NCBI GenBank assembly: GCA_001247695.2
Contig: LGRX02027130.1
Location: 1 to 64,000 of the forward strand
Source: Cymbomonas tetramitiformis
Lineage: Eukaryota > Chlorophyta > Pyramimonadophyceae > Pyramimonadales > Pyramimonadaceae
DNA: 64,000 bases
Reading direction: 5' to 3'
In this document: positions 1 through 64,000 of the stretch, one piece after another
Layout of the letters: the number at the start of each line of letters is the position of its first letter
How positions within the stretch are numbered: position 1 is the stretch's first letter
The notes under the pieces: generated by a model
Told to the model about the DNA's origin: nothing
The model's input: the letters and a program-made list of their open reading frames with translations, nothing else
The model's database searches: none
Position numbers and translations under genes: made by a program

Positions 1-253
1 ATTCGTGAAGCCAAATGCGCCCCCGGCGGGGGGCTTAAGGGCTTTTCAATCGTTTTGGCCTAGATGGGGGGGCTTTGGGCCGTTATGTTCGAGAAAGGGG
101 GGGGGGCTTTCGGCCTTTTCGCGGGAAAAAGGCGGGGTGGGGTGTGGGCTTTAGGCTTGAGGTCCAAACCCCCAATGTATTTACCGGGCATTTTCTTTTT
201 AATTCGTCGACGTCCTATTAAACAAGGAAGAACTTAGAGCTATATTTTCCACC
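1..253. other. G-rich intergenic stretch, no gene seen
   Basis: Runs of G dominate positions 20-130. No coding region or repeat was recognised. A good Kozak context (CCACCATGG) begins at the end of this stretch and starts the next feature. Confidence 0.4.
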
Positions 254-499
254 ATGGCGACGCGGCGGGTTTTTCTCAACGTTGGGCAAGCGGAATTCGC
301 CAAGCAGCTTGTTACCAAGGCTTCACGTGAGTGCCTCATCAAATTACTTGTTCCCCATAGTGAGCCCGTTCTTGTTTTTTTGAATGGTGACCCAATTGCA
401 CTGTGCTTTTATCAAACAGCGCAGTCAGCATTTTTCGCGACCGCAATAGAGATCCACCCGTGTTTGAGATATCTTATCATTGATTTGAATATGAAGTAA
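254..499 (+). CDS. Possible first exon of an unrecognised, truncated gene
   Basis: An ATG in an excellent Kozak context (CCACCATGG) opens an 81-codon frame beginning MATRRVFLNVGQAEF. A plausible splice donor (GTGAGT, about position 328) lies after the first 25 codons, so the true coding exon may be only 254-327. No family was recognised. The downstream sequence becomes AT-rich with a TA microsatellite (about 514-526) and no acceptor exon could be identified, so the gene is probably broken or spurious. Confidence 0.2.
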   Translation: MATRRVFLNVGQAEFAKQLVTKASRECLIKLLVPHSEPVLVFLNGDPIALCFYQTAQSAFFATAIEIHPCLRYLIIDLNMK

Positions 500-2790
500 T
501 GAAGCATTGAATATATATATATATACGTATGAAGCACTGGTTGGTGGGCGAGCGCCCGAGACACACACAACCTCCATGCCGTATAGGTGCGAGTCTGTAA
601 ATGATGTCTCCAATGCTTTTAGTTGTTGTTTGCATATGTAAGCGTAAATGTGCATCAAGCATTATGTCAATCCTATTACTTTATAGCAATTTCAACCAAA
701 ATTGGTGTGTATGTAAAGTCTACACGAATAAGTGTTTCAGCATGCCGGAGTAGAGCATTACACGTATGTACCATGTGTAAGTATCACATCCCTCCCGCGT
801 CGTCGTCATGCGGAAAGATGCATATCGACGTATGTGGATGTAGCGCCATCAAGATTATTACGCACAACAAATATATTAACCTTGAATGTCCCATGGTTGC
901 GGTTAGTTCCGACTTCGATAATAAAAGTGAAATGAAGTCTGCATAATTTGCGTGTCCGGAGGGGGGAGGGGGGGCTCCGGTGATCGTGTCCTCAGGGTAG
1001 GGGGGGTCGGTATGCATGGTTGTCCTCAGGGGGGGAGGGGGTTCAAGCAACGTGCCTTCCACCCCCCCCCATAGGACAATAAATGGAACAGCCCTAAGCA
1101 CATCTGACTGGATTCTGGCCTTTGACTACATCCTGTACCTCTTTGACATCTTCTATGACCTCGAGTACTGGTTGACCGTCGAGCTGAGCAGTATCAGATG
1201 AGAGTATCTATCGGGGAGCGAGATCTGGCGGAGACCAGTCACTATTTTCATATCCTTGTGGCAGTCCACCTAGTTGGCATGCATATACTAGTACTTTAGC
1301 ATTCGGTTTAGAGGGTTAGCCGGAAGCGGGGATGGCGGCAGGTCGGCCCTTTGGTTGATGTTGTCCTGATCCGTGGACGGGGACCTCTTAGTTTGCATTA
1401 GCTACCTGTTTCACATTCTTGTGCCACCTCAGCCGAGGTGGTGTGCTGAGATTCAGTAGTTCAGTATCACGTATGACGTATGACGTATGACAGTGACAGT
1501 ACAGTGACTTCCTACCTGTACTCAGTAGTTCGACTTCGGTAGCTTAGACTGTGACACACGATATGATTGCCTAGTGACGGCCTCAGAGCTTAGATAGCCT
1601 GAGAGTTGTGTATTCATTTCTATCTTTTGATATACCCGATTGCCTCGCTCAAACCCTACGGTGTTCAGCGTTTTCACTGTGTCACTAGGACAATCTAGTA
1701 TGGGTTTCAATCAGCTCACGACAATAAACAGGCGCGCAAAAGTGTACCCTGAATTCATGCGTGCGTGCGTGCGTTTGCGGTATGTGTGCGTGCCGCAGCT
1801 CAGCCTTAGCTTCACTCACTAACGCCGCTGCTGCTTCCTTCTACGTGTCCGCACGAAGACATCGTCTTCGTCGTTTACGACTACTTTTCTTTACCAAGTT
1901 CCCGAGGGAATTCTCAGGTGAGGCGCGATAGTTCGCACTCCCGTGAATTCCCACCCTAAGAGTGTTGAGAAGGTGCACGGCGACGCCGAGACGGCCAGCG
2001 GCTTTCCGTTTTAAAAACCCGAATTCAGCACAAGCTCGGAAATTCAGCACGCTCGGCTAAGCTCGGCCACTTCAGACGACGTCACCGCTCAACACCTCTG
2101 ACGACTTTTCAGACTCCAGAGAGTCAACAGCTCCTCTTTCCGGACCCCGTTTTGACCGTTTTCAAGTGTGCATTCACGCGCGTTCCGGCTGTATGACTGC
2201 AGAGTGGATTCACCACACTATATCTCTGCCTGGACACCATGAATTCTCAAACCTTATCCAACTGTGTTCTTTCGCTGTTGTGGCCTGAGCCGACCCCGTG
2301 AATTCAGCGCCGACTGCCGCTACCTGCTTTGGGCATTCCCACTCGGGCTGGTTGGCCCAACTCGGGGGCTGAATTCAACCTTTTCAGCCAGCCCGAGCGA
2401 GCTGTGAATTTGGTCTCTGCTGGCTGCTGGACCTTGGTATCCTTTTTGAAGTCGAGCCCAGCAGTCCGTTTGGTCTTCGTTGCGTGGTTCCCGAGCCCGA
2501 GTTACCCCTTTTCGCCTTCCCCTTTAGGACTCCACACTGACCGGGCACCTTCTCGTCAGGTTGCCCGTCAGGACCTCTGGGGATGCTCACCAGCCCCGTG
2601 CACGTTCGAAATTCCCAGAATAGGGCCTTTTCCACGATTTTGCCCTGTTTCCTGAACCTTTCACCTTCCATTATATATACAAAATTTTCCCCCCGTAACA
2701 GCCCGCGCGCCCTAACTCCGCCAACCCTCACACCCGAAACCTCAGCAGCCTGGCCACCCTGACACCCGCCACGACACAGCGCTGTTCATA
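500..2790. other. Stretch without a recognisable gene
   Basis: Open frames here are short and unconvincing. Visible features are a TA microsatellite near 514-526, G/C homopolymer-rich purine tracts at 957-1075, a short GTATGAC-type tandem repeat near 1470-1490, and an unusual clustering of GAATTC hexamers between about 1750 and 2400. No homology to the gypsy element that begins near 2794 was seen, so the gag/5' part of that element has been replaced or lies outside the window. Confidence 0.4.
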
Positions 2791-2793
2791 ATC

Positions 2794-2953
2794 GCGACAT
2801 CAGCAGGTTTGATTTCAACCAGTTTTCCCATCAGATACCCATCCATCCAGATGACATCCATAAGACAGCAATACATACTAGATATGGTTCATACGAGTGG
2901 ACAGTGATGCCCTTCGGGTTAACTAACGCTCCTGCGACTGCTCTACGTGTTGG
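2794..2953 (+). pseudogene. Ty3/gypsy pol, 5' fragment of reverse transcriptase
   Basis: Translation gives RT palm motifs in order: a DFNQFSHQI motif-A-like segment, HPDDIHKTA, then YEWTVMPFGLTNAPAT, which is the conserved motif-B region of Ty3/gypsy RTs. The frame runs into CTACGTGTTGG at 2943-2953 and then into foreign sequence. The same 11 bases recur at 5479-5489, where RT resumes in the same frame, so this is the left half of a gene split by an insertion. The gag and protease parts expected upstream were not found. Confidence 0.85.
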
Positions 2954-3429
2954 TAGCACTTCATTTTTGTCGCATGATCTATTATTTTTGTCGCACCATG
3001 CGACACAGCAATTATATTCTGGGACGACAAAAGGGAGTAGGGTACTCATTATTGTCGCAGTGCGACAAACAGGGAGTAGGGGACTCATTATTGTCGCAGC
3101 GACAAAAAGAAGACTATATTTTTGAACCGAGTCTACAAAACTTATACAAAAGATTATGGAGTATAAACACCATATCACAGTTTACGGAAGAAAAGAAACA
3201 ATTTGACAAGCCGGCATATGCAAATTAACTAACAATTGGCAGGGAAATGTGCTCACGTTAGCACAGCATGCACTATTTTCTACTCTATTTTAATCACATA
3301 ACTATGCTTATACATCTTAACAATAAATGTGCAGTGCATACTGTTTCGAGTATTAAGTCAGGTACGAACAAAACAAATCCTATAAAAGATTGACTTCTAA
3401 GTTCTAAAATCTAAAGGCTAAGCAGGTTG

Positions 3430-3810
3430 CTGGATACAGCAACATGCAATTCGCCAGCGATAAAGCATAAAGGTAAACCTGAATTACCTGCACACAGCGA
3501 ATGCAAAAACGTCAGAACGAAGTGAAAAAATATTGCAATCATCACAAAAACACGCAGGCAAATACGCATTGGAAGCCAATAAGCAAAATAGTTCAAACTA
3601 CACTCTTCACAAACTCCACACGGTAACATGCGTCTCGCCAACGAGCATGAGATATTTGAAATACCTGTACACAGTTGTAATCGCAAACAGGTCAGAAAGA
3701 AAATGAATAACAAAACCAACCGTACACGCAACGACCAACAGCACACACGCGAAACAGGCGTTCAGGAATGCCAAACAGGCGTTCAGGAATGCGAAACAGA
3801 CGTGCAGGAG
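3430..3810. repeat. Diverged direct duplication inside the TIR element
   Basis: Two related segments of roughly 190 bp follow each other. The first contains AACATGCAATTCGCCAGCG and the second AACATGCGTCTCGCCAACG, each followed by similar cytosine- and adenine-rich sequence ending near a series of short GCGTTCAGGAATGC repeats (about 3745-3800). No coding role is evident. Confidence 0.5.
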
Positions 3811-3869
3811 TGCGGCGAAACAGGAAAACGTGCAAAGTATCCTGCAAAATTACGGAGAGAAAAGTCAGT

Positions 3870-3922
3870 GAGAGCGGTGGGGCTCGAACCCACGCTGCAC
3901 AAACTGTGCAGACATCGCCCTC
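3870..3922 (-). ncRNA. tRNA-like structure lacking a D arm
   Basis: On the minus strand a 53-nt segment can fold into a 7-bp acceptor-like stem (GAGGGCG with CGCTCTC, one G-U pair), a 5-bp anticodon-like stem (CTGCA/TGCAG) with a 7-nt loop CAGTTTG, and a perfect T arm (GTGGG, TTCGAGC, CCCAC). The D arm is absent and position 33 is A rather than U, so a functional cytosolic tRNA is unlikely. It may be a tRNA relic captured by the surrounding element or the head of a SINE. Confidence 0.3.
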
Positions 3923-4714
3923 GAAAAAAAAACTCACCACAGGAGAAACAGAACGAATACAAAACAGGCGCTCGAAAACCAAAAGTAAATTCCTGCAAAA
4001 TATCAGTCAGTGAATGCTTGCGACAACATCAAAACGACGGGCAGCGGCACAGCCCGTCAGCCGGCCTACAAGAATGCCGTCTACGAAGAAATTTAAGTGC
4101 CGCCAGCAATACCCGAATGGTGCTGGCGGCGTCACACATATAGCAACAACGAACGCGACCTGTAGAACAATGAAACACAACTCTGCAAGGATGTTAGGAT
4201 TTAACCGGAAATTAGTTAGTATGAAGGGAAAAAATACATGCAGTAGTACAAAGCAGGACACAGCAAAAAACAGTGTGAGGTGCGCCGCTAAACGAAAGCG
4301 TCAAGAATGAATGTGAGAGTCAACATCGAGATATCTCATATGTGAAATCAGCCAGCCGCGGCCCGCGTGGGTCTCACCGGTGAACCGATTTCGCCATGAC
4401 ATGACATGCGTTGCCATGTCATGTAGTTCCACAGTGGGATTCCATTGTTCCCCTTCTGTCCCATTTTACAGGTGCAAAATGGGACAGTAGGGGACGGTAC
4501 AGTATGGTTTCGGGTACTGTACTGTATGGCATTCAACTGTGACACTGTAATCTTCGTGCGACAAAAGAAAGTACACCGTGTCGCAAAACCATGCCATGTC
4601 AGCATGTTGCGAAAGTCTGAATCCAGTCGCATCGCATTTGTCGCGAGGACGCCACACTTAAGGGCTTTTTGTGGTGCAGTTTTTTAATTTACCAATATAT
4701 AAATCGAAACTGAT

Positions 4715-5260
4715 CGCGTCGCTGATTGGCTTAGCCAGCGTCTGCAAACCATCTCGTTTTTGTCGTGCGATCCCTTTTCCTTGTCGTCCCATATTCATGG
4801 TGCCTATCTCAGGTGCTCGCACTTCTTATTGGCGGTTACGCGCGATCGGTCGAAAACATCTCATGTAAGCCACCCTGAAATCTGTAGCACGTGCTCCTTC
4901 TATAATTATACAGAAAACACGTGCTCCTTCTAGGTGCACAGTCAGCTTATGGTATTTCGCGTGTGACCCATATTCATGGAGTTTATCTAATCTCATGGCT
5001 TCTCTGATTGGCGATTATGCGCGATCGGTCGGGAATATCTTTTATACGCCACCTGAAATCTGTCGCGCTGATAACTTCTGCATGAATATCCATAATTCGA
5101 TACTACGCCCAGGAATATTCTATGCGTCTCTGATTGGCGGCAATGCTCGATCAATTTGTATAACTCTCCTGCTTGCCATCTCAAGGTGACCGGTGTGGAC
5201 TGCAATATAATTATATATGGGCGGTTACTCCCGATCTGTCGGGGAAATCACACTGTTTCC
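4715..5260. repeat. Diverged tandem repeats with TCTGATTGGCG / GCGATCGGTCG motifs
   Basis: Four loosely related units, near 4720-4880, 4995-5090, 5125-5190 and 5215-5260, share TGATTGGCGG-like and CGCGATCGGTCG-like blocks followed by AATATCT and CACCTGAAATCTG-like blocks. They lie in the right half of the TIR element and look like subterminal repeats. Confidence 0.45.
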
Positions 5261-5478
5261 GTAAAAAAGGGCCCCAAGGTGGACAGTTCTGGTAGTATCG
5301 TGTATGTCGATGTCACTTTTTCCAGGAAAGCCTGTTTCGCTCCTATAAGGGAAACGCAGGACCTTGCAGCTTTTTTTTGAAAAAGCTGCGAACCGTCGGT
5401 GTATAATGTTGAGTATAATCGGATCTGTTTGCGACACGACAGAAAAAATACACCTCGCGACAAAAAAAAGGTGCTTTC

Positions 5479-7206
5479 CTACGTGTTGGAAATCGAGCAT
5501 TCTTTGACTTCATCGATCAGTTCTTGGTCATTTTCATGGATGACACCATAGTGTACAGTCCAGATTTTGACAGCCACGTGAAGCATGTTCGACAGTTCTT
5601 ACAGCGCTGCAGAGATAATCAGTTCTACATCAGGCCTTCTAAGGTTGAGTTGTTCGTCAGATCCATCGATTTTATCGGACACCACATCTCAGAGGCAGGC
5701 CTTTCAATCATCGAAGACAGAATCCGTGCAGTCATGGCTATCCAGCCTCCAGTGTCATATGGTCCAACCGTTGGTAAGCAGCCTCTACGCCGTATGGCTA
5801 AAGATGGCAAGTCATCTCTTCGGTCATTCTTGGGCATGGTCGGCCAGTTTAGGAGATTTGTACCAAAGTTCTCCAAGATTGCCGAGCCGCTCAATCGTCT
5901 CCTTAAGGATAATGCAGAGTTTGTCTGGGAATCTGAGCAGCAGCAGGCATTTGATAATCTCAAAAGTGTCATCTGCCATGCTCCAGTACTACAGCTTCCA
6001 GATCAGAAACTGTCATCTATTATGGAGGTCGGTGGATCAGGCACACACGTTGGTCAAATAGTATTGCAGGATCAAGGAAAAGGTATGAAGCCATGTGGCT
6101 ATCACAGCGTCACTCTTTCTGATACACAGAGACGTTGGCTTATTCCTGAGATCGAGCTATTTGCCATTGTGGAGGGCTTCCGGTTCTTTCGCCACATCTT
6201 GCTGGGAGCTCCAGAGACTATTGTTCGCTCAGATCATCAGCCACCGGTTTATTTCCAGTCCAAATCCACACTAAGCCCCAAACAGGCGAGGTGGTTGGAT
6301 GAGCTCTCCGAGTACAACTTTCGAATAGAGCACATTTCTGGCGAGAAGAATAAGGTTGCAAATGCACTTACCCGTATTTCTACACTCTTTGAACGCACTG
6401 ATTGTCTGCAACATATAGACGTCGGCGAGGCACATTCGACAGACATTCCGTCTACAGATTCTACATTCATTGCTCTTATATCTGCATCATCAGGTCATCA
6501 GCTCCACGACATTATTATATCTCAGTATGATCGTGACACATTTGCACAGACTATATTATCTAAGCTGGCATCATCGACATCATCACAGTCAGTCAGCAAT
6601 TTCGAGCTCATTCAGGGATTGATCTATCGCAATACCATTTTTGGCAGACAGCTTTACATTCCACCTACTGCCAAAGTTCCTACAGATGACGGTGAGATCA
6701 CACAGCTTCGCCACATTCTACTTCATGAGTGCCACTCAGCCACTATTTCTGGTCATGTAGGCAAAAATCGCATGCTTCATTTATTGCGTAGCCGATATTA
6801 CTGGCCAGGAATGACGAAGGCAGCCATTCAGTACATTCGGGAGTGCCCCGTATGCCAACGCCAGAAAACGAGGAGACACATACCTTATGGTCAGTCACAT
6901 GTACGATATTGTGTGCCTAAGACAAAATGGCTTGATGTATCTCTTGACTGGATTACTGACCTGCCTATCACCACTAATGGGCACGACAGTATATTTGTGG
7001 TAATGTGCCAATTCTCTCATCGCTGTCATCTCATTCCCTTCAACATGACCTGGACTGCTCAGCATACTGCTTCAATATATCGATGGCGCAGCCACTTTCG
7101 CCTCATGATCTGGCAATCACTATTCCGCCAGAAGCTCCTGTTCCAATACAGAATGCTATTCGAGATCATTTTGACCAGTGCTCGGCTATACATGCCAACG
7201 CGGTAG
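5479..7206 (+). pseudogene. Ty3/gypsy pol: RT C-terminal part, RNase H, integrase N-terminus (defective)
   Basis: The frame continues the RT split at 2953. In order it shows the RT catalytic FMDD motif (about 5533), the gypsy connection LRSFLGMVGQFRRFVPKFSK, RNase H, then an integrase HHCC zinc domain (GHVGKNRMLHLL, YYWPGM, CPVCQRQK near 6850) and the first integrase-core aspartate in SLDWITDLP. RNase H is damaged: the first catalytic Asp is Gly (MEVGGSGTH) and the last is Asn (NKVANALTR). About 20 extra residues (around GPTVGKQPLRRMAKDGK) lie between the RT and the LRSFLG motif and recur in the other copies. After IYRWR (about 7085) the integrase core is missing and the frame shifts, so the copy is non-functional. 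Confidence 0.9.
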
Positions 7207-7694
7207 ATAACATTTCCCGCGCAGCAGAGATAAACCGAGCCAGATTCAATAAAACTCACATGCCCCGACAATTTGCAGTAGGGCAGAAAGTTCTTCTACG
7301 GACTGAGTTTATTCAATGGACTGGTTTGACAGAGGCAGGCAGACACTTTAAGCAGCCATACATTGGGCCGTTTATCATATCTAAAGTTCTCAGCCATGGA
7401 CGTGCTTATGAGTTAGATTTCGGGGATCTCGACATTCGTATCCATCCGGTTCAGCCTGTATCCAGAATAGAGCTGTACAATGACTCGATTCAAGCACCTT
7501 TGCCTCTGCCACAGATGATCACCGAAGAAGGGCAACCACTGTTTGAGATATCACATATACTCTCAGATAAGATCACTAGAGGTGTCAAGTACTATTTAGT
7601 GCGATATGCAGGCTACGGCCCTGAGCATGACACCTGGGTCAAAGCCACAGAGCTGACCGATGCAGCAGACATGATAGCTGCCTATGGAGGCTAA
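7092..7694 (+). pseudogene. Ty3/gypsy pol: integrase C-terminus and chromodomain
   Basis: This frame resumes pol downstream of a deletion junction at about 7085-7092, with PLSPHDL leading into the integrase C-terminal region (FAVGQKVLLRTEF, then YIGPFIISKV). It ends in a chromodomain (about 7540-7690: FEISHILSDK, YYLVRYAGYGPEHDTWVK). The junction removes the segment that normally carries the second Asp and the Glu of the DDE triad, roughly 150 residues by family comparison. A chromodomain at the integrase C-terminus marks the chromovirus branch of Ty3/gypsy elements and is thought to guide integration to modified chromatin. Confidence 0.85.
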
Positions 7695-8603
7695 CATTAT
7701 ATTAAGCCTATTGCCCTTACTTCTTGTAATATATACTAATACATGTCGATCATCTATATACCTTGCTCTTAATGTTCTGTCATTATGTTGCATAAGAAGC
7801 AGGAAATTGATCCTTCCTTGCTAAGGTGTAGTGAGCCTTGTACCAAATCATACCCTTGCACAGATACGCATACATGCGGGTACCATATCTGTGGATAAAT
7901 AAAAACTGCTATGCTACCTTTGCCAGACCGTGGTTTGTCATTCGGATCTTATGGCCAGTAATCCGCAGCTACGGGATACCGAGGTGGACGGAGTTGTGAT
8001 CCTGAGTTATGATTGACATACATGACTAAACGAATTTCACATTAGTACGTTGTCGAATCCAATCTATGAAATGTTCGTCAGTGCGCGCGTACCGGACCGA
8101 AAAATAAAAGGAGCACTGGGGCAGATTGGGTGAGGATTTAAAGTGGACTCATAGAGACCCTCCGATATCTCGTAAAGCAGGGCCCACTCCGTTTGCATTA
8201 AACCAAGCCCCAAAAAGGGACCCTCCATAGTATTCCTGTGAACTTCGGGGGAGTAAGCTCTCTGAGGGGAGGAAGAGGTGGATGCATTATATAAAGCCGA
8301 AAACGTCACTCTGAAATACGATACGAACGGCAGCGCTATATCTATCCGTAACGTAAACCTCGGAAGATACCTTGAAACGTCACTCTCAAATACGATACGC
8401 AATTCATGGGGGCTACATCCTAAGAACTGTAAGGCTAAATGCCTAAGGTGAGGGTTTAAAGTGGACTCAGTTCCCCCCAATATCCTAAAAACACCTTGAG
8501 GGACGCCTCATCGGTGTAACAAGACTGGTACCAGCTCAACAACAAAGACATCAAAGACATATACAAAGGTATGCACCCTATATTGTGAGGTCACAACTCT
8601 TCT
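7695..8603 (+). other. 3' untranslated region of the gypsy-family element
   Basis: No coding sequence. From about 7807 this region is highly similar, in inverted orientation, to about 27604-28395, and also to about 60313-61290, which are the equivalent regions of minus-strand copies. The shared landmarks include the block CTTGCTAAGGTGTAGTGAGCC and the block GTTGTGATCCTGAGTT. Confidence 0.7.
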
Positions 8604-8616
8604 AAGAGGGGAGATC
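8604..8616 (+). promoter_or_regulatory. Polypurine tract (plus-strand primer site)
   Basis: AAGAGGGGAGATC sits immediately 5' of the LTR start TGTCAGGG. The same tract precedes the LTRs at 27588 and 60298 on the minus strand. A purine-rich tract abutting the 3' LTR is the usual primer for second-strand DNA synthesis. Confidence 0.75.
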
Positions 8617-9225
8617 TGTCAGGGATATGGCCGATGACATATGTGTCATACATGTCATGCATGTCATACCTGTCATACATGTCATACCATGTCATGCCAT
8701 GCCATGCCATGTCATGTCATGTCATGTCATGTCATGTCATGTCATGTCATGTCATGTCATGTCATGTCATGTCATATGTTATAATGACATACAGTCGTCG
8801 AGTATTGTCAGTACGGTCGACTATGACATGTACAGTCATAATATCTGTCATCCACTCACCATGAGTGACATCTGTCATCGAGAGGCCGAGCACGGCATCT
8901 CGATGGCGAAGCAAGACAAGTTCTTGAAGAACAACCTGTTCTGAGAGGACGCGTCTTCGTTTCAAGCATGAACTGAACAACATGCGAGTATCAACAGGCT
9001 AATTCGACCAGCCGATACTGTTAGTTCACCCAATGCCCTCGGGTTCACAACCCGATGGTGGCAACGCTTATGAAGCGTGAGGGCATTGGTATATGAGGAG
9101 CATTGCGCTCAAGCAGATACTTCTGGACACCAGAGACTGCACTCATACCCCACCAAATATCATTGCGTGTTGCTACAGTTCAATAGCAGCCGCATAGTCT
9201 GAAAGGTTGTATATCAACCTTGACA
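8617..9225 (+). repeat. 3' LTR of the gypsy-family element (LTR A)
   Basis: The LTR begins TGTCAGGG and ends CCTTGACA, giving the TG...CA ends of an LTR with an imperfect inverted terminal repeat. It is about 609 bp long. It is recognisably the same sequence as 27058-27588 (minus), 48297-48879 (plus) and 59664-60298 (minus). Its 5' part contains a (GTCAT)n array (13 perfect units at 8711-8775) that is much shorter in the other copies. Several conserved stem-loops follow (8841-8905 and 9028-9090). Confidence 0.8.
9028..9090 (+). ncRNA. Three-way-junction RNA element in LTR A
   Basis: An 11-bp closing stem (CCAATGCCCTC, 9030-9040, with GAGGGCATTGG, 9079-9089) encloses two hairpins: GGGTT/AACCC with loop CAC, and ACGCTT/AAGCGT with loop ATG. 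The equivalent regions of LTRs B, C and D differ in stem sequence but remain paired. This argues for selection on structure, or for palindromic DNA function. The role is unknown; packaging, dimerisation or 3'-end formation are possibilities. Confidence 0.6.
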
Positions 9226-9251
9226 TGCGTGCAACCAACGTTCATTGATCG

Positions 9252-9615
9252 ATGGGTCGTGGAAAAGGCCCTAAGCGGCGTAAGACCGACTCCGAGGTCG
9301 TGTTGCTTGCTCAAGGAAAGGGCGCAGTGAAACGGACGCAGAAGAACCCCTTCGACTGCCACGGCAGTGATGATGTGTTTTTTACCGTCCGTGAGATTAA
9401 AGCTGAAGCTTATTCGAAGGGTAAGCCGGTGTGGTTGATAGGTTGGGAAGGGTATGGCGACGATGCGGACACTTGGGAGCCAATTGAAAATCTTGCCGGG
9501 CATGAGCAAGAGATCCATGCCTTTCGCAAGGCAAGGGAAGAGAAATCATCCACCGAGCAAGCCCAACACACGAAGAAAAGAAAGCCTGTAGAAGATGCGG
9601 AAGCAAGTGAGAAAG
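9252..9615 (+). CDS. Chromodomain-BED-hAT transposase, exon 1 (chromodomain)
   Basis: The ATG at 9252 starts a basic N-terminus (MGRGKGPKRRK) followed by a chromodomain (about residues 40-95: FFTVREIKAEAY, PVWLIGWEGYGDDADTWEPIENL). The exon ends in phase 1 at a GTGAG donor (9616). The intron of 97 nt ends at GCAG (9712) and splices in frame to the BED-finger exon. The LTR ends only 26 nt upstream of the ATG, so the native promoter of this gene has probably been displaced by the gypsy LTR. The assignment of this exon to the hAT gene rests on the in-frame splice and on contiguity. Confidence 0.65.
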
Positions 9616-9712
9616 GTGAGGCTTCGTTCGGCATGCTTGTTTCTGCTTGATTTTCTCCGTACGTCAAGGGTCGGTGCTTCATACGTTCTTTGAGATTTCC
9701 GTCGTCAGGCAG

Positions 9713-10150
9713 AGTCAACGAAGTACGTACTAACCGAAGGGTACGTATGCTTGTCCCGACTGAACGCAGATGCTAACCCTGACGTGGATATCGTTGCTGA
9801 GTGGGTCGAGGGCAAGACGGCAAAGCGGAAAGCGGCTTGCTGGCAGTTTTATAAAGTTAAATTGGATCATGAGCAGAACGACAAGGTGGTGGCAGTATGT
9901 ATGCTGCAAAGTATGCGGACCGGAATTATCGCCAACGTTTAGTGGAAACACATCGAACCTACGGCGCCACCTCGCGCACATACACAAGGACCTTTATTGC
10001 AAGATGGTCGAGACCGAGGGCGAGGCAACTGGGAACAGCGCGACTGCTGATGAACTTGGCACCCCTACTACAAGTAGCACCCGGCCGGGTACTCTGAATG
10101 CTATTCTGCCCCCTGTGAGCGTGGAGAAGCGCAAGGAGTTGCACAAGAAG
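9713..10150 (+). pseudogene. hAT transposase, exon 2 (BED zinc finger, frameshifted)
   Basis: A BED finger is visible across two frames. CWQFYKVKLDHEQNDKVVAV is read in the first frame, then CCKVCG and FSGNTSNLRRHLAHIHKD in the next. BED fingers bind DNA through a C-x2-C...H-x-H type zinc site and are common at the N-terminus of hAT transposases. A tandem duplication TATG-TATG at 9896-9903 inserts 4 nt exactly where the frame changes. Removing one unit restores the finger, so the break is a small recent mutation. The exon ends AAG at 10150 before a GTGCGT donor; the 187-nt intron ends TTTGTAG at 10337. Confidence 0.7.
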
Positions 10151-10337
10151 GTGCGTAGGTACCAATTCCCTTCGTGACAATTCAAGTTTCGTTTAAACAG
10201 CGAAGTTCGTGGTGTGCACTTGACAGCGACCTGCCTGTGCGTGCGTCTTCGTGACCTCCCTGTGCGTGCTTCGTTGATACTTACTGTGTGTTTTGTGCGA
10301 TTCTGACGTGTGGGGTTTGTCTTTCGTTCGTTTGTAG

Positions 10338-10485
10338 TTCGCCCTATGGATTGTGCGGAACAATCGTCCGCTCTGCATTGGGGAGAGCAACGCCGAACTC
10401 CGTGATATTTTTGATTTCATATTCCAGGGTGGGTACACCCCTCCTACATACAAGCTGGTAACTCAACTGATATTGGAATTATCCG
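10338..10485 (+). CDS. hAT transposase, exon 3 left part (split by retrotransposon)
   Basis: After the TTTGTAG acceptor the frame reads FALWIVRNNRPLCIGE, then FQGGYTPPTYKLVTQLILELS, the typical hAT region upstream of the catalytic core. It is cut after GAATTATCCG (10476-10485), the target duplication of the retrotransposon. The right half continues in the same phase at 24579. Confidence 0.85.
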
Positions 10486-10593
10486 AAAAAAGAAAAAAAG
10501 AAAAAACCACGCCCGTTGGGCGTATGAGTAAATTAATTTCCCCGGCCCTACTCTGGGCCGGACCGCCACGGGTGGCGGCCTTAATGGGACTAT

Positions 10594-13113
10594 TTATACT
10601 GGGTGGTTCTCATCTTTTTCCTTCTCTTGTTTCTCCTGTCTGAGCCTTCTGTATAGCTGGTAGGTGCTGTGAGCGTAGTTCACCGTCAGGTCATGTATCC
10701 TTTGCAGTGCCTGTACGGCTTCTTTTCTGTCGAGCCCGAGTTGCTCGAGTATGTCCCGGTTGTGTTTGTATACCGTGCCTGTTCTGCCCACCGCAAAGAC
10801 ATGGAGTTTGGCACGGAATCCATGTCTACGTAGCAGCTGTAGTAGTGGTCCATATTTCGTGTATTTTTCCAGAAGCTTGGGTCCCCATTTCTCGTCGTCG
10901 GTATGGGCCACCTCGATGAGGTGTAGGTTTTTGACTCTTGCTGGTGCTTCCTGTTGTGTACATTCCCATCCGTCTTCTAGGTCCTCCAGGCCCTCTATCA
11001 TGACTATGTCTACAAAGCTCGGTATTGTGTCGGGTCCATCATTTCTGCCTGGGTTGTTCTTTCCGTCGTGCCTGCATTGCCCTCTAGTAAGTATGTAGTT
11101 TGGTAGTACTCTTGGCTTAACGCCAGGGTCCCTCTTTTTTCCGGTGTAGGCAAGGACCTTGCATCCTCCTTTCCTGTGGTGGTCAAGTATGTGTTTAAGT
11201 TCGTCTGCGTGGGCGTCCGCCCTGTCCGAGAACATTCCCCGCATTTGTGGGTTGTCGCATCCACCTAGGGCGTGCCCCACTCTCATGAGGAAGCCCTTCG
11301 CGTAATCCACCCCTTTGTGCCGACATCCTTCCAGGGTGCACTTTCCGTTTCCTCCGGCTGAGTTTTTCGCTGTCTCGTAGTCTTGCGCTGGTAGTATTCT
11401 CAGCCTGCATTTGAGTATCGTTTTCCGCGCCGCAAAGGTGGCTCGTTTCCAGAAGCCGTTCGCTATTTTGTGTAGCGGCATGTCTCCCTTGAGGTGCCCC
11501 ATTGTTTCGTTCAGCCAGTTGTCGGTGGCCTTGTTCTCTTGGACCGGAGGGGCGTTCCTATTTTTCGTTCTGTTGTGAGTCCTGTCGTGCTTTCGTTGCT
11601 TCCATCTTGTTCTGGGCATCGGGTCCTGCATCATCGCATGGACTCTGGACTCCTCCGTGACCCGGTCATGGTGAGCTTGTCTTTCATTTGCCGGTCCCCC
11701 TTTAGGTGCTTCCCGCTGTTCAATGAGTTCATTGAGCATCTCAAAGGTTTCCTCATCATTGTGCTGCTTTTGGGTCACCTCGAGTCTCTCCACGAGTTCG
11801 TTGAGTTCCTCAAACACTTCTTCCCTCTCACGGGGTTGGGGTGGTGTCTCTGCAGGTGTGGGGTCGCTTCCCCGGGTGGGGCCTGTTCCGCCTTCTGTCT
11901 TCCTTTGGTCTTGTTGCTCGTGCATGTCTCTTAAAAGGAGCATCTCCTCATCCTCCCTTTGTTCCATCATGGCTGTTATTTGCCTGCCTTCTTCATCCCT
12001 GGTCTGGTCGGCCTGTTGCTGCCGGTTGGGCTTTGGGTCCCGCATCATTGCTTGCTCCTCTTCATTTTGCTGCGCTTGGTCATGGTGTGCTTCCCACCTG
12101 AAAATGTGCTGCGTTTTCAGTTGGTGGGTCCATGTTGTAGGTTCCCCTTGGAGCTCGGTAGTTTTTGCCGTGAGCCTGCTGTTACCTCGGGCTTGCCGTT
12201 CACGTAGTAACGTGGTCACATATTTCTGGACGGCGAGCTTTCCTCGTAGCTCTCTGCTGCCCGAGTCTTCATCTGGTACCATGGGTTTGACTTGTATTGT
12301 TTCGTTATTATCCCATGCCTCCGTGAAGGTCCCTGTAGTGCATGCTTGCTTGGCTGCTTCGTCTGCTTTTTCGTTTCCCGCAATTCCTGTATGTGCCTTG
12401 ACTTTCAGTATAGAGACCGTGTGCCCCGCTGCTACCAACGCTTCAATGTTGACCAGTATGGCATATAGGAGGTCTCTTTGCCGGTGGTGTTCCATGCTGT
12501 GGGGTTTTGTTCTCATGTTTTCCAGTTGTCTAATGGAGTTGGCACTGTCCGTGCAAATGGTGAGTCCTTCGCCACTTGGTGGCGGCGGGAGTGTGACTGC
12601 TTTCTGTATGGCAAGAAGCTCGGCTCTGTTCACCTCTTGGTCCTCACCTTCCCATCTAATCATGTGGGCCTCCCCTTCTCCGGACCTGGGGTCCCATACC
12701 GCAGCTCCTGAGGCCCATTCTTTGCCTCCTTCCTCTGTTTCAATTTCTCTCTTGCTGCCGTCCGTGTATAGGTACGAGGTCGCTTCGTGTGCCCTTTGAG
12801 GGGGGGGGTATGTCAGTTGGGCTGGTGTGTCACTCGGGGGTAGGTTCCTGGGGTCTTCTGTCTGGTCTCTAATTAGTTTCCATCTTCTCCCTTGGGCCCC
12901 CGGCTCGTGCTCGGGCCAGAAGTCGGCGGGGTATCTGACAATTTTTGACCTCGCCACTTTGTCCCATAGCGTTTGGGCGTCAGTCTGTCTTCTGAGTCTG
13001 GTGTGCGAGGTATTCGCTTCTATCACCTGTTGCACTGTGGGGGGGGTGAATGTCCCATTTCCCTCCCCTGCTACCGGGGAGGAGTTCCCATTTGGCTGGT
13101 CCATCCTCCACAT
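10594..13113 (-). CDS. Retrotransposon ORF2: RNase H and restriction-like endonuclease
   Basis: This ORF of 839 residues overlaps the end of ORF1 by 134 nt in the +1 frame. RNase H (about 12780-12340) shows YTDGS, NRAELLAIQKA, CTDSANS and KAHTGIAGNEKADEAAK, so all catalytic acidic residues appear present. A Q/E-rich, coiled-coil-like linker follows (about 12250-11500). The C-terminus has a CCHC-like cluster (KCTLEGC, then VGHALGGC) and a PD-(D/E)xK-like nuclease core: FVDIVMIEG, LIEVAHTDDEKW, LLEKYTKY and VGRTGTVYKHN. This matches the restriction-like endonuclease pattern of R2-type elements. It could be expressed by +1 frameshifting at a C8 run (13039-13046) or from its own ATG at 13113. Confidence 0.8.
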   Translation of the reverse strand: MWRMDQPNGNSSPVAGEGNGTFTPPTVQQVIEANTSHTRLRRQTDAQTLWDKVARSKIVRYPADFWPEHEPGAQGRRWKLIRDQTEDPRNLPPSDTPAQLTYPPPQRAHEATSYLYTDGSKREIETEEGGKEWASGAAVWDPRSGEGEAHMIRWEGEDQEVNRAELLAIQKAVTLPPPPSGEGLTICTDSANSIRQLENMRTKPHSMEHHRQRDLLYAILVNIEALVAAGHTVSILKVKAHTGIAGNEKADEAAKQACTTGTFTEAWDNNETIQVKPMVPDEDSGSRELRGKLAVQKYVTTLLRERQARGNSRLTAKTTELQGEPTTWTHQLKTQHIFRWEAHHDQAQQNEEEQAMMRDPKPNRQQQADQTRDEEGRQITAMMEQREDEEMLLLRDMHEQQDQRKTEGGTGPTRGSDPTPAETPPQPREREEVFEELNELVERLEVTQKQHNDEETFEMLNELIEQREAPKGGPANERQAHHDRVTEESRVHAMMQDPMPRTRWKQRKHDRTHNRTKNRNAPPVQENKATDNWLNETMGHLKGDMPLHKIANGFWKRATFAARKTILKCRLRILPAQDYETAKNSAGGNGKCTLEGCRHKGVDYAKGFLMRVGHALGGCDNPQMRGMFSDRADAHADELKHILDHHRKGGCKVLAYTGKKRDPGVKPRVLPNYILTRGQCRHDGKNNPGRNDGPDTIPSFVDIVMIEGLEDLEDGWECTQQEAPARVKNLHLIEVAHTDDEKWGPKLLEKYTKYGPLLQLLRRHGFRAKLHVFAVGRTGTVYKHNRDILEQLGLDRKEAVQALQRIHDLTVNYAHSTYQLYRRLRQEKQEKEKDENHPV

Positions 13114-16100
13114 GGAGGTTGCCGTCCTCCCACCAGGTTTCGATTTCTGTCTGTACGTTGTGGCACTGGGGGCAGAGGTCGTTTCTTATGTGCGGCATTG
13201 TGTTGCACATTCTTCCCATTGCATCCATCATGTCCTTTGTTTTAATTTCCGGGAATTCATATCTCTGCCATGGTCTTGTGTCAATAATGCAGTCGGTACC
13301 GGGGGTGCATCCTTTTTGGTTTGGTTCGTGCTTGTCATGCTGGTTCGCCTCCCTTGCCGGCTGCTTGGCGGTTGTGGTCGTGCGGACCTTGCTCTGCGGG
13401 CAGGTTGTGAGTGCCTGTCTTATGCAATCCGCAGCAGCGTCTGGGTCCCCGCAGTGGGCCTGCCACCCCGCTTTGTTGGCAACAATCAGTACCCTGAGGT
13501 TCCAGTTGCATTGCTTCGCTTGCTGGTGTGTGGCACCCATCCAGTGGTCAGGGGGCAGGAATGTGAATTTGCCTTGCGGTATTTCAAGCAGTTCGTGCAC
13601 CAGGTGCCCTGCATGTGCATTGTAAAGTTTCCTATAGGGGGTTTTTTCATACGTCGGGTATATTCCGACCCCGAATACCGGGTCCTGTGTGGTGGTGGCT
13701 GCAATGGCGAAGTCCAGTGCCTTCTTGAGGTCCTGTGGTGTGTATTCTGGGTTGAACTGGTAGGCCCCCAGTTTCATCCAGTTTGCAGTCCAGGCTGAGC
13801 CTCTGGCCCCGAACACCTTGTCTCTGTCATATTTGGCATAGTAGTTCGTGGTGTTGTGGTGGACATTGAGGGGTGAGGCGAATAGTTCAGTGTTGAGTCC
13901 GAATGCCTGCTGTAGTGCTCTTTGCATCTGGGCGGGGAACGTCCAGTGGTTTTGTAGGTTCTTTTTCCTCTCCTCCTTTTCTTCTTTGCTTGAGTATCTA
14001 ATAAGTAGGTGCCCTATTTCTTCCTCAAATGTCGAGACTTGTATTTTATGGTCCTCCCACATCTCGGTGCGTAGCGTGCGTTGGTGCGGGGTTTGGTGGT
14101 GTGTGGTACCCACTGCTTGGGTGTACCTTTCATGTAGCCTGAGAAGCTTCTCTTTTGTGAGGGTGCCTATGTACTTCCCGTTCCTGTGGTAGCTGTGGGC
14201 GAGGTCCCCTTCCATCCGCAGTTGGCAGTGGTGTTCTCTGTCGTCCGCAATGTCCTGGCCCGGGTTGGTTTCCGTCGGGTCCAGGGTGAGGTTTTCCGCA
14301 TGTAGTGTGGGCCAGGCCCGTCCCAGGTGGGGCCTACCGGCCAGTATCTCCTTGAGTCCTCTGGGGTGGGTTACTTGGGAGCCCCTGGCTCGTAGCCTTC
14401 TTGCCAGGGTTGGGAAGGTGGTCGCACTTTGGCCCCTTCGCTTTGCGAGTTTCAAGAAGTCGGTTATGGTTTCTCTTGTGCTCCACGAGTAGGAGTCTTC
14501 CCCTGTTGGGTGCCTCCACTGGGTTCTGTACTGTGTCACTTGGGAGTGCGGGTCCGTTGGGTCAATGAGTAGGGTCCTCATTGCCACTATTTCTTTCGGT
14601 TTGTCAATCGTTTGGCCCCTATCAAAGCTATCTGCCTCCATTTTTCTTGCCATGGGGTCTACCTCATCAATCCACTTAGTTTGTGGGTTTTCGTGGAAGT
14701 CTTGTGGGACTTCCTGCTCTTCCCCCCACGTTTGGCCGGTGGTTTCTGTCTCGTTTATTCTTGTGAGCGGGTGCAGGGAGAGTTGCCTATGAATCTCTTC
14801 TCTGGGGACCAGTCTCGCCTCCCATTCCGTCATTTTAGCCCGTAGTTGCTCCGGGTTGAGGCGCGGGAGGTTGGTTCGCATCGTGTGGGGGTCCAACGGC
14901 CCCTCACTGGGCATGCTCCTGTATTGTTGCTTCAGTCGTCGGTTTGTGAGGCTGTCATAGAAGTCCCCTGGCTTCGCTATGTTCCTCGGCTGGGCTTCGC
15001 AAAGGTATGGGTATAGGTGTGCCAGGCCTTTTGCTATGGCACTGCGGTCTGCGCTGAGGGTTGCATCTGTGCATTGTTCCCTGACGTTTACCTGACTAAT
15101 TGCGTGTTGGCCATCTCTGGTGGTAAGGAAGGCTAGGTCCGGGAAATGCGTGAATAGTTTAAGGCACGTCGTGAAATTTATCGCAGTCGGCGTGTCCTTG
15201 GGTACTGTGAGCTTGGCGGTTTGGTCTGTGTACATCGCCTGCCAGTCCGGAGGCGCCGGCAGGTCCCCATCCATCATTTTGCCAGCTTTTGTTTTTCTCG
15301 TGGTTCCTTCCATTTCTTTGTCAGACTTTCTTCTTGTCGCCCCTTTTAGTTGCTCCATTATCTTCGGTACTGGGGTCTGGAGTTGTTCGAGCATCCCTTC
15401 TGTTCCTTGGGGCGTAATGTTGTATCTGAGAAGGGCATTGAGTTTTCTTAGTGTGTTGTGTTTTGTCTGGTGTCCCCCCCAGAGTTTGTCAAGGTCTGTG
15501 CAATTCTTGCGTGTGGTGCAGTGGTATTCAATCAGTCCTCTGGTGGACCTGCTGACGTGGGACATTCTGAGTCTTGACCTCAGGTTTATTTGCCTCCACG
15601 CAGGGCCCCGTACGGCTCCTCTGTCCTCCTCACTGTGCATGGCTTCCAGCAGTCCGCTCCAAATTGCCTGGGCGTAGACTGCCTGGAGTGGCACCATGCC
15701 CAGTCCGAATCTTTCCTTTTCCTGTGTGGTGAAAATGTTCGGTGTTCCGTTACGGGGTAGGCCTTGTATGTTCTTTGTGGCCCCACCTATTACTTTGTTG
15801 AATTCATCTATTTCGCCCGCTGTGTAGAGGCCTAAGTGTAGTCCATATCTGAACTTTCCCAGTATTGCAGAGTGGAGGGAGTACTCTTTTTGGTCTGGGG
15901 TCAGCGGCGAGCGCAGTAGTGCTTGTATCCTGTGGTTCATTTCCTCCCTGGCAGCTTCCTTCTCCTTGTCCCATCTGCCTGTGAATGCCAGTAGTACTCC
16001 TAGGTATTTGTATGTGTCTCCCGGTTTGAGTATTTTGAAGTGGCTCAGCTCACCATCCACCCCAACCGTTTTGAGGTCCTTATGGAGTTGTTCTGGTATG

Positions 16101-19100
16101 GAGACCCCATTTTTTATGCCGGTTATGGCTGACTTGGTAAGGTTAATTTTGAGTTCACTCCATCGTGAGAATGTCTCTAGCTTGTGTAGCTGGGCCCGCA
16201 TGTGGAAAATCGTGGGGCATAGTATGAGCAGGTCATCGACGAATGCCCCTGCTGTCGTCCTGAGGGGGCCCAGTCTTTCCTGCTCGGCTGCATGTTTGTG
16301 TTGGTACCCATGCTCCCCCACCTCCAGCCATCTTAACAGTGGTTCCTGGTATATTATGAAGAGGAGGGGGCTCATGCTGTCTCCTTGGAGGAGACCTCTT
16401 TGCACCTGGACCGTTTCGTGAGAAGTTTCCCCCCCTACCCTGGTGTACATTGACATGGTGTCGTGACTTTGTGTACCTAGGACATCTCTCACTACTTGTG
16501 TAAGCTCATCAGGTATCCCAAGGTATTGCATTGTATGTAGCAGCTTGTTGTGGTCCACTGAGCCATATGCATTTTCGAAGTCAACATACAGGCCATGCAG
16601 TTCCCGTCCGGAGACATTTGCATCCTCTATTGCGTTGGTCACTCTCGTAAGTTGTCTGAGTGTGTTTCTTTTCTCTCTGGAGCCTTCCTGTGCCTGGGCC
16701 AGTATCCCCTGTGTTTCGCAGAACGTGGAGAGCATGTTTGCTATTTGCGAGGTGTATAGTTTGAATACTCCCTCCAGTAGGGCTATGGGCCTGTAGTTTT
16801 GCTGCAGGGTGACATCCCCCTTCTTGTGGTGAAAGCAGAATGTCCCTCTCTTCCAGGTGAGGGGGACGTGTTTGCTGTTCCACATCTCCAGCATGAGCGC
16901 ATGCAGGGCATCGTGGAAGTCCTCTGGCATGTACTTGAGAATTTCGTTAGGGGTTCTGGTGGGGCCTGGTGCCTTGTTGTTGTTTAGGGTGTGTACTGCT
17001 TTGCTGTAGCCCTGTCTACTTATCGTGAGGTCCATTCCCTTGGGGTCCGGTCTTGGTGCCTTTACAAGTCGCTCCTTGTGGGCTGGGTCTTCCCATGGTG
17101 GGGTTGCTAGGTCGGGTAGACTCCGGTGTTCCATCCTGTATGGTGCCGAGTGGGCCATGTGTTCCACTAGTGCGTTTGCAATGTTCTTGTGACCCACGGT
17201 TAGGTTGCCCTCCCTGTCCTGTAGGGCCTGTATATTCGCCGTGGGGGCATGGCCTGTTTCTTGTGCCTTGGCATAAATCCTTTTGTGGTACCGTTTCTGG
17301 TTGTTCCAGTATTCTCTCACTGTTTTGTCGTTATGCCTTTGTTTGGCTCGCTTCCAGTGCTGTTTGACCACTTTGTGTGCAGTCGACCTTTCTTTTTTGG
17401 CCTCCTCAGTGAGCCAGGAGACCCATTCCTTTGTGTCTGCGTTGTCCCTGTTTGTCGGGCCTTTTGTTTCTCCTTCCTTCAGGTGGCGGAGAGTGGTGTG
17501 TTCTGTGTGTGGGTTTCGTAGTTGTCGTTTGGTTTTCTTGTGCATCCGCATTTTGAGAATCGCGGCATCTCTTTCTTTTCTGTCCTTTTTGCTCATTAGT
17601 AGGTCCGTTGTCCCATGGGTGGAGGTTCTTCCAGTTATCACTGTCGGTAGCTCCTCATCCTTCAGCGCGCAATTATTTGCTCTGTTGAGTATACTCAGCA
17701 CTGCCTCTCCTGCTCTGTCTATTGTGGCATGTGCCACCTGCTTGTTGCCTTCTTCCCTGCATCGGGTGGCTGTCCCTATTATGTCTTTCAGCTTAGCAGT
17801 CCTGGCATAGTCGTGTGTTCTGAGGAGGACGCTTTGGAGGGTTTCCCTGTGGGCTTTGCTCAGGGGCGTGTTCAGTTTCACTTGCCCTGGGTGGGGGTCT
17901 TGGTCCACGTATGGTTCATGGGTGTCTATGCTGTCTAGCCGAAGGGTCGTAAGGCTAACCATCTCGTGGTCACTCGTGTGGTGCTGAGTGAGGTGTGCGG
18001 TGCTTCCCCTCTCGTATTGGGCCCGTTTGTCCTTCGGTGCTAGCCATCTGTCAATGTTTCTGTTCTCTGCCCAGTTCAGCGTGGTATTTACCGTTGGGCC
18101 TACATTATGGAGGTTCAACTCTTCCGCGAGCTTTTTCCATTGTTTGTCGGTTTTCGTTACCCTCTTTCCTGTGCTGGTGTTGCTTGCATTGAGGTCTCCT
18201 CCAACAATGACATGCTCGTTCGGTTTTTCCGCCGTTCTTCGGAACAGGTTGGCTGTGTACTTAAGTATCTTGTCTCTGGTTTTCCCCTCCTCTGCTCCCG
18301 GTGGGTTGTATATGCCCAGCACGTGGTACATTACTTCCCCGGGCAGGTGTAACACCACATGGAGCAGGTACCCCTCCAGGTGCCTCGCTGGGACTACATG
18401 GTGGTTGTGAGCGTGGCCGTAGGGTTTGCTAAGGAGTATGGCTACTCCTCCTTTCACTGGCTGTTCTGTAGTACTGCCTGCTTCTCTCGCCTCTGTTTTG
18501 GTGCCAATTGCAGTGTACTGCAGGTCTCTGAATTTCCTCATCACACTGTCGTGTGCATGCTTCACTTCCGTGAGCACCACCACTTGTAGGCCCAGTTGGT
18601 TCTGGTGCCTCTTCCTGACTGCCTCTGCTAGGTCGAGGCAGGCGTCACTTTGTCCTGCTATGTTCCATGTGAGCATGTGTAGGCGGTCTTCTCCTATCTC
18701 CCCCTTTTTTGGTTCCGTGAGGGGGGGCTGGTGTTTTCGGGGGTCGCTTGTTTCCAGTGCCTCCTGTTGCACTTCTTCGAATTTCTCCCATTGTGCAGTG
18801 GGTTCATCGCTTGTCTCTTCCCCCCCCTCGTCCGAGTGGGTTTCCATCTTTCCCTGCTCTCCTCGCGTGCGCTCATTGTCCCTTGCCTGGTTCATGGGGG
18901 TCAGTCTATGGAGCCATTTCCATAGTCCCTGTTGCTTTGTGTGTACTTTGTGCCCCCCCTCCTGGGTTCGTGGCGGTTGTGCCCCGGCTTGCGGGTTTGG
19001 GTTTGGGTCGTCAGTGGGTTCCCTGGCCCCTGTTATTTGCTGACTGCCCTCTGACGTTTGCTGTTGTCCTTCGGCGGCAGTTATTCTTTGCTTCACTGTG

Positions 19101-22100
19101 TGCTGTATCGACTTCCTGTAGGCATCCACCGCTGCTCTGTTGGTGGGTCCCCATTTGCTGACCGCCTCATTGAAGTGGGTGGGCCAGTGTCCCTCTGGGC
19201 ATGTTTCCTGGAAGTGCATCCATGCTTTGGTGGCCATCAGGGCCCATACCCCACAGCTGTAGTGGTCTTGTGCGCTTTGGTTGCCTACATTCATTAGTTC
19301 CACTGTTACTTGTCTGCTCAGTTTCCCTGCGAGGTGTTCTGCCCAGTTGGTCATTTCCGTTGTAAGTCGTTTTGTGTTGTGTAGGGTTGCTTTAGTTTTA
19401 CCATTCAAGGAATCATATATCCAGAGCTTAAGTTTGTCGTTTGCTTTGTCTGGTCCCGCCAGCACTACTCTCCAGTGTTTGCCATCGCAGACCGGTATGC
19501 AGAAGCCCCGGGAGTTCCCGAGTAGCTGCAGTGCCTTCGTCGTGTGCGGTTCTTTGTTGTTACCCGGTTTCAGTGTTTCTCTCATTGTGGCTATTACCAG
19601 GGGGGGCAATGGGTCATCTTCATACAGTGAGTGGGCATGTTGCATTTGGAACATGTTCAGTCGGCCCTTCTTTTCGAATAGTCCCTTCGTAGTGGTGTTG
19701 TACGGGTGTATTTCCGTGTGGTTCTGACTCCCCCCACCCGTCATGTTTGTTTTCCAGCACCGGGTGTGCCGCCTCATCCTTTGCTCAATCTCCCGCATTA
19801 GTGGTCTGCCTCTTGTTGGGGTGCCTTCTTTTATCGCAGTTACTGCGTGTTCCGGTCTCCTTGTTCTAACTAGGAAGGGTTTACCGTTACGGTAAATTAT
19901 CCTGAGTAACTTGTAGCCATGGGGTGGTCGTGTCCACCGTGCCGCTGCATTCCTCGCTGTGGTCCGTTTTCTTCGTATTCTGCGGCTACGCGTTATGTTG
20001 TTGCTGTTCGTGTTGTGTGTTCCCCACATGCGACCAGTTTTCCTACTTGTTGTTAGTGTAATTATCAGTATAGCGAGTATCGGGGTTATGGCAAATGCAG
20101 CCTTCCATAGTGGCCTGGTAGCCTCGTGTCGTGCCCCCCTTGGGTAGCGCGGTTCTGCTCCATGTCGTGTTGCTCTCCGGTTGTGTGGTGCTGCTCGCAT
20201 TCGTGAGTTTATGGTTACAGCGTTACATTGCCCTAAATTCCTTTCTGTAACACCCCTAGCACTTTTTCCAGGGTGGGCTCCGTTTTTTGTGTGTATTTTC
20301 GTGGTTGTGTAAAAATTTTGGGGCGTTTGGGCGTGTTTTCCAAAAAAGGTTGTTTTTACGTAGAGCAATTTCGGGAATTCGCTTGTGGTCGAATGTCGGC
20401 AGTTTGCTCTCATTTTTTGTGTGTGGCTGCCTCCCACTCTTCTTAGCATATTCCCAAAGTTTTTCGGCGTTCCTATCATTCTGCTGGCCTGTGTGGAGTC
20501 GGTTGTACCATTATTTGGTAGGGTTTCAGTAGGGTTGGTGCTTATATTGTGGTGGGGGCCCTTTGATTTACAGGGTGGGGGCTCATGTAGCTTGCCCCTG
20601 CTTGTTTGGCATAGTTTCTGGTCGGGGTGCTTGTTTCTACCCCCCCTCACCCGTTTTCGTTGCGTCCATTGTGCTTGTGTTGCCGTCGAGTTAACCGTTA
20701 CAGCGTTACACTGCCCTAAAGTCCCTGATGTAACGCCCTTGACATCTCTTTCTTGGTGGGCCCCCTTTGGTATATGTCGTCCCGTTGATGTGCCAAAATT
20801 TCGGGGGGTTTCGGAATGTTCTGCGAAATTTATCATTTTTACGTAGAGCAGTTTTAGGAATTCGCTTGTGGTCGAAGGTTGGCGGTCGGTCCTGACATTT
20901 CGCACATCGCTTTCCCTTGCTCTGTTGAGCCATCCTACAAAGTTTTTCGTCAACCCTTCCCACCCATCGGGTGCTGTGTGGCCATTTGTGGCCGTCCCTC
21001 TTAGGGTTACTGTAGGGTTCATACCATTATTGCTGGGGTTGCCAGTTATGTGGTGTGAAAAGTGGTTTAAGCTCGTGTTAATTTTTTTATCTTCGTGGTT
21101 ATCTTTGGGGACGTTATAACTGTATATGGTGTGGCCATTCTCGCTGAATATGGTATGGCCATTTCGCCTGTGCTCGGAGGTAGGCATATTAGCACATTTA
21201 TGGGCATGGGGGTCAGCGTAGTAGCTGCAGTTAGGTATATTAGTTTGTAGTAAGTTACCATGGTGAATTGACATTTTCCTTCCGAACGGTGTGTGGTTAA
21301 TGCTCGGTCCCTCGGCGTGGTCGGTGTGGGAAGTGCTTGCCGGGTGCATGCATTCACAGCATTTGTCAGTGGCAGTTGCAATGGCAGGCAGAGACAACAT
21401 AAATATTACTTTGAGTTGTAAGTTCAGGCTAACTTTACTAGGTCTGCTTTCAATATCCCTTCTCTTGCTATGAGGCCCTGCAGCTGGCTCTGTTATGCCA
21501 CCCTGTCTTGCAGGCCTGCTGCTTCCTTGGTCCTCTGCAGCACAGATGTTATTTGTTAGTGCAGTGGGGGTGTGATTCCACTGGCAGGGTGTGGTGGGTT
21601 GTGATGTGAGTTGGTCAGCAGGGCAGGGGGTTGTATGATTACTCACCTTTCTAGTGAGTGGCGGGGCTGATCGGGGGCTCTCAGGTTGTGCCCCCTCCTG
21701 TGCTGTCGCCTGTGCACCCCCTTGTGCCCTCCGCTTCGCCGGTGGCTCGGCGTCGATCGCCCGGCCCCCCGTGTTGGTTGCTGGTCTCTTTGGCGGGGGC
21801 TGGCTCCTCTTGGGGTCGGGTTTCTTGCCAGTGTAGGGGATGCCCCGGTACTGATCGTCCTCCTCTGCAGTCTGTGGTGATTTTTTCGTGAAGTGAAGTG
21901 GATGATCAGGTGCCTGTTGTTTTCCTTCTCCTGTCAGGCGATCGGTGAGTGCCTTGAGGGTGTTCACCATGGCACCACCGGTTTCCTGGTATGTTTTATG
22001 GAAGCCTCTTACCTCTTGAGTGATTTCTGTATGGCGCACCCCAGCGTTGCGCTCCTGTTCTCTGTGCAGGTCTCGGAGTTCGTCCAGTGTGACGGGCTTG

Positions 22101-24244
22101 GACTCGTTGAACCTTTCCAGCTGCTTGTTGATGTTTTTGAGCAGCTTCTTGGTCTCGGGGGTGGGCTGCTTGCTGGTGGCTACGGCCTGCTGGAAGACCT
22201 CGTCGGCTTTTGATCCCACTTTATTGATGAACTGGGAGGCCACCACCTCGGCTATCTGGTCGATTCTTCCCCCACGCGCCTCCCTGCCGCGTGCTGCTCG
22301 TGGGGCTTGACGTTGTTTGGTGCCCGCCCCTTGGGCGCTCCACCTCCCCACCTCAACCGTGATCGAGGTGGAGATGTGTCGGCCAGCGTCGTCTACCCCT
22401 GGCAGTACTCGCACCGTCTGTTTACCCGCCTTGGCGATCGCTTCGTACGCCTCCTCCGAAAGTATGGCGTAGTAGTTGATCGTATACCCACCACCGTTGC
22501 GCTTCCACTGTAGCAGAGACGATGGGTCCCCGGGCGTCGAAGGTGCCCACTGCCGGGACGGTACGTGGAAGTCGAAGATGTTTTCGGTGCCCTTGAGGGC
22601 AGTGGTGTTGGCTGTAAGTTTCTCGATGTGTTCTACGACGGCCTGCACGATGTGGTTTCGGTGATGGTCGTGCAGTATCTGCTTCCTGTCCACGATGGCC
22701 ACTTCCCGGGCTGCGACCTCGTCGCTGACCTCCTTGCTGGGTAGCCAGCAAGTGGTCGTGGCCACACCCCAGGGGTACGGGTGTTGCACGATGAGCTCCG
22801 CTGCAGCCGGTGAGACTGCCTCCAGTAGTATCACCTCCCTGAGGGCTGCGTCTTCCGGAGATTCTCTCACCGTACCTTTGCGGATCCTGTCAACCAGGTG
22901 CCCGAGCTCGTGCCTTGACTCCCGTCTCTCGATGACGGAAGTCGCCAGGATGTTTGAGACCTGCTCGATGGTTTTCCCCTTGAGCAGTGGCCCGTAGACC
23001 AGGACACTGCGTCCTGCTGTCGGCCCTTCCACTGGCTCCCAGGGGGACCATACGTAGATGCAAGGGAGCACTGGCTGCTCCCTTGTGCAGGTTTGATGCG
23101 CCTGCGGCACCACGTGTAGTGGGAGCCGAAAGACTGGGTTAAATAGCACAAAGGCTGCCAGAGGTCTGTTTTGGAAGGCAAGGTCTATTTGCCTGACCCT
23201 GCCCGCACTGTTGAGCCAGATGTGGGTGTGTCGGAGGTCGTACACAACGGCCTCTGGTGAGTCGGACACCTCAAAAAGAAGGGCGTTCAGGTACCGGAGG
23301 TACTTGAGTACTTCCTTGATGCTCTCGTCCAAGTCCACTATTTTTAATTGTGGGGTGCCTGTGTACGGGAAGCCTGTGGGCCCTGTGTCGCTTGGGTCAA
23401 GGCTGCTGCCCGTGACTGATCGCACGTGGGTGAGAGAGAGTCTCTCCCCACGTACCACGGGCACTCCTAGTTTGAAGGCGTGCGCGGGAGGGTCCTCCGC
23501 CACCAGGACCTCCCTGCGGTCGGTGTGCCACTTGGTGGCGATGTGGTAGATTTTGGCTTCCGGGTTTTCCGTGGCCTTAGGACGGCGCTGGTAGATTCGA
23601 GACACCTTTTCCAGCGTGGTCTCTGTGCTCTTTGATGTGGTGTACTCAAGGAGGCTCGGGATGTTGTCAGCTGGGGCTCCGTCGACTTTTCTGTAGTCGA
23701 TGGGCCGGTCCAGCGCCCTTCGCAGCTCCTCTGGCTGGACTTGTGTTTTGTTACCAGATTCAGTCCCCTCGGGGTTTCTGGCGCGGGGGCCGGCAGTGCC
23801 GGGTAGCCCGTCTTCTTGTTTTTTGTTTGTTTTATGTTTTTGCGGGATCGCACTTCCCGCGAAGTGTACCCTCTTGGTCTTCTGTTGTTTGGGTGGCTTG
23901 TCTTCTGCGTGTGTTTTGTCGGTACGTTCCGATGGAACGTCCTTTTCGTGTTGTATGCCTGCCATACCGGTTGCCCGATCAGCTTCCGGAGTGGCGTACT
24001 CTAGCTCGGAGTCGGAGTCCGACATTCCGAGTTCAGTAGATGTTATTTTTGGAGAGTGGTTCGGCTCAGAGTCCAAGTCCGAGCCGTCAGGGCTCTGGTC
24101 GTACTCTGGCATGTTTTCGATTTCAGGTAGGCCAGCTGCTGCTTCCCCTTGCGGTTGGTGATGCTGCCCGCCCACGGTGGTGTTTTGGGTCGATTTGGAT
24201 GAGCCTGCGCACGTCAGTCTGGGTTTGTTAGCGGTTTTGGCCAT
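12980..24244 (-). CDS. Retrotransposon ORF1 giant polyprotein: Ulp1-like protease, APE endonuclease, RT
   Basis: The ATG at 24244 (AAATATGG context, MAKTANK) is chosen because the frame upstream contains only a TTG; it gives 3754 residues. Domains by position: unrecognised N-terminus with coiled coils (24244-21440); a hydrophobic, signal-like segment (about 21425-21370) with a Cys-rich stretch and N-x-S/T sites; a transmembrane-like segment (about 20110-20045). Next is a Ulp1/C48-type protease with His in KHWRVVLAG (about 19480), Asp in YDSLNG, and Cys in HYSCGVWAL (about 19255). An APE endonuclease follows (about 18680-17960: LTWNIAG, GGDLNAS, SDHEMV), then RT (about 16860-16100: YVDFENAYGSVDH, LQGDSMSPLL, catalytic AFVDD near 16240). 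The long tail ends with CPQCHNVQTEIETWW. Confidence 0.85.
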   Translation of the reverse strand: MAKTANKPRLTCAGSSKSTQNTTVGGQHHQPQGEAAAGLPEIENMPEYDQSPDGSDLDSEPNHSPKITSTELGMSDSDSELEYATPEADRATGMAGIQHEKDVPSERTDKTHAEDKPPKQQKTKRVHFAGSAIPQKHKTNKKQEDGLPGTAGPRARNPEGTESGNKTQVQPEELRRALDRPIDYRKVDGAPADNIPSLLEYTTSKSTETTLEKVSRIYQRRPKATENPEAKIYHIATKWHTDRREVLVAEDPPAHAFKLGVPVVRGERLSLTHVRSVTGSSLDPSDTGPTGFPYTGTPQLKIVDLDESIKEVLKYLRYLNALLFEVSDSPEAVVYDLRHTHIWLNSAGRVRQIDLAFQNRPLAAFVLFNPVFRLPLHVVPQAHQTCTREQPVLPCIYVWSPWEPVEGPTAGRSVLVYGPLLKGKTIEQVSNILATSVIERRESRHELGHLVDRIRKGTVRESPEDAALREVILLEAVSPAAAELIVQHPYPWGVATTTCWLPSKEVSDEVAAREVAIVDRKQILHDHHRNHIVQAVVEHIEKLTANTTALKGTENIFDFHVPSRQWAPSTPGDPSSLLQWKRNGGGYTINYYAILSEEAYEAIAKAGKQTVRVLPGVDDAGRHISTSITVEVGRWSAQGAGTKQRQAPRAARGREARGGRIDQIAEVVASQFINKVGSKADEVFQQAVATSKQPTPETKKLLKNINKQLERFNESKPVTLDELRDLHREQERNAGVRHTEITQEVRGFHKTYQETGGAMVNTLKALTDRLTGEGKQQAPDHPLHFTKKSPQTAEEDDQYRGIPYTGKKPDPKRSQPPPKRPATNTGGRAIDAEPPAKRRAQGGAQATAQEGAQPESPRSAPPLTRKVSNHTTPCPADQLTSQPTTPCQWNHTPTALTNNICAAEDQGSSRPARQGGITEPAAGPHSKRRDIESRPSKVSLNLQLKVIFMLSLPAIATATDKCCECMHPASTSHTDHAEGPSINHTPFGRKMSIHHGNLLQTNIPNCSYYADPHAHKCANMPTSEHRRNGHTIFSENGHTIYSYNVPKDNHEDKKINTSLNHFSHHITGNPSNNGMNPTVTLRGTATNGHTAPDGWEGLTKNFVGWLNRARESDVRNVRTDRQPSTTSEFLKLLYVKMINFAEHSETPRNFGTSTGRHIPKGAHQERDVKGVTSGTLGQCNAVTVNSTATQAQWTQRKRVRGGRNKHPDQKLCQTSRGKLHEPPPCKSKGPHHNISTNPTETLPNNGTTDSTQASRMIGTPKNFGNMLRRVGGSHTQKMRANCRHSTTSEFPKLLYVKTTFFGKHAQTPQNFYTTTKIHTKNGAHPGKSARGVTERNLGQCNAVTINSRMRAAPHNRRATRHGAEPRYPRGARHEATRPLWKAAFAITPILAILIITLTTSRKTGRMWGTHNTNSNNITRSRRIRRKRTTARNAAARWTRPPHGYKLLRIIYRNGKPFLVRTRRPEHAVTAIKEGTPTRGRPLMREIEQRMRRHTRCWKTNMTGGGSQNHTEIHPYNTTTKGLFEKKGRLNMFQMQHAHSLYEDDPLPPLVIATMRETLKPGNNKEPHTTKALQLLGNSRGFCIPVCDGKHWRVVLAGPDKANDKLKLWIYDSLNGKTKATLHNTKRLTTEMTNWAEHLAGKLSRQVTVELMNVGNQSAQDHYSCGVWALMATKAWMHFQETCPEGHWPTHFNEAVSKWGPTNRAAVDAYRKSIQHTVKQRITAAEGQQQTSEGSQQITGAREPTDDPNPNPQAGAQPPRTQEGGHKVHTKQQGLWKWLHRLTPMNQARDNERTRGEQGKMETHSDEGGEETSDEPTAQWEKFEEVQQEALETSDPRKHQPPLTEPKKGEIGEDRLHMLTWNIAGQSDACLDLAEAVRKRHQNQLGLQVVVLTEVKHAHDSVMRKFRDLQYTAIGTKTEAREAGSTTEQPVKGGVAILLSKPYGHAHNHHVVPARHLEGYLLHVVLHLPGEVMYHVLGIYNPPGAEEGKTRDKILKYTANLFRRTAEKPNEHVIVGGDLNASNTSTGKRVTKTDKQWKKLAEELNLHNVGPTVNTTLNWAENRNIDRWLAPKDKRAQYERGSTAHLTQHHTSDHEMVSLTTLRLDSIDTHEPYVDQDPHPGQVKLNTPLSKAHRETLQSVLLRTHDYARTAKLKDIIGTATRCREEGNKQVAHATIDRAGEAVLSILNRANNCALKDEELPTVITGRTSTHGTTDLLMSKKDRKERDAAILKMRMHKKTKRQLRNPHTEHTTLRHLKEGETKGPTNRDNADTKEWVSWLTEEAKKERSTAHKVVKQHWKRAKQRHNDKTVREYWNNQKRYHKRIYAKAQETGHAPTANIQALQDREGNLTVGHKNIANALVEHMAHSAPYRMEHRSLPDLATPPWEDPAHKERLVKAPRPDPKGMDLTISRQGYSKAVHTLNNNKAPGPTRTPNEILKYMPEDFHDALHALMLEMWNSKHVPLTWKRGTFCFHHKKGDVTLQQNYRPIALLEGVFKLYTSQIANMLSTFCETQGILAQAQEGSREKRNTLRQLTRVTNAIEDANVSGRELHGLYVDFENAYGSVDHNKLLHTMQYLGIPDELTQVVRDVLGTQSHDTMSMYTRVGGETSHETVQVQRGLLQGDSMSPLLFIIYQEPLLRWLEVGEHGYQHKHAAEQERLGPLRTTAGAFVDDLLILCPTIFHMRAQLHKLETFSRWSELKINLTKSAITGIKNGVSIPEQLHKDLKTVGVDGELSHFKILKPGDTYKYLGVLLAFTGRWDKEKEAAREEMNHRIQALLRSPLTPDQKEYSLHSAILGKFRYGLHLGLYTAGEIDEFNKVIGGATKNIQGLPRNGTPNIFTTQEKERFGLGMVPLQAVYAQAIWSGLLEAMHSEEDRGAVRGPAWRQINLRSRLRMSHVSRSTRGLIEYHCTTRKNCTDLDKLWGGHQTKHNTLRKLNALLRYNITPQGTEGMLEQLQTPVPKIMEQLKGATRRKSDKEMEGTTRKTKAGKMMDGDLPAPPDWQAMYTDQTAKLTVPKDTPTAINFTTCLKLFTHFPDLAFLTTRDGQHAISQVNVREQCTDATLSADRSAIAKGLAHLYPYLCEAQPRNIAKPGDFYDSLTNRRLKQQYRSMPSEGPLDPHTMRTNLPRLNPEQLRAKMTEWEARLVPREEIHRQLSLHPLTRINETETTGQTWGEEQEVPQDFHENPQTKWIDEVDPMARKMEADSFDRGQTIDKPKEIVAMRTLLIDPTDPHSQVTQYRTQWRHPTGEDSYSWSTRETITDFLKLAKRRGQSATTFPTLARRLRARGSQVTHPRGLKEILAGRPHLGRAWPTLHAENLTLDPTETNPGQDIADDREHHCQLRMEGDLAHSYHRNGKYIGTLTKEKLLRLHERYTQAVGTTHHQTPHQRTLRTEMWEDHKIQVSTFEEEIGHLLIRYSSKEEKEERKKNLQNHWTFPAQMQRALQQAFGLNTELFASPLNVHHNTTNYYAKYDRDKVFGARGSAWTANWMKLGAYQFNPEYTPQDLKKALDFAIAATTTQDPVFGVGIYPTYEKTPYRKLYNAHAGHLVHELLEIPQGKFTFLPPDHWMGATHQQAKQCNWNLRVLIVANKAGWQAHCGDPDAAADCIRQALTTCPQSKVRTTTTAKQPAREANQHDKHEPNQKGCTPGTDCIIDTRPWQRYEFPEIKTKDMMDAMGRMCNTMPHIRNDLCPQCHNVQTEIETWWEDGNLHVEDGPAKWELLPGSRGGKWDIHPPHSATGDRSEYLAHQTQKTD
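13039..13046 (-). other. C8 run at the ORF1/ORF2 frame change
   Basis: On the coding (minus) strand eight C residues lie within the ORF overlap. Past this run ORF1 terminates after about 20 codons, while the +1 frame continues into RNase H. Loss of one C would fuse the two ORFs. This is either a programmed +1 shift site, a one-base indel mutation, or a homopolymer sequencing error. Confidence 0.5.
20200..20885 (-). repeat. Internal duplication in the retrotransposon polyprotein
   Basis: Two segments, about 20213-20400 and 20697-20885, are similar at both nucleotide and protein level. Each encodes STTSEF-(L/P)-KLLYVK followed about 45 residues later by LGQCNAVT-(V/I)-NS. The protein duplication lies in the region between the signal-like and transmembrane-like segments. 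Confidence 0.75.
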
Positions 24245-24568
24245 ATTTCTTGCGAGAACGAGTTTGGTGTGCTGGAGGGTTGTTTTCGAGTGTGGTACGA
24301 ACGTGTTTTGGAGCGTGTCTTCGCCCTGCAGGTACAAAAAACCGTTAGCCTGCGTAGGGTGCGAGGCGGCAATGTGACATGTGGGGTGTGGGCGGGCCGA
24401 ATCTGTATGTGTCCGTTGTGTCGTCCGCCATGGTGCCGTTAGTGTGTTCTCTGTGGTGTCGTTATTGCATCCTGCGAGCACAGTTAGTAACAAAATCGCA
24501 TTTTTGAAAATTATTTTTGGGTCCGCGGCTCGGACTAGGTGGCACGCTCAGGCGGCTTCGCGAGAAGT

Positions 24569-25213
24569 GAATTATCCGTGGAGGGGAAGAAGAAAGTGAA
24601 GGGCGAGCTCCTTGCCCTCATCGAGGAAGGTATACTTCCTTCCCTAGCTGGGGATATCTGGTCTGAGGGGGGCATCGCGATATTTGGCATTCTGGTTTAT
24701 TTCATCGACGCTGAGGGAGTGTATCATCAGAAGTTATTGGGGGCGCTTCCATTTGGGGACGTGAGGCATACTGGTGACGAGATCCAGAAGGCCACGAAGC
24801 GATGTGCTGCTACCATGGGGATTGGGTCTTACAAGCAGGGTGATGAGAACGTCACGAAGGACTCGCTTGTGATCTTGGAGGACAACGTGAAGGATTTCGT
24901 GCACGCCACCGTATTCGATAGTGCTTCTAACATCGTGAGTGGGTGGGGTTGCTTCGATGGGCACGAGTGCAATTGCCACTTAATGGCATTGTGCGTACTT
25001 ACCTATCTGGAATCCCCTGGAGTGAAGGAGACCTTCAAAAAACTCCGGGGCATGACAACGCATTTTAATCACTCCGTGATGATTGGGCGGAAGTTATTGC
25101 ACGAGTGCCAAGAGGTGTATTCTTTGACAAAGTCTTCCCCTCCTCAAGATAATGCAACGCGAAGTGGGTGGAAAGGCGCACGAAATCAAGCGAAGTGGTT
25201 TAGAGAAAACCAG
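24569..25213 (+). CDS. hAT transposase, exon 3 right part (catalytic core)
   Basis: From the second target-site copy the frame reads ELS-VEGKKKVKGELLALIEEG in phase with the left half. The hAT RNase-H-fold core is visible: ILPSLAGDIWSEGGIAIFG carries the first catalytic Asp, and TVFDSASNIVSGW the second. The exon closes at CAG/GTAAGT (25213/25214), phase 0. Protein similarity to hAT transposases is by motif only. Confidence 0.85.
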
Positions 25214-25558
25214 GTAAGTGCTAGCTCCGGGAAAATCCGGTTTCCCCTTGCACGTGCTCTCACCTCCAACGTTCGATCACAATTGTTGTCGCTCCGGAAA
25301 AAATCCGGCGTGCCCCTTGCACGTGCTCTCACCTCCAACGCTCGATCACAATTGTTGTCGCTCCGGAAAAAATCCGGCGTGCCCCTTGCACGTGCTCTCA
25401 CCTCCAACGTTCGATCACAATTGTTGTCGCTCCGGAAAAATCCGGCGTGCCCCTTTCTTGCTCTCTGAGTTTATCAAATCGTCACAGATGTTGAAGCTCA
25501 GGAAAATTCCGGTTTTCCCCTCATGTTTTCTCATACCTTGCGTGCGTGTGTTGCATAG
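25214..25558 (+). repeat. hAT intron 3 with about three 69-bp tandem repeats
   Basis: Between the GTAAGT donor and the GCATAG acceptor lie about three near-identical 69-bp units (about 25235-25450). Each contains CTTGCACGTGCTCTCACC, CGATCACAATTGTTGTCG and a CCGGAAAAA-TCCGG palindrome. Because 69 is a multiple of three, the repeats stay open in several frames, which creates a false 309-codon extension of the preceding exon. Confidence 0.75.
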
Positions 25559-25893
25559 GAAGCCGTGCAACTATACGACGTCGAGCAGCCTAGAAAAGCC
25601 GCTACTGCTGTCAATAATTCCGACGGCAGTCGGTATGGTGACCACAAGATGACGCTGCTTGAGTGGGACATCGTGAAGGAGTCCTTGTACTTCTTGGAGA
25701 AGACCACCGAAGCCATCGACCTGTTGCAAACGACCTCGTCTCCAACTGCTGGTTTGGTTTTGCCTGCTGTTGGTGGTTTGATTAACAAGATCGACCCCAG
25801 ATCCAAGGTGAAGTACAATGGCAAGACTGTGAAGGTGGAGAATGTGGATGTTCAGGTTGCGAGAGAGGCGTTGTTCGAGGCTTTGACTGCAAG
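25559..25893 (+). CDS. hAT transposase, exon 4
   Basis: Starts after GCATAG and reads EAVQLYDVEQPRKAA, then LLEWDIVKESLYFLEKTTEAI, typical of the helical insertion region of hAT transposases (W-x(n)-L-x-P-F/T-like). It ends with AG before a GTAAGT donor, and the 101-nt intron ends ACAG at 25994. The AG/G split codon keeps the frame. Confidence 0.8.
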
Positions 25894-25994
25894 GTAAGTC
25901 TTTATTGGCATTTTCTCTCATATCTCTTGGGCTTGCGTGTGTTGTGTATTCACTTAGCACGGCGTGTACGTGGGCTCGATTGTGTGGGCCACAG

Positions 25995-26613
25995 GTACTT
26001 TGTGAACTTGCTAGATTGCAAGTTGGAAGATTTCTGCGTGGCATCCTTCCTGGATCCTCGCTATAAGAACTTAGAGTTTAAGAATTTGGAAGCGTGGAAG
26101 TGGAAATCTGGGTTTTTGAACAAGAGCACTATCATTGGGTGGGCTCGCTCGGCTTTTGACTCAGATTGGAGGCCACAGACTGTGGAAACTACGCGGGTTG
26201 CAGCACCTGTTGGGATAAAACACAAGGTTAGCAAATTAGCTAGCTTTTTAGAAAGTGATAGTGACAGTGACGCCGAGGAGGAAGAGGTAGCCACACCTGC
26301 TGTTGCCGCACCTGCTCAGCCTTCTAGTGTAGAGGTACCTGTTTCTGAGGTTGTTATAGAGGATGAGTTCAAACAATACTTAGCCATTCCTGCGTGTGAC
26401 CCTGATACTGATATTTTGAAGTGGTGGGTAGCTCACAAGAAGGAGTTGCCAAATATGTTTAGGATGGCGCGTCAATTTTTAGCTACCCCAGCGAGCACGG
26501 TTGGGGTGGAGCGCACCTTTAGTGCATGTGGTCAGATGCACTCTGACCTCTGGAAGAGTGTATCTGAAGGCACGCTAGAACATTCCCTTATGGCTTCTAT
26601 TAATACACTGTAA
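25995..26613 (+). CDS. hAT transposase, exon 5 (LDPRYK and dimerisation domain)
   Basis: The frame opens with YFVNLLDCKLEDFCVASFLDPRYKN, the conserved hAT LDPRYK block. An acidic linker (SDSDSDAEEEE) follows. The C-terminal hAT dimerisation region reads FRMARQFLATPASTVGVERTFS, then MHSDLWKSVSEGTLEHSLM, with stop at 26611-26613. The protein is complete at its C-terminus. hAT transposases cut and paste DNA elements with 8-bp target duplications; the TIRs of this element were not identified. Confidence 0.85.
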
Positions 26614-26640
26614 ATACTTGGAAATACCTACACCCTGTCA

Positions 26641-26925
26641 TATCGATAGTTATCATGTGTAGTATCGATAGTTATCATGTGTAGTATCGATAGTTATCAT
26701 GTGTAGTATCGATAGTTATCATAATTAATCGGCCGCTGATTAGTTATTCATATCAGTCGATTAGTTCGATTGACTTATTCATATCAGTCGATTAGTTCGA
26801 TCGACTTATTCATATCAGTCGATTAGTTCGATTGACTTATTCATATCAGTCGATTAGTTCAATTGACTTATTCATATCAGTCGATTAGTTCAATTGACTT
26901 ATTCATAGTTATTCGATTAGTTCAA
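26641..26925. repeat. Two tandem repeat arrays downstream of the hAT gene
   Basis: About 26641-26722 holds four copies of a 22-bp unit containing ATCGATAGTTATCATGTGT. About 26745-26925 holds about five copies of a 31-bp unit containing CTTATTCATATCAGTCGATTA. These could be subterminal transposase-binding repeats of the hAT element or simple satellites. Confidence 0.75.
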
Positions 26926-26945
26926 AAAAACGCGATACCGGGCCT

Positions 26946-27057
26946 TGGTCAGGGATATGACCGATGACATATGTGTCATACCTGTCATACCATGTCATGT
27001 CATGTCATATGTCATAATGACATACAGTCGTCGAGTATTGTCAGTACGGTCGACTAT
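26946..27057 (+). repeat. Truncated LTR start (plus orientation)
   Basis: The first about 110 bp of the LTR family (TCAGGGATATGACCGATGAC, then the GTCAT block, ending GGTCGACTAT) are cut by the start of a minus-oriented LTR at 27058. This suggests nested insertion of one family member into another. Confidence 0.65.
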
Positions 27058-27588
27058 TGTCAGGGCTCGCTATGCGAACGCTATGTTGACGCGGCTGCTA
27101 TTGAACAGTAACAGCCGAAAGTAATATTATGGTGGGTATGAGTGCAGCAGTCCGGTGACCAGAAGTGCTTGCTTGAGCCCAATGCTCCTCATATACTTCC
27201 AGTGCCCTCACGCATCTCATGCGTTACCATCATCGGGTTGTGAACCCGAGAGCACTGGGTGAACTACCCGCATCGGCTGGTCGATATAGCCTTTGATACT
27301 CGCATGTTGTTCATTTCATGCTTGAAGCGAAGACGCGTCTTCTCAGAACACTTCGGTTCTTCCAGACTTGTCTTGCTTCGCCATCTCGATGCCACATACT
27401 TGGCATCTCGATGACAGATGTCACTCACCTTAGGTGGATGACAGGCATGATGACTGTACATGTCATAGTCGACCGTACTGACAATACTCGACGACTGTAT
27501 GTCATTATGACATATGACATGACATGACATGACATGTATGACAGGTATGTCCGGTATGACACATGTGTCATCGGTCATATCCCTGACA
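27058..27588 (-). repeat. LTR B (minus orientation)
   Basis: Read on the minus strand the LTR starts TGTCAGGG (27588) and ends CCCTGACA (27058), a perfect 8-bp terminal inverted repeat. The polypurine tract AGAGGGGAGATC lies just beyond 27588, so this is a 3' LTR whose internal region extends to the right. It retains the conserved three-way junction at 27199-27258. Confidence 0.8.
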
Positions 27589-27603
27589 GATCTCCCCTCT
27601 TAG
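27589..27603 (-). promoter_or_regulatory. Polypurine tract of the minus-strand copy B
   Basis: The minus-strand sequence TAAGAGGGGAGATC immediately precedes LTR B, matching the tract before LTR A. Confidence 0.7.
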
Positions 27604-30600
27604 AAGTGTTGTGACCTCACAATATAGGGTGCATACCTTTGTATATGTCTTTGATGTCTTTGTTGTTGAACTGGCCAGTCTTCTTACACCGATGAGGCGT
27701 CCCTCTAGGTGTTTTTAGGATATCGGGGGGAACTGAGTCCACTTTAAACCCTCACCTTAGGCATAAAGCCTTACAGTTCTTAGGATGTTGCCCCCCTGAT
27801 TGCTTTGCGTTTCGTATTTCAGAGTGACGCTCAGGGTATCTTCACGTTACGGATAGATATTGCGCTTGCCGATCGATGATTTGACCCATTGGGTACTTGT
27901 TTCCACGGCCTTGTATAGCGCATACACCCCTTCCTCCCCTCCTGAAGCTGTTATGGAGGTTCACAGGCAGAATGGAGAACTTTTTTTTAATAAGGTTTGT
28001 TTTAATGCAAACGGAGAAGGCCCTGCTTACGAGATATCGGAGGGTCTTTATAAGTCCACTTTAAATCCTCACCCGTCTGCCAAATAAACTCCTTTTTTTC
28101 GGTCCGGTACGCGCGCACTGACGAACATTTCATAGGATGGATTCGACAACGTACTAATGTGAATTCGTTTAGTTATGTATGTCAAACACAACTCAGGATC
28201 ACAACTCCGTCTACCTCACTATTCCGGCAGCTGCGGAATTACTGGCCATAAGATCCGAATGACAAACCACGGTCTGGCAAAGGCAGTATAGCAGTTTTTT
28301 ATTATCCACAGATATGGTACCCGCATGTATGCGTATCTGTGCAAGGGTATGATTTGTACACGGCTCACTACACCTTAGCAAGGAAGGATCAATTCCCGCT
28401 CCTGTCATATCAATTTGATGCAGGGTAATAATGTTAGGGATGTAACCCTGCAGTTCTCGGGATGCAGCCCTGCAGTTCTTGGGATGCAGCCCTGATTATT
28501 ATTTGGTCGGCAATCATTGGCCAAAGTCATCGGCTATCAGCTTATTGACTCAGAAGCCACAATGTTATAGAAGCTACGACCTATCGTGACCATATGCGGC
28601 AGTTATGCCTTCAGCATACGTAGACAATATGATTATGTGGAACTTATAATCCCACTTCTTAAGTTGCATCATGATAAATTTATCCATGTCTTAACAAGTG
28701 TTCAGGATTTGATAAGGGGTTGACGCCCCACAGGTCAAAGGTCACTGTCTCGTAAGCTTCGCTTCAAGTGTGCGGCTTCGAGAAGCAGGTTCCGGTTTGG
28801 CACAGGCATGATGCTTCCTTAACCACAAGGGAGCTGGAAATATGAGAATGCCCAAGATATCCGAAGACAGGAAGGCTTTTTGTTGGCCAGAGTTGCTGTC
28901 TAGATGCTTAACCTCGATGGGGTTGCATTCGGATACAAACTGTGCAACCATACATGTGACTTATGCATTGGTGTATGACTTTGATGAATTGTCTCTTGTC
29001 ATGAACCTGGAAGGAATGACGGGCAAATAGCTAGAGCGGCGGATCTCACTCACTCGGCTCTGCTGTTATGGAATTCGATGCCTGAATGGCACAACTGGCA
29101 ATCCTTTGGCTCAGATGCTTCCCTTCAGACACTGGCAACAACTTGTGCGCCAGCTTCTCTAGATGTGGGGGAAACCCATGGATTAACAATTCATCAATCA
29201 AAACACATGTTACCAAGGCTGATTCAACGAATCCTTCAACTCTTGAAATTCAACAATCAGCATCTCAGGCTGTTGACGTCAAAGTAATGGTCTTAAGCTT
29301 ACAATATAGCTTATTCACATTTCGAAAAACCATCGTTCTCCTATGTCAGTGCCCTTCATATAATATGATAGAGCTGGAGAAATATGCATATATGATTTCT
29401 TCATAATGAACTTCATGTGTCAGTAAGTCAAATAAAGACTTCATTTGATGCTTCGATCGGAATGATGTACCGTGTCATCAAACTTTATGACTGCTATACA
29501 CAGATGCTGGAACTTTTCATAAAATTTCTCTATTTAATCTTCCAAGAAAAATCACAATGATGTAAAATCAAAATGATGTAAATCAATTTTTGGCAGCTGT
29601 ATGAAGAATGAATGAATCTATACTCCTTCCTCCCCCTTTAAAAAGAGGTGTATCAAACCAATCAGATGGTGATGGAGAATGCCATTCAATTATTATGTTA
29701 TGTGAAAAATGGTTTGATAGAAAATCAGACTGAGATTACTCATCGAATCAAGTGCTTTCGAGGTAACAATGTCAATATGAACACCGATTCTCTCAACGTC
29801 GTACCGGCAACATGCCTGACGCTTTTGAATGTGGCGAATGCCAGATGTTGTCGAATGCCAATGTCAATTCACTATGATTCAATATGCAGTTTTTGGGTTG
29901 CAGCCCACATATATTGTTAGTTCAGGGTCACAATAGTGTACCCAACTTAGACAATGTTTCTGGATAATGATTGTCATAATGAACAACGAAATCAGTGATG
30001 GCACCGAAGTTAACTTTGGTATCGAAGCTAATGGAGACTTGGAGAGTCAATCAAGAAGTGTCTGTAATGACAACAACTTACTACGAGCTGTATTTCCGTA
30101 CTTGATGAATGGCTGATATGTCATTTCATTATGACTAGAACATGGTATCGCCTAGTGATATGTGTGTATATGAATCTTATTCAGTACATGATCACTTATC
30201 TCAATGGTAGATTTAGTGTCTGTAATGACAACAACTTACTACGAGCTGTATTTTTGGAAACCATCTGTAGATTGCGGGTTCGATTTCCCGCCATGGCTTT
30301 TCCCAAGTTTCGTGGCCTAATGGACAAGGCGACAAATTTTCTAAACATTCCAGAATGAGCTTTCAAAGAGTTATAATTCCTCAATGAAGCATGTGTGTCT
30401 TATGTGCCAAAATGATATGAAACCACAAGTATGATGTCAATCTATATGTGGATGGTTTATACCATTGTATGCTATTCCACAAATAAGTAGTGATGTCAGA
30501 ATAAAACTTTGGACAATTGCAACTCAGTACAAACCCGAGTGCATTCAAGTCCACTTGTATGCTTAGAATCTGAATCTAATGTACTTTCTATATGCACAGG

Positions 30601-30791
30601 ATAGAATATATGTTCTATGTGATTCTGAATTCAGGAACTAGAGTCAATGAAAAACTCCTTTCCTATTTCAGACGATGAAACCTTTATTCCCTTAGGTGCA
30701 ATACCTTATCTTAAGGAATAGTCATTTTCAATACAAATTTCAATCGATTTTCTCAAATCCGTCACCTTTATGATGATCAGACTGGTCAATT

Positions 30792-31256
30792 TTACAGCAT
30801 AACCCACTTCCCCTTGCTGAAGGAGATGACTCCCTTTTTAGGGTCATAGGGCGATATGTTGGCTGTTTTCATATGACACCTGGAATACATGAGTGGCTCG
30901 GCAATTTTGGAGAATTTCGGGATAAATCTCCTGAATTTGCCGACTATGCCCAAGAATGACCGAAGGTTAGACTTGCCATCTTTAGCCATGCGGCGTAGAG
31001 GCTGCTTGCCAACAGTTGGGTCATAGGCTGGATAGCTATGATAGCTATATTGGAGGCTGAAGAGCCATGCCTGCACGGACTCTGTCTTCCATGATGGATA
31101 GACCTCTGAGATGTGGCGTGTCCGATAAATCAATACATCTGACAAATAACTCAACCCTAGAAGGTCGGATGAAGAGCTGATGATCTCTGCTGCTCTGAAA
31201 GAACTGGCGAATGAGAGCAGAGTGTCTCTATAAAGAGTAGAAACAATCATATGCAC
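30792..31256 (-). pseudogene. Degenerate gypsy RT fragment (copy B)
   Basis: The frame encodes GKQPLRRMAKDGKSNLRSFL and GKFRRFIPKFSKIAEP, closely matching the pol region at 5740-5890, including the family-specific PTVGKQPLRRMAKDGK insertion. Upstream residues are out of frame (AAEIISSSSDLL matches a shifted reading of the same gene). It is therefore a pseudogene with several indels. Confidence 0.8.
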
Positions 31257-31479
31257 TGTATATTTTTGATGTGCACTACCGAAATGCCTCGTGATATAAT
31301 GATTTCACAGAATAGGCATTGTTCGATGGCGGTATGATCAGATATGTAATGACCAATGAAGATAAGATGACCGGTATGGCTCATTCAGCAGGCATGACTA
31401 CCTCACAGAGATACCAATACACGGATACATTTCAAGACATAAGGGCAATAGACTTATTATGTACTGTAGCCTTTAAAGG

Positions 31480-31650
31480 CAGCTAGCATTTATGCTGCAT
31501 TGGTCAGCTCGGTGGCTTTGACCTATCTAGGTGTTGTACTCTGGCCGTAGCCTGCATATTGCATTGAGTACTCTTGACACCTTTAATGATCCAATCAGAT
31601 GATATGTATGAAATATCAAGAATGGTTGCCCTTTTTCGGTGATCATCGGT
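31480..31650 (-). pseudogene. Relic of gypsy pol chromodomain end (copy B)
   Basis: The minus strand contains decayed equivalents of the chromodomain end at 7540-7690 (blocks such as ATGCAGGCTACGGCC and GGTCAAAGCCACCGAGCTGACC). It lies upstream of the RT relic rather than downstream. Confidence 0.65.
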
Positions 31651-33950
31651 GGCAGAGGCTATGGTGCTTGCACCGAATCAATATACAATTCTAGTCTGGA
31701 TACAGGCTAGATCAGATGTATACAAATGTCTAGGTCTTCAAAATCAAGCTCATATGTACGTCATGGCTGATGACTTTAGAAATGTTCGATACATATGTGT
31801 GTCAACTTCATGGAGCTCTGTATGGTTCGACTGTATATAGTCACGATTACCAAAACAACAACAATGATGCAACTTAATTGTTTTATTATTTGTCTTTATT
31901 ATTTATTTGGTTTTTAGTTGTATTTTTTTAGCTTGATGGTCACCCAACAGTTATCAGCTGTTATTCGGGTGCCACATCCTGCCTTCTGTACTGGGATTAT
32001 ATCAACCATTCCTACAGCGCGCGATGCACCTGTCCTTCCCACTCTTATGTATGGTTATAGTACCAAACTGTATCAGGCGGGATATATATACATTATATAA
32101 CTATCATCTTCTGATCCAATGATGTGCAATTAAGCATGGTATCAGGTTATATGTTATATATATAATTAAGCATTCCGCCCTTACTCGAAAATGTAAATGC
32201 TGAGCAATAGTCAACTTATAGTCATTGGGATGTAGTTTCCCATCCGAGTTTACACTTTATTAGTGACAATGGGTTTAACGTTGTACAGATTTCAACGTTA
32301 CTTGTGGATGCAGTGGTCTTATCAAAAGAAATCCATCAGAAACCATTATATCGGTATCATCACACATTAATCCTGAGTCTATATAAGTTATAAATAACTT
32401 CTCGGATATGTGTGTATATCTCATCAGCATTTCACTTCACTTCCCCCTTCGAGCGTTCGAGGAAGAGTGAATCACCAGGCAGTTGTTAAGTGCCTATATA
32501 CCTCATTAGGTAGCATGCAATCCTTATATATAGGAAGCAGCTATACAGTTCTTGGGATGTTGTCCTACAGTTCTTGGGTTGTTGCCCGAAATATCAGTCA
32601 TGCATGTGCTGATTTCAGCATGACCATAATGCCAAATGTAGTGTTATTCACTAGTATTTCGTGGCATTTTTTTATGTCACTTTTTTTATTATTTTATATA
32701 TGTATATAAGTCTCAGTGTATACTATGATGTATACATCTGTCACAACTCTGCAATATATCTCATTTGCACACATGAAATTGAAATTAATATTTTCTTCAT
32801 GGTGTTCTGTGAAGATATGTGCATGGCCATTATTTGGGGTTTTACTGATTGAAACCCATGATAAATAGATTAAACCCTAATACATATATGTAAATGTATC
32901 AATAGTGACTTGCAGTCACTTAAGTGATAACTTGTCAGTTGGTTTATTACTTACTTAGGACTGTGAACTCCTTAGATATTCTGCAGCTAGTAGCTGCAGG
33001 CGAGACTTACTCCTCGGTTCGGTCGCCTGTCAGTGGCTGTTGATCACGTTGCCTACCCACGAATGGGTCTGCTGGAGGTCTGCTTTATCTCTTTGGGTCT
33101 ATGACAATACTCTGGATGGCACTACCATCCAGATACTAAGTAACCAGAGCAAATGCCCATAGTAATCAGGTAATTTATCATTTACTTAGGCATATGGCGG
33201 TGCACTGGAAGAGTATCAAAATGATATCTCCAGTTTCTAAGTAAATCAGAACAATGCTTGAACAATCAGAGCAGTGTATGTTTAATAACCTCTATCAGCT
33301 ACATTGTCAGTGTCAAGATGAGTTATGATCTGTGAGATTTATTGAGGTATGCATTGAAGTGACCAGGTACTGAATCAACTGTCAAAATGCATAGTAGATG
33401 ATGGTGTCGCTCCAGCGATAGAGTGAAAGGGCATGGACAGTGTTCAACAGTGACCAGCTGTTTTGTGAACACTGTATACTGCCTTCGGGTCTGGAGATAT
33501 TCTCCATCCAGCCCTTCATCATGTGGATTGATCCTGTTCCCTTATCTATCGCCATCACTGACATCCAACACGCACATGTGTTTGTGGATGGTATCTATGC
33601 ATCATACATGTGATGTTGATATTATACTTGATCATATACACTTACTGACTCAGTGTAATGTCAGTATACATAGTAATGTCAGTGACTATATATTGTGCAT
33701 GTACTTACTGATGGAGTACACTTAAGTAAATTGATATAGATTAATCATACAGGTTTATCTGTATACCAATGGACAGGATATCACAAGTACAATGTATATC
33801 AATATAGTTAGTATACTGCTGTAATCCTGTACATCTCATCATAATGGATGATGAGTTAAGTGGTATATTTTCACAAGTAGCTCTGATGAGTATCCATCTT
33901 GATCAACAGGAGAACAGTTGTCCAATCCCAAATCCTCCGTCATGGACAAC
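31651..33950 (-). repeat. Inverted copy of 50400-52380 and 57152-58600
   Basis: Non-coding. 32100-33950 is similar, in opposite orientation, to about 50400-52380. 31690-32100 matches pieces of 57152-58600. Together these show that copies B and C are two members of one element family facing each other. The junction near 32090 (TATATAATGTATATATATC on the minus strand) is an uninterrupted version of the site where the 52348-57151 element inserted in copy C. Confidence 0.65.
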
Positions 33951-34339
33951 TGAGCTAATTCCTGTCTTCACGATCAAGACTGGCATCTTACACTATTTGG
34001 GTTTTCAATATAGCCTATGCCTGCAAGATCTAGCATGTATATGAGATATGCATGTTGCAGTGTGGTATAGGTGTATTGCTGGATAAACCCCCGGTGCCAT
34101 GGGGTACAAGCCCATGGTCGGTTAGGCGCGGACAGATCGCCATCGAATCGATCAACAGAACTACACGATGGTTTATTGATAAGCCCTTACTTTTTGATCC
34201 TCTGCATATACATCTATGTTGCACTGTTGGTATATGCATAATGTATGCCAAGCCGTTATCGTGATCAGGCTGGTATGTATGCATGTGTGAATGTATGCTA
34301 GATTTATGTAATCAGATTGATTATTATCACAGTGTAACT

Positions 34340-34735
34340 TGTGCATACAATTGCAGTATGTCAGGTGATAATGACTGTGATAAGTGGAATAAGTGTGATA
34401 ACTTTGTCACTGATCTGTGATAAGTGGGATAAGTGTGATAACTTTGTCACTCACTGTCTATCACAGCATGTTATTTTAATGATGACAATATGGTATACAC
34501 TATGCACAGCATGTGTGTGTAATGATGATGGCGTCGCACACACTATTTCCGCGCAGCACGTGTGTGTATACTGATGATGGCATCGCACACACTTTTTCTG
34601 CGCAGCATGTATGTGTATTGGTCATCTGCGCAGCATCATGCGTCCATCTGCGCAGCATCATGCGTCCATCTGCGCAGCATCATGCGTCCATCTGCGCAGC
34701 ATCATGCGTCCATCTGCGCAGTATTGTGCGTCCAT
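34340..34735. repeat. Three short tandem repeat blocks
   Basis: 34371-34455 is a two-fold repeat of a unit containing GTGATAAGTGGAATAAGTGTG. 34480-34620 holds about three units near GATGGCGTCGCACACAC. 34621-34735 holds about five copies of the 22-bp unit CATCTGCGCAGCATCATGCGTC (last ones diverged). Open frames here are products of the repeats. The rest of 33951-34873 shows no gene. Confidence 0.75.
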
Positions 34736-34873
34736 CTGGTGCAAAATTGTATGAACATCAAGATCGCGCACTATGTCTGCGCGTGATACATATGTATGTC
34801 GCGCTGCATACTGATGCATCACGCGTCATGCGTCGCACTGTACAAGCTATAATCATCGCACTTTTGCGTCGTA

Positions 34874-35472
34874 CAGTAATCGCTCACCTTTAAGGAAACT
34901 CGACGTTAAGGAAGCAGCCAGCGTTTTGGGAAGGGGGGGGTACCCAAGTTGACGAGAATAGCTGGCTGGTCTTTTTTGCTAAGGAAATTCTCCAAAATAA
35001 GGAAATTGGTTGCTGGCAGATCACCGAGAGTGGATTCTCTTAAATTCTATGAAAATAAGAAAATCACGCTGACTGGGGTCTGGGAGGGCTGCATTGATCT
35101 TTCGTTTTTTTGACTTCACAGCGTTCAGCACGATGTCTTTAAGTTCTAAGTAGTCAGCTTCAGAAATAATCGCGTCGTCATAATCTTGCTTCAATTCTTT
35201 AAGCTGCGCACGGCTCTCTGGGTCCATACTGTAGTTGGCGGACTCCACAGTGGCGGACTCTCTAAATTTTAAGAATTTTAAGAAAGCTGCTGGGCTGAGT
35301 TACGTGGACGTGGATGAGTTTAAGAAATTAGCTGGCTGGCTCGAAATCCGAAATTCCTTATTCTTAGCGATTCTCTTAGGACGCGACGCTGGCGGGGGGG
35401 GGGGTACCCAAGTCGATGGGAATGGCTGACTGGCCCAAAATCTCCGGTTTTCTTAAAGGTGAGCGATTACTG
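34874..35472. mobile_element. 599-bp mariner-type MITE
   Basis: Ends are inverted: CAGTAATCGCTCACCTTTAAG on the left and the same sequence on the opposite strand at the right, each flanked by TA (34872-34873 and 35473-35474). A TA target duplication and CAGT ends fit the Tc1/mariner superfamily. Internal G8-G12 tracts occur at both sides. A small minus-strand frame (35248-35021, MESANYSMDPESRAQLKE) has no recognised homology. Confidence 0.75.
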
Positions 35473-35474
35473 TA

Positions 35475-35862
35475 TGAAATATGATCTCCGCACATCTGTG
35501 TCGCACTGTATGAATGCGTATGTCGCTGTCGCTGATCTTTGTCGCATAGTACGAATGCGAATGCGCTAATAACGAAATTTTTGTGCATCTCTGTCGCGCT
35601 TGATGCGAATCATATACACTGACGCTCATTTTTCGTTTGCGCGCTTGATTCTCGCATATCGTACCAAACCCTGCGATATTTGACAGCATACATGTACGAT
35701 TCGTACATTCGTGCGCACACCTGGCCGTCGCGTATTCGACTTCGATGGTTTCGTTCGACCCCCTTTTCACCTCACTCCGTAACTGCAAATCCGTTGCTCG
35801 CCACCTTACAATTTGCGCCTCGCTTTCAAACCAACACCCCTCCTATAGAAATTTTGTTATGA
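35475..35862. other. Leader sequence upstream of the first gag-like gene
   Basis: Rich in short GCG- and TATG-containing words; similar in style to 49000-49500. No coding region assigned. A pyrimidine-rich stretch precedes the ATG at 35863. Confidence 0.4.
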
Positions 35863-37570
35863 ATGTCTACATCTTCCGTTCACACCCCGGCCGCGGGCGC
35901 TAGGATGCGCCTCGATTCGATTTTCGCTAGGAACGTGGGTGCTCGCTATAGGAGCACTCCACAGTCAGTGCATGCCACCCTTGCTGCTACTGACAAAATA
36001 CGTGGCAATGCCGTCTTGCAATCATCTTGGGACATTGATGTTGTGAAACGTGTTGCCAAGGACACGCTAGGTACCAAAGCGTCTTCATTTTCCGGAAGTG
36101 AACCACATCGTCAACTTCTTTGGGATTCTTTGGTTACTGCATTGGAGTCCTCGTTTGTCAACAAGGACACCGCCAACGAGGACATCTTTGACCTCGTGGA
36201 CGTCACCAAGGAGGTTCACCCGATCTTCAACGACATTTTACTTCGTGCGTTGGTTTCCTTGACGACACCCCACTCTCCAGCTCGAAGGTGGGTCGACGCT
36301 TCGGCGAGAATTTCTCCACGCGACGGTAAGCGCGCGCTACTGGAGGTCACCAAGCGGCTGCTGCCGCCTGGGCATCGGCCGCTCCGCTATCATGAAGAGC
36401 TTTTGAGCATCTCTTTTGGGTCCTCTGACGACCCAGAGCCTTTAGTAGTGGCTCAATTTGATGAGTGTCTTAAGGCTATCGCGGCTAGTGGGGCCGGCTC
36501 TTTGGACGACGAGGCCGCCAAGAGGCAGCTTCTGGCGGCACTAGATGCCGAGTTCTACAAAGAGGTACTCACCGTCATCAGGAATTTGCTCGTATCGTTG
36601 GTGAGGCTTCTACCCTGCTTGCCTCCCTTCGTCATGACGAGCGCGAACATGCGCGGGACACGCCGCCGCCACGGGATGATTTTCCCCGTCGGCATGGAGG
36701 CAGTGGTGTCAAATTTTCACCGTCAAAATGGCGCGACGAGCGGAACCGTCGGTCCGACGGTAAGTTTCATGGCCGTGACCGTCGAGGTGGGCTGAAGCAT
36801 CGCTTCGCGGCCTGCCCACTCACGAAGGGCGGGAATTGGTCCCAAACGCATGCCAGACAGGCGGCACGGTGCATTTCCTTCCACTCTGCATCTTCGGGCT
36901 TCGTTCAGGAGTGCCCCCTGTGCCCTGGACACTTTCATGACACAGCACGTTGCCCGGAGGTGTTTGGTTCGTGTGATGTGGGGCTTCGTAATGCCGCCAT
37001 GGACTTGGACGAGGTGGTTTCAGCTTTCCAGACAGCTTTCGACGACGAGGACGACAAGGAGTTTGTTCACCTGTGCCACCAGCACGACCAGCCACTGGTG
37101 CGTGACGACCCAGAGCCCTTCACCTACCCGGTAGAGCACTATGTGGGATTGCGTGCTCACTACGCGGGCTTGAGCCGTGGTGCCTCGGACACCGGCATGG
37201 GTAGTGTCCTCGCCGACGCACGTAGTGTGTTGGACTCTCTGCGGTCTGCGGCTACGGCTGCACAGGTCGGTGGTGCTGCCACGTCCGGTGTGCAGCCCTC
37301 CCTACACCTTGGCAGTTTGTCTGTGCCGCAGGTGGTGTGCGATGTGCCACCACCTGCCAATCACGAGATCGACACTAGGCTTTACCCTGTTTTACCATCG
37401 GACCCAGCTGCCCACGGGTCTCCTTTCGAGGAGCCGCTCCGGGTCACTTTTATGGACCAGGTCTTGCCAGCAGGCGGAGACACGGCTCTTAATTTATGTT
37501 CGATTGACACCTCTCACGACCCGATTCACCCGGTTGAGCTTAGGAGGAACCTAGCAACTATTTTCGACCA
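35863..37570 (+). pseudogene. gag-like gene 1 with zinc knuckle (one frameshift)
   Basis: Starts MSTSSVHTPAAGARMRL. A helical gag-like region follows (DIDVVKRVAKDTLGTKASSF, LLWDSLVTALE, LLSISFGSSDDPEPLVVAQF). The frame changes at about 36582 (one extra T); beyond it the continuing frame gives RIVGEASTLLASLRHDER, then GLKHRFAACPLTKGGNW, then a zinc-knuckle-like CPLCPGHFHDTARCPE (about 36925-36970) and an acidic/hydrophobic tail (DLDEVVSAFQTAFDDEDD). The C-terminal part reads on without a stop into a second gag-like unit. No RT or integrase follows. The element type is uncertain; an LTR retrotransposon with copia- or DIRS-like gag is the best guess. Confidence 0.55.
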
Positions 37571-37896
37571 AGCTGCTGCCCGACATGCAGCCACTCCCGG
37601 GACTCCAACGGCAACTGTCCCTCCGGCAGCGGGACCCCCTGCGACGTTCGTGGCAGCTGTCCGAACTTTGATCCGCACCAGGCACGACGAGAAGGCCGCC
37701 AAGTTTGTCGCCAAGAAGTGTTTCGGTCTGAAGGACGAGCGCTTCCATGGTGACGAGAAGAACGTACACGTCATTTTTACCCGCATGGTAGCTGCTCTTC
37801 GCGAGGCTTTCGTGGCCGAGGACGAGCAGCTGAGAGACCTCTTTGTACTCGACGACGCCGGCATCACGGTGCGAGCGGAGAGCAATCAGCTCCTCT

Positions 37897-38185
37897 CAGG
37901 GTAGAAGTCTTCCAAAATTCTTTACGGCCCGTAAACTATATTTCCGCTGGCCCGCTTTCGGCCAAAACGGTCAAGGAAGAACAATGCCCGCCGCAGGCGC
38001 GAAATTTTGAAATTAAGTATGGGGGTTTGATAAAAAGTGGCATAAAATGCCTATATTTTTGGCCGAAGTTTGGCCGGCTCATATTTTTGTGCGGCCCGGG
38101 GGCGAAAGCCCCTTCGGCCCGGTTTCGGCCCGGAGCGAGCTTCTGCGGCCCCGGGCCGGCCCGCCACGGTAAGACTTCTACCCTG
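37897..38185. mobile_element. 289-bp hAT-type MITE
   Basis: Perfect 15-bp TIRs (CAGGGTAGAAGTCTT and its complement) are flanked by an 8-bp duplication GCTCCTCT (37889-37896 and 38186-38193). CAGGG ends with 8-bp target duplications are typical of the hAT superfamily. Removal keeps the gag-like frame open across the junction. Confidence 0.9.
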
Positions 38186-38266
38186 GCTCCTCTTCTCCAC
38201 CCTTGAGCTCCTCGTGCATCCTTCCATTCCCGCTTCGGACTGGTTGGAGGGATCTGCTCAGGCGTT

Positions 38267-39133
38267 AAACGACCATATCGCAAAAATGAGACACGCGGGC
38301 GTAAATGAGAAAAAAATGAGAAAGCATTAAATTGTCTGCCAAATTGGTTTTTGGGGTTCTGAATGACAAATATTAGGGTTAATTTGAATAGTCCTTGAAG
38401 GAATTTCGAAAAATCTGGTTTTTGACTCTTCAAAGTAGCCACGCGAGTCACGCGGGCGGGAAGAAAACGGGAAAGGTGGAAGTATCGTGTAAGGTGTGGA
38501 AAGTTATGATTTTGCCTTATGTTTGTGAACGAAATGTTAGATTTTTGCACTATTAGAATATGTAATATTTTGACATTTCCGAAAATGCAACTATTTGCTT
38601 ACATGGGAGAGATCCAGCAGATTTATGGCCCATTTTAGGGTGTTTGGAGGGTCACGTACTAAAATTCTTCTCATCGGGCGAAAGTGAGCAGCAAAGGAGA
38701 TATTTTCAAAAGCTATTGTGCTGGAAAAGTTGTTCGGGAGTGAAACCAACCAGGGGTGATGCTCCCTCAGGCTTCATGTGACCCAACATGGGCATTCAGC
38801 GGGTAAATTTGCCCTGAACAGGCTATTCCAGCACGATTCTCGGCAGCTAAGAATTATCTACTCTCCAAATGCTATCTAGTCATATAAAAAAAACCTCGTT
38901 ATCATAACTTCCGCCGATTGACACCTGAGCACCGCCCGAAACGGGGCGAAAAATCGCCTGGAAACCCCAAATTTCGGGCTATACCCTAAAATTTCAAATT
39001 TTGAAATAACGTGTCATTATCTACTCTCCAAATGCTATCTAGTCATATAAAAAAAACCTCGTTATCATAACTTTTTAAAAAATGAGAATATAATGAGACA
39101 CCCGCGTGTCTCATTTTTGCGATATGGTCGTTA
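38267..39133. mobile_element. 867-bp TIR element in gag-like gene 2
   Basis: The ends share AACGACCATATCGCAAAAAT and continue inverted for about 30 bp. A 3-bp duplication GTT (38264-38266, 39134-39136) is supported because removing the element plus one GTT gives a gag frame of the same length as gene 1 at that point. The interior is AT-rich with no coding sequence. A duplicated block around CTACTCTCCAAATGCTATC occurs at about 38859 and 39019. Confidence 0.75.
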
Positions 39134-41000
39134 GTTTCCCGCGGATGGGAAACGGGTTCTGCTCGAGTTTGCGCGTAAACTGCTTCATGCCGACGCACCC
39201 TTTCAGGGGACGTCGGACTTGCTGGCAGTTGAGCTGGGCTACGGCAAGGACCCCAACGAAGCAATCATGGACTTCAATGCCGCGCTCGCCGCCGCGAAAC
39301 GCAAGAACACCCTGGACGAGGACGACGTCAAGGGGCAGTTCATTCAGGCCAAGGACGCCGACTACTACAGGCCTGTGGTATCACGGCTCCTGCTGCACGA
39401 CCAGCGGGCAGCGGAGTCCTTGCTGACCATTCAGCAGTGGGCGCGTGCGTGTCATGCGGCTCACGTGCGGGCTGGCACGGCTACGCAGAAGTCGGCTGCG
39501 GTTGGCAGCCACATGTTGCCTGCGAGGTTTGGCGACCCGCCGAGTGGACACACTTCTGCGGACGCCGACGTGATGGAGATCCTCCTCGCGCTACGCAAGG
39601 AGGTGCGCATTCTGTCCGACAAGGTCAACGGGAAGGGCTTCACTCCCCGCGCGGAGAAGCCGCACAACCCACGCCCAGGGTTGAAGCACCGCTTCGCGGC
39701 TTCTCCGCTTCCGGAGGGGAATTACTCGCAGGGCAATTCGAAGCTTGTGGCGTTTCATCGTGGGACTGGACTGGCGATTCCACTTTGTCAGCACTCGACG
39801 TGCGCGGCGGCACAGGCTAGGCATTGGCACCGCGACTGCCCGCACGGCGGTCCGCGTGCGGAGAAAACAGCTACGTACTGGGGCGCATTCTTTTGCGGTT
39901 CAAGACGTGGAGGGCGACTTCTACGCCGCTGCCTTCCAGCACGCCATCGACAGCAACGACGCCGACCGCTTCGACGCGCTATGCTTCTTGGCGGGCGGCA
40001 AGCCCGTAATGCTCGAGGACCTCTCCGCCGCCTCCTTCTGTGTGGGCGACACCGTTCAAGACTCACGCCATCGACGAGTATCTGGGGTGCTGCCAGCCCG
40101 CTGACACCCGCTTCGGGGTCTGCGCGGTTGGTGGTGCCATGAACGTCAACAACTTCCAGGTCCACGACAAGATCCTTCACGGCGCTCTGGTCGTGCCGCC
40201 GCCGCCAGCACCGCCTGCCGCTCCGCAGTCGGTGGTGTCCGACGAGGGCATGTACCCCGTTAGCGCGCTGCACGCCCACGAGCCGGACACGTCCTTCATG
40301 GACAAGTTTGCGGTGAGACTTGAGCTCACTAACCCTGAACCGCCCCTCGCGATGCATTGCATGGGGCCCGTGGCACCCGGTGATTCGGTTTCAGTGACTG
40401 GGGAGGAGTCCGAGGATGACGACGAGGGTAGTCCGCCGCCGAGACAGGCTTTGGGCTGCGGCAGACCGCCGTTGGGCTTTGGGTATTCCGCCCTGACGTC
40501 ACTCGCGGTTTGCATGTTCTTCATCGTATGTGCCGCTGCTGTACCGTCGGCCGCTTCAGCCTTCGGTGGTGTTGGCATGGGCGCCGAGGCGGCTCCACCG
40601 GTCGGTGGTGTCGTTCACGGGCAGCCGGGGATGCTTCTGGCGACGACACCAGCCTATCCTGAAGCTGAAGCTGCTCGTCCTCACAATCCTTTTACTATCA
40701 GACAAACCAGAAATTACGCGGTTCCGCGCATTCGTCACTGGCGCTTAGAGTTTTACTCTTTAGACGTAGACGACGGTTCAATTCATCTTCCACTCGCGTT
40801 CAGAGTGCAGCTTCGGCGCTGGCTCCCACCAAATAGAGATTGCGGATTCTTTTGGGTCTTCTACAACGCGCACGGTGTGCCTAAGTGGACTATTCCAGCT
40901 TGGTACGACGCCAGCGTGGGGCGTTTCGTTTCCCAATAGATCAGTGACCAGTGTCTGGCCTCTACCGGTCCGTTGTCTTCTGCTTTCCTACTCCTAAGGC

Positions 41001-41981
41001 ATGTCTTTCTTTTCACGCGTAACCCATTGCGGGCGTTCACGCGCCATGTTCGGCTTTGCGTCGCATTTGGTTGCCTCGCATGCGAGCACCGCGGAGGCTC
41101 GCACAGAGCCAGCAGTTTCCCAACCTCTTTGCCCCAACATGCATTCTGACCATGCCGACGTCCTTGCCGATACCGTGTTCACCTTATCCTCCACTGGCGG
41201 TTATGAATACCGCATCCCTTGGGGTCGCCTTACTCGCCACGATCTTCACTGGTCCTGGGAGACCATGGCGAGAGCATCACCTCCTAAACTCCTCCCAACA
41301 ACCTACCTTCCTGTTCTTCGCGTACAAGATTTCATTCGGGGCGAAGGTTGCTACGGATCCCCTTCCAGTGATCCTAATCCGGAGCAGTTCTCCATCATGC
41401 GCGTTAGGAAGGACGCCACTAGGAAAACCAAACCACCCAAGACCGATCGCACTTTAGCCAAGGCTCGTCCCACGCATGATGGCTGGCCGTACAAGCATCA
41501 CTACGCGTGTCGCTGCGGATTCCAGTCGGACTGGTCGAAACGCAAAGCTGCCAAAGCCGCATGTGCTCCCCCTCCTGAAGGCGTTGTTCAACGTATGGCC
41601 ACGTCGGTCAAGCAAAACAGATCTGCGCGGTTTTGTGGCTGCTCTGCATCCTTTCGGATTGGTGTGCCCGTGCGCTCCTCTTTGGGTGACGCGATTCCTG
41701 TCGTTCCAGTAACCTACCTCAACATGGAACATCGTAACCACTGTATCAGCACGTGCCCTCCCAGGTGTTCAATTCACGATCTCAGGACCACAGACGGCAC
41801 CCGTATGTATTGGTTGCTTTAGACCAGAGATTAGTCCTATTCTTCGCGAGTTTCTCCGTTTCCAGTATAGGAACAACCAGAATATCAAACCAAAAGACGT
41901 GCAACATGCCTGGCGCACCATTCGGGTTGCTGAAGGGGCTATGGTTTTCGATCCGGAAACAGGCGAACCGTCGGCAGAGGT
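41001..41981 (+). pseudogene. FAR1/MULE-type zinc-finger-like gene fragment
   Basis: The 273-residue frame (41001-41822) contains Cys/His clusters: HYACRCGFQSDW, then RFCGCSASFRI and YLNMEHRNHCIS. The spacing C-x-C with a later E-H-x-N-H resembles the FAR1/WRKY-GCM1 zinc domain found at the N-terminus of Mutator-like transposases and their domesticated relatives. A shifted frame (about 41823-41980: PILREFLRFQYRNNQNIKP) may be the next helical part. No DDE transposase core is present. Assignment rests on motif resemblance only. Confidence 0.35.
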
Positions 41982-41989
41982 CAGCATTT

Positions 41990-42175
41990 GCCCCATGCCC
42001 CATGCCCCACGGTACACTGTATTCCCCATGCCCCATGCCCATGCATGCCCCATGCCCCATGCCCCATCGCATCGCCACCGCATGCCCATGCCCTGTGCCC
42101 CGTGCCCCATGCCCCATGCCCATGCCCCATCGTTAATGCCCCATGCCCCATGCCCCATGCCTCATGCCCCACTGC
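41990..42175. repeat. (CCCATGC)n minisatellite
   Basis: About 20 irregular copies of CCCATGC/CCCCATG-like units. Open frames on both strands here are products of the array. It may lie inside an intron, since a pyrimidine-rich acceptor TATGCTAG follows at 42202-42210. Confidence 0.85.
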
Positions 42176-42210
42176 TTACTGCTTACTGCTTGCTCCATGC
42201 CTTATGCTAG

Positions 42211-42759
42211 GAGTACAGCAAGGCGAAGACACTGGGGGCTCCAGATCTGAAGCTGGCGGACAGGCGCGTGCGGCGTACCAGGGAGATCATTGAGTTTTAC
42301 GATCCTGCGTATTTCTTCATAGAAAACCCCGCTGGCGACGCGCTGCGAGGATTGCACACGCGCGCCGTAATGAAAGGTCTGCCAGAGCCGCTGTTGACCA
42401 CCTATTGTAAGTATGGCACACCATACATGAAGCCAACTCACATATGGACAAATGCAGCACCTTCGGTACCTTTGTTGCTGTGCACCCACACGACTCCCTG
42501 CCCTGCGCGAGCGATGCTAGGGAGGCACGAGAACACGGCCCAGGGGGGCAACTCCTCGGCCAACACCCGCGGTATGGGTTCAGCCCAAGCGGTATATGCA
42601 ATACCTTGCGAGCTGAAGCTGAACGAGTGCATGAAGGAGAAAAGTGCGCTCGCGGTAATGAACCTCATTTCGACGCTGGCAGCGAGGACTGACACGTGCG
42701 AGTTTCAAGATACCGAGGCTGGTCAGCCACGGGGCGCAATGGCCGCGGAAGACCCGTGA
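42211..42759 (+). CDS. C5-cytosine DNA methyltransferase, C-terminal exon
   Basis: After a TATGCTAG acceptor the frame reads [20 protein letters not shown], then [37 protein letters not shown] and [11 protein letters not shown]. The F-x-E-N-P motif with KPT-x-I-W-T-N and the terminal IP-x-x-L pattern are typical of Dcm-like C5 methyltransferases, including virus- and transposon-borne ones. The SAM-binding FxGxG motif and catalytic PC motif are not in this exon; the codon before EYS in the family is part of the PC(T)EYS motif and would be supplied by an upstream exon, which was not found. The gene is probably partial. The 3' end of the exon is uncertain. Confidence 0.6.
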
Positions 42760-42843
42760 TCTGGGGAAGTGCCGGGGTTGCCAAACCTGATGAGCGTTGG
42801 CAGCGTGAGACGGCGAGGCGCCTTGGCGAACCCGGATTGCGGA

Positions 42844-42945
42844 AGGGGACCCAGACCCAAGGACTGGGGGGCACGGACCCAAGAACCGTAGAGGGGGACC
42901 CGGACCCGAGGACTGGGGGGCACGGACCCAAGAACCGAGGGCATA
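42844..42945. repeat. Two-fold tandem repeat, about 54 bp units
   Basis: Two similar units share GACTGGGGGGCACGGACCC followed by AAGAACCG. No function assigned. Confidence 0.8.
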
Positions 42946-43037
42946 TCAGCCCGATCTTGTCACAAAGTGCATGCTAACCCCCCTGACTATGTACATAAGG
43001 GCACGCAGGACAGCCTAGCGAGGACGTAGGCGCGCCG

Positions 43038-43720
43038 AAAAGGGGGGGAGAGTTGTACGAGGGTGTATCGCGAGTCAGACGAGAGACAGACGTGTCAGAA
43101 TGACGAGTGACAGCACCGATGACAGTCACCAGTATGACCGAGAGGTATGACGAGGGTGACTGACAGCTTGTGACTTTTTGAACATCTGCAACCACAGCAG
43201 ATCAGGTTGAGAGAATTGGTGGGAAACCATTCCAGAAATGGGGGGAACCATTTAATATTCAAACAGCCACACAGAACTGGAGGGAAACCAGGAGAGCCCC
43301 AGTTCTTGCCACGTCATCAGATCTATGACTATTCAGCAAATCAGAGCAGAGATCATTGTATGACTGGCAGCTGCAGCCCAAGGGCTAAATGACAAGACAG
43401 GTCATAGGATATGTGAACATGAAGTGACTGAGCACGGTGACTGTCGAATTCGGATGAGATCTGAGGGAATTCGAGTCGACATGTTACTACTTAAAGAGCT
43501 GAACAAGCTCTCATGTCAGTTTTTGAATTAGTTACACATTTGCACTAACCTCTGGTGTCTTGTAACTTCAAACAGTGAAAGTTCACCTAAATTATACGAA
43601 ATATCCGACAGAATACAAAGTCTTCCGATATCACCCTATGGTCCCAGTACCATATTACTTGTAAGTGTTACTTGCATACCTGTGAGACTGGTTCAGTCCT
43701 CACAACCGAACACAGTCGTC
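43038..43720 (+). repeat. Possible polypurine tract and LTR
   Basis: A purine run, GAAAAGGGGGGGAGAG (about 43037-43052), is followed by TTGTACGAGGG and about 650 bp of non-coding sequence. The latter includes a short palindrome GAGCTGAACAAGCTC after ACTTAAA (about 43490-43512). This resembles a 3' LTR preceded by its primer site, placed downstream of the gag-like genes and the C5 methyltransferase exon. No second copy of this LTR is visible, so the call is tentative. Confidence 0.3.
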
Positions 43721-43829
43721 CACAAGCCAGCAGCCGTCGGCATCTACGCCGTCACGAATGCGGTTTAAGACTTTTGCGATATACTTTTCGGCAAACTCAT
43801 CTGGGTCACGGGAAACGCTAGGCATTTTC
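43704..43829 (-). CDS. Small unrecognised ORF (41 aa)
   Basis: Minus strand ATG at 43829: MPSVSRDPDEFAEKYIAKVL ending with GDGVDADGCWLVDD-like sequence and a stop. The DGCW motif resembles the start of some HNH nuclease-type proteins, but the rest of such a domain is not seen. Could be an exon or chance. Confidence 0.2.
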
Positions 43830-43884
43830 ACGAGAAAGAGTTGATAGTCAGACAGGCGCGAAAAAGTTATTTTTTGTTTTCAAG

Positions 43885-43965
43885 CGTTGGGGCATACGTA
43901 CTTGGGGCATGCCCGCAGCGCAACGGGCATGTCCCAGCGCTGCGGGCATGCCCCAATCGATGTGT
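43885..43965. repeat. Long imperfect palindrome of GGGGCATGCCCG units
   Basis: GGGGCATGCCCGCAGCGC is followed about 18 nt later by GCGCTGCGGGCATGCCCC, giving a very stable 18-bp hairpin with another GGGCATG-type block in the loop. No gene is seen in 43966-44640. Confidence 0.75.
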
Positions 43966-44648
43966 AGCGCAGAGTGTCGAGTTTCAGAGGGTTATGCGTT
44001 CTCAACAGAAGCCGAGTCAAGATCGAATCTTGGAAGCGAGCAGGTACGATTTCGCCAGAAATCGCCGGCGAGACGAAAGCGACAACGCTTGCGTCACGCG
44101 TTGACGATGTCAGGTCGCGATTTCGGGTCACGATGCGACGACCAGGTCATGACATCCTTCCCACCCAGTGTTCGATAGGCTTTATCAGTAATGCTCGTGC
44201 ATGTAAATAGTAATTGCGAATCGTGCTTCAATCCCACGTATTGTGGGTGGTGTTTTTTTGGTTCTTGACCATATTTGAAACTTGTGAACAGTAGGGATAC
44301 TCTGCATTTTCATCATTCATCACGGTTCATGGCATGATTTGCACTCCCGCTTCAAACTAACCCTAAGTCGTTTCAGCTGAAGTGGCTAAAAATGAGCCAT
44401 CCCGCAGCTGTGGAGCACTGCCCTATGAAGTTTCTTTATGTCTCTTGTTTTGAACATTCTTAATTAAGATAAGTTTGAGCCTACAACACCGTTACCCCGT
44501 GTTATAGTCAATTTTCACTTATTTTCAGTGTGTCGCGGCTTCACGTGACACAAAAATACCCCAAAAACCATTCTAAGCTAGGAGTATGCATGGTCTTTTC
44601 ATAAATTTTCAACTTACCTTGTTATTATATCATATTTTCAACTTCAAA

Positions 44649-44679
44649 ATATGACCACTTCCACGACTCAGATATGCTG
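44649..44679 (+). repeat. 31-bp perfect inverted repeat, left arm
   Basis: The 31 bases starting ATATGACCACTTCC are the exact complement of 48036-48066. The arms lie 3.4 kb apart and may be the TIRs of a DNA element; no clear target duplication was seen at the outer edges. Confidence 0.7.
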
Positions 44680-44979
44680 GAGGTTATATTGGGGGTATAA
44701 CGCCGTAAATTAATAGTTGAACGCCCCCCCCCCGGTTGTGCTTGATATTGGATGGATCAAATGGAACATTCAGACCACCCCTACATTTCAAAAACAATAA
44801 TCCGAAAAATGAAATCACTTTGGCGGGCAAACTGGCTCACTGCACACCGTTAAGGCGATGCTAAGGCGAGCATTTTAATTCGAAGCGCTGTGCACGGCTA
44901 TACCTCGCGAACTTTTCCAATGATTTTGCGAGCAGGTTGCGAGCAGTTTGAACTTAATTATCGTAGCTGACCGGCACGG

Positions 44980-45477
44980 ATGCTGCGAACGCATATTTCG
45001 CCATTCGCGGTATGCGTCCTATTTGGCACTGTGCTGACGAGCCTATTTGCGATTAGTATGCCGAGCAGGAAACCGAAGGCGTGTGCGGTCTTGAATTTTC
45101 CGATAAGTGATAGATGTTCACGTTGCACCTCTAAGACCGCAGGGTGCAGTAACGCGCACTTGTTGCCCCAGCAAGAACCATATGATAGCGAATGGCGGCT
45201 TCCTCGTGGGGCGCCAACCTCGCTCATCCCACCCGAGGCGCCAACGTTGCGTGACCAGAGGGGGCAGGATGCGATCGCTTCCGCTTCGACAGCATCAAAC
45301 AATAAAGCTACTACTGCCAATGCCGCAAGATGCGCATCCTCAGCTGAGACCGTTGTTGAGAATGGTCGAGAAGTTGGTAAAGTCGAAGCCCCGTTAAAGT
45401 GGACAACAAAGAGACGGCGCACAACATCAGACTCGCGTTTAGCTGACGGTGCGCACATCCTTTCTTTACCAACATAA
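44980..45477 (+). CDS. Unrecognised ORF with Cys cluster (165 aa)
   Basis: The frame is open for 165 codons; an internal ATG (45058) gives MPSRKPKACAVLN followed by RCSRCTSKTAGCS, a Cys-rich run. An antisense frame (45458-44958) is equally long. No family recognised; possible gene remnant within the 44649-48066 inverted-repeat interval. Confidence 0.2.
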   Translation: MLRTHISPFAVCVLFGTVLTSLFAISMPSRKPKACAVLNFPISDRCSRCTSKTAGCSNAHLLPQQEPYDSEWRLPRGAPTSLIPPEAPTLRDQRGQDAIASASTASNNKATTANAARCASSAETVVENGREVGKVEAPLKWTTKRRRTTSDSRLADGAHILSLPT

Positions 45478-45479
45478 AG

Positions 45480-46575
45480 TTATCATGCCCAGTATTAAGT
45501 GTGGATGGCCATCTCAGTATGCACGCTCCAACCGTCAGCCACGCGCGCGGGCATGCTTATGTGAGTGGCGTATGCTCATGTGTTGCATTATCATCGATGA
45601 TATGACTGGTGTGTGTACTCGGCATGCAATATTGTCGTATGGCATGTACAACTATAGATAACGAAACAAAGTGATACAACGAAACATTCCTCGTTGATCG
45701 AGGAACTTCATCTGCAGCCACCATAATTGAGGACAAAGACGCCGATACAACCCTGGAGCGTGGGTGATCCACAACGTAAGTCGCCGGCGACGTTTCATTC
45801 CGAAGCAAAAACCGAAGGCATAGAATATCCGCCTCGACCTCGGCCATCTGGGGATATCATAGAAATCAGCCGATTCCAAACGTTCACATCGCGTGGCACA
45901 TGGCAGATTTGTAGCTCAAATGAAGGCTGAATGTGGGGCTGATCGATGGCAGATTTCGAGCTCGAGCAAAGGCTGAACGATGTTGGGCTGATCGATGGCA
46001 ATGTACGTAATATTGATGCATAATGATCGATGCCATTATTCACAAACGACACTCGGCTGACTAATGAACGATGACCCGACATGCAAGTCCACAATTTTGG
46101 CACAGGATGCACATGTGTTGGCGCGCATGTGCAAGCACTGCATGCATGCGATGATGCGCGCCACCTGCGTGCATGATGCGCATCGTCATGTATCCACGCG
46201 CGTGGGTAGTGATCCTGAGCATGCTCTCGCAGTGGCAACGATGTTTCCGCTGCCAACGCGTTTGTGGTATTGTCGTGCATACGAAGAGCGGCAGCCCATT
46301 TGTGATGCATGCAGGCTGCTCTAATACATACAATGTGTGTGTGTGTGTGTGTTTTGTAGAACAGGGTCATGGTGGCGGAGATTGATGAGACGTCATTCAT
46401 GTACGTGTATAAGTGTGTGATGATAAAGGCGTTTTACAAATAATTATGCAGGTTGATCGTAGGGGAGCGAGGTGGATGCGACGTTCTCCGTGCTCCGCTT
46501 TACAACATCTTCGGTTGGTATATTAGTGCGAGCTGCCTCGTTGTTACGCATGGTTGGACACTGTATTACGTATGT
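45480..46575. other. No gene recognised
   Basis: Rich in GCATG/ATGCG words and purine-pyrimidine alternation; a TG microsatellite lies at about 46333-46352. Minus-strand frame 46400-45795 is open for 201 codons but is composed largely of His/Cys/Thr low-complexity sequence and shows no domain. Confidence 0.4.
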
Positions 46576-46837
46576 CAAGGTATGTCTTACGCGAGGTCGA
46601 CTTTACACAAAACTTCTGATTTTCTAGATCGTGAGATATAAGCGATTTAAGTTTCCGCTTATGTATGGTTAAGTATGGGATATAACTTAGCGGTATCGAC
46701 CATAACTTTTCAATGCCTGGGTCAATTGCATACCTGGAGTATGCAATATGTTTAGATTGCTTTGAGCGACATGTTTATCGAATAAAAATATTTTCGGAAG
46801 TTTTGTGTAAAGTCGACCTTGCGTAAGACATACCTTG
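46576..46837. mobile_element. 262-bp MITE
   Basis: TIRs of about 40 bp: CAAGGTATGTCTTACGC then AGGTCGACTTTACACAAAACTTC-type sequence at the left, mirrored at the right with one or two changes. The flanks share ATGT (46572-46575 and 46838-46841), a possible 4-bp duplication. No coding sequence. Confidence 0.8.
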
Positions 46838-47577
46838 ATGTGTGCGATGAGAATAAGCTCGTGCAAACACACACGCACAAAGCACACAACACAAAGCATT
46901 TTTCACATCAACTCGATCACGAATTGTTAATCTGAATAAGTATCCCATCAAGGCATTTTTTTACTCTACCCAGCACAAATATATATTGTATCTCGGTAGG
47001 CTCCTTTTACCATCATTGCCACATGACTATAACACTATATCAAATAGTGTTGCCTCAACGTGCTGCCTCGCACGCGCGCGCACACACACACCACACACAC
47101 CCACCGGACGGTGAGCATCATATCAAGCCCGTTGATACTTGATCGGCTGATGAACGAGGACGGCGTCCACATGACTTCCATCAGATGTTGGTCCGGGTTC
47201 AATCCCCGGCGTTCTGTCAAAGTGAAGTGTGCTTTGACGGTTTTCAGGCCGGATATTGTTTAATTACACTCTGGCTTACTATTGTGTGCATATTGCATAA
47301 TTACTTCTTAAATATAGAATATACATGCGCACGCGCCTTTGTATACCGGGTGTGTCTGTGTGTGGCGCGCGCGTATGTATGTGTGTATGGCACGTGTATG
47401 CATTGGTACAGTGTGAGATAGATTGTGAATCACATGTCCTGGTGTGTATATATATATATACACCCTACCATATATATATATATATATAGTAGGGATCTCA
47501 CTCTACAACCTGCTTGTAATACAAATCATCAAATTATAATGCCCTGCATGATTTTTACAACACACATCACGCTTACA
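46838..47577. other. No gene; microsatellites and palindromes
   Basis: Contains a CA/CG microsatellite (about 47070-47100), a TG/CG-rich stretch (47335-47400) and two TA-rich palindromes (about 47440-47495) flanked by GTGTG/CACCC and CCTACCA/TAGTAGG complementary bases. A T-arm-like CCGGG-TTCAATC-CCCGG occurs at about 47196-47212. Confidence 0.5.
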
Positions 47578-47905
47578 GGTGGAGACCTCAAAGATCGATC
47601 TCCCATTATTAAAAAAGGGTCGGTTATAATGATAAGCTGGTCGAGGCAAACGTTGATGCGATGTAAATTGCTGGATTATGGCCGAAATCGCCATTTGAGG
47701 TCATTTTATGATCTTAAAACCCTAATCATGATGATTGTAAAACGCGGTGTGCATATGAGGACCTCAGATATCGATCTCCCCTTATAAAAACGGTCAGTGA
47801 GATTGATACGCTAATCAAGGCAAGCGTTAACGGAGTGTAAATTGCCAAATTAAGGCCGGAATCGCCATTTGAGGTCATTTTGCAACCCTACTAAATGCTC
47901 TGATT
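47578..47905. repeat. Direct duplication, about 176-bp unit
   Basis: Two units, about 47578-47750 and 47754-47905, share GAGGACCTCAxAxATCGATCTCCC-type starts and CGCCATTTGAGGTCATTTT ends. A weaker third start occurs near 47930. Confidence 0.75.
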
Positions 47906-48035
47906 AGGGTCGTGTAACATCGAATTGGCATGTGGGCACATCAAATATCGTGTCCGCACTATCGAACATGTTTAATAAGAATGATAACGCGTAGTGGGCA
48001 CGCTTCAAATGGCCCAATAAAGTTTTTGGCAGTTT

Positions 48036-48066
48036 CAGCATATCTGAGTCGTGGAAGTGGTCATAT
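48036..48066 (-). repeat. 31-bp perfect inverted repeat, right arm
   Basis: Exact complement of 44649-44679. The interior next to the arm differs between the two ends, so identity is confined to these 31 bases. Confidence 0.7.
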
Positions 48067-48296
48067 GTGAGTATCGCAATAATCTTGTCTTTTAAACAAA
48101 TTTCAGATATCCCAACTTTTCAGCCATCGTGGAGTGTTTTTGGCTATTTTTCGGCTGTAAATCAAACTTTCTTAACAAAGTTCGTTTGTAATCATGGATA
48201 CCACATCTATATGGCCCTTGGAACCAAAATTCCGCAAAAAAATACCCTGTCTCATTTGAGTCTCATTTGCCGGTTCCAGTCTCATTTCTGCGATTC

Positions 48297-48879
48297 TGTC
48301 AGGGTCATGACCGGTGACATATGTGTCATACATGTCATACGTGTCATACCTGTCAGACATGTCATACCATGTCATGTCATGTCGAGTCATGTCATATATT
48401 ATAATGACAGACAGTCGTTAGTACGGTCGACTATGACTGTACATGTCGTCAGATGATAAGTCACATCATCTGTCATTATTCAAGGAAAGACTTGAATGAC
48501 ACCTGTCATCGAGAGTTCGTATGTCGAACTCGAAGATGGCAAAGCAAGATACGATCTTGAAGTAACAAACAAGAAATCATCTTCGCTTCAAGCATGTGCG
48601 GAACAAGCATGCGCAGTATTATGGGGCGAACGTATTATTCGTTCTGACGATACTGGTCGAGCAATGTCTCGGGTTCACAACCCAATGGCGGTACCATCTA
48701 TGCGATGGGAGACATTCGGTATTTAGATGAGCTAGCGTTGTGCTAGAGGCAGCATCTTCTCACAGAAGTCACTGCACTCATCCCGTTCATAACTCGCACG
48801 TGTGTTACAATCCAATAACACCGCGCTTTCTATTATTATATTATTGATATATTGAGGGCTCGCATATCAGCCCGTATCA
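48297..48879 (+). repeat. LTR C (plus orientation; candidate 5' LTR)
   Basis: Begins TGTCAGGGTCATGACC and ends CCCGTATCA. No polypurine tract precedes it, but a TGG-starting primer-site candidate follows two bases after the end and family-related internal sequence lies downstream to 52338. This fits a 5' LTR. It keeps the conserved hairpins (48477-48538) and the three-way junction (48663-48716). Confidence 0.7.
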
Positions 48880-48881
48880 GA

Positions 48882-48900
48882 TGGTATTCTAGCTCGTCAG
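48882..48900 (+). promoter_or_regulatory. Candidate primer binding site
   Basis: TGGTATTCTAGCTCGTCAG begins 2 nt after LTR C. A PBS normally starts TGG, complementary to a tRNA CCA end. The matching tRNA cannot be named from this sequence. Confidence 0.35.
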
Positions 48901-51900
48901 GCACGAGAAACGAGAACTCAAGTGACTGCAGCGCGTAGATATCAATAATTTTGTGTTGACAGGTTGCGGAGCTCAAGCACATAAGGCGACGCAGTCGAAT
49001 AATACGAATAATTGATATATCGCATATACCGCTGCAATAGCGAAGACAATGCGCGAGATAATTGTCGCATTCGCAGGATCGCACATACAGCTGATCATCA
49101 AATTTACTGTACGAAAAGGTGTGCACGAGGCATAAAAATGCTCTATGGTCACATACACGCACAGAATGATTTGCAGTTTTTGAGAAATGTATACTGTACG
49201 ACGATCATACATTCGCGAGATATCGATTCGCAGCTGAAAGCATGCGCGTCAATCACATGTACTCGCATAAGTGATTCGCAATCAGAAGTATGCGCGGCAA
49301 GCACATACACGCGCATGGATGATTCGCAGTTGAAAATTACGCAGAATGAGATACGGCATAGAAATCATCGACGGATTTATGATCCGCGCACAAGTCAGCA
49401 TAAGTCAGCGCTCGTATCATGCGCTGAGAAATGGCGACGATATATGCTTTTCATCAGCAACGCGCTCGATTGCATAAATTTACATGCAGCGTGCTACGAT
49501 CATCTTGCAATTTTACGATGATGATGTCAAAATATTGCTACGATCATTTGTGCATTACATGCTCGCGTCAATATACTCTGCAAAACATTTGTATACTCGC
49601 AGAGATATTTTGGATGGACGCACAATTGATGCATGATCACCATAGTGCAGCATTTCACACTATATCATGATGGCTGCAAAGATATTACAAAATACTCATT
49701 GTCAGAAATTGTATACTTATTTGAATTGTTGTATACATCTTCATGATCTGCAACAATATAGTGTGCAAGATATATGTGTACATCTTCATTATCTGCAGCA
49801 AAATAGTGTGCAGGATATGTGTGTACTGAGATTGCAATTATTGCAACACACACACACACACACACACTCATGCACTAATACTCCACTTTCAGCATTTTCT
49901 AACATGCAGCATATAGTGAATACATGCAGCATTACATCACATATACACTATACTGAGTGACTGCAACATTAAATTGTGCATGCATCACCAGAACAGCTTG
50001 ATCACGATACCAGCTGTAGTATATATATATCCAGTTTGATCACGTTAACAACTGGAACACTAGCATATTTCAAATATTGAACATTGCACGAGCATTTTGC
50101 AGTGCATGCTAAGTTATATTAGAACCATGTTAGCATAAGGTGCCTGAAAGTAGTCTTAACATCATAACTAGCTCGTCATGTCCCGGTGGAGCCGAGATGC
50201 TCTTCGGATCACATGCACGTTCTATGATGGATTACTGGATGGAATACTCACCAGAGCTACATGTAAAATCAACCAGCAACTCATTATTGTGAATGAGATT
50301 ATTTCAGGATTACAATAACTTCTAACCTGATATATATCATGCTAGATTCATTCAGTACATGGTATGCTGATTACCATTCTGCATGAAAATTATCTGGGAA
50401 TATTGTAATACCAGAAGTTATCTTCCTGTAAGTGTGTAAAGTGAACACACACACACACTGGCAAAAGTAATAATCAGCAGTACTACACATTGCACACACA
50501 CTGACATTTACTGTATGTATTGACATTCACTGACTCAGAGTGAATTGATCAACTATAATGTCTATTATGTGCATGATAATATGGATACCATTCCACAAAC
50601 ACATGTGCGTGTGGAATGTCAGAGATGGCGATACATATGGGAGCAGGATAAGACAACATGCTGTAGGGCTGGATGGAGTTATCTCCAGACCCGAAGGCAG
50701 AATACTGTGCTCATTACAACAGCTGGTAACTGTTGAGCACAATCCATTCACTCTCACACATCGCTGGAACAACAACAACCACTATACTGCATTCTGACAA
50801 ATGACTCAGTATTGATCAGCACAAAAGCATGTACCTAACCAGATCAGAACATACATATATTGAGCTGACATAGGTTGTTGTGGACATACACACACATATA
50901 TATGTGTTGTGCTAAACTGCTTTGATTATAATCAAGCTATGTCCAGATATGTTTGAAATTTAGAGATATCATTTTGATATACTCTTAGAGCACAGTCATA
51001 TGCTCAAACATATCATAGGTTGATAAGTTATCACTAAAGTGGATAATCCGCTTATAGTTGGTATACCTAAATATCATCAGGGAGTGCATTTACTTCCATG
51101 GGTTTCAAATCAGTAAAACCCACAGATATGATCAACCACAAATGTTGACATACAGGAATATTCACTTTTATGCCATGAAAATTGTCATGTGCAAAGGTGA
51201 AGTGAGTTGCAGTACTTCTGTACTTTGCAGCTTACACACACAGAGAGATATATTACTATGGAAAACAATAAATAAGCCGAAAAACGGCCAAATGGGTGAA
51301 ATTCGTTTGCGATAGATTTGAAAATTGAAAATTCGACCCTATTTTATTTGATATTATGATTTTATACCTATTAAGGTATCAGAAAATCATGACGGCCATA
51401 GTCATATCTCGTGTAACACCCTAGATAGCAGGTGTGGAATATATAGGGGTGTACATATCGGCTGTAACGAAATGCGTGAAAAGTTCACACGTTTGATTTC
51501 AAAATGAAAAATTCGGGTTGATTTCTTTTGCTGATCTGATTATTCAGCTATCAACAAATATTCCCTGATTTATGCAGCACTTGTAACACCCTGGAACACC
51601 CCTAAAATTAAATGTGTGTGTCAGGGGTGTAACATACTTCCTGCAAATCACGTAACATTCAATGTGACATTAAATGCAATTTTGCTTAAAAACGTTTGCA
51701 AAATATTTATACTGCTTTGATTTAACCTATTTTAGGGTTACTAATATCAAGTAACACCCTAAACACACTGTTGGGGATATGGGCCAATGTAACGTAACAT
51801 GCCCTAAATGCCACTTAAATATTGGATACACTTCGTGTTTAACGTAAATATATCATGCTGTAATCAGCACAGACATGATAATATTTCGGGCAACAACCCA

Positions 51901-52338
51901 AGAACTGTTGGGCAACAACCCTAAAACTGTATGAGCTGCTTCCTACAAGGACTGCAAGCTATAAGCTATAAGTTGTAAGCTATAAGTTATAAGGTATATA
52001 GGCAACTGACCTGCCTATGCGTTCACACTTCCTCAAGGAGGGAAGAAGGTGGATAGGATCGCATACATATCCATTTTATATTCCGATCTGGTGATTTCTG
52101 ATGGATTGCTTTTGATAAAATCACTGCATCCACATGTAACGTTGAAATCTGTACAACGTTAAATCCACCATCACTAACAAAGTGTAAACTCGGATGGGAA
52201 ACTATATCCCAATGACTATAAGTTGACTCTTGCTCAGCATTTACATCCTCGAGTAAGTTTGGAATGTCGAACTATATACATAACATATAACCTGATACCA
52301 TGCTTAATTGCATATCCTGGATCAGAAAATGATAGTTA
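48901..52338 (+). mobile_element. Internal region of LTR element C, 5' part
   Basis: Non-coding. 49205-49350 holds about three 50-bp units around GATTCGCA(G/A). 49730-49830 holds a two-fold repeat around CATCTTCATNATCTGCA. A CA microsatellite lies at 49846-49868. 50400-52338 is inverted relative to 33950-32100 of copy B. Short frames are chance. Purine tracts such as CAAGGAGGGAAGAAGG (about 52034) recur in other copies. Confidence 0.6.
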
Positions 52339-52347
52339 TATAATGTA
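52339..52347. repeat. Target duplication, left copy (TATAATGTA)
   Basis: The nine bases recur at 57152-57160 on the other side of the DNA element. The minus-strand copy B has the uninterrupted site at about 32085-32100. Confidence 0.85.
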
Positions 52348-52664
52348 CATTTTACACATCAGACGAGGTTACGAGGTAAAATTTTCGGAATTTCGTCGTT
52401 TTTTTCTACAAACCCGTCAAAACGACCCCTTCATATTGTGCTGATTTCTCCAGTTTCACAAGGGAAATTGTGCTTTGTATTCATGCTTTTTTTGTGGAAG
52501 GGTAGATGTGATAATTCATAATATAGAGCATAATTTTGTGCTCGGATTCTTGCGTTTTAATACAAGCCATATAATCAATTTTTTAAGTCACAACGCATAC
52601 AAATTGCGGGTTATTTCTACTTTAGGCTTCAACCAAGATTGTTGGTACAGGTAGTCAAGGAAAA

Positions 52665-52955
52665 TAGCCGGCTTACAACAAAATTACAATGGACCAACTC
52701 AGTTCGGCAATTGCAGTACCTTAATACTAACGCAGCAAAGCTGCCCCTTCTCGACTCGCACGGAACATTCCTAAGGCAATTCTTACACCTCAATACTAAC
52801 GCAGCGGAGCTGCCCCTTCTCGACTCATGCAAGACTTTCCTCTCGAGTAACACAATCACATCATTATGCCGCGGCTCCTTGCTTGTGGCCACCACGTGCT
52901 GCGGCAAAAGCTGAGTTCTACAGCTCTCCATCCTTTGGGACCTTCCCGCTTACAC
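52665..52955 (+). repeat. Subterminal inverted repeat, left
   Basis: Contains, from outside inward, CGGCTTACAAC, two copies of the CTAACGCAGC-GAGCTGCCCC block, and GGGACCTTCCCGCTTACAC. The right-hand repeat has the same blocks in inverted order, so the two could pair or bind the same protein. Confidence 0.85.
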
Positions 52956-53080
52956 TTTGCCATCTGTTGCTGAGCTTCTCATTCCCGGAAGGTCAACGCG
53001 CCGGACTTCCTTAGCAACTCCGCGGTCAACTCCACATCCGGGTGCACTTGGATGTCCGTCGGCTTAGGTGCTATTTATGT

Positions 53081-53225
53081 CTTAACATTAATGTCAAAAG
53101 TCAGCCGATGCAGCAATATTTCCTGGAAAAACAGTTGATCTCGCCTGTTCTAACATTAATGTCAAAAGTCAGCCGATGCAGCAATATTTCCTGGAAAAAC
53201 AGTTGATCCCGCCTGTTTTAACATT
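53081..53225. repeat. Direct duplication, about 70-bp unit
   Basis: Two nearly identical units contain CATTAATGTCAAAAGTCAGC followed by GATGCAGCAATATTTCC; a third partial start follows. It lies in the leader of the methyltransferase gene. Confidence 0.85.
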
Positions 53226-53587
53226 AATGTCAGAAGTCTGAACTTGCATGGAGTTCTATTTACTGATTGTGTGCTCCTAAAGTTTTCTTTGTTGTCTTTT
53301 AATTTGTTGCAGAGATTTGTTTAGAGGCGTGCGCGCCTTTCAAAGAAGACGTGCAATGAACCGAGAAGCTGAAAGAATTAGGATCAACAGAGAAATTACT
53401 AGACGTAGGCGTAGCATTTTAGACAGGGGGTTTTAAGACTTTTAACATGTATTTTTATTGAAAATTATGTTTGCCTTTCAGCTTTAAATATGTTTGCATC
53501 GACGGCCATGGCCGTCACGCTTTTTACGAACACGCTTTCAACAATGGATGCCATCTCCGTCGTAAAGAAGTCAACGCGGGGGAAAAG

Positions 53588-56500
53588 ATGTTTCAGACAC
53601 ACGATGCTACCATTTTGGACGAGCTTCTTACTCTGGATGAGATTACAACGTTGGCCGTTGCTAAGATCTCTGTGAATGATTCCGGGTCAAAGGCGAGGAC
53701 TTTTTTCCAGGACTACTCAATGTTCAAGTAAGATATTTTAAGTCTTCTGTTAGCTTTTTATTTTTCAACTCTTGGTACTCAGTTTTATTTTTGATGCAGG
53801 TGGAACATCCTGGCCTTTCAAAAGTCCACCAAAAAGAAGGTCAAGTCCACCGACCTTCTGGCTCAGTACCAGAGCCCGGAGTTTGATCAACGATTCTTCA
53901 CTCGGCTTTTGAAGATTCAGGAGTACCTGCAGGACAAGCCGAAGATTGAGGAAATCATCCGCCTCTGCTGCAACGCTCTTGGTAAAGGGTGTTGCCTTAA
54001 TTTTGACTCGTTGTACTCTAACAAGGAGTTGGAGAGGCTCACCCCGGCCCAGCAACTTCTTGTTTTCGAGGAGTGCAAAAAGAGCTTACCTTTCGTGGAG
54101 AACACTGTGGGAGGCGGTGTGAGGAAGATCACGGACAGCAAGAAACTGAAGGCGTTGGAGGGCTCACCAAAGCCTTCTCGGGTCATCACGTCTCCTAGAT
54201 CCTTTACGGATTGCTGTACTGCATTCTGGATGAGGACCAGTACGGTGGCACACATCCATGCCATGGGTGGAAAGGTCACGGACACGGAGAAGGCTACCCA
54301 ATGGATCGATAGCTTGCACGCAGGCAAACTGGACAGTGTTCTGTTGGGAGAGGTACGTATAGCTGTTTGAGGATTAGTTCACCATTCTTTTGTCAACCAT
54401 TAAAAATATTCTTTTAATTTCAGGCGGACAACCTGAAGCCACCTTCGGCTGCAAACACGGGCCGGCTTGGTGGGAAGGAGGACCTTTTCATCAAGAAGGC
54501 GGTGAAGAGGTACATTGACCACTGCCGTTGGAAGGAGGTCAGTGTGGAGACGAACACCCTTTCGGAAGGCGAGGAGGAGCAGGGCGAGTCTGAGGCTGCC
54601 CCGGAGAGTGGATCTGACATGGAGATGGAACTCGATGACTTCAGTCTCTCAGACGAAGAGGAAGAGGACCGAGAGGCCCGACTGAAAAGGAATGAAGATC
54701 GTAAGAAGCTTGAGGAGTTTGAGGCTCGCGCGGAGGCACTCAGCAGGCAGGAGAAAAGGAACCAAGAGTTCAAGGATGAACGGTGAGTGTTGTTGGGTTG
54801 TATATTTAAAAGGTAACCCCAGCACCCACCTCACTTATACACGGTTAAGTGTTTGCAGAAACAAGATGGATGAGATCGCAGCTCAACTCGAGGAAAAGGA
54901 AGCCCATGACAAGGAGGTGGCAGAGAGATTGCAAAGGAAGCTGGAGGAGAAGGCCGCAGAGGTACGGGCGGAGAAAGAGCGGAAGCAGGAGGCAGTAGTG
55001 GAGGAGAAGGAAACGGAAGAGGAAGTTGCTCCCGAGCCACTAGACCTCACCAGCGTGACATTGAACAAGGTGTTGCCCATGGGTGGTGCATTGCGTAATG
55101 GCACGGAGCCATTCTTTGATGAGACACGGTCGGAAGAACTCATGAGTTTCATCGCCGAGCGATGGTCGTCTTTGGAGTACGAGAAGGATTACATCGTGCA
55201 TGTTGTAGTCCGCGCTTCAAATGAAATTGCGAAAGCGGCCAGAGGACAGGCAAAGAAGAAGAAGACAGAAGACGACCCGAAGGTGATGTTCCGACTGCGC
55301 AAACACAAGCTGGCGGGAGCGGTGCAAGACCCCATCGTACTGACATCCCGTGCTATAATTGGAGCAGGTAAGAACTTCACCCCTTGCGGCTATAGTGGTC
55401 GGGGTTTCGGTGAAGTGCGTTCGCGGACTTACAAAGGTTTCCACACACAGGCATTCCCTTACTTACGTTGGTTTTAGGAACGTACGAGGAGATTGGCAAG
55501 GACTTGCATGCCACCTTGATGGAGGGAGTTGGGATCGCGGCGGTCATCACGGACGTGCCGTGGGGTGACGAGAAGGACACCGGGTACAACACGGCTGTTG
55601 ATTGGGGTGCGGCCCTGCGTGCAATAAGCACGATCTACGACTTCAACGCGGCATTGCCGGAGGAAAGTAAAAAGCATGACTTGGGGAAGGCTGATGGTGA
55701 AGCCATTGTGTTTGCAATGGGGGACATCACGGCAATCAACAACATCAACCACGAGGCCACGAAGAACCGTCTGAAGGTACCTTGGTCATTTTCCTGATTG
55801 AATGAATATGAACTTAACCCCGGATCACATTTGGACGTTGTTGTTTGAACAGGTGTACAAGAACATGCCGGGCTTTGTGTTGTTGGATGGAGTACGGCAG
55901 ACGGAGGTCCGAGGGAACACACCGGTTGCTTCGGGGCACCTGTACACGACACTGGCACGCTCGCTGAACAAGCCAAAGCTAGACTACAGGAAGGCGGTGG
56001 TGGCCCGCGCACCAGATCTTGTGGAACTTGCTGGAGTGAAAACTCTAACCAATTTCTTTTGTGGAAATGTTCTGGGCCCTTTGTCGGTGACTGAGTACCA
56101 AGCCTTGGAGAAGACCATTGAGGACAACGTCAAGGCCCATGGAGCCGCGGAGAACTGGTCAACCAAGAAGACTTCTGATGCGGTGAAAACCATTTGTGAC
56201 GAAGCCATGGAGGAGTTCCAGGAATATGCCCTTCCCTTCCAGGCCTTGCATTCTACCGGCACATTCAAGCATAACTGTCACGTTGCTGGTTGTGCCGCGT
56301 TGAAAGGACCTTGCCACGAGCTTGGGAAGACCCTGGTGGTGGGACAGAAGAGTGTGGAATTGGGGGAGTTCTTGGTGGAAAGGTACACCTCTTCTGGTGG
56401 GCAGGTGGTGATGGACCCATTCATGGGGTCCGGCAGCGCGGGGGTAGTGGCCCTACGCAAGGGACGCTGCTTCCTTGGATACGAGCAGAAACAGACGAAC

Positions 56501-56593
56501 TTTTTGTCAGCCGTTTTCCACCTGAGCAGCGCCCTGCAAAAGATGGTGGAGGGTGACGAGGAGTATGTCCTCCGCAAGTACGAGGCGCCTTAG
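53588..56593 (+). CDS. Six-exon amino-group DNA methyltransferase (N6A/N4C type)
   Basis: Exons 53588-53727, 53800-54352, 54424-54782, 54859-55367, 55478-55776 and 55853-56593 join with consistent phases through GT-AG introns to give 866 residues. The first in-frame ATG of exon 1 (MFQTHD) is used; an upstream acceptor at 53482 could add residues. The N-terminal third is helical and unrecognised, then an acidic coiled-coil stretch (DMEMELDDFSLSDEEEEDRE onward). Motif IV-like AAVITDVPWGD lies at about residue 546 and the SAM motif VVMDPFMGSGSAGVVALRKGR at about 805, followed by GYEQKQTNF. Motif IV before motif I is the beta-class order of bacterial and phage N6-adenine/N4-cytosine methyltransferases. 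It presumably methylates DNA; substrate base is unknown. Confidence 0.85.
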
Positions 56594-56616
56594 GACCTTC
56601 TTGCTATTTTGGCCAC

Positions 56617-56890
56617 GTGTAAGCGGGAAGGTCCCAAAGGATGAAGAGCTGTAAGATTCAGTTTTTGCCGCGGCACGACTTAGCCAACAGCCGATGCAGA
56701 ATAGAAGCCTAACGGGAAGGTCTTACGCGAGTCGAGAAGGGGCAGCTCCGCTGCGTTAGTATTGAGGTGTGAGAATAGCCTGAGGAAAGTTTTGCGCGAG
56801 TCGAGAAGGGGCAGCTCCGCTGCGTTAGTATTGAGGTGCAAAAATTGCCAAACTTGATTTGTCGTTTGTAATTATGTTGTAAGCTGGCCC
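56617..56890 (-). repeat. Subterminal inverted repeat, right
   Basis: Mirrors 52665-52955. Two copies of GGGGCAGCTCCGCTGCGTTA lie about 76 bp apart (56743 and 56809). Confidence 0.85.
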
Positions 56891-57151
56891 ACAGAAAAGT
56901 CATAATGTTGTAATTATGTTGTAAGCTGTCACATAGAAAAGTCATAACGTACTCAAACGGAATAAAATATCAAGGGAGTCTCATAAAATACTTTTTTCAA
57001 GAAACGTATACAATAAAATTCTCCAATTTTTAGGGCCGTTTTAACCAGTTGTATTCATGGGTCCTTCACAGTGGTGGCATTATTAAACCACGTATAATTT
57101 TGAAAATCTCGGGTCCTCGTAACCTCGTAACCTCGTCAGTTTTGAAAGTTG

Positions 57152-59663
57152 TATAATGTATACATATATATCCCACCTGATACACTTTGGCACTATAGCC
57201 GTACATAAGAGTGGGAAGGACAAGTGCATCGCTGTAAGACTGTTTGATATAGTCCCAGTGTTGAAGGCAGAATATGGCACCCGAATAACAGCTGATAACT
57301 GTTGGTGACCACCATGCAAGACCTTCCAAGCGTAACTCCTTTGTCCTGAGATGCAAGTGAATTGTTCATAATATGTTGACATCACATAAAAGCATTCTGA
57401 TAAAAACCCTATATATTCACATGAGTTGTCATCATTACAAATGACATGGGTTTTGAATCGTCGAAATGAGTATAACTCCGATGAATTCATTAGTACAGAA
57501 TAGTTGTTGAGATTATTCCTCCGGCTGGAATGCAATCATTCACAATCCTTGTACATTCCGGTGACAAAATATTGCATTGGACTGATCACCACATTTGGTA
57601 TAATCTGTGATATATAAGTCACCAGAGAAAGCATTGAATCAGCACAATGTTGTCTAGACTCACAAAGATGAGTAACAGATATTCTCAGATGTAATAAATA
57701 GAGGCACAATGTGACCTACGCTAAAATCGCGTATGCTCGGGCACTGTATTGTGACCTGCGCTGAGATCGCGTATGCATGGACACAATATGACTCGTGCCA
57801 ATGACGTGGACACAATTCATACAACCTCCGGTACAATCGGACAAGGTTGACTGCCACGACATCACATCTGAAATCAATAAATCACTCAGAGAGAAGGTGT
57901 TGACATCAGTATAGCACCATTATACATATAGTCATGAGGATTTTAAAGAAGACACAGTCTCTCCGATATTGACAAACATGGTACACATATTACCATGCTC
58001 TCTGATTATATATTGATATCCCACAGCATACGATGATGGTAATAGCAAACCACTTCGCCGCGGGAGGGTAGTGTTGTATATATACAGCACATGCTTGGGC
58101 ACTATATCACCCACGCTGATGACGTGAATTCGGGCTGCATCCCAAAGACTGCGATGCACCTTTGGTGCAATGGGCTGCAACCCGAGAGTTGCTATCCAGC
58201 TTCATAGTAAGCTATCCCGTCATCACATAGAGGTCGGACCTCTGTTGTATTTAAACGGCGCTTGACAACCGCCTAGCAATACACTTCCTTGAGGGGGGAA
58301 GATGATAAGCTAAAAATACAACTAAAACCAAATAAATAATAAAGACAAATAATAAAATAAAACAATTAAGTTGCATCATCGTTTTTGCTTTGGTAAGCCT
58401 GACTATATACAGTCAAACCATGCAGAACTCCATGAAGTTGACACATATAAGTATCAAACATTTCTAAGGTCATCAACCATGACATACATATGAGCTTGAT
58501 TTTGAAGACCTAGACATTGTATACCTCTGGTCTAGCATATATCCAGACTAGAATTGTTTATTGACACGGTGCAAGCACTATAGCCTCTGCCACCGATGAT
58601 CATTGAAAAAGGGCAACCATTCTTGATATTTCATATATATCATCTGATTGGATCATTAAAGGTGTCAAGATTACTCAATGCAATATGCAGGCTACGGCCT
58701 GAGTACAACACCTAGATAGGTCAAAGCCACTGAGCTGACCAATGCAGCATAAATGCTAACTGCCTTTGAAGGCTACATAATAAGCCTATTGCCCTTATGT
58801 CTTGAAATGTATCCGTGTATTGGCATCTCTTTGAGGTAATCATACCTGCCGAATGAGCCATACCAACCATCTTGTATTCATGGATCATTACATATCTGAT
58901 CATACCGCCATTGAACAAAGCCTATGCAGTGAGATTATTATATCACAAGGCATTTCAGTGGTACGCATCAAACAATTGCATTGCAGCAAAGATCATCAGC
59001 TCTTCATCATACCTAAAGGTTGAGTTGTTGTCAAAAGTATTGATTCATCAGACTCCATTTCTCAAAGGTCTATCATGGAGGACAGAATCTGTGCAATCAT
59101 GGCTATTCAGCCTCCAACATAGCTAACATAGCTATCCAGCTTATGACCCAACCGTTGTTAAGCAGCCTCCACGCCATATGGCTAAAAGATGGCAAGCAAT
59201 CTCTTCGGTCATTCTTGGGCATAGAGCAATCAAGCACAGCCAGTTCAAGATGTTTATCCCGAGATTCTCCAAGAATTACTCATGTTTTCCATGTGTCATT
59301 TGAAAATAGCCAATATACCGCCCTATGATGGGAGTCATCTCCTTCAGCGAGGGGAAGTGGTTATGCTGTAAAGTTGACCAATCTGATCATCACAAAAGTG
59401 ACAGATTTGAGAAAATCGATTGAAACTTGTATTGAAATGAATTCCTTACAATAAGGTATTGCACCTAAAGGAATAAAGGTTTCATCGTCTGAAATAGGAA
59501 AAGAGTTTTACATTGACTCTAGTTCCTGAATCCAGAATCACATAGTCTATCCTATGCATATAAAAAGTACATTAGATTCGGATTCTGAGTTTACAAGTGG
59601 ACTTGAATGCACTCGGGTTTGTACTGAGTTGCAATTGTCCAAAGTTTTTATTCTGACATCACT
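57152..59663 (+). mobile_element. LTR element C, continuation (rearranged pol)
   Basis: Resumes the element split at 52347. 57152-57315 and 58305-58600 match copy B (inverted, 32100-31690). 57316-58304 is an extra 1 kb absent from copy B and shows no gene. 58590-58790 is a pol chromodomain relic and 58960-59330 an RT relic, in that order. The copy is cut at 59663 by the start of LTR D. Confidence 0.6.
58960..59330 (+). pseudogene. Degenerate gypsy RT fragment (copy C)
   Basis: Scattered frames match 5590-5870 of the pol gene (for example KQSLRSFLGIE and AAKIISSSSYL as a shifted reading). Multiple indels and stops make it non-coding. Confidence 0.7.
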
Positions 59664-60298
59664 TGATAAGGACTGAGCTATGCGAGTCCTGTTATAATAT
59701 TCAATATTATCAATAATCACTGTGCAGTTGAACAGCATACACAAGTGAACAATATAGCGGAATGTGAGTGCAGTCTCTGAGTAATCAGCTGCTGAAGCAC
59801 AACGCTTCCTCACTTAAGTACCTACGTCTCCCATCATCTTAGATGGTACCGCCATTGGGTTGTGAACCCGAGACGTAGGTTGAACGACCAGCATTGTGGA
59901 AACGACTAGTTCGTTCATGCTGCGCATGCGTGTTCTGCACATGCTAAAAGCGAAAGATGGTTCTTGAAGAATCGACAAGATGTATCTTTGCTTTGTCATC
60001 TTCGAGTTCGGAGTACGAACTCTTGATGACAATGTCATTCAAGTATTTCCTTGAATAATTACAGATGATGTGACATATCATCTGGCGACCTGTACAGTCA
60101 TCGTCGACTGTAATGACGACTGTCATAATGATGTATGACGCGACTCGACGTGTACAGTCGTGATCGATCGTACTGTCGACTGTCATATTAATATATGACA
60201 CGACATGACATGACATGATATGACATGATATGACATGTCTGACAGGTATGACACGTATGACATGTATGACACATATGTCATCGGTCATGACCCTGACA
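59664..60298 (-). repeat. LTR D (minus orientation)
   Basis: On the minus strand it starts TGTCAGGGTCATGACC (60298) and ends CCTTATCA (59664). A polypurine tract lies at 60299-60312. It retains the three-way junction (59820-59880) with a different but fully paired 11-bp closing stem. Confidence 0.8.
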
Positions 60299-60312
60299 GA
60301 TCTCCCCTCTTA
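60299..60312 (-). promoter_or_regulatory. Polypurine tract of copy D
   Basis: The minus-strand sequence TAAGAGGGGAGATC precedes LTR D, as in copies A and B. Confidence 0.7.
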
Positions 60313-63300
60313 AGAGAGTTGTGACCTCACAACGGGCACACCTTTTGTATATGTCTTTGATGTCTTTGTTGTTGTCGCTTCTTGCTGGTACCAGTCTTCT
60401 TACACCGATTTGAGGCGTCCCTCATGGTGTTTTTAGGTTATTTGGGGGAACTGAGTCCACTTTAGTCCCTCACCTTACAGTTCTTAGGATGTAGCCCACC
60501 TTTCTGCAAATCGTATCGTATTTCAGAGTGACGTTTGAAGGTTCAATGAATTGCGTTTCGTGATGCAGATTGACGCTGGATTACTGATTGATCCATACGT
60601 ATCGTGCGTCAGAGTGACGATTCAAAGCATCCGAAGTATACGTTACGGATTTATTGCGCTTGCCGTCGTCGCTTTTGCGATCGATGATCCCACGATTTAA
60701 CAATTTATAATCGAACGATTCTCGGCCTTATATATACAACTGATCGACGAAAACCCTTGGGTACATGTTTCCACAGTTATATATAGTGCACCCAACCCTT
60801 CCTCCCCTCCTGAAGCTACTATGGAGGTTCACAGGCGGCAACGGGGAGCCCGTGTTTGTTTCCGGAGTTATTTCACCGGGGGCTTGTTTTAATGCAAACG
60901 GAGTGGCCCTGCTTAACGGGATTGGACTTATAATCCTTTACCCGGTCTGCTCAACTCCTCAATATTTGGTCCGGTACGCGCGCTTTGACGAACATCTATC
61001 GCGATGAGTGAGAATGGATTCGTCACGTACTAATGTGAAATTTCTTTAGTCATGTTTGTCAAGCACAACTTAGGATCACAACTCCGTCTACCTCAGTCGA
61101 TATCTCCGGTAGCTCGGATGACTGGCCAAAATCCGATGACAAACCACGGTTTTGGCAAAGGTAGCATTTAGCAGTTTTTATTTATCCACAGATATGATAT
61201 CTCGCATGTGTGCGTATCTGTGCAAGGGTATGATTTACACAAGGCTCACTACACCTTAGCAAGGAAGGATCAATTCCTGCTCCTGTCATATCAATTTGAT
61301 GCAGGGTAAAAAATGTTAGGGATATAACCCTGCAGTTCTCGGGCTGCAGCCCATTGCACCGAAGGTGCATCGCAGTCTTTGGGATGCAGCCCTGCAGTTC
61401 TTGGGATGCAGCCCTGCAGTTCTTGGGATGCAGCCCTGATATATATATGACCAATGGACGAAAACCTCTTGGTACATGTTTCCACGGCCTGATTATTATT
61501 TGGTCGGCAATTATTGGCAAAAGTCATCGGCTATCAGCTTTTGACTCAGAAGCCACAATGTTATAGAAGCTTCGACCTATTGTGATCATATGCGGCAGTT
61601 ATGCTTTCAGCATACGTAGACAATATGATTATGTGGAACTTATAATCCCACTTAAGTTGCATCATGATAAATTTATCCAGGTGTTAACAAGTGTTCAGGA
61701 TTTGATAAGGGGTTGACGCCCCACAAGTAAAAGGTCACTGTCTCATAAGGCTCGCCTCATGTGTGCGGCTTTGAGGATTAGTGTCCTGGTGAGGCACAGT
61801 CATGATGCTTCCTAGTCCATAATGGAGCTGGAAATGAGAATGCTTTAGATATCCGAAGACAGGAAGGCTTTTAGTTGGCCAGAGTTACTGTCAAGATGCT
61901 TAACCTTGATGGAATGGCATTCGGATATAAACTGTGTAACTATGCATGACTTATGCATTGGTATATGACTTTGATGAATTGTTTCTTATCATGAACCTGG
62001 AAGGAATGTCGGGCAAAAAGCTAGAGTGACGGATTTACTCACTCGGCTTTGCTGTTTATGGAATTCGATGCCTGGTGGCACAACTGGCAATCCTTTGATC
62101 AGATGCTTTCCTAAAGACATTGGCAACAACTTGTGTGCCAGCTTCTCTAGATTTGGGGAGAAACCATGGATCAACAATTTATCAATCAAAACACATGTAT
62201 CAAGGTTGAATCATCGAATCCTTCAACTCTTGAATTTCGACAATCAGCATCTCAGGCTGTTGACGTCAAAGTGATGGTCGTAAGCTTACAATATAGCTTA
62301 TTCGCATTTGAAAAACCATCGTTCTCCTATGTCAGTGCCCTTCATATAATATGATAGAGCCGGAGAAATATGCATCTATGATTTCTTCATAATGAACTTT
62401 ATGTGTCAATAAGTCAAATAAGACTTCATTTGATGTTTCAATCGGCATGATGTACCGTGTTATCAACTTTATGGCTGCTACATACAGATGTTGGAACTTT
62501 TTATAAGATTTTTTAATTTTCCAAGCAAAATCACAATGATGTAAATCAATTTGTGGCAGCTGTATGAAAATGAATGAATCTATACCTTCCTCCCCTCGCA
62601 AAAAGAGGTGTATCAAACCAATCAGATGGTGATGGAGGATGTTATTTAATCATTATGTTATGTGAAAAATGATTTGATAGAGAATCAGACTGAGATTACT
62701 CATCGAATGCTTTAGAGGTAACAATGTCAATCTGAACATTGATTCTCTCTACGTCATATTGGCGATATGCCTGTCGATTTTAAATGTGGCAAATGCCAGA
62801 TGATGTCAAATGCAGTTGTTGGTTTTAAGTTCACATATATTTGTCAGTTCAGGATCACTATAGTGTACCCAACTTAGACAATGGTTCTGGAAAATGATTG
62901 TCATGATGAACAAAGAAATCAGTGATGGTATCGAAGTTAACTTTGGTATCGAAGCTAATGGTTGACTCTCCATTAAAGAAGTGTCCGTAATGACAACTTA
63001 CTACGAGTTGCATTTTCGTAGTTGATGGATGGCTGAAATGGACAACCATGTTCTATTCATAAGGTATGACATGGCATTGCCTAGTGATATGTGATGATCA
63101 CTTATCTCAATGGTGCCCATTTATTTTTGGGCAAACATTATTCAGAGACTTGTTATGATAAAGAAGCATGAATGATGGATGTGTCATTTCAATCCGTTAG
63201 AATTGTGACTTGTTGATGACTATAAAATTTCTGTCACTTTCCAGAATGAGGATGAACTGCGCTTGGAAACCAGCTGTAGATTGCGGTGGTCTGGCTTTTC

Positions 63301-64000
63301 CCAAAACTTCGTGGCCTAATGGTCGAGGCAACAAGTTTCTAAACATTCCAGAATGAACTTTCAGAGAGTCATGATTCTTTAATGAAGCATGCGTGTCTTA
63401 TGTGTTGGAATGATGTGAACCACAAGTATGATGTCAATCTATATGTGGATGGTTTATACAATTATATGCTATTCCACAAATAAGATAGTGATGTCAGAAT
63501 GAAAACTTTGGACAGTTGCAACTCAGTACATACCTGAGTGCATTCAAATCCACTTGTATGCTCAGAATCTGAATCTAATGTACTTGTATATGTACAGGAT
63601 AGAATATATTTTCTATGTGATTCTGGATTCAGGAATTAGAGTCAATGAAAAACTCCTTTCCTATTTCAGAGGATGAAACCTTTATTCTTTAGGTGCAATA
63701 CCTTATCTTACAAGTTTCAATCGATTTTTTCAAATATGTCACTTATGGTGATCAGACTGGTCAATTTTACAGCATAACCATTCCCCTCGCTGAAGGAGAT
63801 GACTCCCATCATAGGGTGGTATTTTGGCTGTTTTCTTGACACATGGAAAACATGAGTAACTCTTGGACAATGTTGGGATAAACATCTTAGATTAGCTGTG
63901 CTTGATCGCTCTATGCCCAAGAATGACCGAAGAGATTGCTTGCCATTTTTCAGCCATATAGCGTGGAGGCTGCTTAAGAACGGTTGGGTCATAAGCTAAA
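60313..64000 (-). mobile_element. Internal region of LTR element D (runs off window)
   Basis: Collinear with 27604-31050 of copy B in the same orientation. It holds about three copies of a 22-bp unit CAGTTCTTGGGATGCAGCCC (61377-61438). Frames are broken throughout. Near the edge (63992-63717) an RT relic is present on the minus strand. The 5' part lies beyond 64000. Confidence 0.65.
63717..63992 (-). pseudogene. Degenerate gypsy RT fragment (copy D)
   Basis: LKNGKQSLRSFLGIE matches the connection region of the pol gene near 5800. The surrounding frame is broken and it is non-functional. Confidence 0.7.

Follow-up and report, generated by a model that had tools for sequence, protein, structure and literature searches.

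The genome of the green alga Cymbomonas tetramitiformis carries a DNA transposon that encodes its own predicted beta-class amino-methyltransferase. One copy of this mobile element occupies positions 52348-57151 of the window, positions 1-64,000 of contig LGRX02027130.1, and is an internally deleted form of a ~9.7-kb element with two genes. The explanation we favor, with moderate confidence, is that the element is a recently active two-gene transposon with a selected methyltransferase that regulates itself through its own DNA, and that the window copy has had its probable transposase gene deleted. Published transposons carry genes for demethylating (TET/JBP) or histone-modifying (SET) enzymes, for 5-cytosine methyltransferases or for Dam-type enzymes (DIRS). 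In the literature searched we found no nuclear DNA transposon bounded by terminal inverted repeats with a bacterial-type amino-methyltransferase as its selected core.

Table 1. Features of the element copy, its flanks and its empty site in the window.
Feature	Position	Strand	Remark
Uninterrupted paralogous target (empty site)	31931..32342	-	alignment of joined flanks
Left target-site duplication TATAATGTA	52339..52347	.	exact 9 bp
Left terminal inverted repeat	52348..52376	+	29 bp, core GACGAGGTTACGAGG
Left subterminal inverted repeat	52667..52962	+	~69-bp tandem units within
Internal deletion junction	53076..53078	.	4,929 bp (element positions 730-5658 of the C15249 copy) swapped for one filler base
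Palindromic site 1 of 3	53080..53099	+	
Palindromic site 2	53148..53167	+	68 bp after site 1
Palindromic site 3	53216..53235	+	68 bp after site 2
Possible alternative terminal exon	53313..53436	+	40 Arg-rich codons and a stop; phase matches that of lost exon 1
Methyltransferase coding exon 2	53482..53727	+	exon 1 deleted in window copy
Methyltransferase exon 3	53800..54352	+	
Methyltransferase exon 4	54424..54782	+	acidic stretch, start of long charged helix
Methyltransferase exon 5	54859..55367	+	
Methyltransferase exon 6	55478..55776	+	motif IV TDVPWG; with an in-frame upstream acceptor the exon would start at 55451 and gain IPLLTLVLG, present in P0001 and P0002
Methyltransferase exon 7	55853..56593	+	motifs X and I (DPFMGSGS), through stop
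Right subterminal inverted repeat	56610..56888	-	
Right terminal inverted repeat	57123..57151	-	
Right target-site duplication TATAATGTA	57152..57160	.	exact 9 bp

The earlier note, made from the sequence alone, had proposed a mobile element at this place, and the signs of one were recovered (Table 1). The 9-bp duplication it described is present at both ends, the subterminal inverted repeats it put at about 280 bp are identical in 235 of 297 aligned columns, and the uninterrupted target it located near 32085-32100 aligns with the joined flanks of the element through the junction (87.7% over 416 bp). The tips are inverted as claimed, though not over a clean 21 bp; the 29-bp terminal repeats are imperfect and share a perfect 15-bp core. 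Tips at 8 other left ends resemble the left tip.

Genome-wide, at least 34 loci match the element with 97-100% identity, many of the copies being partial, so it is not the single-copy sequence that the note had named as a refutation. Other copies with 9-bp duplications, which it had suggested looking for, do exist: wherever both ends of a copy were read, the duplications are perfect (7 of 7). The complete element (C15249 copy) is 9,732 bp long with its two genes on divergent strands. A single internal deletion removed from the window copy both the second gene (element positions 632-4290) and the first coding exon of the methyltransferase gene (element positions 4672-4958). The earlier view of the methyltransferase as the only recognizable gene of the element is not borne out, and of the proposed intact six-exon gene the six exons with GT-AG borders encoding 866 aa stand while the intactness does not. 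Full-length relatives are 997, 1,002 and 1,011 aa, so the start codon assigned at 53588 is internal. In the C20523 copy all four exons of the putative transposase gene are missing and all seven methyltransferase exons are open. Besides C15249, 4 of 4 full-length copies checked exon by exon have a frameshift in the methyltransferase gene, which is either decay or assembly error. Deleted copies like that of the window may be mobilized in trans.

The 866-aa protein matches the Pfam profile N6_N4_Mtase (PF01555) with 39 bits, and the PF01555 scores of 39, 36.6 and 43 bits are all above the curated cut-off of 26.7. The motif order DVPWG - QKSVEL - DPFMGSGS (IV ... X, I) holds in an alignment with two methylases from a viral contig, consistent with the beta-class order read from the sequence earlier, and the enzyme is predicted to be a beta-class amino-methyltransferase. 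The catalytic motif of this class is (D/N/S)PP(Y/F/W). Motifs IV, X and I are present at all five loci checked (L001, L002, L038, L039 and L040), motif IV being DVPW(G) in each with the canonical second proline absent. Likewise, the two viral-contig methylases read DLPYG, with no proline at the second position. At the 3 loci where the methyltransferase matches viral contigs, the match spans its C-terminal motifs only, and two methyltransferase peptide patterns, a narrow test, found no relative in prokaryote genomes (32 stretches).

The N-terminal part of the methyltransferase is large and conserved. Structure prediction for the protein gave a low-confidence model (mean pLDDT 38.0), with one long helix at about residues 431-520 alone reaching block means of 67-84. 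Against PDB sequences the N-terminus had only chance-level forkhead matches, with no ParB among them. By eye it resembles ParB (NPR ... VDGHGR), in a region where the predicted structure has a pLDDT <50. No Pfam ParB match was found at E up to 10, and a ParB/sulfiredoxin-fold reading of the N-terminus, upheld by no profile, is a lead only.

The second gene of the full-length copies has four exons, encodes 1,135 aa and is divergent from the methyltransferase gene. Its putatively SWIM-type product is probably the transposase, judging from motifs read by eye. YSDxGHS, VRDSGGGGW, DCxxH and GANLxE are conserved in that order, and D454, D542 and E671 (P0003 numbering) are the by-eye candidates for the DDE residues. 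A SWIM-type C-x-C-x18-C-x-H pattern is shared by P0003, P0005 and the window-family protein and absent from P0004. Pfam reported no SWIM match; its only hit to the window-family protein was TANGO6_N at a chance-level E of 0.25, with nothing above cut-off for this protein or for P0003, P0004 and P0005. NCBIfam and PDB sequences yielded no match, and the predicted structure is likewise of low confidence (mean pLDDT 29.7). The homologues recovered in searches that each scored ~8,000 candidates were Cymbomonas proteins, the ENA protein P0005 and a short NCBI protein, P0007. A transposase had been suspected in the N-terminal 500 residues of the methyltransferase; the candidate is a separate gene in the part lost here. 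The earlier note had also named a standard transposase deleted from this copy as a finding that would refute its reading. This is largely what was found, a separate gene having been lost by deletion, but no profile recognizes its product as a standard transposase.

Two more diverged families and one close relative have the same two genes in divergent arrangement. For the methyltransferase, NG86 dN/dS values against the window family are 0.140/1.817 (C3719) and 0.167/1.904 (C16527), and 0.134/1.912 between C3719 and C16527. The ratio between diverged families is ~0.07-0.10, where dS exceeds 1.4. The putative transposase gene has an NG86 dN/dS of 0.116/0.987. In the C328 relative, in which the palindrome array and exon 1 are absent (rearranged there), the methyltransferase ratio is only ~0.3 (0.030/0.101). 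On these substitution rates the methyltransferase is under purifying selection between diverged families. Because it is both selected in this way and kept beside the other gene in three diverged families, the methyltransferase belongs to the element, as first claimed, and the comparisons indicate a long-maintained, selected component.

A 20-bp palindrome, TTTTRACATTAATGTYAAAA, is repeated in arrays within intron 1 of the methyltransferase gene, and three families conserve it. In two of them the sites are spaced exactly 68 bp; in the third, the C15249 copy keeps mostly to this spacing and has 12 sites, against the 3 left in the window copy. The array arose in 0 of 50 shuffles of the element, and a two-site palindrome pattern had no exact match in viral contigs. 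An alternative terminal exon is conserved between two families other than that of the window and would yield a short basic isoform without the methyltransferase part. The possible window-family exon has no detectable similarity to these counterparts.

Most likely, we infer, the element resists silencing by modifying and regulating its own DNA. An element-encoded protein would bind the palindromes in intron 1 of the methyltransferase gene, the methyltransferase would then modify element DNA at or near them, and the element would in this way regulate its own two genes and resist host silencing. A broader and less probable possibility is a new lineage of eukaryotic DNA transposons. Its transposase would lie outside all profiled superfamilies, its DNA-modification module (the methyltransferase, whose N-terminal half may be ParB-like) would act on the 68-bp-phased palindromes in its own intron, and the short spliced isoform would be a competitor. 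If true, the transposon would carry a self-contained epigenetic switch. The question of whether a transposon marks its own DNA, and for what reason, could be addressed here: the alga is in culture, numerous young copies exist, and 6mA and 4mC can be read straight from native long reads. The conserved palindrome array is a specific candidate site for the mark.

Other roles for the methyltransferase can be weighed against self-regulation. It might serve transposition by marking the donor or newly replicated ends, or by coupling the timing of transposition to replication, a role that Dam has in some bacterial transposons. Its position next to the putative transposase gene in each family examined would fit such a role, but the conserved palindromes are in the intron and not at the tips, and we think this unlikely. 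The enzyme might also be catalytically dead and instead regulate by binding DNA, by way of its conserved N-terminal region and the palindrome array. The non-canonical DVPWG, the size and conservation of the N-terminal part and the methyltransferase-free isoform predicted in two families all point that way; retention of motifs IV, X and I at every locus checked and the DLPYG of the viral-contig methylases argue against it, and we consider a dead enzyme improbable.

Mutator-like elements are prone to picking up host gene fragments (PMC6446971), and the methyltransferase could be such a captured, Pack-MULE-like passenger with no role in the element. A passenger would decay, yet this gene is conserved and selected, with the pair recurring in three diverged families and the dN/dS given above even at high dS. 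Capture is therefore largely refuted and very unlikely. More doubtful still is that the element is an endogenous virus and not a transposon. The host genome is rich in integrated viruses, including many polinton-like virus (PLV) insertions (PMC10675990), but neither gene product has a capsid or polymerase match, and two putative-transposase peptide patterns (a narrow test) found no relative among 78 stretches of viral contigs. The element is also 9.7 kb, against 15-25 kb for PLVs in the Cymbomonas genome (PMC10675990).

Among known transposons, MULEs have target-site duplications of 8-11 bp (PMC6446971), and the element has 9-bp duplications and terminal inverted repeats. MULEs, among them VANDAL elements, which have accessory genes, and the SET-carrying MULEs of Phytophthora (PMC6446971, PMC12730594), resemble it in these duplications, the inverted tips, a second gene that is often antisense and the SWIM-type Cys/His pattern, where that pattern is present. 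Unlike them, the element has no MULE profile match, its candidate DDE is by eye only, and its accessory gene encodes an amino-group DNA methyltransferase. The main text of PMC6446971 nowhere uses the word methyltransferase. We did not assign the element to the MULEs, given a putative transposase without a profile match whose motifs were read by eye.

The enzyme itself shares the motif order IV-X-I with phage and bacterial PF01555 methyltransferases, some of which are fused to ParB-fold domains (PMC12704722). Many of these match the motif X/I region at ~40-50% identity over some 50-90 residues. The element's enzyme differs in being ~1,000 aa long and multi-exon. Similarity lies only beyond residue 786 among the matches listed (20 of 196 phage, 3 plasmid), and with E values of up to 10 allowed, an N-terminal 213-aa piece had no match in the phage records.

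Mobile elements with their own DNA methyltransferase include SymbioLINE/DIRS-Dnmt and Dam-type DIRS elements (de Mendoza 2018, PMC5890265). Those are mainly retrotransposons, whereas ours is a nuclear DNA element bounded by terminal inverted repeats with a beta-class N6/N4 enzyme. The same paper mentions, citing another source, DNMT-encoding DNA transposons in marine viruses. Fungal TET/JBP-encoding DNA transposons (Kojima 2025, PMC12730594) likewise place a DNA-base-modifying enzyme beside a transposase in several lineages. Their enzymes oxidize 5-methylcytosine, whereas that of the element is predicted to methylate amino groups, and the element resides in a green alga with 9-bp duplications, compared with 8 bp for Zisupton (PMC12730594).

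The window element (52348-57151) has the exact ends described in the earlier note, with a 9-bp duplication, TATAATGTA, at 52339-52347 and 57152-57160. The uninterrupted target was also recovered, as the joined flanks match 32342-31931 continuously (87.7% over 416 bp), an empty site. The tips are inverted, though instead of a clean 21 bp they span 29 bp, imperfectly, with a 15-bp perfect core. The proposed subterminal inverted repeats have 235 identities in 297 aligned columns. Diverged paralogous blocks, about 77-90% identical and in both orientations, lie at 7.4-9.2, 27.1-32.4, 52.1 and 58.3-64 kb, and the element is inserted beside them.

To find other copies we surveyed 851,713,466 bases in 25,745 contigs; a published long-read assembly of the species has 914.3 Mb in 35,945 scaffolds according to an excerpt of PMC10675990. 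Copies at 97-100% identity occupy at least 34 places, counting the one in the window; several of these are partial or reach a contig end. A 35th place matches at 92%. Copy numbers are lower bounds, with 34 of 1,353 first-look candidates scored. As anticipated, other copies carry 9-bp duplications: the duplication is perfect in all seven copies with both ends read (the window copy, C18095, and those in contigs C15249, C12932, C25340, C17626, C6353 and C13742). The C12932 copy lies within a further copy of about 94% identity, in its methyltransferase gene. At one end of the C3719 copy (L038, C3719:6500-13500, locus bases ~590-680) two element tips meet head to head, as though a further element adjoined this copy.

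The window copy is almost certainly a deletion derivative of a two-gene element. Positions 1-729 of the element match 1-729 of the 9,732-bp copy at C15249:40102-49833 (98.9% identity) and 731-4803 match 5659-9731 (99.9%); the window copy therefore lacks 4,929 bp. One filler base and no microhomology mark the junction. Left ends were located in eight other copies (C15249, C12932, C25340, C17626, C6353, C25220, C20523 and C13742), and the junction is absent from all eight. Exons of both genes adjoin seven of these ends; C20523 has a different deletion, with edges at about el 827 and 4058 (el, coordinate in the C15249 copy). Two copies fall outside the count, their left ends not being found: the second gene of C25359 is interrupted, and C13294 has el 5664-9731 only. 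Counting inwards from the same tip, the upstream flanks of C12932, C25340, C17626, C6353 and C25220 have about 5.1-5.2 kb in common with that of C15249; those of C20523 and C25359 contain the C15249 flank in pieces only.

The methyltransferase is thus not the element's only gene as the earlier note had it, since part of what the window copy lacks encodes a second. The six methyltransferase exons in the window do splice to 866 aa, but the gene is not intact, the first coding exon being missing (Table). The relatives P0001 and P0002 (1,002 and 1,011 aa) both start with this exon.

Table. Features of the two-gene element and palindrome arrays in intron 1
Feature	Position	Strand	Description
Second gene (putative transposase)	el 632-4290	minus	4 exons, 1,135 aa; within part missing from window
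Methyltransferase first coding exon	el 4672-4958		spliced in phase to exon at window 53482, giving 997 aa; missing from window
C15249 array			12 sites; spacing 68 in 8/11, else 64, 125, 61
C3719 array			12 sites; spacing 68 in 11/11
C16527 array			9 sites; spacing 68 in 8/8
C25220 array (window family)			13 sites; spacing 68 in 5/12, else 66-70 and 136
C20523 array (window family)			9 sites; irregular spacing
C19017 and C13742 arrays (window family)			4 sites each

In C15249 each gene has a full open reading frame. Among the other full-length copies, C12932, C17626 and C13742 have an open second gene with one or two methyltransferase exons frameshifted, and C25220 has one frameshift in each gene; C25340 and C6353 were checked in part. 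The start of exon 1 does not align for the first 8 bases in C17626 and the first base in C25220. These exon defects may be assembly errors or decay. Five copies without exon 1 in the sequence covered (C7792, C20786, C2199, C12105 and C13294) have the other six exons free of frameshifts; in four of the five the contig stops there. The copy at C20523:36377-42945 has no second-gene exon, and each of its seven methyltransferase exons is open.

Both genes also occur together in C3719 (P0001/P0003 family), in C16527 (P0002 family) and in C328, which is closely related to the window family; in C328 the intergenic part is rearranged and no exon 1 was found. NCBI names P0001, P0002 and P0003 (a second-gene homologue) Cymbomonas tetramitiformis. 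In the genome, residues 619-1143 and 1-255 of P0003 are matched at 100% and parts of P0001 and P0002 at 98.8-100%; longer parts that span introns score 84-93%. Nei-Gojobori dN/dS for the window-family methyltransferase is 0.140/1.817 against C3719, 0.167/1.904 against C16527 and 0.030/0.101 against C328 (873-936 codons after dropping poorly aligned stretches), and 0.134/1.912, 0.143/1.442 and 0.172/1.648 among those three (774-862 codons). The ratio is about 0.3 for C328 and about 0.07-0.10 for diverged pairs, the latter approximate because dS values over 1 approach saturation and YN00 failed for five of six pairs. The second gene gives 0.116/0.987 over 936 codons between the window and P0003 families. 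The methyltransferase is very probably a selected component of the element; putative self-modification, for regulation or anti-silencing, we rate at even chances.

A PF01555 match above cut-off upheld the amino-group assignment. Alignment with a methylase of a viral contig (DLPYG, QKPVDL, NSMGSGS) gives the motif order TDVPWG, QKSVEL, DPFMGSGS, which places the enzyme in the beta class; its predicted target is either N6-adenine or N4-cytosine. P0001 matched 11 PHROG families with E values of 1 or less, phrog_18293 being the best (4e-12), through the C-terminal motifs. By eye, the first ~130 residues (NPR ... VDGHGR) resemble a ParB/sulfiredoxin fold, a lead that Pfam, PHROGs, PDB and tblastn left unsupported when the N-terminus was profiled separately (best PHROG, function unknown, E 0.048). 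Phages fuse this fold to PF01555, according to an excerpt of PMC12704722. A candidate in-frame alternative acceptor at 55451-55477 would add IPLLTLVLG, identical in P0001, P0002 and the window family.

Intron 1 contains an array of a 20-bp palindrome, TTTTRACATTAATGTYAAAA (sites counted with up to 3 mismatches). It was absent from 50 shuffles of the C15249 element, and C328 has no site in the sequence covered. The window keeps the last three sites (53080-53235), one mismatch each; none of 100 shuffled windows contained three. Compared between families, the palindrome is identical at 18-19 of 20 positions, and the other 48 bases of the unit score close to shuffled controls (a value as high as that observed arose in 62, 6 and 8 of 300 shuffles); the 6 and 8 are compatible with weak residual similarity. 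There is good support for constraint on the site, and inherited unit length could account for part of the shared spacing. Between array and exon 2, C3719 and C16527 contain a segment of 72 and 89 codons, respectively, that is open in the phase of exon 1 and finishes with WMLDSQW before a stop. Their alignment scores 145, whereas no score exceeded 5 in 300 shuffles and the other two phases give 20 and -14; dN is 0.50 and dS 3.38. Exon 1 with this predicted alternative exon would encode a short basic protein lacking the methyltransferase. The window-family segment (53313-53436; 40 codons, Arg-rich) resembles the other two no better than shuffles.

Other elements lie in the window. A 3,854-aa uninterrupted frame (12986-24547, minus strand) encodes a LINE-type endonuclease and reverse transcriptase, with RNase H at 10600-13185 in another frame. 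Near the C-terminus of the 3,854-aa frame is a PCIF1_WW domain (PF12237, E 6.5e-16), the family to which the cap m6Am methyltransferase PCIF1 belongs. This is a second mobile element in the window with a methyltransferase-related domain. At 5419-7203 (plus strand) lies part of an LTR-retrotransposon pol region, with RT, RNase H and an integrase zinc domain.

The second gene probably encodes a transposase. The protein and the homologues tried gave no Pfam match above cut-off, no NCBIfam match and no PDB sequence match. P0003, P0004, P0005 and the window family have in common the ordered motifs YSDAGHS/YSDGGHS, VRDSGGGGW, DCxxH, GANLxE and C-x-C-x18-C-x-H, except that P0004 lacks the last and P0005 begins after the first. 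P0006, a gene model fused to an RNase H gene, is missing most of them. Read by eye, the motifs would be D, D, C-x2-H, E and SWIM, the pattern of Mutator transposases.

Among the open-access full texts listed as matches, none evidently dealt with an N6/N4 methyltransferase encoded by a DNA transposon. The element's novelty is lowered by an excerpt of PMC5890265 that refers to Dam-type DIRS retrotransposons and, in marine viruses, to DNA transposons bearing a DNMT. We do not class the element as Mutator-like, because its putative transposase matches no profile above cut-off and the motifs were read by eye. Those motifs, together with 9-bp duplications and a second gene in antisense, are the reasons for suggesting, by criteria taken from an excerpt of PMC6446971, that it works like a Mutator-like element.
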